In this document: piece by piece, positions 1 through 64,000 of the stretch
Position numbering within the stretch: the stretch's first letter is position 1
Layout: the number at the start of each line of letters is the position of its first letter
Assembly: GCA_903813345.2 (NCBI GenBank)
Contig: CAIIXF020000005.1
Coordinates: 7,257,375 to 7,321,374, forward strand
Source: Owenia fusiformis
Lineage: Eukaryota; Annelida; Polychaeta; Sabellida; Oweniidae
Reading direction: 5' to 3'
DNA: 64,000 nucleotides
Notes under the pieces: model-generated
Told to the model about the DNA's origin: nothing
The model's database searches: none
What the model saw: only the letters and a program-made list of their open reading frames with translations
Translations under genes and position numbers: made by a program

Positions 1-267
1 TCCTGTAAATCAAGTGATTGAATCTTGATGAGCCATGAAGTATACATTGTTTTGAAGATACAAAATAACAGAGCAACTAAGAATAAACCCAACCAAATCC
101 TATAAAATCATAAGAATGATAGAACTTTTATTGAAACCAAAAACCATTCACTCTATAATATGAAACAAATCATCAAAATAAATTACATTGAATATGTTAT
201 TATATAAACCTGTTTTTAAAATGGTTCACATTGATTATGTACCACAATTAAATTATTTGTATTGTAC

Positions 268-432
268 CTTGTGCACATATTTCCTTTGTTAAATGGGCTC
301 CAGCAATGCCCAAATTTTCGAAGGTACCACCGCCATCAGTGAAGTCAATGATGTGACAAGGTGTGGATTCACTTGCTATGTGTCGCCACTCTCTTTCATA
401 CCCATCTGTTCTGTTCTGATGGTTTGGCAATC
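268..432 (-). CDS. vWA protein exon 4: end of second vWA domain
   Basis: This exon is 165 nt (55 codons), phase 1 to phase 1. The acceptor TATATTCAG precedes 432 and the donor CACAAG|GTACAA ends at 268. It reads GLPNHQNRTDGYEREW, then HIIDFTDGGGTFENLG, matching the last strand and helix of a vWA fold. The open donor shows that at least one more exon lies left of the window. Bases 1-267 contain no further exon that I can see. Confidence 0.7.
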
Positions 433-2630
433 CTGAATATAATATAACTTATTTATAGCTCTGTCATTGAAAAACAATATTACACACAGTAATATGCTTG
501 AAGAATATCATACTTTTTATATTATATGTATAATTTCTTCACATCAGTGAAATTGTCAGACCATAGATATTTGAGCATGATGGCAAAAGAGCAAACAAGG
601 GACAGTATCTAAACCAAAGGTCAAACATATAAAGAAAGTGTCAAATAATGAACATTTATGATTGAGAATGAATATGAGTTCTAACCCACCAAGCACATAG
701 ATTTCTTTTCCTTCATCTTTAAGAGTCTTTGCTGCTGCAATAGTGGCTGCAGGATCAGCGACGTCCCTTTTATAACAATTCCACGTCCTACCATCTGTAG
801 CCAATATAACAATTTGACGTACTTCAGAATCGTTGTTCCTGCCAAACCTATCGAATTGGTTCTTGGCCTCTTTCAATGCACCTACAGTGTTAGTGTATGC
901 ATCTGTGGTAGCAGGGATATCCTCCACACATCTCACTGTACCATTGTAATCTTTCTCCCCAAGGTAGCAATGGACAGTCACCTTGCAGTTATAGCTGAGG
1001 ATAGCAAACCTGAGCCCAGGTTCGTTACGACTTAGTCCTGGATTCAATATACGTTCTTGTCTAGCGATAAATTCTCGGTAGAATTTTAAAGCCAGTTTGA
1101 TGTTATCTGGGCGGATACTATTTGAGCGGTCAATTATCAGCACAATGTCTGCATTGCAACAACTCTCTGGAAGAGATGTAAGTCAGCTATTACAGGATTA
1201 TGTTTTTTTTTATATGGTGGCATAATACGAGTATGATTCTTTAAGTTCTTATACTCACGGCATTTTATGATTTCATCTTTTTCTTTGACCAATCCTTCCA
1301 CACTTGGTACAGTCATTGCTTGTGGACTTGTTGAGGTTAGCTCTTTTATAACTATTTTACCTTGAGGAAGACCATCAACTTCATTGATGTTAGTGAAATT
1401 TAATGTCTCCCATTCATCTGATTGACGCAAATCCTCATTATAATCTGGTATTTTGAATGGACGCCCAGCAGTATTTTCACACTTCCTAACATTGAGAATG
1501 TTCTTCATAACAGTGTCATTTTGATAGCCCAAGTCATACTTGTTACTGAAGCTTATGCCATCAGTGTATGTTACCAGTACATCAGGTACCACCTCTCTGG
1601 TCGGATCATCACCATTCAGGGCTTTCCACTGTTTCTTACACATATCAAGAGCTAAAGGTAGTCGCGCTTCACAGTCATCACATTTCTTCCCTCCTTTGAA
1701 TTTCTTAGATAATGTTTTCGTGGTATCTGTCCAGGGTACAAATTGTTTGGCTGATTTACTGTAGGTGACTATTGTATATAGACTCTGTTTTCCCACCCCA
1801 GCAATTATCTTGTTGATGTCTTGATGGATTTTCTTCAACAGTGTGTCTTTCTTATCTTTACTACAGGAGAGCTGTACTATGAAGCACAGATCTGTCCGTG
1901 TTTGCGCTAAAGAAATTAAATTAATTAAATGAGTAAAGTTAGATACTAATAGAAAGTGTGATTGACATTTCTAGCATTTTTGAAGACATATCCATGAAAA
2001 CCATGAAGTAATAAAATAAAGTGAATTTAGAACCAGTAAAATTATTCATTCACAATCAGAATCAATTGTAAAATATGAAACTATAAACAGTTAATATTTC
2101 AAGATATGAAGCCAAATAAGGTCTGATGTTAGCGGTATGAAATACAAAAGTAAAATGTATATTCTATTATTTTTTATTAATTTTTCATTCACAATGGATG
2201 TTTGATTGTATATGTACTCAATTGTTGATGGGACAAACACATTTCAGCACCATGACTCACCTGGTTCACATAATTCCCCCTGTCCAACATGACTCACCTG
2301 GCTCACATAATTCCTCCTTTCCAACATGACTCACCTGGCTCACATAATTCCCCCTTTCCAACATGACTCACCTGGCTCACATAATTCCCCCTTTCCAACA
2401 TCCTTACAGGTTTGATCAAAGAAGTTTGGTGGAAGATCTAAATCAATTCCCCCTCGCCCCAAATTTGGTATTGTTTTTGTTCCTGTGGAAAGTAGTTTGT
2501 ACCATAAGTTTTCATTTTCACCGTATGTTTGAATAAGTTTAGTGTAGCTTATCCCCACAGCGTACTGGGGTATAAAACTCAGGCATAGTAATACCAGACC
2601 AACACCAGCCATTGGAATCATTTGCATCAT
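268..2630 (-). CDS. Secreted tandem von Willebrand factor A domain protein, 5' part (4 exons, incomplete at 3' end)
   Basis: Four exons join in one frame, all at phase 1: 2630-2372, 1906-1259, 1166-690 and 432-268. The start ATG at 2630 follows a TTTTTAG acceptor, so a 5' UTR exon probably lies upstream. Residues 1-26 form a signal peptide (hydrophobic core GVGLVLLCLSFI). A linker is followed by a first vWA-like domain without a DxSxS motif, though it keeps a TDG in loop 3. A second vWA domain has a complete MIDAS: DRSNS, a threonine in the TTDAYTNT loop, and TDG. The last donor at 267 shows the gene continues beyond the left edge. The protein is probably an extracellular adhesion or matrix protein. 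Matrilin, collagen or alpha2-delta-like architectures are possible, but nothing visible decides between them. Exon joins are inferred from splice sites and phase. Confidence 0.8.
690..1166 (-). CDS. vWA protein exon 3: canonical vWA domain with intact MIDAS
   Basis: This exon is 477 nt, phase 1 at both ends, with acceptor CTCTTCCAG and donor CTTG|GTGGGT. It reads ADIVLIIDRSNSIRPDNIK at the start, so the MIDAS DxSxS is present. It continues with LRFAILSYNCKVTVH, TTDAYTNTVGAL and IVILATDGRTWN, supplying the other two metal-binding loops. The domain is completed in the next exon by EIYVLG. This is the best evidence that the gene encodes a functional metal-dependent adhesion-type domain. Confidence 0.85.
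1259..1906 (-). CDS. vWA protein exon 2: degenerate first vWA domain
   Basis: This exon is 648 nt (216 codons), phase 1 at both ends, with acceptor TTTCTTTAG and donor CC|GTGAGTAT. It opens with TDLCFIVQLSC, a beta-strand followed by a loop where a MIDAS DxSxS would sit but does not. It then reads LYTIVTYSKSAKQFVPW and VLVTYTDGISF, typical vWA strands. Cysteines pair in a KKCDDC cluster. The C-terminal third is a linker leading into the second domain. Metal binding by this domain is therefore doubtful. Confidence 0.75.
2251..2398 (-). repeat. 37-bp tandem repeat, four copies, each carrying the exon-1 splice donor
   Basis: Four head-to-tail 37-bp units lie at 2251-2287, 2288-2324, 2325-2361 and 2362-2398, and the last two are identical. 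On the minus strand each unit contains the end of exon 1 (TTATGTGAGCC) and the donor CCAG|GTGAGT. The unit in the highest coordinates is the exon-proximal one and is in frame. Because 37 is not a multiple of three, the other donors would shift the frame, and reading into the second copy meets a stop. Confidence 0.95.
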
Positions 2631-2634
2631 GTAT
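2372..2634 (-). CDS. vWA protein exon 1: signal peptide and N-terminal linker
   Basis: The acceptor AG lies at 2636-2635 and the first coding ATG is at 2630-2628, followed at once by a second ATG. The exon encodes a hydrophobic leader ending near QYAVG, then a mature N-terminus starting ISYTKLIQTYG. Coding length from the ATG is 259 nt, ending in phase 1 at CCAG|GTGAGT. Reading through this donor gives about nine more codons and then a stop inside the next repeat copy, so only the proximal donor is productive. Confidence 0.75.
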
Positions 2635-5110
2635 CTAAAAATAAAGATTAACACGATCTCCTTGTATCCATGAATAAATTCATGGATAAAATCACCAATT
2701 TTGTAAGGCCAGTCAGGCTAATTAGTTATTAGTGAACTATTTTAATAGGAAATCCTTTTTTGAGATTCTTAATTTATAAAAAATGTTCCCTTTCTTGTCA
2801 AATTATAAGTCATGTATCCTGATTCTACTGTTTGTATTATGAATTAAACTTTAATGTATGTCTGTGCTTTTAAATGTTGCCCATTATGCCCCCTTATTAA
2901 ACATTTTGATAAACCAAACCATCTAACTTCAAATGTTCAATATTTAAGAGCTTCTAAAAAGATGAACTTACCTCGTGTATTTGGTCCCTTCAAAAAGTAA
3001 AGTAATTGAACCCCAACATAGCTTATATATACTTTTACTGATAATTTTGTGGTTTTCTCGAAACAAAATAAAATTCATCAACAGGATCTACTCAACAATG
3101 GAGTTGTGGTAGAATTAAGTATAATATATGCAGTATTGAATTAAAGTATCCTATTTTTATTATCTTCATGCAAAATTCCCACAAATATATATGTTTTAAT
3201 ATGTATTGTTAGATGTTCAGTTCATCCACAAAGTCCTTAACAAATGTTGGAAGAGTTTAGGTGCAATACAAACATTCTGAACATTTCCAAGTAATGTTTT
3301 TACAATTTTTGCTTTGACGTCAACATTTTACCTAGCATATTTAATTAGTGTATATTATTGAAAGTGACTATTGATATATACTATTGTTTAAAAATAGAAG
3401 CTCCATTTAATGAAATGAATATGATTTGTTTGAAGTGAACACTTATAACATACTAGGAAGTGTTCACATTTCTGGGAATCTATGACATGGATAAGAAATA
3501 TTGTTCACATTTCAAGGTATCACTAATGAAGCATTTACATATACAACTTTATGGGTTTTGCCAACCTACATGATTTCACTAGACATGTAGTAGCCAAGCT
3601 CATATACAATATGCTTACAATAGTTACTGAGTAATGATTAAAATAACAAAGGAGGAGGGAAATTATCATAACAGATGACTAGTAATGTTTGACAAAAAAA
3701 CAATTCAAACCACAATAAAGTTATACATTGAAAAGGTTTAGATCAATCGCATATGAGGTTAATGAGGTAAGCTTTTCTTAGTATTTTCATCCTATTTGAA
3801 AACCACATGAAAATGCCATATTTTAATTGCTACATAGTTGTTAGGGAACCCTTTTCAAGAATTTAATCCCATGTCCTCAGAAAGCTACACTTTTTCGACA
3901 ATTCATATTATACTCAAACTCCAATAAAATCCATCCTCCGATCACAGGGCCTCAAAATCCAAAATATATTATTTTTACCCCCTGCGATAAGCAGTGAGTA
4001 TTTCCCCGATTAAGAACTCGCAAGAAATCATGTATAAGTCATTAAAGCTTTTTTCAAGTTATTATAAAGATCTTATCAGTTTCGAAGATGTAAAATTATC
4101 TATCCTGTTCAGAGTATTGTTAATGCTACTAGACTCTAGGCATCAGGGTATTATTGGATTAATATAATCCGTTTTACCTCCACCACAGATCAGCTGGATA
4201 AATATCTCATGGATGCCCTCTTCCTAGAAAGATATATATATATATCTTTTATTGACTCATTAGAAGTCATGACCTGACATATTAATATAACAAAACATGG
4301 ACTTAAATATATAATTCATATATAATTCAGTTAGGTCAGATTAACTTGGTCATCATATCTTAAAAATATTGCGAACTCAAAAATTGTAATACATTTTCAT
4401 GATCGATTTGATAAGGAAACAAAAAACAAAACACTTTAGATGCTACCCTTTATATAACCTAGCCATGATATGTACCAGAGATAATATAAAACCATTTATA
4501 GAGAGTTGCAACAGCAATATAAACCCATTTAATTCCAGTTTCATATGTTTCTATATACAGTATCACTTTTTCTAGTGTTTATGTATGTTATAGTTGTATG
4601 TTATGTTATATATTGTAGGCTGTGTACTCTGATTACAATTAATATAACAACCTTTAACATGTTAACTATTAATAAGCTTACAATATCCTTATGATTTCAT
4701 TGCTTTTTGATTTACAAACACAATTCAATGTCGTTCAATTGTATGCTTTGGATATTACTGTACCTATTCCCTTAATGTGTTTAAGAAAAAATGATCACCC
4801 TATATTCAGATATTGCAATATTGTTAAGTTCTATATAACATTAACTATTATTATTATGTTGTTAGTAATGAAAATGGATCATATATAGCGGTGCATGTAT
4901 TTGTAAACAGTTCTCATAAACATTTGTGACGAGTTAATCATTGTATTTTTCATGAATTAATTGTTTGAAATGCAACTTCATTTAATCAAATTTAAAGTGC
5001 AATTTGTTTGATTATAACTTTGTGTAAAGTGATTGAATATTAGAGCATTTTGTTAAACATAAAATAATAACTTATAACATTGAACTTATAGAAACCCATA
5101 ATTTTATTGG
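2635..5110. other. AT-rich stretch without a visible gene
   Basis: This lies upstream of the vWA gene and probably contains its 5' UTR exon and promoter. I see no ORF with recognisable domains on either strand, only short AT microsatellite tracts (for example around 4233-4247). It would also be intron of ITPR if that gene continues leftwards. Confidence 0.5.
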
Positions 5111-5114
5111 TGAA

Positions 5115-5830
5115 GCAGTTGGGCTACCAATCAGTTTGTAGGTTTCCTTGGTGCTGCATAATAGGTAGTCAGGACCAATCAGATTACAGATATCCTTGAA
5201 GCAGCATAATAGGTAGTCATCTTTGGACCAATCAGATTACAGATATCCTTGAAGCAGCATAATAGGTAGTCATCTGTGGACCAATCAGATTACAGATATC
5301 CTTGAAGCAGCATAATAGGTAGTCATCTGTGGACCAATCAGGTTACAGATATCCTTGAAGCAGCATAATAGGTAGTCATCTGTGGACCAATCAGATTACA
5401 GATATCCTTGAAGCAGCATAATAGGTAGTCATCTGTGGACCAATCAGATTACAGATATCTTTGATGCTGCATAATAGGTAGTCATCTGTGGACCAATCAG
5501 ATTACAGATATCCTTGTTGCTGCATAATAGGAAGTCATCTGTGGACCAATCAGATTACAGATATCCTTGAAGTACCATAATAGGTAGTCATCTAATCAGA
5601 TTACAGATATCCTTGTTGATGCATAATTGAAGCACCATAATAGGTAGTCATCTAATCAGATTGACCAATCAGATTATAGATATCCTTGTTGATGCATAAT
5701 AGATAGTCATCTGTGGACCAATAAGATTACAGATATGCATGATGTGGCATAAAACCACCTATCATATTCCAGATACCCTCGATGCAGCATAAAGCGTAGC
5801 CATCTGTGAATCAATCAGATTATAGACCTA
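5115..5830. repeat. 53-bp satellite with a CCAAT motif in most units
   Basis: About a dozen copies of a roughly 53-bp unit run head to tail. Each reads GGACCAATCAGATTACAG, then ATATCCTTGAAGCAGCAT, then AATAGGTAGTCATCTGT. The central copies (about 5170-5500) are nearly identical; copies after 5580 are shortened and diverged. Most units contain ACCAATCAG, which fits the NF-Y CCAAT-box consensus. The array lies between the vWA gene, transcribed leftward, and the ITPR exons, transcribed rightward. Confidence 0.9.
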
Positions 5831-5921
5831 GATACACTTTATCTATAAGTTACATGTTATAGGTGTCAATTTATGTATAGCAAAAAGAAAAATTCACTGA
5901 ATATGCTACCCCATATTTCAG

Positions 5922-5942
5922 TTAACAAAGGTAACAGAGAAG
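5922..5942 (+). CDS. Candidate 21-nt ITPR microexon
   Basis: A 21-nt phase-0 stretch encoding LTKVTEK is bounded by CATATTTCAG and AAG|GTAGGT. It sits just upstream of the first firm ITPR exon, at about the place of the vertebrate ITPR1 SII cassette region. Such short splice-flanked ORFs occur by chance, so this is only a candidate. Confidence 0.22.
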
Positions 5943-6078
5943 GTAGGTCTCTAACTTGCCTCCCAAACTCTCATATTTAATATATGAGAAATATTTAATG
6001 TTTTCATGCATGGATTTTCTTATGGCAAGAATCATTTTACCCATGCTTTATTTTAACTTTTTTATATCCACAATACAG

Positions 6079-6120
6079 GAAAGGGAACCATTATCCAAAA
6101 GTGATACTTTTGATAGAAGT
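6079..6120 (+). CDS. Candidate 42-nt ITPR cassette exon
   Basis: A pyrimidine-rich tract ending CCACAATACAG precedes 14 codons (EREPLSKSDTFDRS), followed by AGT|GTAAAT. The same GTAAAT donor is used by the firm exon at 11011-11142. Phase is 0 at both ends, so inclusion before the exon at 7421 keeps frame. The peptide is charged and serine-rich, like SII-type linkers. The frame stays open beyond the donor, which weakens the exon call. Confidence 0.27.
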
Positions 6121-7420
6121 GTAAATATTCAGAAGGATGACATTACTTTGGGTTGTATGTTAGACTGCATTGGCAATTTTCTTAAGTTTACTTTATTTTG
6201 TATTTGACATCATTTATTCTATCCAATTCGGTTTTATGAATTATAATTATAACCTATAGCAACTTCATTTTATATTTGCCTTTGTCTTCAATTGCAAGCC
6301 TTTACTAGATGTGGAAGTCAGTCTCAATTGTCATAATCTTCTGGCACTAATTTTTCCATTCATTCATTATTCATTATTTGTGGATTTTTAGTTCCAAAAC
6401 TATTTCATACAATGTCAAAATGACTTGAGTAGCACTTATTTATTTGGCTTATTCCAATTTAGATGTGTATGCATGATTTTAAATAAGATAAGATTTTTAT
6501 AAAATTTTATAATTGAAAGTAATCTTATATTATATTTTTGATCGACTAATATCAGTTCAATTCCTGATTACATAAAAACATGTCATTTACTTAATACATA
6601 CACTAAAACATGTCTGATTCACCCAAGAAAAAATATTTGTGAAAACTAAAACGGGAAATTTTTACATTTGTGAGGATAATACTACTTCCCCCAAAATGTT
6701 CAAATTTCGTTTTAGTATCACACCCCTCAATTATTATTTCCACCTATCACATTGTTACAACTTCATGGCCCAACTTGCATAGCAGACCTCCTTGCATCAA
6801 AAAATTAGTGCTTTCAGTAGAAAAGCAATCCTATCATTTATATCATAATGTTAAACCCAAATTTTAGTTTGATTTGACGCATAATTATTTTACACTGTAT
6901 ATTGTATGTATACTTTTCAGGATACAAGTACATCTCATGCATTTTTAAAATTATGGTGCTATATCTTGGTAAAACCTTCTAAATTGAAGACTGCCTCTCA
7001 CAATTAGAGATAAACACCTTATAAGTTTTCTGAGTCCGTGTTGAATCAAATGGAGAAAAAATGTTAAATGTCCACTTGTTATGATGTTTACTTTACAGAG
7101 GTTTTACTGGAGTGTAATACTATGTTTACTGTAGTGTAATACTATGTTTACTGTAGTGTAATACTATCTTGTCTGAAATGTAACTCAAATACATGTAACT
7201 GTTCATTTGTTACTATATTAAACATGATTTGGAACAAAGGAATGTTATCCTGATCAGTCAGTATGTATGTCATACATAAAGACACATGTCTTGCTATATA
7301 ATGAATATGTGTCCTACAAACTGACACATGTGTGATGAATATGTTATATGTATACCCAAATGTTTCTAACACAGAAATATATGTGTCATATACACTGATA
7401 TGTTTGTCCTATATTTACAG

Positions 7421-7591
7421 GGTGAGGCACTAAGACAGAGCCTGTTGACAAGGTACTATGGTAAAGAGCACCCCCGAGCACATAGGGACAGTATACATGA
7501 GGCCCCAGGCCCGGCCAAATCATCACATACCAGTGGGGGACCCGGCTCAGTCATGTTGAGTAGAGCAGAGATGACACTTTCTGCAGTGCAG
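7421..7591 (+). CDS. ITPR: ITPR exon: GEALRQ linker around the vertebrate PKA site
   Basis: This exon is 57 codons, phase 0, with acceptor ATATTTACAG and donor [24 protein letters not shown] matches vertebrate GEALRQ...RYYG. Vertebrate ITPR1 carries a PKA site (RRES) shortly after this. Here the aligned sequence is [10 protein letters not shown], so the arginine pair is interrupted by histidine. The rest is a Ser/Gly/Pro-rich loop ending [13 protein letters not shown]. Confidence 0.93.
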
Positions 7592-10500
7592 GTAAGGGCA
7601 GGGGTTACATATTATCAATAAAATATAAACCTGATTTTTATCGCTTAAAGTTTTATTTAATGCTTTTCTAGTGACTAGAAGTGAAGTTAGTGTAATATTT
7701 CATCTTAAGTGTAAATACATGTGTGTAAAAAATAGATGGTTGGAATGATAATGGATTGCTTATGTACATGTACTTGAAATTAGTAATCTTGTTCCTGCCA
7801 ATGAAGGCTATGATACTTTATGGTCAGCAGCTGGCCCGTAGCCAGGATTTGCCAAGGGTGTTCACTTTTTTAGAAAATTTCAGGGGGGTTCACTTTTGAC
7901 AATTTTTGAAAAAATTTTGGAGGGGGGGTCCATCGAACCACCCCCCCCCCTGGCTATGGACCTGAGCAGTAATTCAATACACATATGCTACTAGGAGACT
8001 TGACCAGCAGTACTCCAATATGTAGTATGCCACCAAGAGACTTGACGTTAGAAGAATTATGAACTGTTTATTTTCAGTGTCATTTAGACAAAGAAGGGGC
8101 TTCAGACCTTGTTGTTGATTTGATTATCAATAACCATAGCAACCGCATCTTCCTGGAGACTGTTGAACTAGGAATTGCTCTTTTAGAGGGTGGCAACAGT
8201 GTGATTCAAGTAAGTTATTTCTTGTAGGTATATATGGACATTATTTCATTGTTCATATGGAAGATATGATTCAGATGTTTTGGTAACCTCAATATAGTGT
8301 CTTTCTCTTGCACATTCTGTCTGTTTACAAAACTATTTTATTATATCACTTCCAAGGAGTATTTACTATGTTTATATAGCCTTCATTTTTGTAAATGTTG
8401 GTAAGTTTTTGCAGTGTAAGCAGATTGTAACAAATTGTTATATTTTTGTAACCATATACCATCACTGACTAGATGGTCGCATGTTAATGCTTTATTGTGA
8501 TAAACATGATGTTTTTGTATAAATTGTTCATTTTTATTTATTTCTGACTTGTAGAAATCATTCTTTGTTCGTGTTACCATGGACAAGAACTCGGAGAAGT
8601 TCTTTAAAGTGTTCTTTGACCGCATGAGGGCAGCCCAGGCAGAGATTAAAGCGACTGTAACAGTGAACACCAGTGACCAGTTCCAGGTATAAACTTTTAG
8701 TATTTATGTCACACAAGTGGTGATATTTTTATGTCACACAAGTGGTGACATATTTATGCCATACAAGTGGTGACATATTGTTATTAATTCCACGATTACG
8801 AGTTTTGAAAATCACACCATAATCTAATTGCATTTCCCAGGAAAGTTGTACATGTATTCATGGAATTAAATGATGGCATATCTCCTTCCAGTTTTGTTCT
8901 TGACATAGCTCTGGATTTTACATGGGAACATTATTTTACAAAAAGTCACATCATTATAGATATGTAAAACACCATAAGGCATATATTAAATATTATTTCA
9001 GAAAAATGTCATCATGATAATACTAGACTTACATAAGGCATATATTAAAATCATATTTTAATACTTCTTTAGGTGGGTAAGAAACACTTGGAAGGACATG
9101 GGCATGGGCATCAACATGGCCATGGACACCACAAAGAGGAACATGCACACAAGAGTAAGAACAACTTGGTTTTTGATGATATTCATGTTATACTTTAACA
9201 TTCATAATTCCTTAACAAACTGATTTCCCATTCCCATTATATTTCTATCTCTGTCTGAATTTCATTTGTTACAGCATTAAAACAAGGAATTTTCATTTAA
9301 TTGTGAAGTGTGACACCTACTCTTGGCTTATGAGGGTGACATATGGATGGATCGGCAAAGGGGTTTAAATATCAAGATTTATTTTTTACAATGTTTGTGG
9401 CTTTTTGAATATGCCCTTTTGATTCCATAGTCCATGAAACTTTCTTGATTTTATCATTTAGATGGTAAGCCAAATGGTGTCTTAGTCAACAATGAACTTA
9501 AGGAACAAATGGACGAAGCCTCTGACACCACTGGGAAAGCTCTCGCAAATGTACGTCACAGCCGTGGTGGTTCAGTAGGTGCTGACGACCAAGCTCAACA
9601 CCAAGTGATGTCTATTGATGATATGATCGCTGACAAGAACAAGGAGAAAGATGATGAGAAACCAACAATGTCACCAGAGATAGCAATGATGCAACCAATA
9701 CTGAGGTTTCTGCAGTTATTGTGTGAGAACCATAACAGAGATTTACAGGTACAACTTTTATCCAACAATTTTTATCGGACTTGGAAAAAGTGTTATGTTG
9801 TTATTGTCTTGTTTATTGTGCAGATTTGTGTACATCTGGGCGGGGAGCACATAAATTTGTCATCAAAATTCCAGTGTAATATATATCACTGTGTGTATTT
9901 TCGTTTGTTTTTGAATTGTTCATTTTTACTGCATCGTTGGCTGCTATTTTATTTGAAACAAATCTTGTTTTAAATATGTGATTAGTCTGTTCATTGAATT
10001 TCAAATGTTTTTAATTGATCAGTCTGATGCAAAGGTACATAATATTTAGCCAGATCCATATGGGACTGAAACTCCTATTCCTTTGGTAACATGTCGAATG
10101 TTCTACAAACAAAGAGACATCAAGAAAATGTCATCAACCTCATTTCAACTGTATTTATGTTTTGTAGAACTTTCTGAGAAACCAGCAGCAGAAGAATTCA
10201 TTTAACCTTGTATGTGAAACGCTGCAGTTCCTTGATTGTATTTGTGGCAGCACCACTGGGGGCCTTGGACTCCTTGGCCTTTACATCAATGAAGGCAATG
10301 TGGCCCTCATCAACCAAACCTTGGAGAGTCTCACTGAATATTGTCAGGTATGATTTGTACACCGGCATTGAAGTCTTTCTCCATAGTTTTTCTTCCATTA
10401 TCAATTTTCTATCCACAATTCCACTTAACGCTTTTATAGTCATAAGTTTGTTCTTGGAAAAATTCAACATTATAATGAGTCGATGAATTCTGATGTGCAA

Positions 10501-13500
10501 TTTGTTGTGGTGACACGAATGATCTCAATGGACATTGAAACTGTGTTCGACTCTTTTAATGTAATACCCTTTGTAGAGTTCAATTTCACATCTCTTAAAT
10601 AGAGCTTCGTCTATACTCAAATTAGTAAAAGTAACCATTTCCTCGAGCCTTTCCAGTCAGTAGCCTTAGAATATTGGTTTTGCAGAAATTAGAGTTAAAG
10701 ACATCTGATTGGTCAATTACCAATATATTCAAAGCTTACATTTATTTTACATTGAAATTCCAATAGATTCTTTAATAATTTCTTTCATGAGATTTTATAC
10801 AAAGATTTTATCAATATCAAAAACTAAAGATTAATTTTGATCGTTATAGTGAAGTATACATGTATGTATTTCTTGAATGAATAGGGTATGTGTTCAGCCA
10901 CCCTCTGAACACAGGCCTCCTGAGCTCATACCTCGAGGAAGAAAGGAGCTTAGTGAATGATGTATTTGGAGGAAAGTGTTCAGTTGTGCATGTTTATCTT
11001 TATATTTCAGGGACCCTGTCATGAGAACCAGAATGCTATAGCAACACATGAGAGCAATGGGATTGACATCATTATTGCTCTCATCCTCAATGATATTAAC
11101 CCTCTTGGCAAACAGAGGATGGACCTAGTGCTGGAACTCAAGGTAAATTGAAGTGAAAATGAATTAAGTCAAAAACATTTCTAGAAACTTTTGTTTTGTG
11201 CAACATGAATGCCTTTCCAACTATGGGCAAAGATTGACACCCCTGCTTCATGCACTGATCTTTAAGATTGAACTAAACACATATTTTGTTCCATAGGTGA
11301 CCCCATTACTAGAATATGATCTAAGTAAGTGTTGTTTTTTCTTCAGAATAATGCCTCTAAGTTACTGCTAGCCATCATGGAGAGTAGACACGACAGTGAG
11401 AATGCTGAGAGGATCCTTTACAACATGAGTCCTAAACAATTGGTAGGCTGCCCTTTCTTTCATTCTCTCCCTCCTTGCTCCTCCCTAGACACATACATTT
11501 GCTATACCAATTGGGTTTTCTTACGAAGGGAACTATTGACCTGGAGGTGAACAACATGTTTGAAGCAAACAATGTTAAAACTATATTAGTCCTGTATTGT
11601 TTTTACATTGTTCCTTATTGCTATGGTGATAGGGTCACACATGTGCGCCATCTGTTGAGTCAATGATTTCTTTATTGTCAGGGTATGAACGTGATGATCA
11701 TATCTATTATGATTTTTTTGAGTGAATTTTGAAATTGAAAACTTGGAACCCTTGAAAATGTTTATGCATGCTGTGTTCCCATGACAACATACAGCACTGC
11801 ATATGTTCACGCCATATTAGGAAAACAGTTTGAGATGTGTTTGAATAATAACTTTTACCTGAAAATTGGAAATATCATTTAATTATTGGACAGTGTTGAT
11901 ATCATATTTCAGATTCATACATTTAAAATGATAACATTTTCAAAAAAGCGTGTTTGACGACTGTTTTTAGCATATAACCCAGACATTTAAACTGCATGAC
12001 TTACAATGATACTGGTTGATGAGATGTTTCCTTCAGTCTAAAACACAGGCACAAGAAACAGCCTCAGTTTGAGGCAATTTCTCGATAGTTGTAAATGCTT
12101 TCTTGGGGCTGTGAACCAGGCTTTCTCCTTTCTTTCCTCCACTTTCATAACATCATATTAAAAGACTGCAAGCCGGAGTAACTATGAAGCTGAATTCTTG
12201 CTCTTAATGAAACAAACATCCATGTTTTTATCATATTTCAAGTAATTTATTGTGCAGATCAAGTTTGCACATGAATCATGAATCAGTGTACATTAACTCA
12301 TGCATGCACATGTACAATTCATATATTAATGTACATTTAAAATATACACACTTTTGCATTTTTGTACACAAACCATGCAGTAGTGTACATAAACCATGTT
12401 ATGTTTTGTCCACTAGGTCGTTGCTATGAGAGATGTCTTTAAACAGGCTGTCGATGACGGTTACATTCCTGAACTACAGGTTGCGCCATCTATGTTTCAT
12501 TCTTGTTCATTCTCGTACTAGATAGAATTACAGGGTGGTCCACAATTCTCATAGAATACATTGTGATCTATGAACTTTTTTGCAATGTTGGGACTAATAA
12601 CTGCATGAGATTTTAATTTACACCAATTGTTGGGACCACCCTGTATTGCATAGTGCTCAATGAAAGAATTGTACCATGTAGGGTATTGGGATCCTTTTGT
12701 TTACATCGTATCTAAAATAAAACTAGATATTTTTGGTTCAGTTTATAATTTTGCACAGTGTGATCAGCTAACATTTTAACAAGTTAGGGATATATATTTA
12801 GGAATATCATTCATGTTTCATTGCCTGTCACCCCAAACAGTCTTTAAACCAATCATACAAGTGGTCCAAAATTGACCATCACGTGTGTTGTGCACTCCAA
12901 AATTAACCTCTATATGTGCTGTGATAAGAAGTGTTTTGGACACCTTGTATGTTGAATTCCTTTGTTGCACATTTGACCAGGTAACATGGTAGTATTATTG
13001 GAATATGTTACACATAATAGCTCATTGTCTTGATCCCCTACCCTGCATGGTGGAGTTCATGTATATTTAAGGCCAAAAGACTGATTTGTTTGTTAGGACC
13101 AGAAGACGCCAAGCGTAGAATGAGGATCTGTTGGCCTCACTGTTTTGTCCTTAAACCAAAATCTAAAATATCTACAGTTATTAAAATTTAATCAAATATT
13201 GTCACACCAGATGATATAATCCTGTGGAAGGCAGCTTTAGGAATTTCAGATCAAAATAGATAAGACTGTGGTATTTCTGAGGGGACATTACAGTACAAGT
13301 TTAAATCAATCTTATTCACTTGCTATAGTCCAATCAAATTTGTACTGTTATACCTTATAGGACTGTTGTATACAAGGGTTATTTAATGGGAGGTTTTAGA
13401 TATAGGATTTATCATGAGAGAAATACATACATGGAGGATAAACCTTATATCAAACCCCTACCATTATATAACTGATTTATCCCATACGTATACGAGTTAA

Positions 13501-16500
13501 TTATCATCAAACAGAAAAGTTCCTAGCAGGGCAAATATAAATTATCTTCTGGAATTGAGAAAGGGAAATAAATGTATATTCCCCTCCATCTTCATGAATT
13601 CTAGCTACGTATGGGATAAATATTTGACCTATCTAATGATCCTTATTGTTACACAGGTGTACTGTGTAAGTTGTGACATACATGTACTGTATAAGTTGTG
13701 ACATTAAATGTACTTTATAAGTTGTGACATTCACATTCAATGTACTGTGTAAGTTGTGACATACATGTTCTGTATAAGTTGTGACATTCACATTCAATGT
13801 ACTGTGTAAGTTGTGACATACATGTTGTATAAGCTGTGACATTAAATGTACTGTATAAGTTGTGACATTCACATTCAATGTACTGTGTAAGTTGTGACAT
13901 ACATGTACTGAATAAGTTGTGACATTCAATGTACTGTAGAAGTTGCGACATTCAATGTACTGTAGAAGTTTTATCATCCAATGTACCTTGTACTGTATAA
14001 TACATGTATGAATGATTTTTGTAGGACTGTACTGTGAGCTACTATTGCATGTATTTGTGGTGTTTCAAAGATAAGTGTTACAATGTACTGAGTCTCTCTC
14101 CAGTTACTTGACTTTGTCTTTATGGACATGTTAACAAATTTCTCATGGAAAAGTATCAATGAAAAGTCTACCATTTCACTGGATCAAGGCTGTTCTTTTG
14201 AGTTTGAACACTGGTCAATCTATCTCGTGCGTGACTGTCCATAAGCAATGGTGTCACATTTTTGATCATGTGGATCAATCAACTAACCTCTTAATTTCCA
14301 AATGTTTATTGGCTCCATCATTTTGTTTTAAAAAAATCATGTAACATAGATAGTACCAAAGGTTGTTAACAATCAATGTTACACTTATGGGAAAAGCATA
14401 TTTGTCAAGAACCCATAGAACTATTTTATTTGTTTTATGTTTCAGTTGTCTTTATGTTATTGTCAATATGTTGTTTTCTACTTACACAGGAAAACACCAT
14501 GTCACATAAACTTGATGAGGCAAACATTCTGTTTTTATGTCACCACCAAAGGTTGTGACATATTGTTATCGTCTACAACTTTTTGGAGGAAAGTGTTCGC
14601 TGGTTGGTGTTCTATGGTCAGCATTCGCCTCTAGGTTGTCTGCGTCTGCCATATGTAGCAAACATTTTGCATGTTAATGCCTTGTTTGTATGATGTGTTG
14701 TCAATGTGTTGTTGCAATCCCAGTTAGACAAAATATCAATGTTTAAATTATAGGTAGTCTGTTCAATGTTTGTGTTAGCTCAATTTTGTGTCATCTTTAT
14801 GTTTATAGCAACATGTATGAATATTACCTCATTGATATACAATTATTATTTAGCCTGCTCTATCAGTTCCTATTAGATACATTTTGTTCCTCTTTGTAAT
14901 AGTCTAGCTATATTGCTTTCTCAGTTTCATGATAGATAAATATATTTTAAGTATTAAAAAACAGATAGATATAGATAAACAGATGTTTATAATTGTATAG
15001 GCTATGTACTAATAAATAGTAAGACTCACTAAAGCTTTAACTAACATAAAAGTTTAATTATTGAAGATATTTTTATTACATTAATTCTAACAGGCTTTTC
15101 AAATGTAGATCAGTAGTTTTGAAATATACCAAGTAAATGTACTGTATATCAAAAAGAGATGATTTCTTTAGAATTGAAAAAATAGGATTATGACCCAATT
15201 TTTCAAATTTCTGAACATTTCATCTCTGTTATTGTTCCAATTAATAAATGCACGTTTTCCTTTTGTTTTGTCCAATCTGTGATGTCCATTGAACATGTAA
15301 GTCTGAGTTGATACAATTCCATCAATATATGTTTTTGCTGGTTATGTCAGGTTATGTTTTACATTACATGTATATTACTATATTAGGCTGTATCATACAG
15401 GGTGGGCCAAAAAAACAATACCCGAGTTTCAGGATGGATATCATATGATAAATGTAAAATCATGCCATGTATTATATATAATTTTAAAGATAAATCATTT
15501 TCTAACAATTTGACACCATTCAATTGAAAACAGTTGTTTTCTTGTGGACTGAGACGCCAATATTAACATTAGGGGTGTCATGAATCATTCATCTTTAAAT
15601 TTGGGGATTGGTTTTTGGCCCACCCTGTAGTAGTACCGGGGAGAATTAGGTTGTTAGATCTTCAGAGTCTTTTCTTTTGCAATTAACATTTTGGGTTTGA
15701 ATTTGAGAGGAAAATGTATTAAATGGGTTATACATGATTAAAAGGTATCAATGATTAAATGATCCACTTCTAATATGTGCACTCTACCCTTGTGTTTTTG
15801 TAATATAAATCTATTACATAATAGACTTAAGAAGGGTAAAGAAAGTAAAATGTCTAATTTTTATTTTTTGGAGCTGTAGTATTATGTTAATTTAATGCAC
15901 AGTTCTTCAATTAAGCCAATCATCGATTCAAGAGTTGCCCAAGTAGTGCAATTTGCACAATATATACAGTGAAACCTGTAAAGTGGAACATCTCTAGAAG
16001 TGGAACACTTTTCTGAGTCTCAAAACCAATTGACTTAATGACCTCAATAAGTAGATCACCTTCCAAGTGGAACATAATTTAGAGGTACCAAAGATGTTCA
16101 ACTTAAACAGGTTTTACTGTATAATATATGTATGTACAATACATACATATTTATTCACATCTTACTATATTATTTACTGATCATGCAAAATAAAAACTTA
16201 TGACAGTGTTCTCCCCATGATATTTTTAGTAGGTTCAAAATTGTGATGTCACAATTCTGAACAAAATATGTCAATATATTTACATGATTTTCCTCATTTT
16301 TAATGTGAAATAATGTAAATTCAAATTGGATGCTAGCCTATTTTTGAATGTTAAGAAGATACTACCTGCTTGTTTCAATCCTGGGGAGACTACTGAAATG
16401 AATACCAGTAGTTTCAGCTATATAGGTGACGATTAAAGAAAGAAAATTGAAATTAAATAAAGAAATTTGATGAAGATGGAAAACATACCACAGACCACTA

Positions 16501-19500
16501 GAGTTATGTAAATAACAGCTTATTGATGGATATATTTGCATTTTAGAGAAAATATCACAATGAAAGCATATTCATATGTTGCTGAAATTGAAGATTTCTA
16601 AAATCTACAGTTAGGTTGTTACATTATGGTGGAGACCAACAGGGTATTGGTAAATTGTATTCCAATGTATTCACTGAAGTGCCATCTTTATTTCTTCTAC
16701 TCCACTTCTTTCATATACTAATATATGCAACATGTTGGCCATACCTTTAAGATAGTGTATGATTTTTCAAATTATAGGTCGATGTCTGCAAACAGGCCTT
16801 CTACCAGGACAACAGTGATGAGGCAGAGATCGATGATGAAGACGAAGAGGATGAAGAGGAGGGTGCATCTCCAAAAGATGTTGGTCATAATATCTATATT
16901 CTCGCTCATCAGTTGGCCCAACATAACCAAGACCTGGCTGAGCTGTTGAAGCCTGGCAATGGTGATGCTACAGGGGACCAAGCTTTAGAATACTATGCAA
17001 AACACACTGCTCAGATTGAAGTAAGAATTATGATTATTTATCAATGATTTTTGCAGCCATTATTACCACATATTGACAATTAGCCACATTAATGTCTTAT
17101 GATAAAGTTGCAATATACTTACACACTAATGGCAACTAAATTAATTGATCAAAGATTCATTGATAACATGTAAATACAAAACTCATACCCAGATATGTGT
17201 TTGTGACTTTAGATTGTTCGACATGATCGTACGATGGAACAGATAGTGTTTCCTATCCCAGAGATCTGTGAGTACCTGACAGAGGAGACGAAGACCAAAC
17301 TCTACGTCACTGCAGAACGAGATGACCAAGGGAGTAAGGTCACAGACTTCTTCGAACAAGTGGATGATTTATTTGCTGAAATGAAATGGCAGAAAAAGCT
17401 AAGAGGTATGGATGTACATGAAACATGTCGAGCTAATTGTGTGTGTAAATGTGTGTATGAATGCTACCTCTGTGGGAACAACATTTTTGGGGTTGTCCAG
17501 TTGGCCGAGCCATCCAGAGCACTGAACATGCTGGGCTAGGCTCTGTTGCCTTAACCATGAGGTCATGAGTTTGAGATGCGTGAGCTCTATGCATTTATTC
17601 ATCCATTTTGTGATTAATTACTCCATAATTCAATTTAGAATAGAATGGGTATGTAAATCGAGCAATTGAAATTGAGAATGGTCTTTATATTCCAGCAAGC
17701 CCAGTGCTATTCTGGTTTAGCAGTCACATGTTCCTGTGGAGCAGTATTACTTTTAACCTTGCGGTGCTTGTCAACCTTATCGTGGCCTTCTTCTACCCCT
17801 TTGATGAGAATAAAACAGGTAGGTTCACCCTTTACTTCAACCCTCATCCTTCCCCACCCCTAAACATTATGCAAGACTTTGAAATATTAGGAATATTCAA
17901 AGGGTTTGTGGAGCTGTTGATCTCTGGATTTATGGATCTGCATTGTTAAAGGATGACTGAATTAATAGAATTGTGATTTTGCTTCTGTTAACATAAACAT
18001 TCTGCAAGATACATTTTTCACACTTTTACAATGCACATGTACAGTAAATTTTATACATCCAAACACCTCTCTAATAACCCAGATGCGAGTAAAAATAATC
18101 TTGATTTACGTCATTAAAAATTCAAAATTCAGTCAAAGTAATATCATATTAGAAATGTGGTTTTAAAAAGTTTTTATCAACTTTGAAAAATTAATTTTCT
18201 TTGAAAATGTGACTTCTAGCTCGGGGAGATTCCTCATAGACCCAATGCTATAAAATCACAAAAAATGAAATATCTTTTCTTTTAGTGGACAGATAATATT
18301 TTGCTTTACTGGACATATTTTCATTAGTATAAGTATTAGGCACATAAGGGTTATATGAAAATTGAGCCACTTAAATTGATAATATTCAAGTTTAAGGAAA
18401 CTTTCTTATATACCTGCCATGTTAATTGACCCGAATCAGCCACCTGGTGGTGAAACTGGTAACTACCTACTCGCATTTGGGTAATTGCAACACCTCTCAA
18501 TGTGAACACTATTTTCAGGTCCCAATTTTCCATTGATTCCCATGTTATAACTTTGAAATGTGAACACCAGTTCCAGTATTACTATATGTTCAGATTAGAC
18601 ATGTTTTACTGTATTTAGATAAGCTAAGCGTCATCTTCTGGACAATTCTCTCAAGTACATATATAATCTCTTATTTCAGAAATCAGCCCCAGGCTGTCTC
18701 TGTTAATCTGGACATCTATGTTGGTGTCCCTAGCCATTGTGATTACCCTCCCCCGACCCTCAGGGATCTGGACTCTAACTGCTTGTATAATACTCCGGAT
18801 GATATTCTCTATAGGGGTGGAACCAACCCTATGGATCATAGGCATACTCAATGTAAGTATGAGTTACACTAAATGTACCTCATATAATGGGCCTACTAAT
18901 AGTAGTCTTAACTTAGGGTGTATTGAACAAACAACATGGAGTAAGTTAGTTGCAAACTAAACATCTTTGGTTTTCACCTACATTTTACAAAAATACTCAG
19001 TGACACAAAACTCAGCGGTGGTTGTTGAATTTTCAAACTCAAGTTTATTCAAATATAGATATATTTTCTAATGTACAGGGTGATCCAGAAGTAATGATCA
19101 AAGGTGCAACAAAGACTGTAGAGAGAAAATTTGAAATTGTTTATGTTTTCTGAGCTATCAGGTCAATATTTGACTTAACACCTTCTTTGACATACCTATT
19201 TTCTTGAAATGTATGTATAAACTATCAATTTCAGCATTAAAAAGTGTAAATTCAGTTCAAAGCTTTTATAAAGGGAGTCCCACTTACTAGTATATATTTT
19301 AAGATCCACCACGTTTCAAGAGGAATATCAGCTAAAATAATGTTCATCCAGGTGGTTTCTTTGTAGATAATAAAAATATATGTTAGTCTTGATGAAATAT
19401 TTTTTGACACTGGTCGATGATCGTTGAATGGCCCCCCTGCACCAATTGTTGCACCTTTAATATCTAAGAATGAAGTTTCTTCTATTTGATTGGTTTATTT

Positions 19501-22500
19501 CATGGCTACTATAATAGCACTTCTGTGTTTTCTTTTTTCCAGATAACCAATAAAACAGTGTATCTCATCAGTCTGATGGGCAACAGAGGCACATTTACAA
19601 AGTCTTTCATGGCCATATTGACTGACTTTGAGTTCATGTACCACTCCATGTATTACTTAGGTCTGTGTATTTGTGCCATGTTTATACATGAGTTCTTCTA
19701 TAGCTTACTGGTAAGTATGTAGGTATAGTGTACTGAAGGGGAGGGATGTTTTCAGGGGGGAGCTACTGATTATACTGGTATGAATACTGTAAAATATCAA
19801 GGCAGTAAAATGTAGTGAAATTAAGAAGTATATTGCAATGGAAAAATTAACGTTTAGGACGTCATTCCTGGGGATGAATGTAATTTGAAAACAAAAATTG
19901 ATCTATGTATGTAAAAGACAAACAATTGATAAAAAGTCTTTAGACATACATGTAATATTAATTACTCAATGCATTTATTTATAATTATTCATTAAAATTT
20001 ATCAATTGCATTATACTTTTAATTCAAATGAAGATTGAATTAACTTTTTGCTTTTATGCATTTAGATCAGGAAGACACTATTGCTCAATAAATTATTTGC
20101 TTTCAGCTGCTGGACATAGTTTACCAGGAAGAAACTCTGCTCAATGTGATCAAGTCAGTGACTCGCAACAGTCGCTCCCTCCTCCTCACAGCCGTCCTGG
20201 CTGTCATCATCATTTACATCTTCAGCATCATTGGCTTCATCTTCTTCAAGGAGGACTTTCAGATGGAGGTCGACATTCTCGAATCTACAGGCATTGATAA
20301 AAGTAAACCAAATTTCAAATATTCTAATATGTTTGTGAGGATATTCTTCAAATAGAGAATAAATATCATTAAGGAACCTCTTAACAACCAAATACTTAGT
20401 CTAGCTACAGGCACTTGTGAGGCCTCCTCTAACTACAACTGTGTTGAGTAAGTAAACTAGTTGAGGGGGTCCACAGTCTTGAAGCAAGACTACCAAATAT
20501 GTTTGTTTTGTCACCTTCCTTTGATTTGATTTGATGTAAATTAAAGCCCCAATGTATAGATATGGCGCATGCTACCTTGACACAATTATCCCCCATTTCA
20601 CACCTTGCATATGTTAAACATTTGCAGATGTTGTTGAAGCAGCTACAACTGTTGCAGCAACAGCTGGTGCTACAGCAGGGACATGTATGGCCAACAAATC
20701 ATGCCCTCCATCAAAACCCACTGGTCCTGAGGTGCCAGAAAAGAACCATAGTGATACATTACAAGATGCAGTAAATAAAACAGGTGCGTATGATTGATTC
20801 AAATTAAGGAATATTTTGGTATTTTCTTTTAATCCCATAAGCAAAATTAATGAAACCAACTTCAAAACCCATATTTGAAAAATGTATTAAGTATTTTCAT
20901 TTGAAAATCTCTCCAAGAAAAAACCTAATGTATCATACCTGATCAAAAGAGTTAATTTTAATCACACTTGTGAAGTGTTACTTTACTTAATGTGCCGTCA
21001 GAGTTAAGGCAGCCCAACAAGAAATTTTGTAATCAAGATCGTTTATCCATTTAACATGAGATCTTAACAGGTGCAAAAGCAGACTTAAATTTGATAAGGT
21101 TTTAGGCGTGCTATTTGTGTCTTGTTGTTTTAGAAAAAATCATCTCTGACTTAGCAGCCCATGATGATGACCCTGAGAAAGAGGACCATTGCAGTACACT
21201 TATCATGTGTATCCTCACATCTCTTAATGAAGGACTCAGGAATGGAGGCGGGATTGGAGATATCCTGAGGAAACCTAGTGTCGATGTACGAATAATTTTT
21301 GCTTCTCGTAAAAACATCCTCGAATCTTATATTTTGTTTTGATCCAAGTACAATTGTGATTTTTTTCAACACTAAGAATTCATCACATCGTTTCACAACA
21401 CATATTATAAAATAGGGAATAGAACTTGAACAAAATCTAATTTACATTTTTCAAGATTAATGAGAGGGTATTTTGCTCACACAGTGATTCTATGGGATCG
21501 ACTAGGTGTCGGTCCTTTATTTATATGTTTAAATTCTTTATTTCTAGGAGTCCTTGTTCATGGCACGTGTTGTGTATGATCTCCTCTTCTTCTTCATTGT
21601 TATTATTATCATCCTGAACCTCATCTTTGGTGTCATCATCGACACATTTGCTGACCTTAGGAGTGAAAAACAACAGAAAGAAGAAATATTAAAAAATACT
21701 TGTTTCATATGTGGTAGGTTATTGTTCTGTTTTCCATTGGTTTGTGTGTGGTTTTGTCTTTAAATCCTCTGGGTATTTAAATACTGCCATATTGCATCTA
21801 ACAATGTCAACTTGAAATTATTTTTAATAAAAAAGTCTTCATATTATGACTTAAATCAAAACTAATTGTAATATTTTATCCCCACTCACATCTCAACTGA
21901 ATATAAAAGAACTTTATATAATTATTACCCTTTGGCTTATACAAGAATTGATACATATCTATCCCCGATTTTAAACTGACAATTATAACTTGTAATATTA
22001 TATTAGTATAAATATCTACAAAACACTCATGTATGTTCAAATACATACTAAATGAAACGTTTATTCTTTTCCAGGCTTAGACAGAGGTTCGTTTGACAAC
22101 AAATCAGTGTCATTTGAAGAGCACATTCGCACTGAGCATAATATGTGGCACTACTTATATTTTATTGTGTTGGTCAAAGTGAAGGATCCAACTGAGTTCA
22201 CAGGGCCAGAGAGCTATGTGTATGCTATGGTGAATGTAAGTAGAAAAGCATTAACACCAAGTGTCCTTGCTAAAGTTTTGACAATGATTCATTTGTTAGC
22301 TCATTGTCAAATGACTTGCAGCCCATCTGTATTGAGTGTGTTTTTTGTTACTCCTTACAGAATGGAATAAGAACTTTTTGAGCATTATATTAAATAGGTC
22401 ATAATGGTTCAGTTTGCAGTATTAGATTTTGCTATAACATGAGACAGTAAGATTATTTCAATATGATATGCTAAGTTGCAAAACTAAACTGAGCCAAATG

Positions 22501-25500
22501 ATAACACCTAATTAAACATTTACATACTCAATCCATTCAATTAACCGTTATACTATTTTTAGAATAAAAACCTTGACTGGTTCCCACGCATGCGTGCAAT
22601 GTCCCTAGCAGCAGATGACGGTGAGGGTGAGCAGAATGAATTGAGGAACTTCCAGGCCCAGCTAGAGAGCACAAACAAACTCGTCTTAACTCTCTCAGGG
22701 CAACTCTCAGAACTCAAAGACCAGGTGGGTAAATACATGTGAAGGATTGTGGTTGTCATTTGACTAATGAGGTATCTGGTTGTCATTTGACTAATGAGGT
22801 ATCTGGTTGTCATTTGACTAATGAGGTATCTGGTTGTCATTTGACTCATGCCTGGGTCACTTTTGCTCCGATTCATCAGCCAGTGTCCAGCCAATTGAGT
22901 ATTTTGTCAAAAATTGTATTTGGGCGCTGGCCAACAAATCAGAGCAAATGTGACTCAGGCATTTCTAGTATGTATAAAAATAGGAGTGGACTGAGAACTC
23001 CATTTGACTATTTGTAATTCAGTGATTTGTCATCAGTCATTTTATTGGACAGATACTGACCACATATATATTTTCCTATTTTATTATCTTTTATCAATCA
23101 AATAGAACTCATCATTTTAAAAGAATATTAAATCTTCTGTTATGAATCTTCGTTTCACTTTTTGTTTTTAAAGTTTGAACAGCATAAAGTGATGAATTGT
23201 AGTATTAATTGACTAAATGTACTTTCAATATATGTATAACAATTGGTTTAGTTGGGTTTTCCTGCTTGCAATTTTTTGATTATTGTTGCTTTTATCATTT
23301 TAATTGTGTCGCATGTTTAAGGGTATGCTAAATTACTTAATAAAAGGGACTTGTTTTTAAAAGTAGGAACACATGTTAAAGTGTAATAAAATGAAAGAGT
23401 TGTTTTATAATATATAACTTTTGGAGTGTTACTTAATAACCAATCACATTTCAGATATCAAAATGCTATATATTGTAATTAATCGGCTTGTGAAAGTGAA
23501 AATTCAAATAATTACACTATTTTTCTTTTAAAAATTGACTGTACATGAAAAATATATCTCAAAATCATTTCCCTTTTATGAATAAGTCCTTGTAGAAGGT
23601 GCATGCTATTTAAAGGTTGTATCCAATATTGAAATTTTTTTCTTTTCTTGCCTTTTTGGACATAACTTACATTTAAAGGCAGAATCAGGTATAATGAGCA
23701 ACATTTCTATATATTTGACTCTACCTTTACTAAAGGGGTAGTATGCCAATATGAAATGCAGATTTGTGGAAAAAGTCATCCAAATTTTCAAGAGCCTTTA
23801 GATGTGAAAATTTCAAACTGAGATACAACCTTTGGGCATGGTAATGCATGAGTTTTCCTTTATATGTTCCTATGTTGAATCCTAGATGGTTGCAGAAATG
23901 AGACAGAAGCAACGGTTGAGAATCTTACCCCTGGACTTTTCAAAACCAGTTGATGAAAGCATAGATATGATTCAAAAGAGACGGTTTAGCTTAAAATAGT
24001 TATGTGAACACCTTTTGTACTCATTGAAAGTGTTCACATTCTAAAGCCCCATTTACACTGACCAGTCTTTTTGTAGCGGTTTTCATCAGACTTCACTGGA
24101 CTCCATTGGATTTTTTAAAAAAAGACTGATCAAGACTAGCTGAAGTCCAACCTAAGATTCATATTAAGACCTGGAAAAGACCGGTGGGCTTTTCTCCCAT
24201 TGGAAATACTCAGGGGATCAAAAAAGACCAGTCAATGTAAATGGGGTTTAAGTTGTAAAGGAAGGCTAAGTGGAATAAGTAGCCTAACTTTTCTTACCTT
24301 AATATTTGGCATGCCTTGCCTTTATGTTTTGGTCTTCTATTGATGTGACAGTTTAGTGACCAAAGTCTGTCCAATATGTTTTTGTAGACATGTGTTCAGA
24401 AAATGTTCACATATTCAGATTTTATACTTTCATATCAAAGGAATTTGTTGGAACACATTTTTAGAAAATATATTTTTGCATTTGGAAAGAGCCCCAGTAA
24501 AACCTAATTTGTACAGTATTATGTACTTATTTTTATTTGTTAGAAAAGTATTATATTTTGGTCAAAGGGCATTGTATTTTATTTTGTGCTGTACATTTAT
24601 TCCCAATATTGGTTAATACCCAAGGTGTAGAGTTTTTTATTTGCTGGTTGTAAATGCAGGATATTTTCATTGGTGCAAAATCAGGTTTATTTGTAGTTTA
24701 TCAGTAACATATTGAGTCAAGTATTGACTGTTAATCTATATTGAATATTGATTCGATTGACCAGGTTGTAAGACAAAGGCTAAAACAAGAGCATTGTGGT
24801 CTGTCGAAGATATCTGAAATCGCGGACCCTCGTTCCCCTGCCCCTTACTTGCAGAGGTGTCGTAGAAGACTCTCTTCTATCAATCTTAACTGATTGTTGA
24901 CTCCCGAAGAGGTGAACTGGTTCAACTTTACATCTCACAAGGATGGAGTATCAAGACTGAGCTATTAAGAATAATATCGAAATAAGTCATTTTTAAAGTA
25001 TTATGTAGTCAGATTTATTTACATGTGATATGTGATGGTTAAGGTTGATGAATTCCCGGTGTTTGATTTTATAATTGCCCCATCACTGCTAATTATTCAA
25101 TGTAGCCAATGTTTATATATTCAAATCATTATCAAGGAATGTGATTCTAGTGGTCTGAAATGCACATATAAATGCCCATGCAGTTTGGGTGACAAGTACT
25201 ATTACTTACAAATGTATGCTGCTGTTACAAGAATTGGGTGTTCATTGCAAACAATTTACTACATATGTACATACTACATACTACATATCTACATATTTAC
25301 TATACTTTCCTGTATGATTCTTTCATTATTTGCAATTCTTGTACAATGTAATAGCATGTTTGCACAGTATTATGGTTTGATTGCACAATATTATGGTTTG
25401 ATTGCACAATATTATGGCATGATTGCACAAAGTAATGGCATGATTGCACAGAGTAATGGCATGATTGCACAAAGTAATGGCATGATTGCACAAAGTAATG

Positions 25501-25964
25501 ACATGCTCTCACAATGTTATGAGATGCTTGCACACTTTTATGGCATACTTGCCCAACTTTATGATATGCTTGTAAAATGTTATGGTGTGCTTGCATAATC
25601 TTGTTGCACACTTGCATGATATCACCAGGTGGGATCGCAAAGGTTGTCTGCAATGGGGGACTAAGTCCATACATGAAATTCAGAATCCCAATTACTAACA
25701 AAAAAGTAACATTATTTTAATCTGAATTTCATGTTTTAACGTAATTCCCCATAGCGGACATATTTTGCTATCCCACCCTGTGGACTTGTCTGGTAGCTGT
25801 ACTATGTTTAGTAACATGACTTTTGTTGGTCTTTATTTTCTATTTGCACTTTATTTCAAGCTTCATCTTCTCGCTATTTTCAGATGCAGGAACAGCGCAA
25901 ACAGAAGCAGCGGATTGGACTATTGAACACACCCTCACTTCCTGTGATGGCAAATTCTAACTGA
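7421..25964 (+). CDS. ITPR: Inositol 1,4,5-trisphosphate receptor, C-terminal half
   Basis: About 20 phase-compatible exons encode the distal half of an IP3 receptor, the tetrameric ER calcium-release channel. Order: cytosolic linker (7421-7591); helical regulatory region (8078-17405); S1 (17696-17818); S2-S3 (18680-18852); S4 (19543-19710); S5 (20107-20302); luminal loop (20411-20783); pore with GGGIGD (21134-21285); S6 (21548-21713); CFICG/HIRTEH zinc finger (21713-22235); and the tail helix (22563-22724), followed by one of three last exons. Hallmark strings include [56 protein letters not shown] and [17 protein letters not shown], all near-identical to vertebrate ITPR as I remember it. 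The IP3-binding half is not in this window; the region to its left holds an antisense gene. Family assignment is firm; single versus multiple ITPR paralogues cannot be judged. Confidence 0.97.
7829..7967 (+). mobile_element. GTAGCCAGG-type hairpin MITE, copy a
   Basis: Inverted ends GGCCCGTAGCCAGG and CCTGGCTATGGACC enclose two GGGGTTCACTTTT-like stretches and a poly-C run. It matches the element at 43741-43944 over most of its length. It lies in an ITPR intron. Confidence 0.75.
8078..8209 (+). CDS. ITPR: ITPR exon: CHLDKEGAS helical segment
   Basis: This exon is 44 codons, phase 0, between TTTTCAG and CAA|GTAAGT. It reads [16 protein letters not shown] and [15 protein letters not shown], almost the vertebrate sequence. 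It belongs to the armadillo-like regulatory solenoid of the receptor. Confidence 0.95.
8555..8686 (+). CDS. ITPR: ITPR exon: [12 protein letters not shown] segment
   Basis: This exon is 44 codons, phase 0, between CTTGTAG and CAG|GTATAA. It reads [20 protein letters not shown], then [16 protein letters not shown], matching vertebrate ITPR. It continues the regulatory solenoid. Confidence 0.95.
8702..8779 (+). repeat. Triplicated hairpin end of the TGTCACCAC MITE family
   Basis: Three tandem units of about 26 bp, each with ATGTCACACAAGTGGTGACA-like sequence, itself nearly palindromic. The same palindrome forms one end of the MITE family found at 50383, 58853 and elsewhere. Confidence 0.6.
9073..9154 (+). 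CDS. ITPR: ITPR exon: histidine-rich insert
   Basis: This exon is 82 nt, entering in phase 0 and leaving in phase 1 at AAGA|GTAAGA. It encodes [20 protein letters not shown] followed by KEEHAHK: ten histidines in 27 codons, many in a GH alternation. The vertebrate counterpart at this position is a lysine/aspartate-rich, poorly conserved linker. The flanking exons are well conserved, so this is a local insert in a cytosolic loop. The GH pattern resembles metal-binding His tracts, but metal binding is inference. Confidence 0.85.
9462..9748 (+). CDS. ITPR: ITPR exon: acidic linker to [20 protein letters not shown]
   Basis: This exon is 287 nt, phase 1 to 0. The first part ([20 protein letters not shown]) matches the vertebrate RDQLLEASAATRKAF region. 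A charged loop follows, and the exon ends with the highly conserved [20 protein letters not shown]. Donor is CAG|GTACAA. Confidence 0.94.
10168..10347 (+). CDS. ITPR: ITPR exon: [18 protein letters not shown] core
   Basis: This exon is 60 codons, phase 0, between TTTTGTAG and CAG|GTATGA. It encodes [20 protein letters not shown] and the nearly invariant [18 protein letters not shown] block, part of the RIH-associated domain shared by IP3 and ryanodine receptors. Antisense ORFs over this exon are shadows. Confidence 0.96.
11011..11142 (+). CDS. ITPR: ITPR exon: GPCHENQN segment of RIH-associated domain
   Basis: This exon is 44 codons, phase 0, between TATATTTCAG and AAG|GTAAAT. It reads [20 protein letters not shown] and [19 protein letters not shown], near-identical to vertebrate ITPR. 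Confidence 0.96.
11347..11442 (+). CDS. ITPR: ITPR exon: [13 protein letters not shown] segment
   Basis: This exon is 32 codons, phase 0, between TTCTTCAG and TTG|GTAGGC. It reads [20 protein letters not shown], then [12 protein letters not shown]. In vertebrates the next residues are VEVIKKAY; here they come either from the exon at 16778 or through the candidate cassette at 12417. Confidence 0.96.
12417..12479 (+). CDS. ITPR: Candidate 63-nt ITPR cassette exon
   Basis: This is a 21-codon phase-0 exon between TTTGTCCACTAG and CAG|GTTGCG. It encodes [20 protein letters not shown] plus Q. It shares the DV-KQA pattern with the start of the next exon (VDVCKQAF), suggesting an old partial exon duplication. 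Inclusion or skipping both keep frame. Its donor is weak, as expected of an optional exon. It is GC-richer than the surrounding intron. Confidence 0.55.
12531..12643 (+). mobile_element. CAGGGTGG-type MITE with TA duplication, copy a
   Basis: A 113-bp element from CAGGGTGGTCCACAATT to GGGACCACCCTG, flanked by TA on both sides. The TA target and the termini suggest a Tc1/mariner-type parent (inference). Confidence 0.75.
13097..13114 (+). CDS. Candidate 18-nt ITPR microexon
   Basis: TTTGTTTGTTAG is followed by six codons (DQKTPS), then a donor-like GTAGAA, phase 0 on both sides. If the donor is ignored, a stop follows three codons later (V E stop), giving a possible truncating terminal exon. 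It lies in the same intron as the 63-nt candidate. Support is weak. Confidence 0.18.
13640..13985 (+). repeat. Complex minisatellite (GTACTGTRTAAGTTGTGACATW)
   Basis: Units of about 25-35 bp based on TGTACTGTGTAAGTTGTGAC alternate between versions ending ATACA and ATTCACATTCAA, giving a longer composite period. Chance minus-strand ORFs ([10 protein letters not shown] repeats) come from it. It lies in the large ITPR intron 12480-16777. Confidence 0.85.
14530..14690 (-). mobile_element. TGTCACCAC-family MITE, intronic copy
   Basis: TATGTCACCACCAAAGGTTG at its start and CATTTTGCATGTTAATGCC-like sequence at its end are the reverse complement of the copies at 50383 and 58231. Confidence 0.55.
15398..15627 (+). 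mobile_element. CAGGGTGG-type MITE with TA duplication, copy b
   Basis: A 230-bp element with inverted ends CAGGGTGGGCCAAAAAAA and TTTTTGGCCCACCCTG, flanked by TA on both sides. No ORF. Confidence 0.8.
15967..16119 (+). mobile_element. Pogo/Tigger-like MITE, copy a
   Basis: A 153-bp element with ends CAGTGAAACCTGTAAAGTGG and AACTTAAACAGGTTTTACTG, flanked by TA on both sides. The CAGTRAAACC terminus and TA target resemble pogo/Tigger-type transposons. Confidence 0.8.
16778..17020 (+). CDS. ITPR: ITPR exon: acidic loop and [12 protein letters not shown]
   Basis: This exon is 81 codons, phase 0, between AAATTATAG and GAA|GTAAGA. It starts [18 protein letters not shown], has an Asp/Glu run (about 14 of 17 residues acidic), then [19 protein letters not shown] and [13 protein letters not shown]. 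It forms the end of the cytosolic regulatory region leading to the membrane linker. Confidence 0.96.
17213..17405 (+). CDS. ITPR: ITPR exon: linker to the membrane domain
   Basis: This exon is 193 nt, phase 0 to 1, between TTGTGACTTTAG and AGAG|GTATGG. It reads [20 protein letters not shown], then [13 protein letters not shown] and EMKWQKKLR. This linker couples the cytosolic solenoid to the channel in the known receptor structure. Confidence 0.96.
17487..17590 (+). repeat. tRNA-like SINE remnant in ITPR intron
   Basis: TTGGCCGAGC at 17501-17510 looks like a pol III A box of tRNA-Leu/Ser type. About 60 bp downstream, GAGTTTGAGATGCG resembles a decayed B box. No intact cloverleaf is apparent, so this is more likely a tRNA-derived SINE head than a tRNA gene. 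Confidence 0.3.
17696..17818 (+). CDS. ITPR: ITPR exon: first transmembrane helix (S1)
   Basis: This exon is 123 nt, phase 1 to 1, between TATATTCCAG and ACAG|GTAGGT. It reads [20 protein letters not shown], then [17 protein letters not shown]. This aligns with vertebrate [20 protein letters not shown], the S1 helix in the ER membrane. Confidence 0.96.
18071..18488 (+). mobile_element. Non-autonomous DNA transposon, family 1 copy a, with 9-bp target duplication
   Basis: A 418-bp element with terminal inverted repeats AACCCAGATGCGAGTA (left) and TACTCGCATTTGGGT (right). It is flanked on both sides by AACACCTCT (18062-18070 and 18489-18497), a perfect 9-bp target-site duplication. A second copy lies in reverse orientation at 57401-57830. 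A 9-bp duplication suggests a Mutator-like origin, but no transposase is present. It lies in the S1-S2 intron of ITPR. Confidence 0.85.
18680..18852 (+). CDS. ITPR: ITPR exon: S2 and S3 helices
   Basis: This exon is 173 nt, phase 1 to 0, between CTTATTTCAG and AAT|GTAAGT. It reads [20 protein letters not shown] (S2), then [20 protein letters not shown] (S3). The vertebrate order TAMLISLAIVIALP...ASTILRLIFSVGLQPTLF is kept. Confidence 0.95.
19076..19460 (+). mobile_element. CAGGGTG-type MITE, right terminus missing
   Basis: The left end TA|CAGGGTGATCCAGAAG is the terminus seen in other CAGGGTG elements of this window. Internally AAAGGTGCAACAA (about 19104) is inverted at 19446-19459, but the matching outer right terminus is absent. 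It lies in the intron before the S4 exon. Confidence 0.5.
19543..19710 (+). CDS. ITPR: ITPR exon: S4 region
   Basis: This exon is 56 codons, phase 0, between CTTTTTTCCAG and CTG|GTAAGT. It reads [20 protein letters not shown], then [20 protein letters not shown]. Vertebrate: [20 protein letters not shown]...[10 protein letters not shown]. The conserved vertebrate NCGTF cysteine is arginine here (NRGTF). Confidence 0.95.
20107..20302 (+). CDS. ITPR: ITPR exon: S4-S5 linker and S5
   Basis: This exon is 196 nt, phase 0 to 1, between GCTTTCAG and AAAA|GTAAAC. It reads [20 protein letters not shown], then [20 protein letters not shown] and [14 protein letters not shown]5 and the start of the luminal loop match vertebrate ITPR. 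Confidence 0.96.
20411..20447 (+). CDS. ITPR: ITPR small luminal exon with conserved C-x7-C; junction off by one base
   Basis: After GCTACAG the sequence reads [12 protein letters not shown] in phase 1, then GA|GTAAGT. The spacing of the two cysteines (C-x7-C) and the final NC equal the vertebrate luminal motif CRVESGENC, whose cysteines are reported to bind ERp44. A conventional donor makes the exon 37 nt and puts the next exon out of frame (stop after two more codons). A 36-nt exon would join both following exons in frame. Skipping the exon also keeps frame. So either the splice is unusual, a base is extra (allele or assembly), or inclusion is meant to truncate. Confidence 0.6.
20628..20783 (+). 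CDS. ITPR: ITPR exon: Ala/Thr-rich luminal insert
   Basis: This exon is 156 nt, phase 1 to 1, between CATTTGCAG and ACAG|GTGCGT. It reads [20 protein letters not shown], then [15 protein letters not shown]. It carries two more cysteines (C-x5-C) and an NKS glycosylation sequon in the ER lumen. Being symmetric, it could be skipped without a frameshift. It is low in complexity and little conserved, as in the vertebrate loop. Confidence 0.85.
21134..21285 (+). CDS. ITPR: ITPR exon: pore helix and selectivity filter
   Basis: This exon is 152 nt, phase 1 to 0, between TTGTTTTAG and GAT|GTACGA. It reads [20 protein letters not shown], then [19 protein letters not shown] corresponds to the vertebrate filter GGGVGD. 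The HC-x6-C pair before the pore helix is also conserved. Confidence 0.96.
21548..21713 (+). CDS. ITPR: ITPR exon: S6 gate and first half of the zinc finger
   Basis: This exon is 166 nt, phase 0 to 1, between TTTATTTCTAG and GTG|GTAGGT. It reads [20 protein letters not shown], then [20 protein letters not shown] and TCFICG. S6 and the linker-domain cysteines are intact. Confidence 0.96.
22075..22235 (+). CDS. ITPR: ITPR exon: zinc-finger histidines
   Basis: This exon is 161 nt, phase 1 to 0, between TTTTCCAG and AAT|GTAAGT. It reads [20 protein letters not shown], then [15 protein letters not shown]. The two histidines of HIRTEH complete the C2H2-like fold begun by CFIC. Confidence 0.96.
22563..22724 (+). 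CDS. ITPR: ITPR exon: C-terminal coiled-coil helix
   Basis: This exon is 54 codons, phase 0, between CTATTTTTAG and CAG|GTGGGT. It reads [20 protein letters not shown], then a helix with leucine spacing ([26 protein letters not shown]). It ends exactly where the vertebrate last exon ([14 protein letters not shown]) would follow, and it is the common splice source for three candidate last exons. Intron retention would add only five codons (VGKYM) before a stop. Confidence 0.95.
22750..22850 (+). repeat. 27-bp tandem repeat just inside the last ITPR intron
   Basis: Three full copies (22750-22776, 22777-22803, 22804-22830) and one partial copy of TGGTTGTCATTTGACTAATG + AGGTATC. Each full copy contains the donor-like GAG|GTATCT. 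The repeat starts 26 bp after the true donor of the preceding exon. Confidence 0.9.
22848..22962 (+). mobile_element. Short hairpin MITE
   Basis: A 115-bp element whose ends ATGCCTGGGTCACTTTTGCT and AGCAAATGTGACTCAGGCAT are inverted, with similarity reaching about 40 bp inward on each side. It directly abuts the 27-bp repeat. It has no coding capacity. Confidence 0.7.
23612..23833 (+). mobile_element. MITE next to the first alternative ITPR terminal exon
   Basis: A 222-bp element with imperfect inverted ends: AAAGGTTGTATCCAATATTG on the left and AACTGAGATACAACCTTT on the right. It ends about 50 bp before the acceptor of the exon at 23886. A clear target duplication is not visible. Confidence 0.55.
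23886..23999 (+). CDS. ITPR: Alternative ITPR terminal exon A (37-residue tail ending RRFSLK)
   Basis: After a pyrimidine-rich stretch ending GAATCCTAG, a phase-0 frame encodes [20 protein letters not shown] and ends IQKRRFSLK with TAG. Its start aligns with the conventional tail exon ([14 protein letters not shown]): the M-x-x-x-x-R/K-Q-K-Q-R pattern is shared, so it looks like a duplicated last exon. KRRFS fits a basophilic (PKA-type) site. I noticed no AATAAA closely downstream, so transcript evidence is needed. Confidence 0.6.
   Translation: MVAEMRQKQRLRILPLDFSKPVDESIDMIQKRRFSLK
24045..24248 (+). mobile_element. PIF/Harbinger-like MITE
   Basis: A 204-bp element with inverted ends AGCCCCATTTACACTGACCA and TGGTCAATGTAAATGGGGTT-like sequence (right end GTCAATGTAAATGGGGTT). 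It is flanked by TAA on both sides (24042-24044, 24249-24251). A 3-bp TWA duplication suggests PIF/Harbinger. It lies between alternative tails A and B. Confidence 0.75.
24765..24893 (+). CDS. ITPR: Alternative ITPR terminal exon B (42-residue tail with RRRLSS)
   Basis: After GATTGACCAG a phase-0 frame encodes [20 protein letters not shown], then [10 protein letters not shown] and [10 protein letters not shown] with TGA. The first residues keep the R-x-R/K-x-K-Q pattern of the normal tail. The stretch is clearly GC-richer than its surroundings, as are the firm exons. RRRLS is a PKA-type consensus. The pyrimidine tract of the acceptor is weak and I noticed no nearby AATAAA. Confidence 0.5.
   Translation, partial: VVRQRLKQEHCGLSKISEIADPRSPAPYLQRCRRRLSSINLN
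25350..25605 (+). repeat. 21-bp minisatellite in the last ITPR intron
   Basis: About twelve units of a 21-bp repeat such as GCACAAAGTAATGGCATGAT+T, best conserved at 25390-25500. Since 21 is a multiple of three, both strands stay open and chance ORFs arise (a seven-residue AQSNGMI period on the plus strand). It lies between tail B and tail C. Confidence 0.9.
25884..25964 (+). CDS. ITPR: Conventional ITPR terminal exon C
   Basis: After TCTCGCTATTTTCAG a phase-0 frame reads [20 protein letters not shown] and ends VMANSN with TGA (26 residues). Vertebrate ITPR1 ends [18 protein letters not shown]..., so this is the orthologous last exon. It has the strongest acceptor of the three. Confidence 0.95.
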   Translation: MQEQRKQKQRIGLLNTPSLPVMANSN

Positions 25965-27190
25965 TGCAGCGGTTTTTATTTGGTGCTTGGCCACAATGAG
26001 TGGAATTTGGGTCTACACTCAGTATTACTAACAATTTATTTTGTGGTGAGGGAGTGGAGATTCAATTGCACATTTGCTGTTCACCAAGTGTTCACCAAGT
26101 TGAAAATGTACTTACCTGGGGCACCTAGGAAATGTAATATCATACTTTGGGCACCTGATAAATGCTCTTTGTCATATGGGAAATGTTGATTGTGCTACAG
26201 AGGCTCATGGAAAATGTTACTTGTACCATGGGAGGTGCATACAAAATGTTACTTGTGCCACGCAAGATTAGTGGGATATGGACTCAATAATATGTTATTT
26301 CTCCTCTAGGGATATATGATTTGAGGTTCATTCTGACACACAGTTCCAAGTAATAGCTCAACATTACCTGTGCCTATCACCATACAGGTTGTAGTTTCCT
26401 GTTGCTGTGTGTCATACTGAGTAATTTGTTAGTGATCCTGAAGAAGTGAAATGAATTTTAATTCAACCTTTGCAAAATACTAGCATGAGGCATTTGTAAC
26501 ACTTGGTCTTATATCAAGGTTATTTTGGTGAGACCATTTAAAGTTAATTATATGTTTAACGTCCTGTTCGAGGTTAAATTTAGGAGGATGACAGATGAAT
26601 AATAATAAAAAAACAACTTTTTTTATTTATTGCCTTTGGATTTGCTACAAGAACATATCTGAGTTCTTGAAAAGTTTTTGTTCTCAAAACCTGCCTTAAT
26701 ATTAGGAGAGGGGATGTTAAACATATTTATGTATTTCCTTTGAATGGCCTAAAAGGCAGGGTAACAGTTCATCAAACACAGTATCTTCTTTATGATTTAC
26801 TAATACAAAATCTAGGAAAATGGTGGAAATTATAATTAGTATCTAATATGGCATTATTTGATTGTTTGCATTGCACAACTTACTGACAACTGTCTGAATT
26901 TGTGACTCTATTATGAATAGCTCTCGATTTGAAGTTTCCATTATGCAATGGTCTGTTTTTGATACGACTGAGACTTCTGATTTCTAGGAAATCATTCTCT
27001 TTTAGATGAACAATGATCTGCGATCGTACATAAGTTACAATGATTTCAAAAACAGACCTCAGAGAAACTTGTATATATAAGTCCAGCACTTTTCAACTGC
27101 TGCAATTCTTTTGTTAACACAAATTTGCTTTATTACAGAGCTGCTTTTTACTCAAAGTGTTCAATAAAGTCTGTTAAGCTTTATCTTTTG
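25965..27190 (+). other. ITPR: Probable ITPR 3' UTR
   Basis: No coding potential follows the TGA at 25964. The first AATAAA in a plausible context that I noticed is at 27163-27168, with another inside an A-rich run near 26608. Between 26170 and 26260 there are loose repeats of ATGTTACTTGTGCCA. Which poly(A) site is used cannot be told. Confidence 0.4.
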
Positions 27191-27539
27191 TAACATTTTA
27201 AATCAAGTCTACCTCATTTTCAACCTAACCATCCTATTGTCATTGTGTATGAGTTTGATTGAAGTATCGTTAAGAGAAACAAGCTTTGATTATAGTAAAT
27301 CTGACCCACTTTAGTAAAGGTTTAATAAAAGACACTTAAAAGTGTGAAAACATCTAAATGTGAAACCCCAGTCTTTTTTATTAAAAATTGTCATGTACAT
27401 GTATTGAAAGATGATAAGTTGTTTCTGTTTTACAGTATATGCATATGTTCTATTGTGTAAGTGTTCCCGTAATTCAAATACCAGAAGAAGTTTTTGTCAG
27501 TGGTGCCGCACCCGTGAGTGTGGAACATATATTTTCTAA

Positions 27540-27885
27540 TACCGTAGATACACTTATTTTGACGCTTCTTAATTTGACGGATTTGCTCAATTTCAAATAT
27601 TGGTGGATATTTAATTTGGCGGACTTAGGACTGAAGCTTAATTTTTGTAGATGTTTATGTCATTAGGACAGGTGTTTACTGAGATATTCCCTGTATTTAA
27701 TTATTTGGAATAATTTAGAATTGATGGCATGTTGACAGGAAAAGGGGCCCCTGGAGTTTAATTTCTGTGCAGTGCATTGGACAAAAATTCAAAACTGAAA
27801 TTTGACGGATTTTGAATTTGGCGGATTTTCTGAATCCGCCAATCCGTCAAATTAAAACAGGAGCCAAATTAAGTGTATCTACAGT
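27540..27885 (+). mobile_element. Non-autonomous DNA transposon with GTAGATACACTTA termini
   Basis: About 346 bp with inverted ends ACCGTAGATACACTTATTTT and AAATTAAGTGTATCTACAGT. Near the right end, further short inverted repeats (GGCGGATT...AATCCGCC) could fold back. No ORF. Confidence 0.7.
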
Positions 27886-29875
27886 CATTGCATTTATGTT
27901 CGTGTATTGACTATATAATGGCTTAATAGGCCAAATGTGTTTACAGTGCCTGGAAAATATGCAAATGGAAATATAAACATGCAATTTCTATAATAGATTA
28001 GAAAATGCCAAAAACTGAAACAAAAAGATTGAACGATTATCATGTAAAACAAAGTTATGTTCTTTGCATGACCCATGCATTTAAACATATGCCACATTTG
28101 AAAATAATGATAAAATCAAACCAGTGCATGAATATTGTTTTGCACTGTAGTTTGTTTGTTCAAAAAGCTTTAACTTTTGCCAGTATTTTTGTTACCGGTA
28201 TTATGTTTTGTCATCGACTGAATTTAATCGGAACTACTGTGCTACAACCTCTCAACATGGGCTAATATATTATATACCGATAATGCTGAATGGATTGTTC
28301 GACTATTTAAAAGTTTGGGAATGTCTTTATATTTTGTTTAATGGATTATTCAGCCTTCTTATATTTCTAAAGAGAAATTAAAAAATGATAGACATGATTT
28401 ATGAATTAATTTAATTTATTTTGAGATGTGAATAATTTATGTTTTGTAATGTGTGTAAGTTGATATGTTTGTTTTCTTTTAATTTTATCATGTAAATGTA
28501 CCTAAAGCCTAATTATTTACCTTGTGTATTACTTATTGGGTATTACTATTGCAAGTGATAAGAATGACAGATTCAAATATGGCATTTTAACCCATTTTGT
28601 AGATGATATTTATCAATAAATAAAAATATATTAATGTATCCATTTACAGTAAAGAAATAAGGAATGTGGTTCACCCCACCCCTTGAAATGTAAGTGAAGA
28701 TAAAATTTGCATCTTAAAATTATGGGATGTTTAATTTATTCTTGGGAGTTTCCTTGTTGCCTGAGACTGTTATGTAACATAGGATAATAGGCATGGGTAG
28801 TATTAATTGGGGTTTATTCCAAAAAATGAAATAAGGAATTTAAGAATCTATACAGGGTTGACCATTTTTTCATGATCTTATGTTATTTTTACATTTCTAA
28901 TCCAAATGATTTTGTTGAAATTGATTTAGCAATCATAAATGGCCCCTCCCCAAGCCCTAACATAGTTACTATTAGTATGTTAATATGGGCATTATATGTT
29001 GATTTTCTGTAAATCTATAAATTATATATATGACATAATAATTACGATTATAAAGACAAAGATGTGTATTTTATTTGTATATTTTAATTGTATAAAAGAT
29101 AATTTATTATATATGCAAAATTATTACATAATATGTGTTTCTATTGTATTAATGGAAGTATGCTTCTAGCTCAATAGATGGCATGTTATGTTTTGTGTCT
29201 ATAGCTCCATCTTTTGAGAGGCGACTGTACATTAATGATGATAGTTAGACAATAGTGGATTGTGCAGTATAAATATGTGTGAAACTTTCAATAATTTTCA
29301 CAATATGTGAAATTGGTTCAATAAATTTTTCAAAAATATTTAAAAACCAAAATATGTTTTGTTTAAATGATGTTGTGTATACTAGCCATGAGGAAATTAT
29401 ATATCGTGATGAGGGCTCATGATAGTATTACCTTCTTCATGGAGTCGCCAAGAATCTGTAAGGCATAATGATTCAAACTACCATATATGGCCGGATATAT
29501 TAGTGAGATGTTTTAATTTTGGTGGCTCATTTTTTTTTTAAATTTTATTTGTGATTGTTTCAATGAAGGGAGATACATGTACATTGGTTTATAACATAGC
29601 ACATGTTTTAAAATTTTGGTAAGGAGTAGGTGGGACAAGGGTCTATGGATTTGAATGGGAAATGGTATAAGTGTTTACCCTATTACTCATTTTAAATACA
29701 TACACCACATTTTCCCATTCATATTCTATAATACATTTCATAATTAATCATTTTATACAGGGTAACCATATCACCTATTCTCCAAGCAATCATTTTCCCC
29801 AAATTGTCCACGTTCAGGAAAACCTTAGTTAAGCATCACCATGGAAACCATATTGCATGTATTTCATTAGTATAA
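27886..29875. other. AT-rich sequence without a visible gene
   Basis: Downstream of ITPR. Short ORFs here lack domain signals. Isolated transposon-like termini (TACAGGGTTGACC at about 28852, TACAGGGTAACC at about 29757) are the only recognisable marks. Confidence 0.5.
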
Positions 29876-29947
29876 CAGCTCAAAAACACAAAGCCAATAT
29901 TTTATATTTATTCCATCATTCACAAATATTTATTTCCACTTTACAAG

Positions 29948-30208
29948 TACAACTGCTGGTACAGTGACATACAATGTATTGAAGCAGACATAACAGCAAA
30001 ATATGGGATAGTCCTGCATCAGTCCCCTGCGCTACCATCCCCCTCTCCCACTCCAACACAGGGTGGAGAAATTGATATTGAGGAGGATGTAGATGGGGAT
30101 AGTCAAAGCAAAAATAAATCTAGAATTAGGAACAGGAACATACAGAATATGTGTCTAAGAAGTCCGTTTAAATATCAATGTGTCCTTTTACGCAAATGTA
30201 TTATTTAG
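29948..30208 (+). CDS. Candidate orphan terminal exon, no family recognised
   Basis: A frame open from 29876 to the TAG at 30206-30208 has no early ATG, so it would have to be an exon. A TTATTTCCACTTTACAAG acceptor-like sequence precedes 29948. The peptide is markedly proline-rich, then acidic, then basic: SPALPSPSPTPTQGGEIDIE, EDVDGDSQSKNKSRIRNRN, ending LLRKCII. It is GC-richer than its surroundings. It could be a last exon of an unseen plus-strand gene, a far ITPR tail, or chance. Confidence 0.25.
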   Translation, partial: YNCWYSDIQCIEADITAKYGIVLHQSPALPSPSPTPTQGGEIDIEEDVDGDSQSKNKSRIRNRNIQNMCLRSPFKYQCVLLRKCII

Positions 30209-31636
30209 CAGTTAATTTTACAAAATGATGTTCATTTTATTTTGAGAGTACTTAAGAGAAAAATACTGACTTTTGACACATACCCTTAGTCAACGTATAT
30301 AAGTACATGTCCGTGCACTGCGGTTAAAATTGTTAACAAAAATATGACATCTAACAACCACTGAAAATAACATAATATTGTTCTGAACTGCAGATACCAT
30401 TACAATCTACAGTACATCTACATATAATATACATGTAATATAAAGTAAGCATTCAAATTTTATCCTACATCATTGTATATAGGTGTCATCCCTTTTTGCA
30501 GCCCTTTTCTTGTTAGACCTTTGTCTTGGGGAACTTTACCAGAAACTAATTTCAAGGTAACAACTGGACAAAGCTTGTATTTCGATCTCCTCCCCTATTA
30601 AACAAAGTCTCATGATAATTTGTCAAGGAGGATTGAGTCACGATACTCCTTGACAATTCTCTGATGGAATTGTGACCTTGTCTGTCATGATTATAAAATT
30701 CAAAAAATTAAACCACCACCATTTTTCACTTCAGAATTCATATCTTGAGTTTTGGTAGTATTACCCAATCAAAGCATAAGTTCAAATCTTTTGGATTGGT
30801 TTTATGACCTTATATTGTGTTGTATTATGTTGTTGTACAAAATTGGTTGTCGCTTTCAACACACTGGATGGACTATCACAGGAAGACAACATTTCCTAAA
30901 TTGTCAAAACTATGACTTGCCTTTGCCAAAATTAATATTTTGCTTAGGTGACCCACAAAGACAAATCGTAACTAAAAGAACATGATTCATTAGGATGTGT
31001 GGGAATATAATATTGAAATGAAAGGTTGAAATACACCCAACTGTTTTTAACATCCATACTCCATATACTTCTTGCATTTAACAACTGCAAAAACAAGAGA
31101 TACATCACCAGCTTGATATCTTTTTGCTTTTTTAAGTCCTTAAATTAAGATATTATTACTACAATTTTCTGCTTTTCATAATATTATAATTCGATAATTT
31201 CACATTAGATGAGGATTATCTTAAAAATCTTATTGTAATTATGCTATTCAATCTATCTCTGGTCCAAATTCTTATTTATTTTGGCTGGATCAACAATTCT
31301 TTTTAATAAAAAGTACAGAAAAACAAAATCCAATACATGTATCTTGTTATAAAATAAATGCTTGTGTGGCACCAACATTATATTGCACTTTTAAGTGTGT
31401 ATGTCTTGAGAAGCAAGATGAGTATTACACTGTTAGACTGTTATTTAGTAAATATTGAGGAAAATTAGAAGTTACAACATAATCTTATGAATTTGTTTAC
31501 TGAAAATGCGATATCCATGTTAAACGTTTTATGCTAAGACACAATAGTAGAATTGTCTAACATAATTTGGTATGAAGCGAACTCCATTGGGAGCACCTTG
31601 GATCTGTGTCTGGAGCAGTCATAGCTTAGTCTTACA

Positions 31637-33380
31637 ATACAGCAATGCACTGTTCATGTACAATAGACCAATATATTGCTCCTATACAATACAGCAATGC
31701 ACTGTTCATGTACAACAGACCAATATATTGCTCCTATACAATACAGCAATGCACTGTTCATGTACAATAGACCAATATATTGCTCCTATACAATACAGCA
31801 ATGCACTGTTCATGTACAACAGACCAATATATTGCTCCTATACAATACAGCAATGCACTGTTCATGTACAATAGACCAATATATTGCTCCTATACAATAC
31901 AGCAATGCACTGTTCATGTACAACAGACCAATATATTGCTCCTATACAATACAGCAATGCACTGTTCATGTACAATAGACCAATATATTGCTCCTATACA
32001 ATACAGCAATGCACTGTTCATGTACAACAGACCAATATATTGCTCCTATACAATACAGCAATGCACTGTTCATGTACAACAGACCAATATATTGCTCCTA
32101 TACAATACAGCAATGCACTGTTCATGTACAACAGACCAATATATTGCTCCTATACAATACAGCAATGCACTGTTCATGTACAACAGACCAATATATTGCT
32201 CCTATACAATACAGCAATGCACTGTTCATGTACAACAGACCAATATAATGCTCCTATACAATACAGCAATGCACTGTTCATGTACAACAGACCAATATAT
32301 TGCTCCTATACAATACAGCAATGCACTGTTCATGTACAATAGACCAATATATTGCTCATATACAATACAGCAATGTACTGTTCATGTACAACAGACCAAT
32401 ATATTGCTCCTATACAATACAGCAATGCACTGTTCATGTACAACAGACCAATATATTGCTCCTATACAATACAGCAATGCACTGTTCATGTACAATAGAC
32501 CAATATATTGCTCCTATACAATACAGCAATGCACTGTTCATGTACAACAGACCAATATATTGCTCCTATACAATACAGCAATGCACTGTTCATGTACAAT
32601 AGACCAATATATTGCTCCTATACAATACAGCAATGCACTGTTCATGTACAACAGACCAATATATTGCTCCTATACAATACAGCAATGCACTGTTCATGTA
32701 CAACAGACCAATATATTGCTCCTATACAATACAGCAATGCACTGTTCATGTACAACAGACCAATATATTGCTCCTATACAATACAGCAATGCACTGTTCA
32801 TGTACAACAGACCAATATATTGCTCCTATACAATACAGCAATGCACTGTTCATGTACAACAGACCAATATAATGCTCCTATACAATACAGCAATGCACTG
32901 TTCATGTACAACAGACCAATATATTGCTCCTATACAATACAGCAATGCACTGTTCATGTACAATAGACCAATATATTGCTCCTATACAATACAGCAATGT
33001 ACTGTTCATGTACAACAGACCAATATATTGCTCCTATACAATACAGCAATGCACTGTTCATGTACAATAGACCAATATATTGCTCCTATACAATACAGCA
33101 ATGCACTGTTCATGTACACCAGACCAATATATTGCTCCTATACAATACAGCAATGTACTGTTCATGTACAACAGACCAATATATTGCTTCTATACAATAC
33201 AGAAATGCACTGTTCATGTACAACAGACCAATATATTGCTCCTATACAATACAGCAATGCACTGTTCATGTACAACAGACCAATATATTGCTCCTATACA
33301 ATACAGCAATGCACTGTTCATGTACAACAGACCAATATATTGCTCATATACAACAAAGCAATGTTCCATTCATAAACAGC
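31637..33380 (+). repeat. 52-bp satellite, about 33 copies, with a 624-bp higher-order duplication
   Basis: Unit: CAGCAATGCACTGTTCATGT + ACAAYAGACCAATATATTGC + TCCTATACAATA. The pattern of unit variants (AATAGA versus AACAGA, a TATAATG variant, a GTACTG variant) repeats after 12 units: the TATAATG variant recurs at 32241 and 32865, exactly 624 bp apart. Units contain the palindrome CAATATATTG and the hairpin CTGTT-CATGTAC-AACAG. All three plus-strand frames are free of stops, producing a meaningless 531-codon ORF. The last unit decays at 33340-33380. Confidence 0.97.
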
Positions 33381-36281
33381 AAAGCAATAATGTAAGCACC
33401 AAGTGAGGTGTGACTGTTCCAGAAATGGACCCCTGAGCAGAGCATTATTTTTACTTTACAATTACACATATCTCTTTATACAATTACACACATCTCTGTA
33501 TACAATTACACATACATACAGATCTGATTCTTGTCTACAATCAACTACAGCAAAATATATTCCAAATTAACATAAATAAAAATAACAATAAAAATGCTAC
33601 AATAAATCTATCTACATATAATACCTACAATTTTGACACCATATAAGGCATGTAATTATGCGTCAATAAAAATAAAGCAGGGTCCGCATCTTTCAACTCC
33701 ATGTTACATGCGAGAGGTAACATATTTTAACAACTGGCCCCCTTATGAAATATGATAACAGATAAGTACAATCATCTGTAAATTATACAAATATTTATGT
33801 GTTTGATTGTTACACTACATGCCTAGGCAATATACATATTTTAAACACACAGTAAAACCATGATGGAAGAACACACATATTAGTGTTCAGTTTGCACGTG
33901 TTTTACTGTAGCTAATATTTTTGTAAAAATCTGTATTTTACCAAGACATGTAGCAAGTCAGAGCCAGCTCTGGATGGACACCTCATAATGAGGAGTATGT
34001 ATGTAGCTGTGATGAGATAACATTTCCAAATAATTTCATGAAAAAAGAATGTCCTAAACCAAATTGTCATCAGTCATAGATCTTGTTCTTGTAAATGACC
34101 AAAGTAGAAAGTCATTAATTTTGCTTTTAAGAAACTTTCAAGAGAACTCTAAATGACAAAAGTAGAAAATTTTAATTTGGCTTCTAAGAAACTTTTAAGA
34201 GAAATCTAAAAAAGACATAAGTAGAAATTTTTAATTTTTTAAAGAGAACTCTATCATTATTTGTGAGTGTTCTAATACCACTATCAAGAAGTAGGATTTC
34301 TTCAACATAGGTGGCGTGTTAATGAAACATGTGATCATTACTCCATGAGTAATTCTAATTATAATGGAATTCCTTTACCATGAAATCATTTAGAAATAGG
34401 AACAGATCTACTAGCTACATACATGCTATCTACCTAATCATATATTTACACCATACATCTAATGTCACACGACAACATACACTACCATATAACTTTCAAA
34501 TAATAATGTCTTAATATGGGGGAGCAGGATTACTATAGTAACCTATCTTATGGGATAGCAGAGGTACAAATATAAATTATTATGGGATGGCACGAATACA
34601 AATCCTGGGACTGCAGTAAAATTAAAAAATTATTGGATGGCAGAAATAAAAACTCAACATTATAACCATCTATTTAGCAGCACAAAATAAACAGATAAAT
34701 ATAAATTAAAGTTATATTGAAAATTAGTAAAATAAAATTTCTATTGATATTCTGAAGGGAATCAGGTATCTTGATATCCAATGTACAGAAAGAATGTCAA
34801 TATCTATTAATAGTCACATCATTTTACATTCTTATACAGGGTGACCCAAAAAATGTAACCTACTATTTTTTAATAAATTTGTTCATAATGATTGAATATT
34901 CTCACATTTCTTGTGATTTAAAATTTGGGTTGGATTGCTATCACTTAATTGGAGTATCTGATTGGTTGGAACTTCCTGAATGGCATCATCTCACGGGGAG
35001 TAAGTCAACCCCTTTTTATATTCTATATACTTACTGACTCCCGTGCGTCATACCAAGCAAGACATGACAGTGAAAAAATTTACATCCAGGAAGCAGTAAA
35101 ATCAACCGTAATCAAATAGACAATCAATCAGCTAGCGGTAATAATGAGGTTCACTTGAAAAGAATCATTTATTACGGAGAAAGGAGTTTGGTAATGGACT
35201 CAATGATAGCATTACATTAAATAAAGAGGTTTCAAGATATAAAATTAAGCCAAAATACAAAATAATAGGAAATGTAGACTTTAATACTCTGAAGTAACAT
35301 AAAGTGTTTATGAGTAGCCCTTGTTATGTCATAATACATTCAATTATCCACTCTGGAGCAATGTTAATTTATCTGAAGTCGAGGTTTAGTTTTGGGTTTA
35401 GAGCCTACTACTCCAATACTCTCTGAATTGAACTGACCATTTTACAATATTGCATTCAACCAATGGTAGAGCAGTAGATGAGCCAGGCATATACAAATAC
35501 ATATAAAGTTGAACACGTACTTCGAAAAATTGTTCCACTTGGGAGGTGTTCTACTTGTAGAGGTTCATTTAACATTAAGTCATTTGGTCTTGTAGGGATT
35601 CTGAAAAGTGTTCCAGTAACAGAGGTGTTCTACTTTACAAGTTTCTCTGCATGGAGAAGCTACTTCTGGCTACCACTGGCTCATACTGGGTTGACTGTTC
35701 CCAACTCGTAACTTTGCTGTTACGGAAAAGTAACTGGTTGGGGAATAGTGTGGATTGACGAGTTAAGAGATTTGTCAACAATGTAAAAGACAGTGAGTTA
35801 AAGAGTAGCTTCAGGCTGGTAAGCTTGACTTACAAAGATGAACAATTCTTAGAGTAATTCTTCGGAATTATAATGAAATGTAACTATGTTCCACAAATAT
35901 CACGACAGAGTTTGAATATTCAGGTGACCTTAAAAACCGCAATAACGATAATATATCTATCCAATTATCATTACGATAATGTCAGAACTGTATACATAGG
36001 GCTTAATCATAATGTTAAATTTTGCGTTTTTGATTGAAATGTTAGAACTGAAGAACCTCAACTTGTATTTTAGAACTAATCCTTTAGAATATTTCTGCCA
36101 TGCGCTTCTAATTCATCTCAACTATGTCAGGTTCGTCAAAACTTGTATTATTTGAGTTATTAGTGTCTCCATTTAGGAGTAATTTAAGGGGTGATTTAGG
36201 CGTTATCTTGGGTGTATGTTGTATGCTAACATTAGGCGTAGTCTGATTTAGGTAGGGGGCGCCTCTAGTATGATGGTCCCT
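33381..36281. other. Intergenic sequence between satellite and sarcospan-like gene
   Basis: No gene seen. It contains ACAATTACACAT short repeats (33459-33510), a lone CAGGGTGACCC terminus (34837) and a diverged piece of the pogo-like MITE (about 35519-35650). The right part presumably includes the 3' UTR of the minus-strand gene ending at 36282. Confidence 0.5.
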
Positions 36282-36647
36282 CTAGGGGTGGTCTGGCACA
36301 CTAGCACTGTACGAATAAAATCTCAAACCCGAGTGAAAATCCCTATATCGGCTTTTCCATAAAAGTCCGACAAACCACATTGAAACTCCACTTCCAATTG
36401 AGTTCAGCGCACATAATAATATTAAATAATCTTTGATGCTTGTCATGACAACATCGCAACTTTCAACTTCGTTGAAATCGTAAGTTTTTGTATCTTGTTC
36501 ACACCGACATGTCTGAGTGATTGTGCTATTTGTGCCAATGTTTGTGCACTCATTAAAACTGGCGATCATGTTTGCTGGAATTCCACAGAATACGCTGGAG
36601 ACCATACAGACGAACAGACAGCAGAATGATAGTAGAAAACACGTCGA
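36282..36647 (-). CDS. SSPN: Sarcospan-like last exon: TM3, large loop, TM4
   Basis: This exon is 366 nt (121 codons plus stop), phase 0 at the TATATTTTCAG acceptor. It reads STCFLLSFCCLFVCMVSSVF (helix), a cysteine-rich loop with NST and other sequons, YLILLCALNSIGSGVSMWFV (helix), and LLWKSRYRDFHSGLRFYS just after it. Cysteine placement follows human sarcospan. Confidence 0.75.
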   Translation of the reverse strand, partial: STCFLLSFCCLFVCMVSSVFCGIPANMIASFNECTNIGTNSTITQTCRCEQDTKTYDFNEVESCDVVMTSIKDYLILLCALNSIGSGVSMWFVGLLWKSRYRDFHSGLRFYSYSASVPDHP

Positions 36648-39600
36648 CTGAAAATATAAAACAATCATGCATTAAAATCACAATTGTGACTTTCAAAGCC
36701 TTTACTTAAGCTTCTCTGATGTATTTGGAAAAGATGGACTCAAAATGCAAAACTTTTGCATAACTGAAGTGATTTGTTTTTGGATAACATGTATTATAAA
36801 AATATTATGTCACTGTATTGCAGGTTATTGTATCATCGATGATAATGATTCGTTGTAAGTGCATTGTTATAGCCTGAAATTGTACAATACTTCAATTATA
36901 CAATATTATGATAAACTTCTGGTGGTTACATTATAATCATGTCTAGATTTTCATCCCAAGTAGTATCCTTAGTAAAATTCAAGACACATGTAACTTCCCA
37001 AAAGTTAATCAGCTCAAAAATCCAACACAGCTGTAAAAATTTGAATTGAATCTAACAAAAGGTTTTCTTGATTCTTGATGATAAAGAATATAGAAAAAAC
37101 AATCTGCATTATAGAACACAAAGAAGCTGTACTTTGAACTGAATCTGATAAGCGAATCTGAAAATGAGATAAAAAATATCCAAAATGCCTTCTCTTGGAT
37201 CCATAAAATTTCAAGTTAAATGAAGTTTCCTTGCTAAAGTAATGATGGTTTCTTTTTCCGAGAAACATTAAGCCTAACCTTAACGTCCTCTAATAGGAAA
37301 CTAATGATACTGAAACTGAATGCTTTTCATTATAATTACTTACTGGTACTGAAATTAGTGACATCTGACATCTGAGAGAGATTGCCAAATACTAGTATAA
37401 ACCCAAATGCCAAATATAAACCAAAGTAAGCCCTGGGCAGGGGAAAGAACATCATAAATGGCCATATGAAAATGCAGACTAGAATGCAACTTCAATGGCA
37501 TATAACAAACTCAATTTTCTCAAGTCAGTAAATTGCTAATTTCAAAAAATGAATTTAGAGACAAGAACTTGAATCTTGATGACCATATTAAGTGAGACAA
37601 GATTCTACCAGTCAATCTATAAGTGAAACCAAGCCTGTGACCCCCTAATAGTCTGAATACGAAGACCAAATGCCTAAATTAATTGTTAATGAAATTAAAA
37701 CTGGAAGTCCAGTATAAAAAGCTCTATAAAACAGTATATATCTTACCACCTATCCACTATTCAATTATATGGTACAACTATTCAATAATATGATACAACT
37801 ATTCAATAATATGGTGCAACTTATCAATTATATGGTCCAATACAGTCATATGTGCAATACAGGATGATTTGGTTCTACACATATGAGACATCCCCTTAAT
37901 CCAACTCCTCTTAATTGTTCTCCTTTGGGGAACAAGCCTGAATACTAAATGTCTCTAACAGGAAGTGAACTTGGGACCTTTTAATCCAGGAGTTGCTCAA
38001 AATATATTTGCAGCTTAAGCTTTTTACCTAGGACTGCTATAATAATGATTCATCATATTGTAGGACATGGTTACTATATCGCTCCATGCTGACAAATCTA
38101 ACTGGGGGAGTAATCAGTAAATGGTTAACTATATTTGGGGATGGATGCCCGTTAATAGATGGGGGCAATTTCAATTGTAACAAGGCATCAACATGCAAAA
38201 TGCCACTACCTGCCATTTGTTACAGACTCCAAATGCCAAACGCCAACCACCAAATGCAAACCATCAAAAAACATTCTTAAACATGTTCTTCATTTGGAAT
38301 GAATTTTTGGTGAATTAATATGACGTAATATTGTTTTTATTTAATTGTTTTGTAGTGCTTCAGTTATACAGTTGAAAAAGGATCCAGACAGGATCCGAAA
38401 CGTCCTGGTTAGTAAAATAAAGGCTGTGAAAAGAAGAAAAAATATTTTTGTCATCTAAAAACAATTAGAGATTATAACAATTTGTCACCACTTCTGGTGG
38501 TGGTGGTATAATAAATAAAGTTTTGACACAACATTTAGAAAATACTAATATGTTCCCTTAAGGTGTTGGGCCAACCTGACCGCTGTCAAGATGTAATTTA
38601 GAATTTAATGACACTAAGTGAGTCTCCCTATTTCTAATATATTTCATTAATTTGTAAACACGCAATACGCCACTGATTGCTAATCTAATAGCCCTGCAGA
38701 ATCAATAGGGCTGATTGTGAGAGTATGTATGCAATGTCTACATTTTCTTCATCTACGTATAGGTTACTCACTTTCAAAATCAAAACTGCCAGTTTGGCAC
38801 AGGTAGGAAAACTTGTGGCGCCACCTATGAACTATTGAAGTATAAGGCCTGAAACTTGAAACACTTTTTGATTTGGCCTTCAATTTTCAAATCAAATCTG
38901 AACTCCTGGAAATCTGAAAATGATTTTGAAAAAAATTAGGTCACTTTGAAGCAAGTTGAAAATTTGCTTATTGACCAACTTCTGAACTCTCATAATTGGT
39001 GCAATTATTTTGAAAATAGTGAATTATTAAAATGTGCAGACTACGAAAAGGAAAATATATGGGGTATATTCCAAGTTTCAGTTGAAAATATTGATCTGTA
39101 GTCCTAAAGTTAGATGATACTTTTTGTGACATCATTTAACTACCTTGATATCTGACCCATTGGAAATTCAAATTTTACCTTTTCTGATGCCTAATGTCTT
39201 CTGTAACCCAGTTGACCTAATTTTGAATCCTAAAAAATGATTTGAAAATCCCAATAAAAAAATTACCTTTCATAACAACAAAATTGACAAAACTTTGACA
39301 AAATTAATAGGAGGCATTCTCATCATAAAACAAAATACAACAAGGGATCTACCACATCAGGAAAATAAAGATTAATAGAAAAAATAGAAAAATATAGAAA
39401 AGGCGCTATCAATGAAAGGAAAGATTTATGAATCATCCGGATATTGAATACATACAAACTAAGATGAGTTCGTTGGCAAGAAAATAGATTGTTTACATCT
39501 TTAGTACTCTGTTATAAATCCCTTTTCTGGTAATAAATCACAGGAAAGATTAGAGATTTTAAGGACAAATTCATAAATCATCCAATACCATGATGGTGTG

Positions 39601-42600
39601 ACAGCTTGCTTGGTATCATTCTATGATAAAACCCGACATTTACCCTCTCATGAACGGAACAAGATGTTTCATTTACCATCCTAAATATATATCTAACAAC
39701 AGAGCATATTTTCCATTTATGTTTCACTATGTACATCGGTTCCAGAAGAATACACAAAGAAATAAAAACATGATATAAAGATAAGATAAAAGAACTGGAT
39801 AAAATAGCCTGTAAGGTTTTTGGTATTGGTTATTCTAGCTCATAAATTTCCCGCACGGTTGACTGAATATTGTCCATTTGATAATTTGCTGGGAAGTCAA
39901 TAATTTGGCAGTTGCAAACAATGTTGACGCATTCAATAACTGTTTATGCCTTCATGTGGAAAGATATCTCTAATTACAAACCTTGAGCAATTGTATGAGT
40001 GTGTATATCTGCTTGTGGGAATTACTGTTAAAATGAAATGGGAAAGGGAAAATGGGAAAATAAGAAAACATGAAAGTTTGGAAAAATATGGAAGTTGGGA
40101 TGAATATGGCAGGTGGGAAGATCATGGAAAATAGGAAGAATATGAAAGTTGGGAAGAAAAAAGAAGGTGGAAAAACATGAAAGTTGCGAAGAACATGGAA
40201 GGTGGGCAGGACATGGAAGGCGGGAAGAAGATGGAAGGTGGGCAGAACATGGAGGGTGGGAAGAATAGGAAGGTGGGCAGAACATGGAAGGTAGGAAGAA
40301 TAGGAAGGTGGGCAGAAAATGGAAGGTGGGCATAACATGGAAGGTGGGAAGAATAGGAAGTTGGGAAGAACAAGGAAGATGGGAAGAACATGAGAGTTAG
40401 GAAGAACATGGAAGGAGGGAAAAAACCCAGAAGGTGGGAAGAACATGGAAGTTGTATAAAACATGGTAGGAAGAACATATAAAGGAGGGCAGAACATGGA
40501 ACGTGGGAAGAATATGGAAGTTGGGAAGAACATGAAAGGGAGGGAGAACATAGAAGGTGTGAAGATGAGGAAGGTGGAAAAGGAAAGTGAACAAAGGACT
40601 CAAAAAGGGTAACAATTAGAACAGAATTTGATAAATAAACTATATGAAGATGGGGGGTGGGGCACATGTGAAAGGCTGACAAGAAAACAACCTAAAATTC
40701 AACATCTAGAGCAACAGCAACATACCATAGTTCCTAAGGCCCATAATCAAAATGACTTTATTTTGTGTTAATTTCCGAAGCTTACTTAAAGTAGACGCCC
40801 AAGAGACCAGGGAATTTATGAGAGCAACTAAACCGAATGAATCAGGCTAATGAATTGGGTCTTCATAACTTTATCCTAGCCAGCGTAGACATTCAGCACA
40901 ATTAAGTCAATGATAAAGAATGAACATGTCTACCAAATAGGCTTTGGGCCAGCCCTTGATTTGTAGTATTGAATTGGAATTTTGGGGACCATGTTAATTA
41001 CATGCCAAAATGCATTTCTCATCCAACTATGTATTTAATTAAGTAAAATACCCCCTGTGAGCTCCTCTGAGACAAACATGGGTTCATTGAAAACAGTTCA
41101 TAACTTTTCAAATACTTTTCAGTAAAACCTGTCTAATTGGAACATATTTAGCACCTCTAAAAAGTGTTCCACTTAGGAGGTGTTCCATTAACAGAGGTAT
41201 TCCATTTCTAGAGGTGTTCCACTTTACAGGTTTCACTGTACATCCAAACAATCCCATTTCTTAATGTATTCACTTGTTTAAAAATTCTGTATAAATTGTT
41301 AATTCAAATCTTGGAGAATAATCAATTCAGAAAAACTTGATTTACAGTATATGCTGAGTAAATAGAAATGAAATACCACACTTGTGTCAACAAATATCAT
41401 TCAGAGATCAATTTCTGTACTTAAGATGCTACTCTACGGACCAATGAATTCATCAATTCAAGCTTCATAAAGTATAGCACAGAACCTAATCATGTCATGG
41501 AACACTAACGTGTCATAACAATCGAAGATAAACTACATTATAAGATTTATTTTACTATTTTGTCTTGTGTCAAATAAGGTAGCGACCCAAAAGGCACCCC
41601 CAAGGGGGACTTTTACGGAAATCGTCATTAACTCATTTTGACAGTTGTAATTTTCTCTTATGGAACAAGATGTTTGGATGTTATTGCATTTTCAGTAGAG
41701 GGAATCAAACCCTGTACTTAATACCCACGGCAAGTGTTTTTCAAGGGATTATTTTCTGGATAGTATTAATTTAGAAGTAATATGTCATGAGGTCATTATT
41801 TAAAAATATTAAGGAAAATAGTGGAATCGGTAACAAATGACTCCAAATATGTAAAAGCAAGAAAATCAAAGTGTTCATTCGATCAAATGTTAGAGAGAAA
41901 TAGAATAGAATAGAAGAGAAAGGAATAGAATAGAATAGAAGAGAAATAGAATAGAATAGAAGATAAGAGAAAAGAATGACGTGTCGCAAAAAGGTCGCGC
42001 ACGCATTGTTACACATTTTTCGCTTTTTAACACCACAGAATGTGACGTTTTTTGAGAAAAATGTACACATATGGAAATCCTTTCGTCCTCCACATTTGCC
42101 TCTATATCTCAAAATATTTAAGGCGAATAACTCTGATATCGTATATGTATTAACAATGGAATAGGAGCATCATAAAACACGAATCAATTGATATTTTAGG
42201 TGAAAGAAATATATGTGTTGCTGTGCTTGAAAATAGGCGAATGGCGTAAAATAGCCTTATCTTAATGAATTTTGAAAACCTTTCATCCTCCACTTTTCCA
42301 CATACAACAGAAAACACATACTTTTGCGAACAAAATAAACAATTTATTAATAAACTAGAGTTTAAGAGCAAAATAATCATGTATGTTTTATTAAAAATTG
42401 ATCTCGTATTTTTTCTTTAATGTACACCTGAAAAGTTGAAGGTAACAAAAAATGAGCAAAAAAGGTCGCTGTCAACAGATTCTATTTTTCAAACTCTATG
42501 ACGTCACAATATGGGACGCTTACTAAAATTCATCCTTTGAAATAAAACTTCCATCTACTTTTATCAAGACGAAAAATAAGTATAATAGTCATATATTGTA

Positions 42601-45600
42601 TGAGTTATGAGCGTTTAAAGACGAAAAATAATTCAAAATGTAACGTATCAACAGGGGATATTTGCCAGATGTTTTGGTAAAAAAGAATGCGCAAGAATCG
42701 TGAACGGAGTGTAGTTGATCTAAAAACTTAAACGAAACAGCTTTTAAATGATATATAACTTTAATTAGAATATTATCTTATAATCCGGGGAATCAAAGTT
42801 ACATTCACGCGATACCCTTAAAAAACAAATGCGCCACCTTTTTGCGACATGTCAATAGAATAGAGAAGGACAGAGAGAAAAACAAACTGTTGGCAAAAAG
42901 CTTTGAAGTTAACAAATGTCAATGCCCATATAATCTATCACATAAGTTGTCAGTTGTCATGTATTTTATCAGATCAATTAACCCATTAATTAAGTTATTG
43001 ATGAATTATTTAAGCCTATATCAATGACATGGATGATCAACTGATATGTTCAGGAGACGTGATCATACTGCATGGTGCACACTGTATATACCCAGCCTAT
43101 TGCCAGGTTAACTTTAGGTCTACTTTAATAGGTTAACTTTCAGTGAGTCTATAATGCTTTCAGTCCATTTTAGGTCTATGTCCTATAGGCAAGATTTAAA
43201 CCTCAATTTCAGGGTAAAATTATCTCATTGGTAAACTTGTATCAAGACCCTCTACTATAGCTTCTCATTCTCTCTAACAAGATTAGTGTTATTCCATATA
43301 TTCTTTATGAAAATGTGTGTCATCTTATGGTTATCATTATCCCCTTTATGGTATCACTAGCACTTATCCCACATATGTTTCACATTTATATCTGGAAGTA
43401 TCTGGGAGTTATCCCCTCCCTTTATCTCCTTCATGTTATCCCCTGGGATTTCCCACCATATTCATATACAGGGAGTTATCCTATATAAGTTATCTATTCA
43501 CATATCCTGCCTTTGTGATGGAGCAAGCATGATAAGGCAAATATATTCTATATAGATACATGTAGCTTTATTAAGATATCATGACAATACATTATATTTT
43601 TGAACGTACAATCTGTTTATTCAGCTTGGTTTAGCCATTTCTAATGTGAAAACCACAAATAAGGCAAATTTTTTCCTTGTCTGACAATTTATTCACTTAC
43701 TGATCAGTATCATTAATCTCCAAAACCAGTATGATACCTCAGGCCTGTAGCCAGGATTTGCCAAAGGGGGTTCACTTTTTGAAAATTTCCAGGGGGGTTC
43801 ACTTTTGACAATTTTGGTCCAAAAATGACCTAAATCACTTAAAATTGGCTCAGAATGTTGAAAAACTACATGATTTTGAAAGAATTTTTGGCCAGGGGAA
43901 GTTCGCCCGAACCCATCGACCCCCCCCCCCCTGGCTAAGTGCCTGTATCTAATATCTATTATTTGTGCAGACCTTTCTGAATGAAATTCAGACAATGGCT
44001 TCAAGATTGTATCATAATCTCAATAAGATCAAACAGAACATAAGTAGGAAATTTCAACTTGAGGCGAAACTCTTGCAGAATAATGAAACGTCCTTGTTAC
44101 GGTATTAAATCGTGATATGTGATACAGTGATAGAAGCACATAAGTTTAAAATAGATCCTCTTTGTCATGGAGGTTCTTCACCTTACAGCGTCAGTCACCT
44201 GTGATTATGCTGTCAACACTTTAAGTGATTTATCAAGCGCATTTACATTCAATTTGTTCATGCTTTGTCCAGCTTCTACAGACTGTTGTTAATGGTAGCT
44301 TTAAAATGCATTTGCACAGTACATTGAAAATACAAAGGCCTCATATGACTGATATGATTCCTTGAGTTTGTCCTGATGTCTGAAATGTGAAACTCCGAAA
44401 GTGTATTGTTTTTAATAAACAGAAAATTTGAAAAGAGGCAAATTGTACGTTCATTAAGTATATATGACTTCAGTATTCTTTACTTTATATAACTTTTCAG
44501 TTTGTGGTGCAAAAACTTTCAAATTTTCAAAATTTTACTCTTAAAATTCTCTGATTTCCCTCCCCGGATTTTCTCTGACGTAAAATTTTCCAACCATCTT
44601 TCACCATCGTTAGAACAAATTCTGAAATTCCACGGTTTTTCAATTTAGAGACTTTTCCTAGATTCTACAGCAACTCTATATGTTAAAATGGTTGATTTAC
44701 AAGTGCCAAAATTATAATTTTTCAAATTGCAATAAATACCAGCATTCATTTCTGTAGGTTTGCTCACTTTTGCTTTTAGTTCTACAATAAAATGCATAAT
44801 TCAATAATTCACTAGTCAGGATAAATATAAGATGAATCCCTCAAGAAAATATCTATATCTTTCCTCAGGTACCACATTCCCTTGCATTTTGTTGACATCA
44901 ATGATTTCTTCCTCACTGGTGATCCACTCGATTACGCTGGTTACCAAAACGGTTCGTTTTGGTAACAAAATGTCGGAACATCGAAGGTACAATTTTTCTT
45001 TTTTCCTTATTTCACACGTTGTAGGCAGAATTCCCACGACATTTTTAACCAAAAGTGTATCAGTATCATATGCTTAAGAAAATGTACATATTTGCGAACA
45101 AATAGTTCAGAAGACAACAGAATCGTCGATTTAATTACTCACTTAAGTTACATAAACGGTTTTTCAAAAAACGGTTAAGATCTGCACTTTTAACCCAAAC
45201 CGTTTATGTAACTTAAGTGACGAATTAAATCGACGATTCTGTTGTCTTCTGAGCTATTTTTTCGCAAACATGTACATTTTCTATAACATATGATACTGAT
45301 ATACGTTTGTGAGAAAAAATGTCGGGGGGATTCTGCCTACAACGCGTGATATAAGGAAAAAAGAAAAATCGTACATTCGACGTTCTGACATTTTGTTACC
45401 AAAACGGTTCATTTTGGTAACCAGCGTAATCGAGTGGATCACCAGAGTTCCTTGTTACATATCCTAAGGCTTATATCCCCTCCCATATATAACTGATACA
45501 TACTCATACATAATACAGTATCAAATATAAATGGCATGGTCTTGGTGATATGATGCACACTTTTTATGTCACGTTTGCCATTTCCTAAAATATGAAGGGC

Positions 45601-48600
45601 AGACAGACGCTTCATAACATATAACTGAAGTACAGGTAAAATGCTACTTTATACCTGATTAAGGTGACAAGATTAAGGTGACATTCTATGAAGGAGTTAA
45701 ATAAAGAACTGGGTGACATATTAAAACACTGCCCACTAAAGTAGTACTAAGCTCAGTTCAGAAGTGATAAGAGATTAAATTAATAACTGCTTCTCATTTA
45801 GAAAATTACTTTTTGCAATAAGTAAGATTAAGATAGTAGTCATTTTGAATTGTCTGGCCATATTCAAAAATTAATTTTTGAGTTGAGGTTCCTAAGCCCA
45901 TAAGGCATCAGCCCATAATATCTGAACTAAATCTGATGACTGGTTTTTAGCTATCAATATATCCATACATCACCTTCATTCGTTAGATGGGATAAAAGCA
46001 TAGAATATTTCCCATAAGGTAAAGAATCATTTTGAAAATGTGAGTGTGTTTTTAATCTTTTTTTCAAATTGAAGCCCCTTTCTAAAAAGACTACTTTTAT
46101 TATAAAATGAGGCAAAAACTTTCCCTATTCTTGACCTAGTATTGAAAATTTTTGTGCTTCAGGGCTCAAATAAACTTACAGTTTTATCCAACACATAAGT
46201 CAAACATATGTAAAAAGAAGATAACTGACCTTAACAATAAATGCTTTTGTACTCCCAGCATACGCAGCAATGTCTGTAGCACAGAAATAAATACCCACAA
46301 TTCCTGCCACCAGCAACTGGAAATATAAAAACAAAATTACATAAAGCAAGGTGATCAACTGATCTCAAACAAAGATACAATACAAGAACATGACATATAG
46401 CCGGGCATATAGCTAAGCAGTAGAGTGTGTACCAATTACACATAAGTCCCGGATTCGATCCCTAGTAAAAGCAGGACATAATTTGCTTGGTTGCGTAAAG
46501 TACTTCAGGGCAAGACTGAGTGGTCCAAGGCTGTGTAATTGTAAGCCTAGATATGAGTGCACATAAAGTAAAACTGGACTCCTTCGAGGAGGGGTTTCTG
46601 TGTTGTCTTTCGAGATGATTCAAGTAAGTTACGATATGTACATGTATGGGATATACCCAAGAGGTATTGATTACCTTCATTGGTGGTAAACATAAAACAA
46701 TACAATAAGACTATGAAGACAAAGATGTCGACAAAGATCACAACAAAGACGTAAACATTTCAAGATTCGAGACAAAGATGTTTACAATGATCATGACACT
46801 GATATTGATAACAATCGTGAGAAAGATACAGACAATGATCAGAATAAGATATAAAGTTCATGATAAATCGATGGAGACAAAGATCATGACAAAGATTATG
46901 TTAGCACGTTTCTAACACACTTTTAAAGAGGAATATATTTCTCTAATTGTCATTAACTAAAATGCCACGTGTGTCAAAAACATAAAATCACATTTTGTTG
47001 CTGTACCTAAAAGCTTTGCCATTTTCCTTTGACAGGATATCTCTGATTCATTCCCTTTGTTAATGATGGGAATATGAATGTCATAATCATTTACTAGATA
47101 GGTTTATGGTCCCTGTTATAACAACCCTTAGAGGATGATGTACTAGATCTTCTTAATGACTAGTAGCTTTATTTATCTTCAATGACAGTTGGAGGGTTTT
47201 TGAATTATAAAGCAGAAGCAGAAATAATTCAGCCAATTTCTTTGTAACATTTCCAAGGGAATTGTTGAAGAACTAATAACAAAAGGTTAAAATGTTTTCA
47301 AGTTCAGTCTCCTTGTCAAATACCCTGCGTGCAGAGTCTAGTTAAACTACACAAAGACGAAGCTCTCTTTTAAGAAGTGAAGTCAAACGAATGCAAAGGG
47401 TACTTGTCAAAGTATATTTTCAGAATACATGGATCACGTTTTGTATTCCAAAAGTAAGGTGTCTCAAAATGGCCAACTCTTACAATATTGTTTATCATTT
47501 GACTAAATAGGACCTAGGGCAAAAGTGTTTTCATTAGGTTAGGATCTAGGGTCTTTTATTAGTTAGGTCCCGGGAAATCATATTAGGTCCCAGAGTTTTT
47601 CAATGGATTAGGCCTTTCATTAAGCCCCAGGTAATGAGCACAAAAAGTATAATTCACAACTCCATTACTCATTTCAGATTCCATCCAACAAAATGAGATC
47701 AAATTATTTCATTTCTCTTTTGGTAATGCGGTTTGTCAACCTCCTTCAAGGCAATCTCCTGTTCATATCATGACTTCTATGTACCAAATGTCTTTTAAAG
47801 TACATCACTCCAAAACCGCAGAAAGATAATCAAGATGAATCAAAGAAATCGTCACAACAGAAGCCGACATTGAAAATGAAGAATTTGATAAAACAAGTAT
47901 CCTCACGTGTTTCAACTTATATAAATATTTCACAGCTGTTCAGATGAAGACAAATTGCCGGAGGACTTGTTCTTCAAAAGTCTCAAGTTCTCTGAAAAGC
48001 TGAACTTGAGATAAGATTATCTATAAATTGACTGCAATCAATATGTATATAATAACTGACACTGTGTAATTTATAAGAGTTAAGATGACCTGTTAATTCC
48101 TAATCAATGAATGCAAATGTTACTCTGATCCTCTTAGGGTAGGTGATAAAGTAGGTGCAATGATCCCATCATTCAATGTTGAGGTTTCTCCCAGCAAGTT
48201 AAGCAAGCAGGTTAAATGCATCATGGGGAAAATTAAAAAGTTAAAACTAGCCTTACATCATGTTGAACATTTTTTAACTAAAAAATGACTATCATGAGGT
48301 AAAGATTAAAGAAGTCCATATACATGTATATGTCAAGAATTTTAGAATTCAACAAGTGAGAGCTAAAAATCACTATACCTCACACCATGTTGAGAATTTG
48401 CATAATGGTCTTAATCAATATATATTTGACCAGTTATCTATGTTAGATTTGTTCAAATTAATATTTGCACCAAACAGTTGAAAAAACTCATTCTTGTTAC
48501 ATTAACGTTTTGGTCTATTGGCTTGGAACCTGGGAAAGAAGAGATGAAATCATGATTCACATACATGTACTGTGATAGAAGGGACGGGCAGTGATAGATT

Positions 48601-50214
48601 TGGTCATCTAAAACTTTCAATATAGAATGATTGACGTTGATGGATCTGGTCATCTTCAATATTCAAGATAGAATAACTGAAACCTTGTAAATCGAGATTG
48701 AATTTGGTTATGACATCAATCAATCTTTAGTCAGGAGCACACAGGGAAATTGCTATATATGTGGGTGACTTACTCCCTATGGTCAGGAGAGAGGTGACTC
48801 CTATGACAAGAGTAGAACAATCTGGCAAGGAAGTCTTGATCACATTCAGAGCATGCAACTGGTTTTCCTTGACAATGAAATTGGTTTTATTAGGTTTCCC
48901 GCAAGGTAGTGATAAAAATACTAATATGAATCTCATCAAACTACGGAAGCCTTAAATCCCAAAGCTCAACATCCAAAAGTAATTCATTTTGAACAGAATC
49001 AATCAATTTTATACGTCTCATTTTTAGAACACTATACGTATATATTGATGTAAAGGGTGGTAAAAAAAATGGAAACCCTGCATTTTCCTTATATCTTTGT
49101 CACTTTAAGAAATTACTCCCTGATATTTCACACATTTGTACCTCATTCAATTTTCTACCACCCTATCATATTTCATGACCATAAGACTGATAGTCACAAT
49201 TTTACAGCACTTTGAATAACATGCTTCAGATTTGGCCATCATCGCGCTGTAGGCAAAACAGCACAGTTGTCAATGACCCGAATGTATTCCTCAGCAGGTA
49301 TGGCCTGAATGACACAAATGATCTAACTTTTGAGGTTTGCAATTGTCCTGAGGTCATTTTTGTGACTATCAATCTGATGGTCATGAAATAAAGTAGGCTG
49401 GTAGCAAATTGAATGATGTACAAAAGTGTAAAATATCAGGGAGTTATTTTTTAAAATGACAAAGATATGAGGAATATGGTATTAGGGTTTCCATTTTTTT
49501 GACCACCCTGTATATTGAATGATTCAGTTTCTCGGAGAAATATAAACAGGACAAAACAAGCCATTTGTTACAGACACTGACTGCCAAACACCAAACACTG
49601 AATGCCAACTGCCGAACACCATCCACATAAAATGGAAACTATAAGACTTATGGTGGTGACATAAAACAGCATCAATACTTCTGATCAAACAAATAACACA
49701 TCATTTTATTATGATCTCCTAATAAAAATTTAATTAGTTCACAAATATAAAGTTATGATATCAAACCTTTGAGACATATTCAGATAATTAAAACTAATGA
49801 TGCAAAACAATGAATATTCACATACTATAAATAAAGTCTTGAAAAATTTAATTTTAAGGCAGATTCTTCATGACAGCTGTCAATCATTATTTATTTTTTC
49901 ATTAAAAAGGCTTTTGTTATTGTATGATCAGTGCCTTCTTAGACAAATAAAGGACAATGAGATGTAAGTCTATAACAAGTGTGTATTATATGAGAAAAGG
50001 AATATCATAATTGACAATCCCATGTTAAGAAATGCATGATGTCAATGAGCCAGCTATGAGACGCTTAAGCACGCAAGCAATAACTGGAAGTACCTGAACG
50101 GATGTGCTCTATTATACTTCAAGACAATAGAACCTTCATAAAGATTATCTCCTATGTCACAAAATGTAACATGATAATTACCTGTGTCTCTATCCAACGC
50201 ACCTCATCATCCAT
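36282..50214 (-). CDS. SSPN: Sarcospan-like transmembrane protein of the dystrophin-glycoprotein complex
   Basis: Two firm exons, 46316-46230 and 36647-36282, join in phase 0; a possible first exon lies at 50214-50182. The last exon carries a hydrophobic helix, a luminal/extracellular loop with NECT, TCRCEQ and ESCDVV, a final helix and the tail LLWKSRYRDFHSGLRFYS. Human sarcospan has the same order: FTCE, CQCK, VTDC, last helix, FVMWKHRYQVFYVGVRICS. Sarcospan is a plasma-membrane protein associated with sarcoglycans in muscle. Introns of about 3.9 and 9.6 kb are full of repeats. The first transmembrane helix expected of a four-helix protein is not found; it may lie in an exon I missed or beyond the window. 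CD20/MS4A-like relatives are the alternative. Confidence 0.65.
37770..37845 (+). repeat. Short tandem repeat (CAACTATTCAATAATATGRT)
   Basis: Three to four diverged units of about 25 bp with ACTATTCAATAATATGGT. It lies inside the large sarcospan-like intron. Confidence 0.6.
38180..38515 (+). mobile_element. TGTCACCAC-family MITE, apparently interrupted
   Basis: The left part, AAGGCATCAACATGCAAAATG to about 38275, and the right part TTTGTCACCACTTCTGGTGG at about 38484-38505 match the two ends of uninterrupted copies at 50383 and 58853. The material between (about 38281-38465) contains the hammerhead-like motif, suggesting an insertion. Confidence 0.5.
38361..38425 (+). other. Hammerhead-ribozyme-like motif, possibly a Penelope-like element end
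   Basis: TATACAG TTGAAAAA GGATCC AGACA GGATCC GAAAC GTC CTGG. GGATCC pairs with GGATCC as stem II, followed by the core GAAA and the cleavage triplet GTC. CAG/CTG could form stem I. The first core box (CTGATGA in active ribozymes) is altered to TTGAAAA, so it is probably inactive. AATAAAGG follows, as at retroelement 3' ends. Similar minimal hammerheads are known from Penelope-like retroelements. Confidence 0.45.
40040..40600 (+). repeat. Purine-only minisatellite (GGGAAGAACATGGAAGGT)
   Basis: Roughly 30 degenerate units of 15-18 bp built on GGGAAGAACATGGAAGGT, strongly purine-biased on the plus strand for more than 500 bp. The long minus-strand ORFs (FPPS, VLPTFH repeats) are by-products. 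Such tracts can form triplex structures. Confidence 0.9.
41120..41238 (+). mobile_element. Pogo/Tigger-like MITE, copy b
   Basis: Ends CAGTAAAACCTGTCTAATTG and TTTACAGGTTTCACTG enclose GTGTTCCACTTAGGAGGTGT-like repeats. TA follows on the right; the left flank is TT. Confidence 0.75.
41978..42853 (+). mobile_element. Non-autonomous DNA transposon, 876 bp, in a GAATA repeat
   Basis: Inverted ends GACGTGTCGCAAAAAGGTCG and CCACCTTTTTGCGACATGTC. Flanks AAAAGAAT and AATAGAAT could be an 8-bp target duplication with one mismatch, but the site is low in complexity (AGAATAGAAT tracts on both sides, about 41890-41977 and 42854-42880), so this is uncertain. The interior has no convincing transposase. 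Confidence 0.7.
43741..43944 (+). mobile_element. GTAGCCAGG-type hairpin MITE, copy b
   Basis: Ends AGGCCTGTAGCCAGG and CCTGGCTAAGTGCCT; the interior shares GGGGTTCACTTTTTGAAAAT and a poly-C run with 7829-7967. Confidence 0.8.
44916..45445. mobile_element. 530-bp foldback element
   Basis: Two arms of about 250 bp are inverted around a centre near 45180. Outer ends are CTGGTGATCCACTCGATTAC and its complement. Each arm contains a second, smaller palindrome, GTTACCAAAACGGTTCGTTT (continuing TGGTAAC) on the left and its counterpart at about 45399-45422. Arms differ at scattered positions and by small indels. ORFs here read the palindrome and are not genes. Confidence 0.9.
46230..46316 (-). CDS. 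SSPN: Sarcospan-like exon: TM2
   Basis: This exon is 29 codons, phase 0, between TTTATATTTCCAG and AAG|GTCAGT. It encodes LLVAGIVGIYFCATDIAAYA followed by GSTKAFIVK, a single membrane helix. It joins in frame with the exon at 36647 (FIVK|STCF). The longer minus-strand ORF overlapping it is in another frame and is a shadow. Confidence 0.6.
46400..46600 (+). mobile_element. tRNA-derived SINE
   Basis: The head has an A-box-like TAGCTAAGCAGTAGAG (46409-46424) and a B box GGATTCGATCC (46451-46461), spaced as in a tRNA. A body of about 130 bp follows without tRNA pairing. It lies just beside the TM2 exon of the sarcospan-like gene. The 3' limit is not defined. Confidence 0.55.
49053..49510 (+). 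mobile_element. CAGGGTGG-type MITE with TA duplication, copy c
   Basis: A 458-bp element with ends AAGGGTGGTAAAAAAAATGG and CCATTTTTTTGACCACCCTG, flanked by TA on both sides. A further inner inverted pair (ACTCCCTGATATTTCACAC / GTGTAAAATATCAGGGAGT-like) extends the hairpin. Confidence 0.8.
50182..50214 (-). CDS. SSPN: Candidate first coding exon of the sarcospan-like gene
   Basis: ATG with A at -3 and G at +4 opens MDDEVRWIETQ, ending CACAG|GTAATT in phase 0, matching the next exon. An in-frame stop lies just upstream. It gives a 161-residue protein with three helices rather than four, so it may be an alternative start. Confidence 0.35.
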
Positions 50215-50382
50215 ATTTTAATACCTTGAGGCAAAGGTAGGAGACGGATCAATTTATCAAAATTAAGCCTTTCAACGTGACCTAGACAACACTTACGTCT
50301 TGTGTAAGGCTTTGAGTGAGGGATGGAGACAAGATATGGTACAATCTATTGGGAATTTATAACCCATTTTTAAAAATTAATC

Positions 50383-50545
50383 AAGGCATCAACATGCAAA
50401 ATGTCACCACCTGCCATTTGTAACATATGCTGGTAACAGCCAAATGCTGACTGCCAAACACCAACAGCCAAATATCATCAAGAAACAAGAAAAAAGTTGG
50501 AAAACTGTAAAAAATGTCAACACTTCTGGTGGTGATATAGCACAA
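50383..50545 (+). mobile_element. TGTCACCAC-family MITE
   Basis: AAGGCATCAACATGCAAAATG, GTCACCACCTGCCATTTGTA, a run of CCAAAYRCC repeats, and the end CACTTCTGGTGGTGATATA. Relatives: 14530, 38180, 49558 (partial), 58231 (partial), 58853. Confidence 0.65.
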
Positions 50546-50918
50546 TCGATGTATAGTGAACGATATAAAATAGCTAATAAAATGAAAATTGCTGCCTTAG
50601 AATTTACCCAGTATGCCCAAAATTGAATCACTTCTAGATTTTCATACCAAAAGACATCCTGACAAGCAGTTTGTCTGAAAATGTGTACTGTAGACAAGAA
50701 AAGTGAGACTGCTTTTTATGTAATCCCAGCTCCATCATATTATTCCGCTATCAATGTGAATGGCCTGCTATGTTAAGTAGGGTCTTTTAATCAGGATTTA
50801 TATAATTATACAATCATATGATTCCTTGGTTCAACTCGCTATGGGCAGGCTAACATTGTTCCGTATACTCAAAGAAGCCCTGGTAAACACTTCAAATTTT
50901 GATGAACAATCATGATAT

Positions 50919-51007
50919 AATCAGTGGCAGATACACAAGCTAACAAGGGGGGGGGGCCCAAATTTTGAGTCAAATACCCCCCCCCCCCCTGGATATGCCG
51001 CTGATAA
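50919..51007 (+). mobile_element. Short hairpin MITE with poly-G/poly-C core
   Basis: Ends AATCAGTGGCAGATAC and GGATATGCCGCTGATAA are inverted; the interior is a G run and a C run that could pair. Confidence 0.6.
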
Positions 51008-51009
51008 TA

Positions 51010-54000
51010 GACCAACTTAGTCAGCTACTTGTTCTTTTATATATTCATCAATGATAGTGATTACGAGGTCAACAAAGTGAACATGTTTTCCTGAAATTTC
51101 TACCTCTTGCATTGCATTAATATTCTATTTTCAAATCTTCTTTATCAGTTTAATGTTTTCTATTACCAAGTCATGAATTTTATCTATTCGTTTTCTTTGT
51201 ATCATGATGTATTTGATTTCTTCCACTTTAATCTTGACAGCATCATAATGTAACCCTGGATGAGGACATCACTTGGAAGGTCACTGCCCCATCACAAATC
51301 AACAACAAGACGGTGATAACGATACCTCACCCATAGGAGTCAATGACAAGTATGCAATACTGTCGGAGCCTGGTATATAAGTAGATGAAGCTCTCTTTTG
51401 AAGAAGCAAAATTAAAACAATTGGCAAGGGACAATGCTGTATTTCATCAATTTCATATTGAGTCTTTTTTGATGATGACAAATATTCTCAGTCTCATCAT
51501 TCTTCATCCATTTTGTAAGGCTAATCCCCTCACTGTGGGTTTCAATGTTGTGGCCTTTACTAAGTGGGAATGAAAATATTTAAAAACAATTTATCTTGGA
51601 ACTTAGAAGATGTAAAGCTTTGGATCTAAGTTCCATTTATCCCATTCAAACAATTTTGGTTGGTAAACTTCTTTTTAGCCATGCTGAACCCATAGGCAAT
51701 TACTTTGGTGTACTTTGTTTATTTCCTTGCATGTTACAGAAACCTCTCCCAAACTCTCAGCTTATCTTGTCAATACAGCATTTTCAACCTTAGACCAATT
51801 CGTACACTCATTCACTTCCTCTATCAATAAAGCTAGCCTAAGTGAAAAGAGAAGTATCTCACCTTCAAGTAAATTTCATAGTAACCGTAATTCTCTTCTC
51901 CCTTGTTTTGCAAGGAATCAGATGATGAGATCTTATATGGGTGGTCGCTCTTCGTAGCCTATCGGTAATCTCATTGTGTAGAATTGCAGTATATCACCCA
52001 TCAGAGAATCAGCTAGTAAAGCAAGACAAATTGCTGGGATTCACCTCATAATCTCCACCCACCAAGATAAATGGACAAGTTCATCAAAACCTGATTCCTT
52101 AACGAGCAAATTGCTTTTCAGTAAATCTCCCGATTATCTTGCAAATTTCGGTATTTCCCCAGATGTAATATTTCTTGATATTTTGGGAAAAATTCCAGAG
52201 TGGAAAGAAACAATTAGTACAAGTCTTTGTATTGAAAATGAGATTAACCGAATTGTGAATGCAAAATATCTAAAAAACTTTAAATGATCGTTACAGTATA
52301 AGGAAAATACATAGAGTTAATTGTCACAGAATTGACGCAACAGCTTTATAGCCTTTATAGCTGATTTTTCAAATAAAACAATTCTTTCACTAATTCCAAC
52401 AGGAAATCAGGATGTCAGGTTGATTTGCAGTACATTCAATCAGACTCCAATCAAGCTAAGTACGGAAATTGAATTCATTAAAGACCAATTGAAATGAGTG
52501 ATGTTAATACATGTAAGAGAATTCAAATGAATTTAATCTGTGTGCTCTTTTATCTCAATAGATAATGTGGAACAATGAAGTAAAACTTATTGGTAAAAGT
52601 ACAATAGATGATATGGAGCATATTTGTTATGTTTTTAATCAAGGAAATGCCATTAGCATAAAGATGGTGATAAATGAAACAAAGCACATAAATTGATATT
52701 TTTCTGATTAATAGGGGTGAGGTGGAAGAGGAGGTGGAGAAGGGGGGGGGGGGTTTAGTGAAGAGGGGTAGGGAGAGATAAAACGCATGGGGCTGAAGTG
52801 ATATTAACAGGCTATTTACAATAGATCATCATCACTAATAGGAATTAAAAGAAAAAGATTGGAGGAACTAATATATTGGCCCAGATATAAACCCCGACTT
52901 AATTCCAACCAATGCTTTATTATCTGACTATGGAATAAGAGCACGGATTATTCTTAATATTCCATAATCATTGTCTGTGTCAGCATGTCATAAATACTAA
53001 TACAGCATGAATCAAGAAAAAGTTCATATTGTCCCGGGAATAATTTTAGTCAGGCTTACTTCCACAGACATCCGGAAACACTTGTCTTATGAACTTAATC
53101 GTTAGTGCAATTACACCAGGGAAAACAGGCCTTAACAATCAGCTTATACCTTTTTGATATGTTTATACCTTGCTTGATATATGAAAGACATTTTCAATAA
53201 ATTGGTGTCTCAGTCTTGTTGATTTAGCTTATTATTTCCATCACTTTGTTTGAGCATTAATGAACTTAGGCCCCGGGAATTAGGCGAGCACTTATATGAA
53301 GGAGGTATTCACGGCAGTTGAAGTCGTTGAGTGCTTCATATCTAATTTAAACATCCTGAAGAAATCAACAAAGGATTACCACCCCAAAGGGATGGATAAT
53401 CATATCATAATTGTTCAGACAATATTATACCATCAAGAATACTAAACGTGAAAGCTCTTGGGACTTGTGCAATTTACTAAATGGCAGGCCGTCAAGCATG
53501 CTGACCTATCGTCTCCCAGCTGGCCATAGAATATGTCAACACAACTATAAATCATAACTAGGACGATGTAATGACAGCTAATATAGTAAAAACAATGTTT
53601 CGAGTAGAAACAACATTATAATATCACATTGTACTCAAAACTAATAAACAAATAGTATTCCTTTAAGCTCCTTAGCAGATATTTGGAAGGCGGGACTTGA
53701 TGCTGTACATGTAACTTCAAGGCTGTAAAAATGATCAGAAATGGCTTTATATACACAATCATTGATCAAAATTGTGTTTTTTGTATGGCCCTTGTATGCA
53801 TACAGTATCCTGTAGCAAATGTATTTTTGGTTCCTTGAATTACTATTCACTTTTTGTTAAACCTTGAAACGATTCAGAAGGTTCTTGAACATTGAACCTG
53901 GGTCTTTTGATCATAATATAAGTGCATTTATTACTATTAGTTGTGTTACTTCTGGGCATTTTCATATATTAATTGGATTCACTACCAAAGAGAGGTATAT

Positions 54001-55800
54001 CCAAAGATCCAAGGGCAAGCATTAAAATTGTAGATGGAGCTCCTCTCAAGAGAATTGAAGTTATATTCTGTACAAAGGAAAAGAATCCCAGGATGAGAGA
54101 GCAATGCACGGAGCCTTAGAAAAAAGCAATCATCAGCACCTGGGTTCTATCTAAATATCAATATTATGCAACACATTAATCTCTGACACAACTAGCTTTA
54201 ATTTGAGATCATCTCGTTTACTGTAGATGCATCATTTAACAGAACTCACTCCAGTAAAAGGCCACTGACACGAGAAACAAATACATCATACTTTCACAGA
54301 ATTATTTCATAATCAATCATTTCTTCACAAATGTTAACCAGGCATTATATTCAGAAAATTACCATCCAAAAACAAACATAATGTTATGTCTGGTTATATT
54401 TCCTTTTTACAACAGCATACCTGAAGCTAGGGGGGCTTTCTGGGCTGGTATGTACCTAATATATTTCATGCACATCTTTTGTGCATATATTTTTTTAGAA
54501 TTTATGGGTTAAAATTGCATACATTTGATCAAAATTAACATTAAGATTTTAATAATTTCAAAATTAACATTAATATCTCCAAAATTAATATTATCAAAAT
54601 TTTTCGTAATTTAGAATCCCGCAGCAAAATGAGAGCCCACCTGAAACAATGAAAGCATCTTCCTAATAAAAGCTTAACTTGGGCCTGAACCATAACAATG
54701 ACATTATGACAAATGGAATTTTGCACCAGGTGAACTAAGACATACTTATGGGTCAGGCTGACTCACCCATTGCAACACAAACTGAAACAAAGAAAAAAAA
54801 ATTATACCTGCATATAAGAGTACCTACAAGCATTTTTATTGTAATTCGTAGGTTTACCAATGATAGCACAGTATAATATATTGACCAAAGTTCCTCTTTC
54901 TCTTGTGGAAGATCCTATCAGTAGTACATGCTGTGGAGCTCGCAATGATAAAGTACTATTATCTTGGAAAACTGTTGTTGGTGGTTCAAGGTGAATGGAG
55001 ATAACTGACACGGTTATTCGCCTCAACTTGGGAGAGATTTATAAGCCAGCTTGATAATTTCCTTGTGTCAAATTAAACCAAGATAAGATATGACAGATTT
55101 CCCCTTTGGTAGATGGTAATTTGCATAATCTTTGAGCAATTTGGCTAAAAACGGGGGCACATTGGAAACTCTGCGTGACTGCAAATAGTAAAGGAAATGC
55201 CAAGTAGTTCAAGGTAGAATGCTTGAGATTTTTGAATAATTTATTGGTCCAATTAATTGTAAAGAAAATACCTTGCCGTTTCCTCCCCCCTGAGTGATTC
55301 AAGGTGAACCTGAAGTTATTCAAGGAGAGATAATTGATGAGGTTACTGAACAAGTCCCGCTTGAGTACAAAATGACGGATCTGGTGACTTGATTCATTCA
55401 ATTATCAGGATGACAGATTTTTCCCACAAGACAATGAAATGCATTGGCAGTACATGAACAATTAACTTTTAGAAATTGTTTTGTTCATTCCGTCTGAAAA
55501 ATCAATATATCGTCAAAGTATGACCGCTTGTTTGTTGTTTGTTTTTGTAAGTAATAATAGATTTTTGTGTATGTATCATATTTCAATGTTTGTAAACACA
55601 ATTGTGGTTAACAGGATGTCTTTATAAAGCTACAATACTTCATTACAGGTCGTATTCACCCTTTTCTTATAATTAGCTTGAGTATGAATATGAGCAGCTT
55701 CAGGCAGTTAGCAGTAATTTGGTTCACCGCATCGTTACACCCATATCAAGTGAGAAAACAGAGATATAAGTCACTGGTACCACACTCTTCAAACTAGTTG
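51010..55800. other. Sequence without a visible gene
   Basis: No domain-bearing ORF on either strand and no long repeat except a G run at about 52740-52755. The 120-codon minus-strand ORF at 55039-55401 has no recognisable features. Confidence 0.5.
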
Positions 55801-56006
55801 TTACCGAACACCAGTGCTTTCTATTGTATACTCATAATTGATATTGTATACTGATTGCGCTTGACACTGCACATTAATTGTGCTTGTTATTGTAAACTGA
55901 ATGTGTTTGATATTATGTACCCAATATGTTTGATATTGTATACTGATTAGTTTGATATTGTGTACTCATTATATTTGATATTGTATACGATTAGTTTGAT
56001 ATTGTG

Positions 56007-56278
56007 TATTATCCTACACTTAGTGTACTAAATGTATAATAACATGAAAAAATAAATTTGATATTTATTGGCAAAATGAATATCCGGAGGATATCGTAAC
56101 GATATACTCCGGGCGGAGGATATCGTGACGATATACTCCGGAAAACCCAATATGCGGAGGATATTGTGACGATATACTCCGCTTGTTGATTTCCCGCCAA
56201 ATTGACTCTATTTGGAATGGAATTAATTTTACAATGATATTATACATTCAGTACACTCCTTGTAAGTGTAGGATAATA
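56007..56278 (+). mobile_element. MITE carrying three near-palindromic modules
   Basis: Ends TATTATCCTACACTTAGTGT and TAAGTGTAGGATAATA are inverted, with partial pairing further in (GTACTAAATGTATAATA). Between 56095 and 56180 are three modules of the type GGAGGATATCGTGACGATAT + ACTCC, each with 12-bp arms around one base and a single arm mismatch. Confidence 0.85.
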
Positions 56279-56283
56279 AGAAC

Positions 56284-56416
56284 ATCCTATGATTTTTTCA
56301 GAATATCATTTTAATCTACTCGGTGATATTGATATATGCACTCGTTCGCTTTGCTCTCTCGTGCAGATATCAATATCACCTCGTAGATAAAAATGATATT
56401 CCTCAAAATCATAGGA
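56284..56416. mobile_element. Hairpin MITE
   Basis: Arms of about 58 bp: ATCCTATGATTTTTTCAGAA ... TATTGATATATGCACTCG and its near complement, with the small loop TTCGCTTTGCTCTC. It stands six bases from the preceding element. Confidence 0.85.
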
Positions 56417-57400
56417 TATCCTATAAATCATTATGTTTGAAATTAATTACTGATTAGTTTGATATTGTGTAATCATTATGTTTGATATTAATTACTGATT
56501 AGTTTGATAGTGTATATTAATTTTGCTTGATATTACATCGATTGGACTTGATATTGTGTACTGATTTTACAAGGTATTGTACACTAAATGTGCTTAATAG
56601 CATAAAAAATCTGTATGATATTGTGTGCAAATTTTCTTTGCCATTGTGCAGTGATTATACTGAATAATGTATAATGATTATGATTGATATTGTGCACTGA
56701 TTATGTTTGATATTGTATTGATTGTCTTTGTATTGTAAACTGATTGTGCTTGATATTGTACACTGATTGTACTTTTTCTTTTTTTTATACATGAATTTAG
56801 TCCATAAGTTAATAAAACAATTGATTGCCAAAGTTTTATAAAAAACATTAACAGCAATTTTGTACTACGGATATTATGTACTGACTGCATATTACTGTTT
56901 ACGTCTTGTGTGTTCTTTTCATCAAATGATAAACATTCTGGATGCCATTCTGTTGTTTACAAAAAACATCTCTCAGCCACGCAGAACTTTCATTGGTCTA
57001 ATATCTCACAATAAGTGTGACAGTCCTACTTAGAAGAGTCTACAGTATGGATAAAACCATCGTAAATATTGCAAATGAACTCATTTAAAAAACATTGCTG
57101 CTGTTTCTTGTGACCCGGGATCTATGAAATGTTGCTTGTTGACTTTTGATGAGATTATATAGTGTGTATGTATATTTAGGGAAGCATATCATTGGATCGT
57201 ATAAATAAGCAAAATATCTACAAAAATGTGTCATTTGACGGCTTTATTTTTGAGATACTTACTTTTACTAAGATTGCATGAATTCAATTCAAAAATATGT
57301 TTCGCTTGTGACTGGTGTGTACCATGGGCTTTCGATTAAAAGTTGAAAGCCCATGTGTGTACTTACGGTAGATGCTGTTATTTTGTGCTGGGTTCCTTGA

Positions 57401-57830
57401 CAATTACCCAAATGCGAGTAAGTAGTTACCATTTTCACCACCAGGTGGCTGATTCAGGTCAATTAACATGGCAGGTATATAAGAAAGTTCCCTTAAACTT
57501 GAATATTTTCAATTTAAGTGGCTCAATTTTCATATAACCCTTATGTGTCTGATACTTATACTAATGAAAATATGTCCAGTAAAGCAAAATATTATCTGTC
57601 CACTAAAAGAAAAGATATTTCATTTTTTGTGATTTTATAGCATGGGGTCTATGGGGAATCTCCCCGAGCTAGAAGTCACATTTTCAAAGAAAATTAATTT
57701 TTCAAAGTTGATGAACACTTTTTCTAGATGTAATTTTACATGTAGATTTCAAATATGATATTACTTTGACTGAATTTTGAATTTTGAATGACGTAAATCA
57801 AGATTATTTCTACTCGCATCTGGGTTATTG
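57401..57830 (-). mobile_element. Non-autonomous DNA transposon, family 1 copy b
   Basis: The reverse complement of 18071-18488 over nearly its whole length, with ends CAATTACCCAAATGCGAGTA and TACTCGCATCTGGGTTATTG. A target duplication is not obvious here. The two copies differ at scattered sites and small indels. Confidence 0.85.
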
Positions 57831-58230
57831 TTGTCATTTCGCTTTGGCACCTGTGTGTTTATATCTATTAATGTGTTAATTAACACAAAGATCTATGTCA
57901 GATCCTATTATTGCTATATTCATGAAATAAGCTCTTTTCTCCTAATTTAACATCAAACTTCTTATGTAATATTTCACATTGTTCTCTAATAATGCGATTC
58001 TATGACTATTTACTGTGGTACTAGTAAATCACACACAAGGGAGAGCAGATCATGAGAAACTAAATGGGTTCAATGACTGTTTAATTTAAATACAAATTTG
58101 ATTAATTGCATCCCATACAATACTATGCTATTGCATGATAAGCAATCCATAGGGACCCAAAAATTGATTCTATGGAGTTGGGTAATTTGTTCTCAGATAA
58201 TGACCTGATGGGTAATCATACATTGCATGC

Positions 58231-58345
58231 AAAACAAGGCATTAACATGCAAAATGTCACCATCTTCAATTTGCAACAGACGTCAACTGCCAAACACCAT
58301 CCATAAAAAGTGATGTAGCAAACTGTTATGTAATAGAGCACTGGG
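58231..58345 (+). mobile_element. TGTCACCAC-family MITE, partial
   Basis: CAAGGCATTAACATGCAAAA, then ATGTCACCATCTTCAATTTG and CAACTGCCAAACACCATCCA. The right hairpin end is missing. Confidence 0.55.
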
Positions 58346-58852
58346 ATGTGTATATAGAAGCTTGGCAGACAAGTGACATCTTGGAGAGTGTCCAACAATT
58401 ACCCACATGGAGGACATTGCCTCCCTGTCCTCTAATAGAAAATATTCATATAGATCTTCAAATTGGTGGTGCATCAAAAGTGAGACTTTATATTTATCAA
58501 TATTTTTCAACAGATATGCTCTTTATGAAGTGGAGATGGGGACATAGAAAATACAACTAGAAAAACAGCAACTTCGCAGGTAAAAAATCCCACTGAACAA
58601 AACAAAATCAAATTAATCATTAGTTTGAACGCCACATTGTCGATCGAGTGCTCTAGTTCAAGATTACTTTTGAGTGTCACATGAAGGTATATTCTTTTTA
58701 TTGAAGAAAATCTTAATTCTTAATGAGAGAATAAATATCTCCTTATTCAAAGACATATATCATATTTCTTATTTATTTTGCACTTCAGGTTGGTTACAAT
58801 ACAAATGCATCTAAGCTGCCAATCAGCTAAATCTTACAAAATTGATACAATA

Positions 58853-58982
58853 CACGAGCATGCAAAATGTCACTACCTTCCATTTGTTACAGACACCAAA
58901 TGACAAACACCAACCACCAAACACAGTCAATAAAAATGGAGACTTTAAGAATATGTCACCACTTGTGGTGTTGACAAAATAA
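58853..58982 (+). mobile_element. TGTCACCAC-family MITE
   Basis: CATGCAAAATGTCACTACCT, CCATTTGTTACAGACACCAA and the end ATGTCACCACTTGTGGTGTT. About 130 bp. Confidence 0.65.
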
Positions 58983-59509
58983 AAAAAATAAAACAGATTT
59001 TGAATAATAAGATACTTTATAAGAATGTTTGTACTTAAAGAGATGTTCCGGACAAACAATTTTTCAGCTATTTTCAGAAGATGAATTTACAGTTCTTTGT
59101 ATGAGTAATTATAATCAAGCACTCTCTTCATATAATACTATAAATGATATATAATTTTCTTGGCATATATCTAGAAAAGCTTGCCAATCAAACTATCAGG
59201 TAATAAGCCAATCAACAATCAATCAAGCAATCAACTAAACAATATGCTCATCAATGAACAAGGTATTGAGCTCAATTGTAATTAGGATTGATTTGTATTT
59301 TGATATAAATACAATCAAATGAAGGTAGAAGTTGTAAGCGGTAAGTCTAAGATATTGCTTCTAGGTTATTTGAGTAAATCAAATTTTCCTTATCGTGAAA
59401 TCCTCAATTTGCGATCGTGATTTTGCTGGGATCATATCCAGATTATAGAGCTAGAGATGATCATGTAACAAGTAGGTCAATAGACTTTTACCCAATTTAT
59501 CCCCAGCTA

Positions 59510-60025
59510 CAGTAAAACTTGTCTAAGTGGAACACCTTTGGTACCTCAGCTACAGTAAAACTTGTCTAAGTGGAACACCTTTGGTACCTCAGCTACAGTA
59601 AAACTTGTCTAAGTGGAACACCTTTGGTACCTCAGCTACAGTAAAACTTGTCTAAGTGGAACACCTTTGGTACCTCAGCTACAGTAAAACCTGTCTAAGT
59701 GGAACACCTTTGGTACCTCAGCTACAGTAAAACCTGTCTAAGTAGAACACCTTTGGTACCTCAGCTACAGTAAAACCTGTCTAAGTGGAACACCTTTGGT
59801 ACCTCAGCTACAGTAAAACCTGTCTAAGTGGAACACCTTTGGTACCTCAGCTACAGTAAAACTTGTCTAAGTGGAACACCTTTGGTACCTCAGCTACAGT
59901 AAAACCTGTCTAAGTGGAACACCTTTGGTACCTCAGCTACAGTAAAACCTGTCTAAGTAGAACACCTTTGGTACCTCAGCTACAGTAAAACCTGTCTAAG
60001 TGGAACACCTTTGGTTCCTCAGCTA
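59510..60025 (+). repeat. 43-bp array: twelve copies of the left end of a pogo-like MITE
   Basis: Twelve units of exactly 43 bp: CAGTAAAACYTGTCTAAGTG + GAACACCTTTGGTACCTCAGCTA. 516 bp separate the first CAG (59510) from the CAG of the complete element (60026). Units differ only at a few bases (C/T in ACYTGT, GTGGAAC versus GTAGAAC). Confidence 0.97.
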
Positions 60026-60164
60026 CAGTAAAACCTGTCTAAGTGGAATACCTGTTCCACTTGGGAGGTGTTCCCCTTATTGAGGTTAATTTAATATGAA
60101 GTCAGTTGTTCCACTAACAGAGGTGTTCCACTTTTAAAGGTGTTCCTCTTTACAGGTATTACTG
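60026..60164 (+). mobile_element. Pogo/Tigger-like MITE, copy c, parent of the 43-bp array
   Basis: A 139-bp element with ends CAGTAAAACCTGTCTAAGTG and TTTACAGGTATTACTG, flanked by TA on both sides. Interior GTTCCACTTGGGAGGTGTTC matches other copies. Its left terminus is the repeated unit of the array before it. Confidence 0.9.
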
Positions 60165-60389
60165 TATTTGCCTATGAATGCATATAATTCAATACCAACA
60201 GTTCTAATTTGGCAGTAATACTTTAGATAACCAAATAATATTAAACTAAATAATTTAAAAAATACATAAATTCCTGTCTACAAGCGGAGTTTATACTTTA
60301 TAGGACAAAAATAATTGAAATGATACAATATCCTCAACTTACCTTTCATTTTAGTCAAATAAAGCATCACTTCAGAGAGATCTCAAAAT

Positions 60390-60490
60390 AAATAGATGGA
60401 CGGATAGACAGAGAGATAGATGGACAGACAGAGAGATAGATGGACGGACAGAGAGATAGATGGACGGACAGACGGACAGACAGACAGAAG
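60390..60490 (+). repeat. GATA/GACA/GACG microsatellite
   Basis: AGATGGACGGACAGAGAGAT is repeated about four times with GACAGACAGACAG at its end. Confidence 0.9.
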
Positions 60491-61947
60491 GACCCATCTA
60501 TGGGTGGACGCTTCACCATATTTCTATCAAACTTCATTCATTGTGATGATAAGGCTAGATTAGATAAGGATCAGACTCATTTCTTAATGAAAGAGTTAAG
60601 ATAAAGATGTGAAATTAAACCTTTTGAAGGAGGATATGAAATATAATCTAGGGAGATAAACATCTTATTACACAGATGTTATTAAGGTCACTGAGACTTG
60701 GATAGGTCTGAGGGACTTTCACAAGATACCTGAGAATTTTCAAATAACGGAAATATGCTCTTAAACTATTTCCTTGAAGATGCTAAATGGAGTCAATTGT
60801 TTCCCTTGGGTTATATTGTCATTTGTTCTTCTCATTTAACAGGCTTAAGTAATAGCTCCTGTCAATACTTTGTATTAAATAACCTTGAAACGTGTTTTGA
60901 ATTACAAATCTAATATCTTAAAGATAATAATGATGAGTCCTTGGAATTCAGGAAGATATGAAATATATATTTCATATTTGGTAGTCTGGACACAAGTCTT
61001 CACTTTATTAAATTGTGTTCCTTTAATTACACAGGTACCATTAGTTAGGTACCTGGTGGATATCTAGGTTGAATTAGAATATTGCAGACATTGAAGTTCC
61101 CTTAAAGGCCCCGTGTAAAGTTTAAACCACTTTGGATTATATTGTTGCCTTGCGGTGGATGAAACTTTTTTCAATTTCAAATGGTCATCAATCTGGCATT
61201 AAGTAAAACTCAATGTATAGCGCTCAATTTAAAAGTTCAACAACTTTTTTTTGAAATTCAACTTTTCAAAAAATATCTGAAATAGTTTATTATGTCATGA
61301 CAAACTATATTTGATTGATGAAATAATATTTTCAAAACTTGCTTTTTTATCTGTGCTTGGTGCGAGACTATCTCTTTATAGATAGCTCTCTTTATCAGCA
61401 TATTGGCCTAGAATATATTCTATTCATGAGAACAATATATGTCGACATACATATCAACGTTTAGTAGGTTAGCTGCGATAATTATACCGTGATATATAAT
61501 ACACATTGTGAGTTATGGTTAGCTGGCATGTAAAAAATCATTTTACAAGAAAATAATTACCAGTATAGTAAAAGTTATTGTTGTGTTCGCTTTTCAAGGA
61601 AGCTATAAAATACTTTTAAAAGTACCATCCGCCTTTTCTAGGTCGACATTGAGGCCAAATTAATCACTTTATATAAGTAAGTTTTAAAAGTGACAATCAC
61701 ACTTATCATTGTTATTTATTGTTATCAGCTGAGTGCTTCATCCGTTACTAGGTGATTAATCAAATCGATGGAATTACCCAGTTTCAAATCAAACTATTAC
61801 AAAAGGGATATCAATTTCTATAAAAAAAATAAAGCCATTTGCAAGAGGGATTAAATTCAGCCTACACCAAACCCCTTAACTGCGAGCCAATCATAGCCAA
61901 TCATCACTCAGCCATTATTTCAATATACATTGTTGTACACTTAAAGT

Positions 61948-62300
61948 AAAGAGGATTGGCTCCAAGGGTCTCAACTAGAAATTCGACCTTGACCTTGATC
62001 GTTGACATTGAAAATGCTTTTATTTTCTGATATTATAACCAACTATAAATTCAAAATCAGCGATCCAGAAGATTTGAACTTATAATATCCTGATCACTTC
62101 TTGTGTGTTTTGAACTTTTTTGCTTGGAAATTTGGACCAAAACTTTCAATTCAAATTTTGAAGTGAAAAATGACAGATGTTTTGATTTTGATTTTTGTAA
62201 TCACGACATGACTACTTGAAAATAAGGTTAAGGTCATAACACCATATATGACAAGAATATCGATGTTGCATTCTGGGAGCCAACCCTCCTTGCACTTAAA
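61948..62300 (+). mobile_element. Possible DNA-transposon relic with GGATTGGCTCC termini
   Basis: AGAGGATTGGCTCC at 61950 and GGAGCCAACCCTCC at 62277-62290 are inverted, and ACTTAAAGTAAA occurs beside both. No target duplication is clear. Confidence 0.35.
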
Positions 62301-64000
62301 GTAAACATATTAGCATGAATCTGTAATGCTCTCTGATTTGTTAAATCCCATACTGTAAAATGACAGCTCTCATAGGGTAATATACTTTACTAATATGAGA
62401 CCAGGGTAAGTATAATCTAGTAGATGGATCTGGTGGATATTGGAACACCCAGTATATGTATGCTGGTTGAAAAATATATCTTACATAATGCAGTCATGAG
62501 ATCCAACCAGGAATACCGGTTTATTGAAAATGATTTGTCCAAAACATCCTATATCACGGGTGTTAAAACACGAATATACCATGAGCGCATGCTTTGAGGA
62601 TCCGCGTTGTTTGAACCTACTGCCGAGCACACTTATACATTAAGACCCGTTACACAGTCATGATACCGCCGAGCAAGCTCATTGCATCATCAGGTCTGCT
62701 TTACCCCCGTGTATTTTGTCTACATCATTTTTTGAAAGATCCTGAATCTGTTGAGGATATGGACAAGGGGATATTTACATGAACAATCAATCAACATGTG
62801 AATTGCATTTATAAGGAATAAAGACTGAGATTTTATGATTTATGGAGTAATATATGACCGAAAATTTAATTCTGTTCATTCTTAAAAGACCGAAAAATAT
62901 ATACTGTAGACCAATAAATCAATTGTTCTAGCTAGTGTGACATCACATATCATATTAGAATATTTTATATTACAAGAGTTATACGCGTGAATGAATTAGT
63001 ACATAAAGTTTAAACATTACAGAAAATCCAAGTGAAGGGAAAATTTAATTGTTGGCTATATTCGTCATTGCTGACAACATTCTTGCAATTGCCGTTATCA
63101 GGGTACTTTTCCAGTGAATAAGGTAATATAAGGTTATAGAGGCTTATTTATGAATATCTACTTGAATGCTATGTTTTATCTCATCATGTGTGATAAATAT
63201 TCTAAGGGGCCTCTTAAGAAGGGCACCTTGTTACTTTCCTTTGATACATTTCTTCAATGAGAAGTTCCTGGATTATTTCATGTTCTTTGGCAGACTTATA
63301 CTATTCCCCTTTCATTTTATCTGAGCCCTTATTCCCCTTAATGGTAAAAACTCTTAATCGTATTTCAAAGAAAATCTCGTGCTTACTCGACAAATACTAT
63401 CCCATCATTCATGAGAGTAATCAACGTTATTTTCAATGTCAACGATCTCTCTGGAACCTCAGTGTGGAAAACAAGACTCATGATAAATGTATATCAGTCC
63501 AAATGAAAAACATATCTTTTGTGCAATTCTTATCTCCTTGATATTAGCATGGTTGAAATGATTACTCATTTAATTGATTTTTCGATGTCTGATAATGCAG
63601 TAACGTAATGAATTTTCGTTAGTAACAAATAGTATTGGGATGAAACCAAGGTTGCGCTGCGATTTATCAGTCACCAATTTAGATCACATTGTCAATGTCA
63701 CTCACAATTTACCTGTAACTGATTTGTTATGTATGATACTCTGTCTCAAAATCCCAATGGGATTAGCAGACATGACAATTTGCAAGTGAAATGTCATGTT
63801 AATCTGTCATCTGATATGGCATAAATCAGAATTACAAATTAACAAAGTCTATAAGTTATTAATAATCACTGTACAATATGTAGTTAATAGTTTCAGCTAT
63901 TATTTCATTTGACAGAATGTTAAACATGTGGTGTTTTGTCTCCTTTGTTAGCTTTCAAATATTATTAATGGCCTGTTATTACATATGTGTGATCATGTAA
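62301..64000. other. Sequence without a visible gene
   Basis: No ORF with recognisable domains and no long repeat. The 94-codon plus-strand ORF at 63257-63541 shows no motif. Confidence 0.5.

Follow-up and report, generated by a model that had tools for sequence, protein, structure and literature searches.

The window, a stretch of 64,000 nucleotides from the annelid Owenia fusiformis, contains the 3' part of an IP3 receptor gene on the forward strand. The gene was identified by matches to the PDB entries of IP3R1-3 and by the Pfam domains RIH_assoc and Ion_trans in P0004, a partial Owenia fusiformis IP3 receptor model of 1068 aa in the database. P0004 spans positions 7400-25964 and was mapped onto 20 exons and 19 introns, and every junction is GT..AG. 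Receptor matches (Lingula and others) extend at least 90 kb upstream of the window. P0004 begins partway through the receptor and, as the gene continues upstream, this Owenia model appears to be truncated or split. The receptor gene also holds a nested gene, an open frame with a vWA domain (PF00092, E 4e-15) at 556-1182 of the minus strand, which lies antisense within an intron of the receptor gene, between the receptor matches at -6214 and 7400.

The last intron of the receptor gene is 22725-25883. The penultimate coding exon (22563-22724, plus strand) matches P0004 at 100% with exact junctions; its end at SELKDQ in phase 0, proposed in a sequence-only reading of this DNA, was thereby confirmed, together with the donor CAG|GTGGGTAA at 22725. 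The true last coding exon (25884-25964, plus strand) encodes 26 aa followed by TGA at 25962-25964. It had been read as a vertebrate-like tail, and it is the canonical one; P0004, the sole Owenia model listed, ends with it via 25884, and the acceptor at 25884 is the best among the 319 AG sites of 22730-29500, with a score of 12.4. The penultimate exon joined to this tail matches PDB IP3R1 with an E value of 1.7e-29, and the canonical last exon is common to Owenia and canonical IP3R genes. A second IP3 receptor gene as a source of the tail sequences was ruled out, since a search of the 498 Mb Owenia fusiformis genome with a C-terminal query found this locus only, with two matches. Read-through from the penultimate exon into the last intron would stop the protein within 22725-22742, giving a possible short tail that resembles the V-initial ends of seven vertebrate-type models.

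Two further open frames lie within the last intron on the plus strand, and the sequence-only reading had interpreted them as additional last exons. Frame A (23886-23999) encodes 37 residues followed by TAG at 23997-23999, and frame B (24765-24893) encodes 42 residues followed by TGA at 24891-24893. The positions, translations and lengths given for these frames and for the frame at 25884 all hold; each of the three is in phase 0 and open to its own stop. However, because 34 of the 319 AG sites in 22725-29500 open a phase-0 frame of at least 37 codons, an open frame by itself is weak evidence, and frame length was dropped as an argument for A or B. The likeness of these frames to the receptor tail was scored with BLOSUM62 over the 14 residues after each AG, taking the best of four canonical tail-start forms, and the background comprised every AG on both strands of 264 kb (27,566 sites).

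The true exon scored 68, frame A 37, the best unrelated AG site 27 and frame B 24. Frame A is thus second only to the true exon among the 27,566 AG-preceded positions, and it scores 31 against Owenia's own tail alone. The intron holds 155 AG sites, among which frames A and B rank first and second for tail likeness. A score like that of A would be expected by chance about 3e-5 times among 155 AG sites when the tail of the distribution is extrapolated from every position and frame, and no more than about 155/27,566 = 0.006 times by direct count. In a milder control, none of 400 Markov introns reached the score of A or of B. Gapped local protein alignment of frame A with the Owenia tail was equalled by 14 of 2000 shuffles, and DNA alignment of the first 60 nt of A with the true exon by 2 of 300. 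We looked for a wider DNA duplication around A or B, and the flanks align no better than shuffles. Searches of the genome matched A and B once each, so both were rejected as repeat copies, the search giving lower bounds for repeats. These results make frame A a well-supported homologue of the last exon, in the form of a diverged duplicate, and the best explanation is that it is an older tandem duplicate that has since diverged. Frame A and the true exon differ at 17 of 42 bases (6, 4 and 7 by codon position). Among 20,000 simulated neutral, stop-free copies with the divergence of A, 312 kept an equal or higher protein score, and the same simulation for frame B (24 differences) gave 128. This hints at protein-level selection on both frames, in a test biased toward selection by construction, as the frames were chosen for their likeness.

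Frame A is flanked by two stretches (23612-23833 and 24041-24252) that carry terminal inverted repeats (27 nt, 85% complementary, in the first; 32 nt, 84%, in the second) and resemble small DNA transposons; tails A and B lie outside both. A genome search with 23600-23890 returned only the self match, and no multicopy family was seen in it.

Frame B is a different case. Its in-register score of 24 is matched by four unrelated AG sites among the 27,566, three of which are copies of one repeat, and the number of such scores expected in the intron is about 0.02 by direct AG count or 0.004 by extrapolation. The in-register likeness beats most chance, if marginally. Gapped local alignment of frame B with the true tail was not significant (370 of 2000 shuffles as good), nor was DNA alignment of its first 60 nt with the true exon (188 of 300), and frames A and B show no mutual likeness (1153 of 2000 shuffles as good). 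The earlier claim that both frames start with a related basic pattern is borne out for A and doubtful for B, which did not pass the shuffle and DNA tests. Good support for a duplicated last exon exists for A alone; the triplication proposed before is a conjecture, with B at most a putative copy. Chance offers a good explanation for the likeness of frame B, which is most likely ordinary intron rather than a third copy of the last exon.

The most exon-like feature of frame B is a strong acceptor within it, which the sequence-only reading overlooked. cctcgttcccctgccccttacttgcag forms a good acceptor at 24855 (score 7.55, eighth of 319) that keeps the frame of B, and its use would turn the GC-rich middle of B into a polypyrimidine tract and leave a tail of only 12 residues. 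With a candidate donor, GAG|GTGAAC at 24912 (score 5.89), it would delimit a cassette of 57 nt (24855-24911, plus strand) with the stop ending at 24893. The acceptor at 24544, in the same intron, is stronger (10.25) yet opens no frame that resembles the tail, so acceptor strength by itself is no proof.

Whether the frames could be used depends first on their acceptors, which were scored with a position matrix built on the 19 proven acceptors of the gene. The proven acceptors score 3.3-11.9 (leave-one-out). Frame A scores -1.51 (rank 90 of the 319 AG sites) and frame B about 0.0 (-0.03, rank 73), below all 19; of the starts considered for these frames, only the shorter one at 24855 has an acceptor comparable to the others of the gene. 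Both frames had been described as acceptor-preceded, which is true of the AG itself, but not of its quality. Another yardstick is a duplicated-looking exon pair upstream in the same gene, with acceptors of 8.5 and 7.3 against -1.5 for A and 0.0 for B. These two tandem copies of one IP3R exon lie at -90600 and -85691 in window coordinates (L004 and L005), roughly 91 and 86 kb ahead of the window start, and the second copy reads FLLNVRLDYSIGTLLTVFKRDLRTSN. Measured from these acceptors to donors of compatible phase, the copies are 97 and 91 nt long; the donor of the second is weak (3.0). In Lingula, the model P0006 carries two such exon copies in series, and the pair is a candidate for mutually exclusive exons common to annelid and brachiopod.

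Codon usage cannot tell A or B from intron and was rejected as a discriminator. Of 3422 background frames, 24% reach or exceed the codon score of A, 19% that of B and 1% that of the true exon, and 4 of 28 chunks of true exons score no better than A. Poly(A) signals were also considered. On the sense strand, AATAAA and ATTAAA are absent from the 3213 nt between 23390 and 26603, where the antisense strand has 12, and variant hexamers occur, for example at 24467, 24496 (AGTAAA) and 25167 (TATAAA). Past the true stop, AATAAA/ATTAAA signals begin at 26604 and recur at 27163, 27324, 27380, 27851, 28377, 28615, 28619 and 29320 (26604-29325, plus strand). This gap is suggestive of a shared 3' end, a hint that we do not press because the 264 kb contain five signal-free gaps that large, counting this one.

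Both frames have RRxS near their ends, frame A ending with KRRFSLK. RRx[ST] occurs in the last 12 residues of 11 of the 3422 background frames, A and B included, and in 1.0% (A) and 2.7% (B) of shuffles of their own residues. A common origin of the two ends was not supported by alignment, as 157 of the 3422 background frames match the end of A as well as B does. Because RRxS was noticed before it was tested, the motif is a lead only. RRxS suits basophilic kinases such as PKA. In the match to PDB IP3R1, the serine of RMRAMS is common to Owenia and IP3R1, and we take this serine to be S2681 of IP3R1. In a figure legend, S2681 of IP3R1 is labelled as a site for AKT (PMC3708286).

Relatives of the two tails were sought in protein databases. 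Tail A had no hit at E <= 10 among receptor-length proteins, searched with one sequence per 90% cluster, and tails A and B joined had none at that threshold among proteins of about 43-138 aa. Since isoforms that differ only in the tail can hide within such clusters, the absence of relatives is weak evidence. Among the 120 homologues listed of 2195, the canonical tail start M.EQRK is present in 111, and none contains any of the four words chosen to mark tails A and B. Most of the 120 are vertebrate ITPR1, which leaves invertebrate tails sparsely represented. The other nine end differently after LKDQ, and seven of these begin with V, as intron read-through would. The nine include the ITPR1 models P0048 (EEN; RefSeq-style isoform X11) and P0017 (EMKSRF); the nine ends are unrelated to A or B, and they belong to predicted models, not to proteins that have been shown.

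Alternative last exons can arise by tandem exon duplication. Frame A resembles this general class in being a tandem copy of a terminal exon with the same phase and its own stop, but it differs in its poor acceptor and in that its splicing is putative, and B is a doubtful copy. In the same channel family, splicing diversity is reported in Tribolium as an optional IP3R exon at residues 922-929 and the RyR exons 19a/19b (PMC4204029), although the IP3R site is far from the C-terminal tail. According to a review, the splicing of insect IP3R lacks functional studies (PMC8301844). No title or abstract start among the matches listed mentions alternative C-terminal tails of IP3R, in a literature source whose coverage mostly leaves out subscription journals. 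In the one paper on record there that names both ITPR1 and an "alternative last exon" (PMC5605627), the latter phrase occurs solely within a reference title.

Taken together, the data are best explained by one true last exon at 25884 and a diverged duplicate, frame A, that is at most a minor or decaying exon, while frame B is likely ordinary intron; we hold this explanation with middling confidence. The weak acceptor of frame A would lose to the very strong acceptor at 25884, which would leave A as a low-level alternative end at best, or as a relic in decay, and its use as a tail is probably low. When A is used, splicing would join 22724 to 23886. Since no splice junction need follow the stop of A, the A-spliced RNA could be polyadenylated at the shared signals that begin at 26604, and the missing intervening signals are therefore compatible with use of A. 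The resulting receptor would still have the coiled coil and the basic QKQR stretch, and its last residues would give way to a longer tail ending in KRRFSLK. It can also be argued that A is a regulated alternative last exon in some tissue or stage, giving a two-way choice of tail with a KRRFS site of the basophilic-kinase type, and that B is noncoding. The likeness of A and its intact frame agree with this, as does a protein kept more alike than the DNA differences suggest (312 of 20,000, in the biased test described above). Regulated exons often have weak acceptors, a further point in its favour. The A acceptor of -1.5 at rank 90 of 319, the absence of AATAAA or ATTAAA before 26604 and the lack of a relative of A among the receptor-length and the 43-138 aa proteins weigh on the other side, and we consider a regulated exon A a tentative alternative and not a likely one.

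The other alternatives give frame B a role or deny one to frame A. A triplication that made A, B and the true exon alternative last exons would give three receptor tails. It would account for A and B being the top two of the 155 AG sites of the intron in tail likeness and for the RRxS at both ends, but B did not pass the shuffle and DNA tests, A and B are alike neither as a whole nor at their ends, and both acceptors are weak. This origin is distinctly improbable, and three-way tail switching is possible but unlikely. In its fullest form, three tails would be made by choice of the 3' splice site with a shared 3' region, a proposal that we regard as quite doubtful; if it were true, the extra tails would keep the coiled coil and each would add an RRxS site of the basophilic-kinase type near its end, and splicing would determine if the central stalk of the channel is open to phosphorylation at that point. 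Frame B might instead contribute only the exon 24855-24911, sometimes included in an mRNA that runs on into the true last exon and is polyadenylated at the signals of that exon. The acceptor of this cassette is within the proven range and its donor scores 5.89, and RNA decay is not expected for a stop 18 nt upstream of the next junction. On the other hand, chance alone would supply about 1.2 acceptor/donor pairs as good in an intron like this one, which also holds the stronger acceptor at 24544 with no tail-like frame, and such a cassette seems improbable. Finally, A and B might both be random intron frames, the likeness of A being an accident of basic, Q-rich codons. The many AG sites with frames as long, the weak acceptors and the codon scores, which are ordinary for background frames, would fit such an accident, but a likeness as high as that of A is expected so rarely (about 3e-5 by extrapolation and at most about 0.006 by direct count) that chance is very unlikely to explain frame A.

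The preferred reading, a true last exon with a diverged duplicate, bears on a disputed matter. In two cryo-EM papers, the C-terminal domain of IP3R is a left-handed helical bundle or coiled coil near beta-trefoil 2 of the neighbouring subunit, and the papers disagree on whether the end of this domain is needed (PMC8930994, PMC6274648). One of them states that activation was not diminished by deletion of the residues that contact the neighbour, or by a swap with the end of RyR (PMC8930994). A review describes enzymatic cross-linking via the C-terminal tail of IP3R and names protein 4.1N as a partner (PMC4887697). As the role of the tail end in gating is disputed, a natural gene in which just the residues beyond the coiled coil are exchanged would supply a ready-made experiment. 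If it goes unused, frame A would be a leftover of exon duplication; even as a relic, it would show how such a tail swap might begin.

Two other features of the window lie downstream of the receptor gene. On the minus strand, 36282-36671 is an open frame whose CD20-like match is weak, reaching 21.9 bits against a curated cut-off of 27.9. At 31771-33395 there is a long tandem repeat whose overlapping open frames encode a repeated peptide over as many as 534 residues; the repeat looks like a minisatellite rather than a gene.
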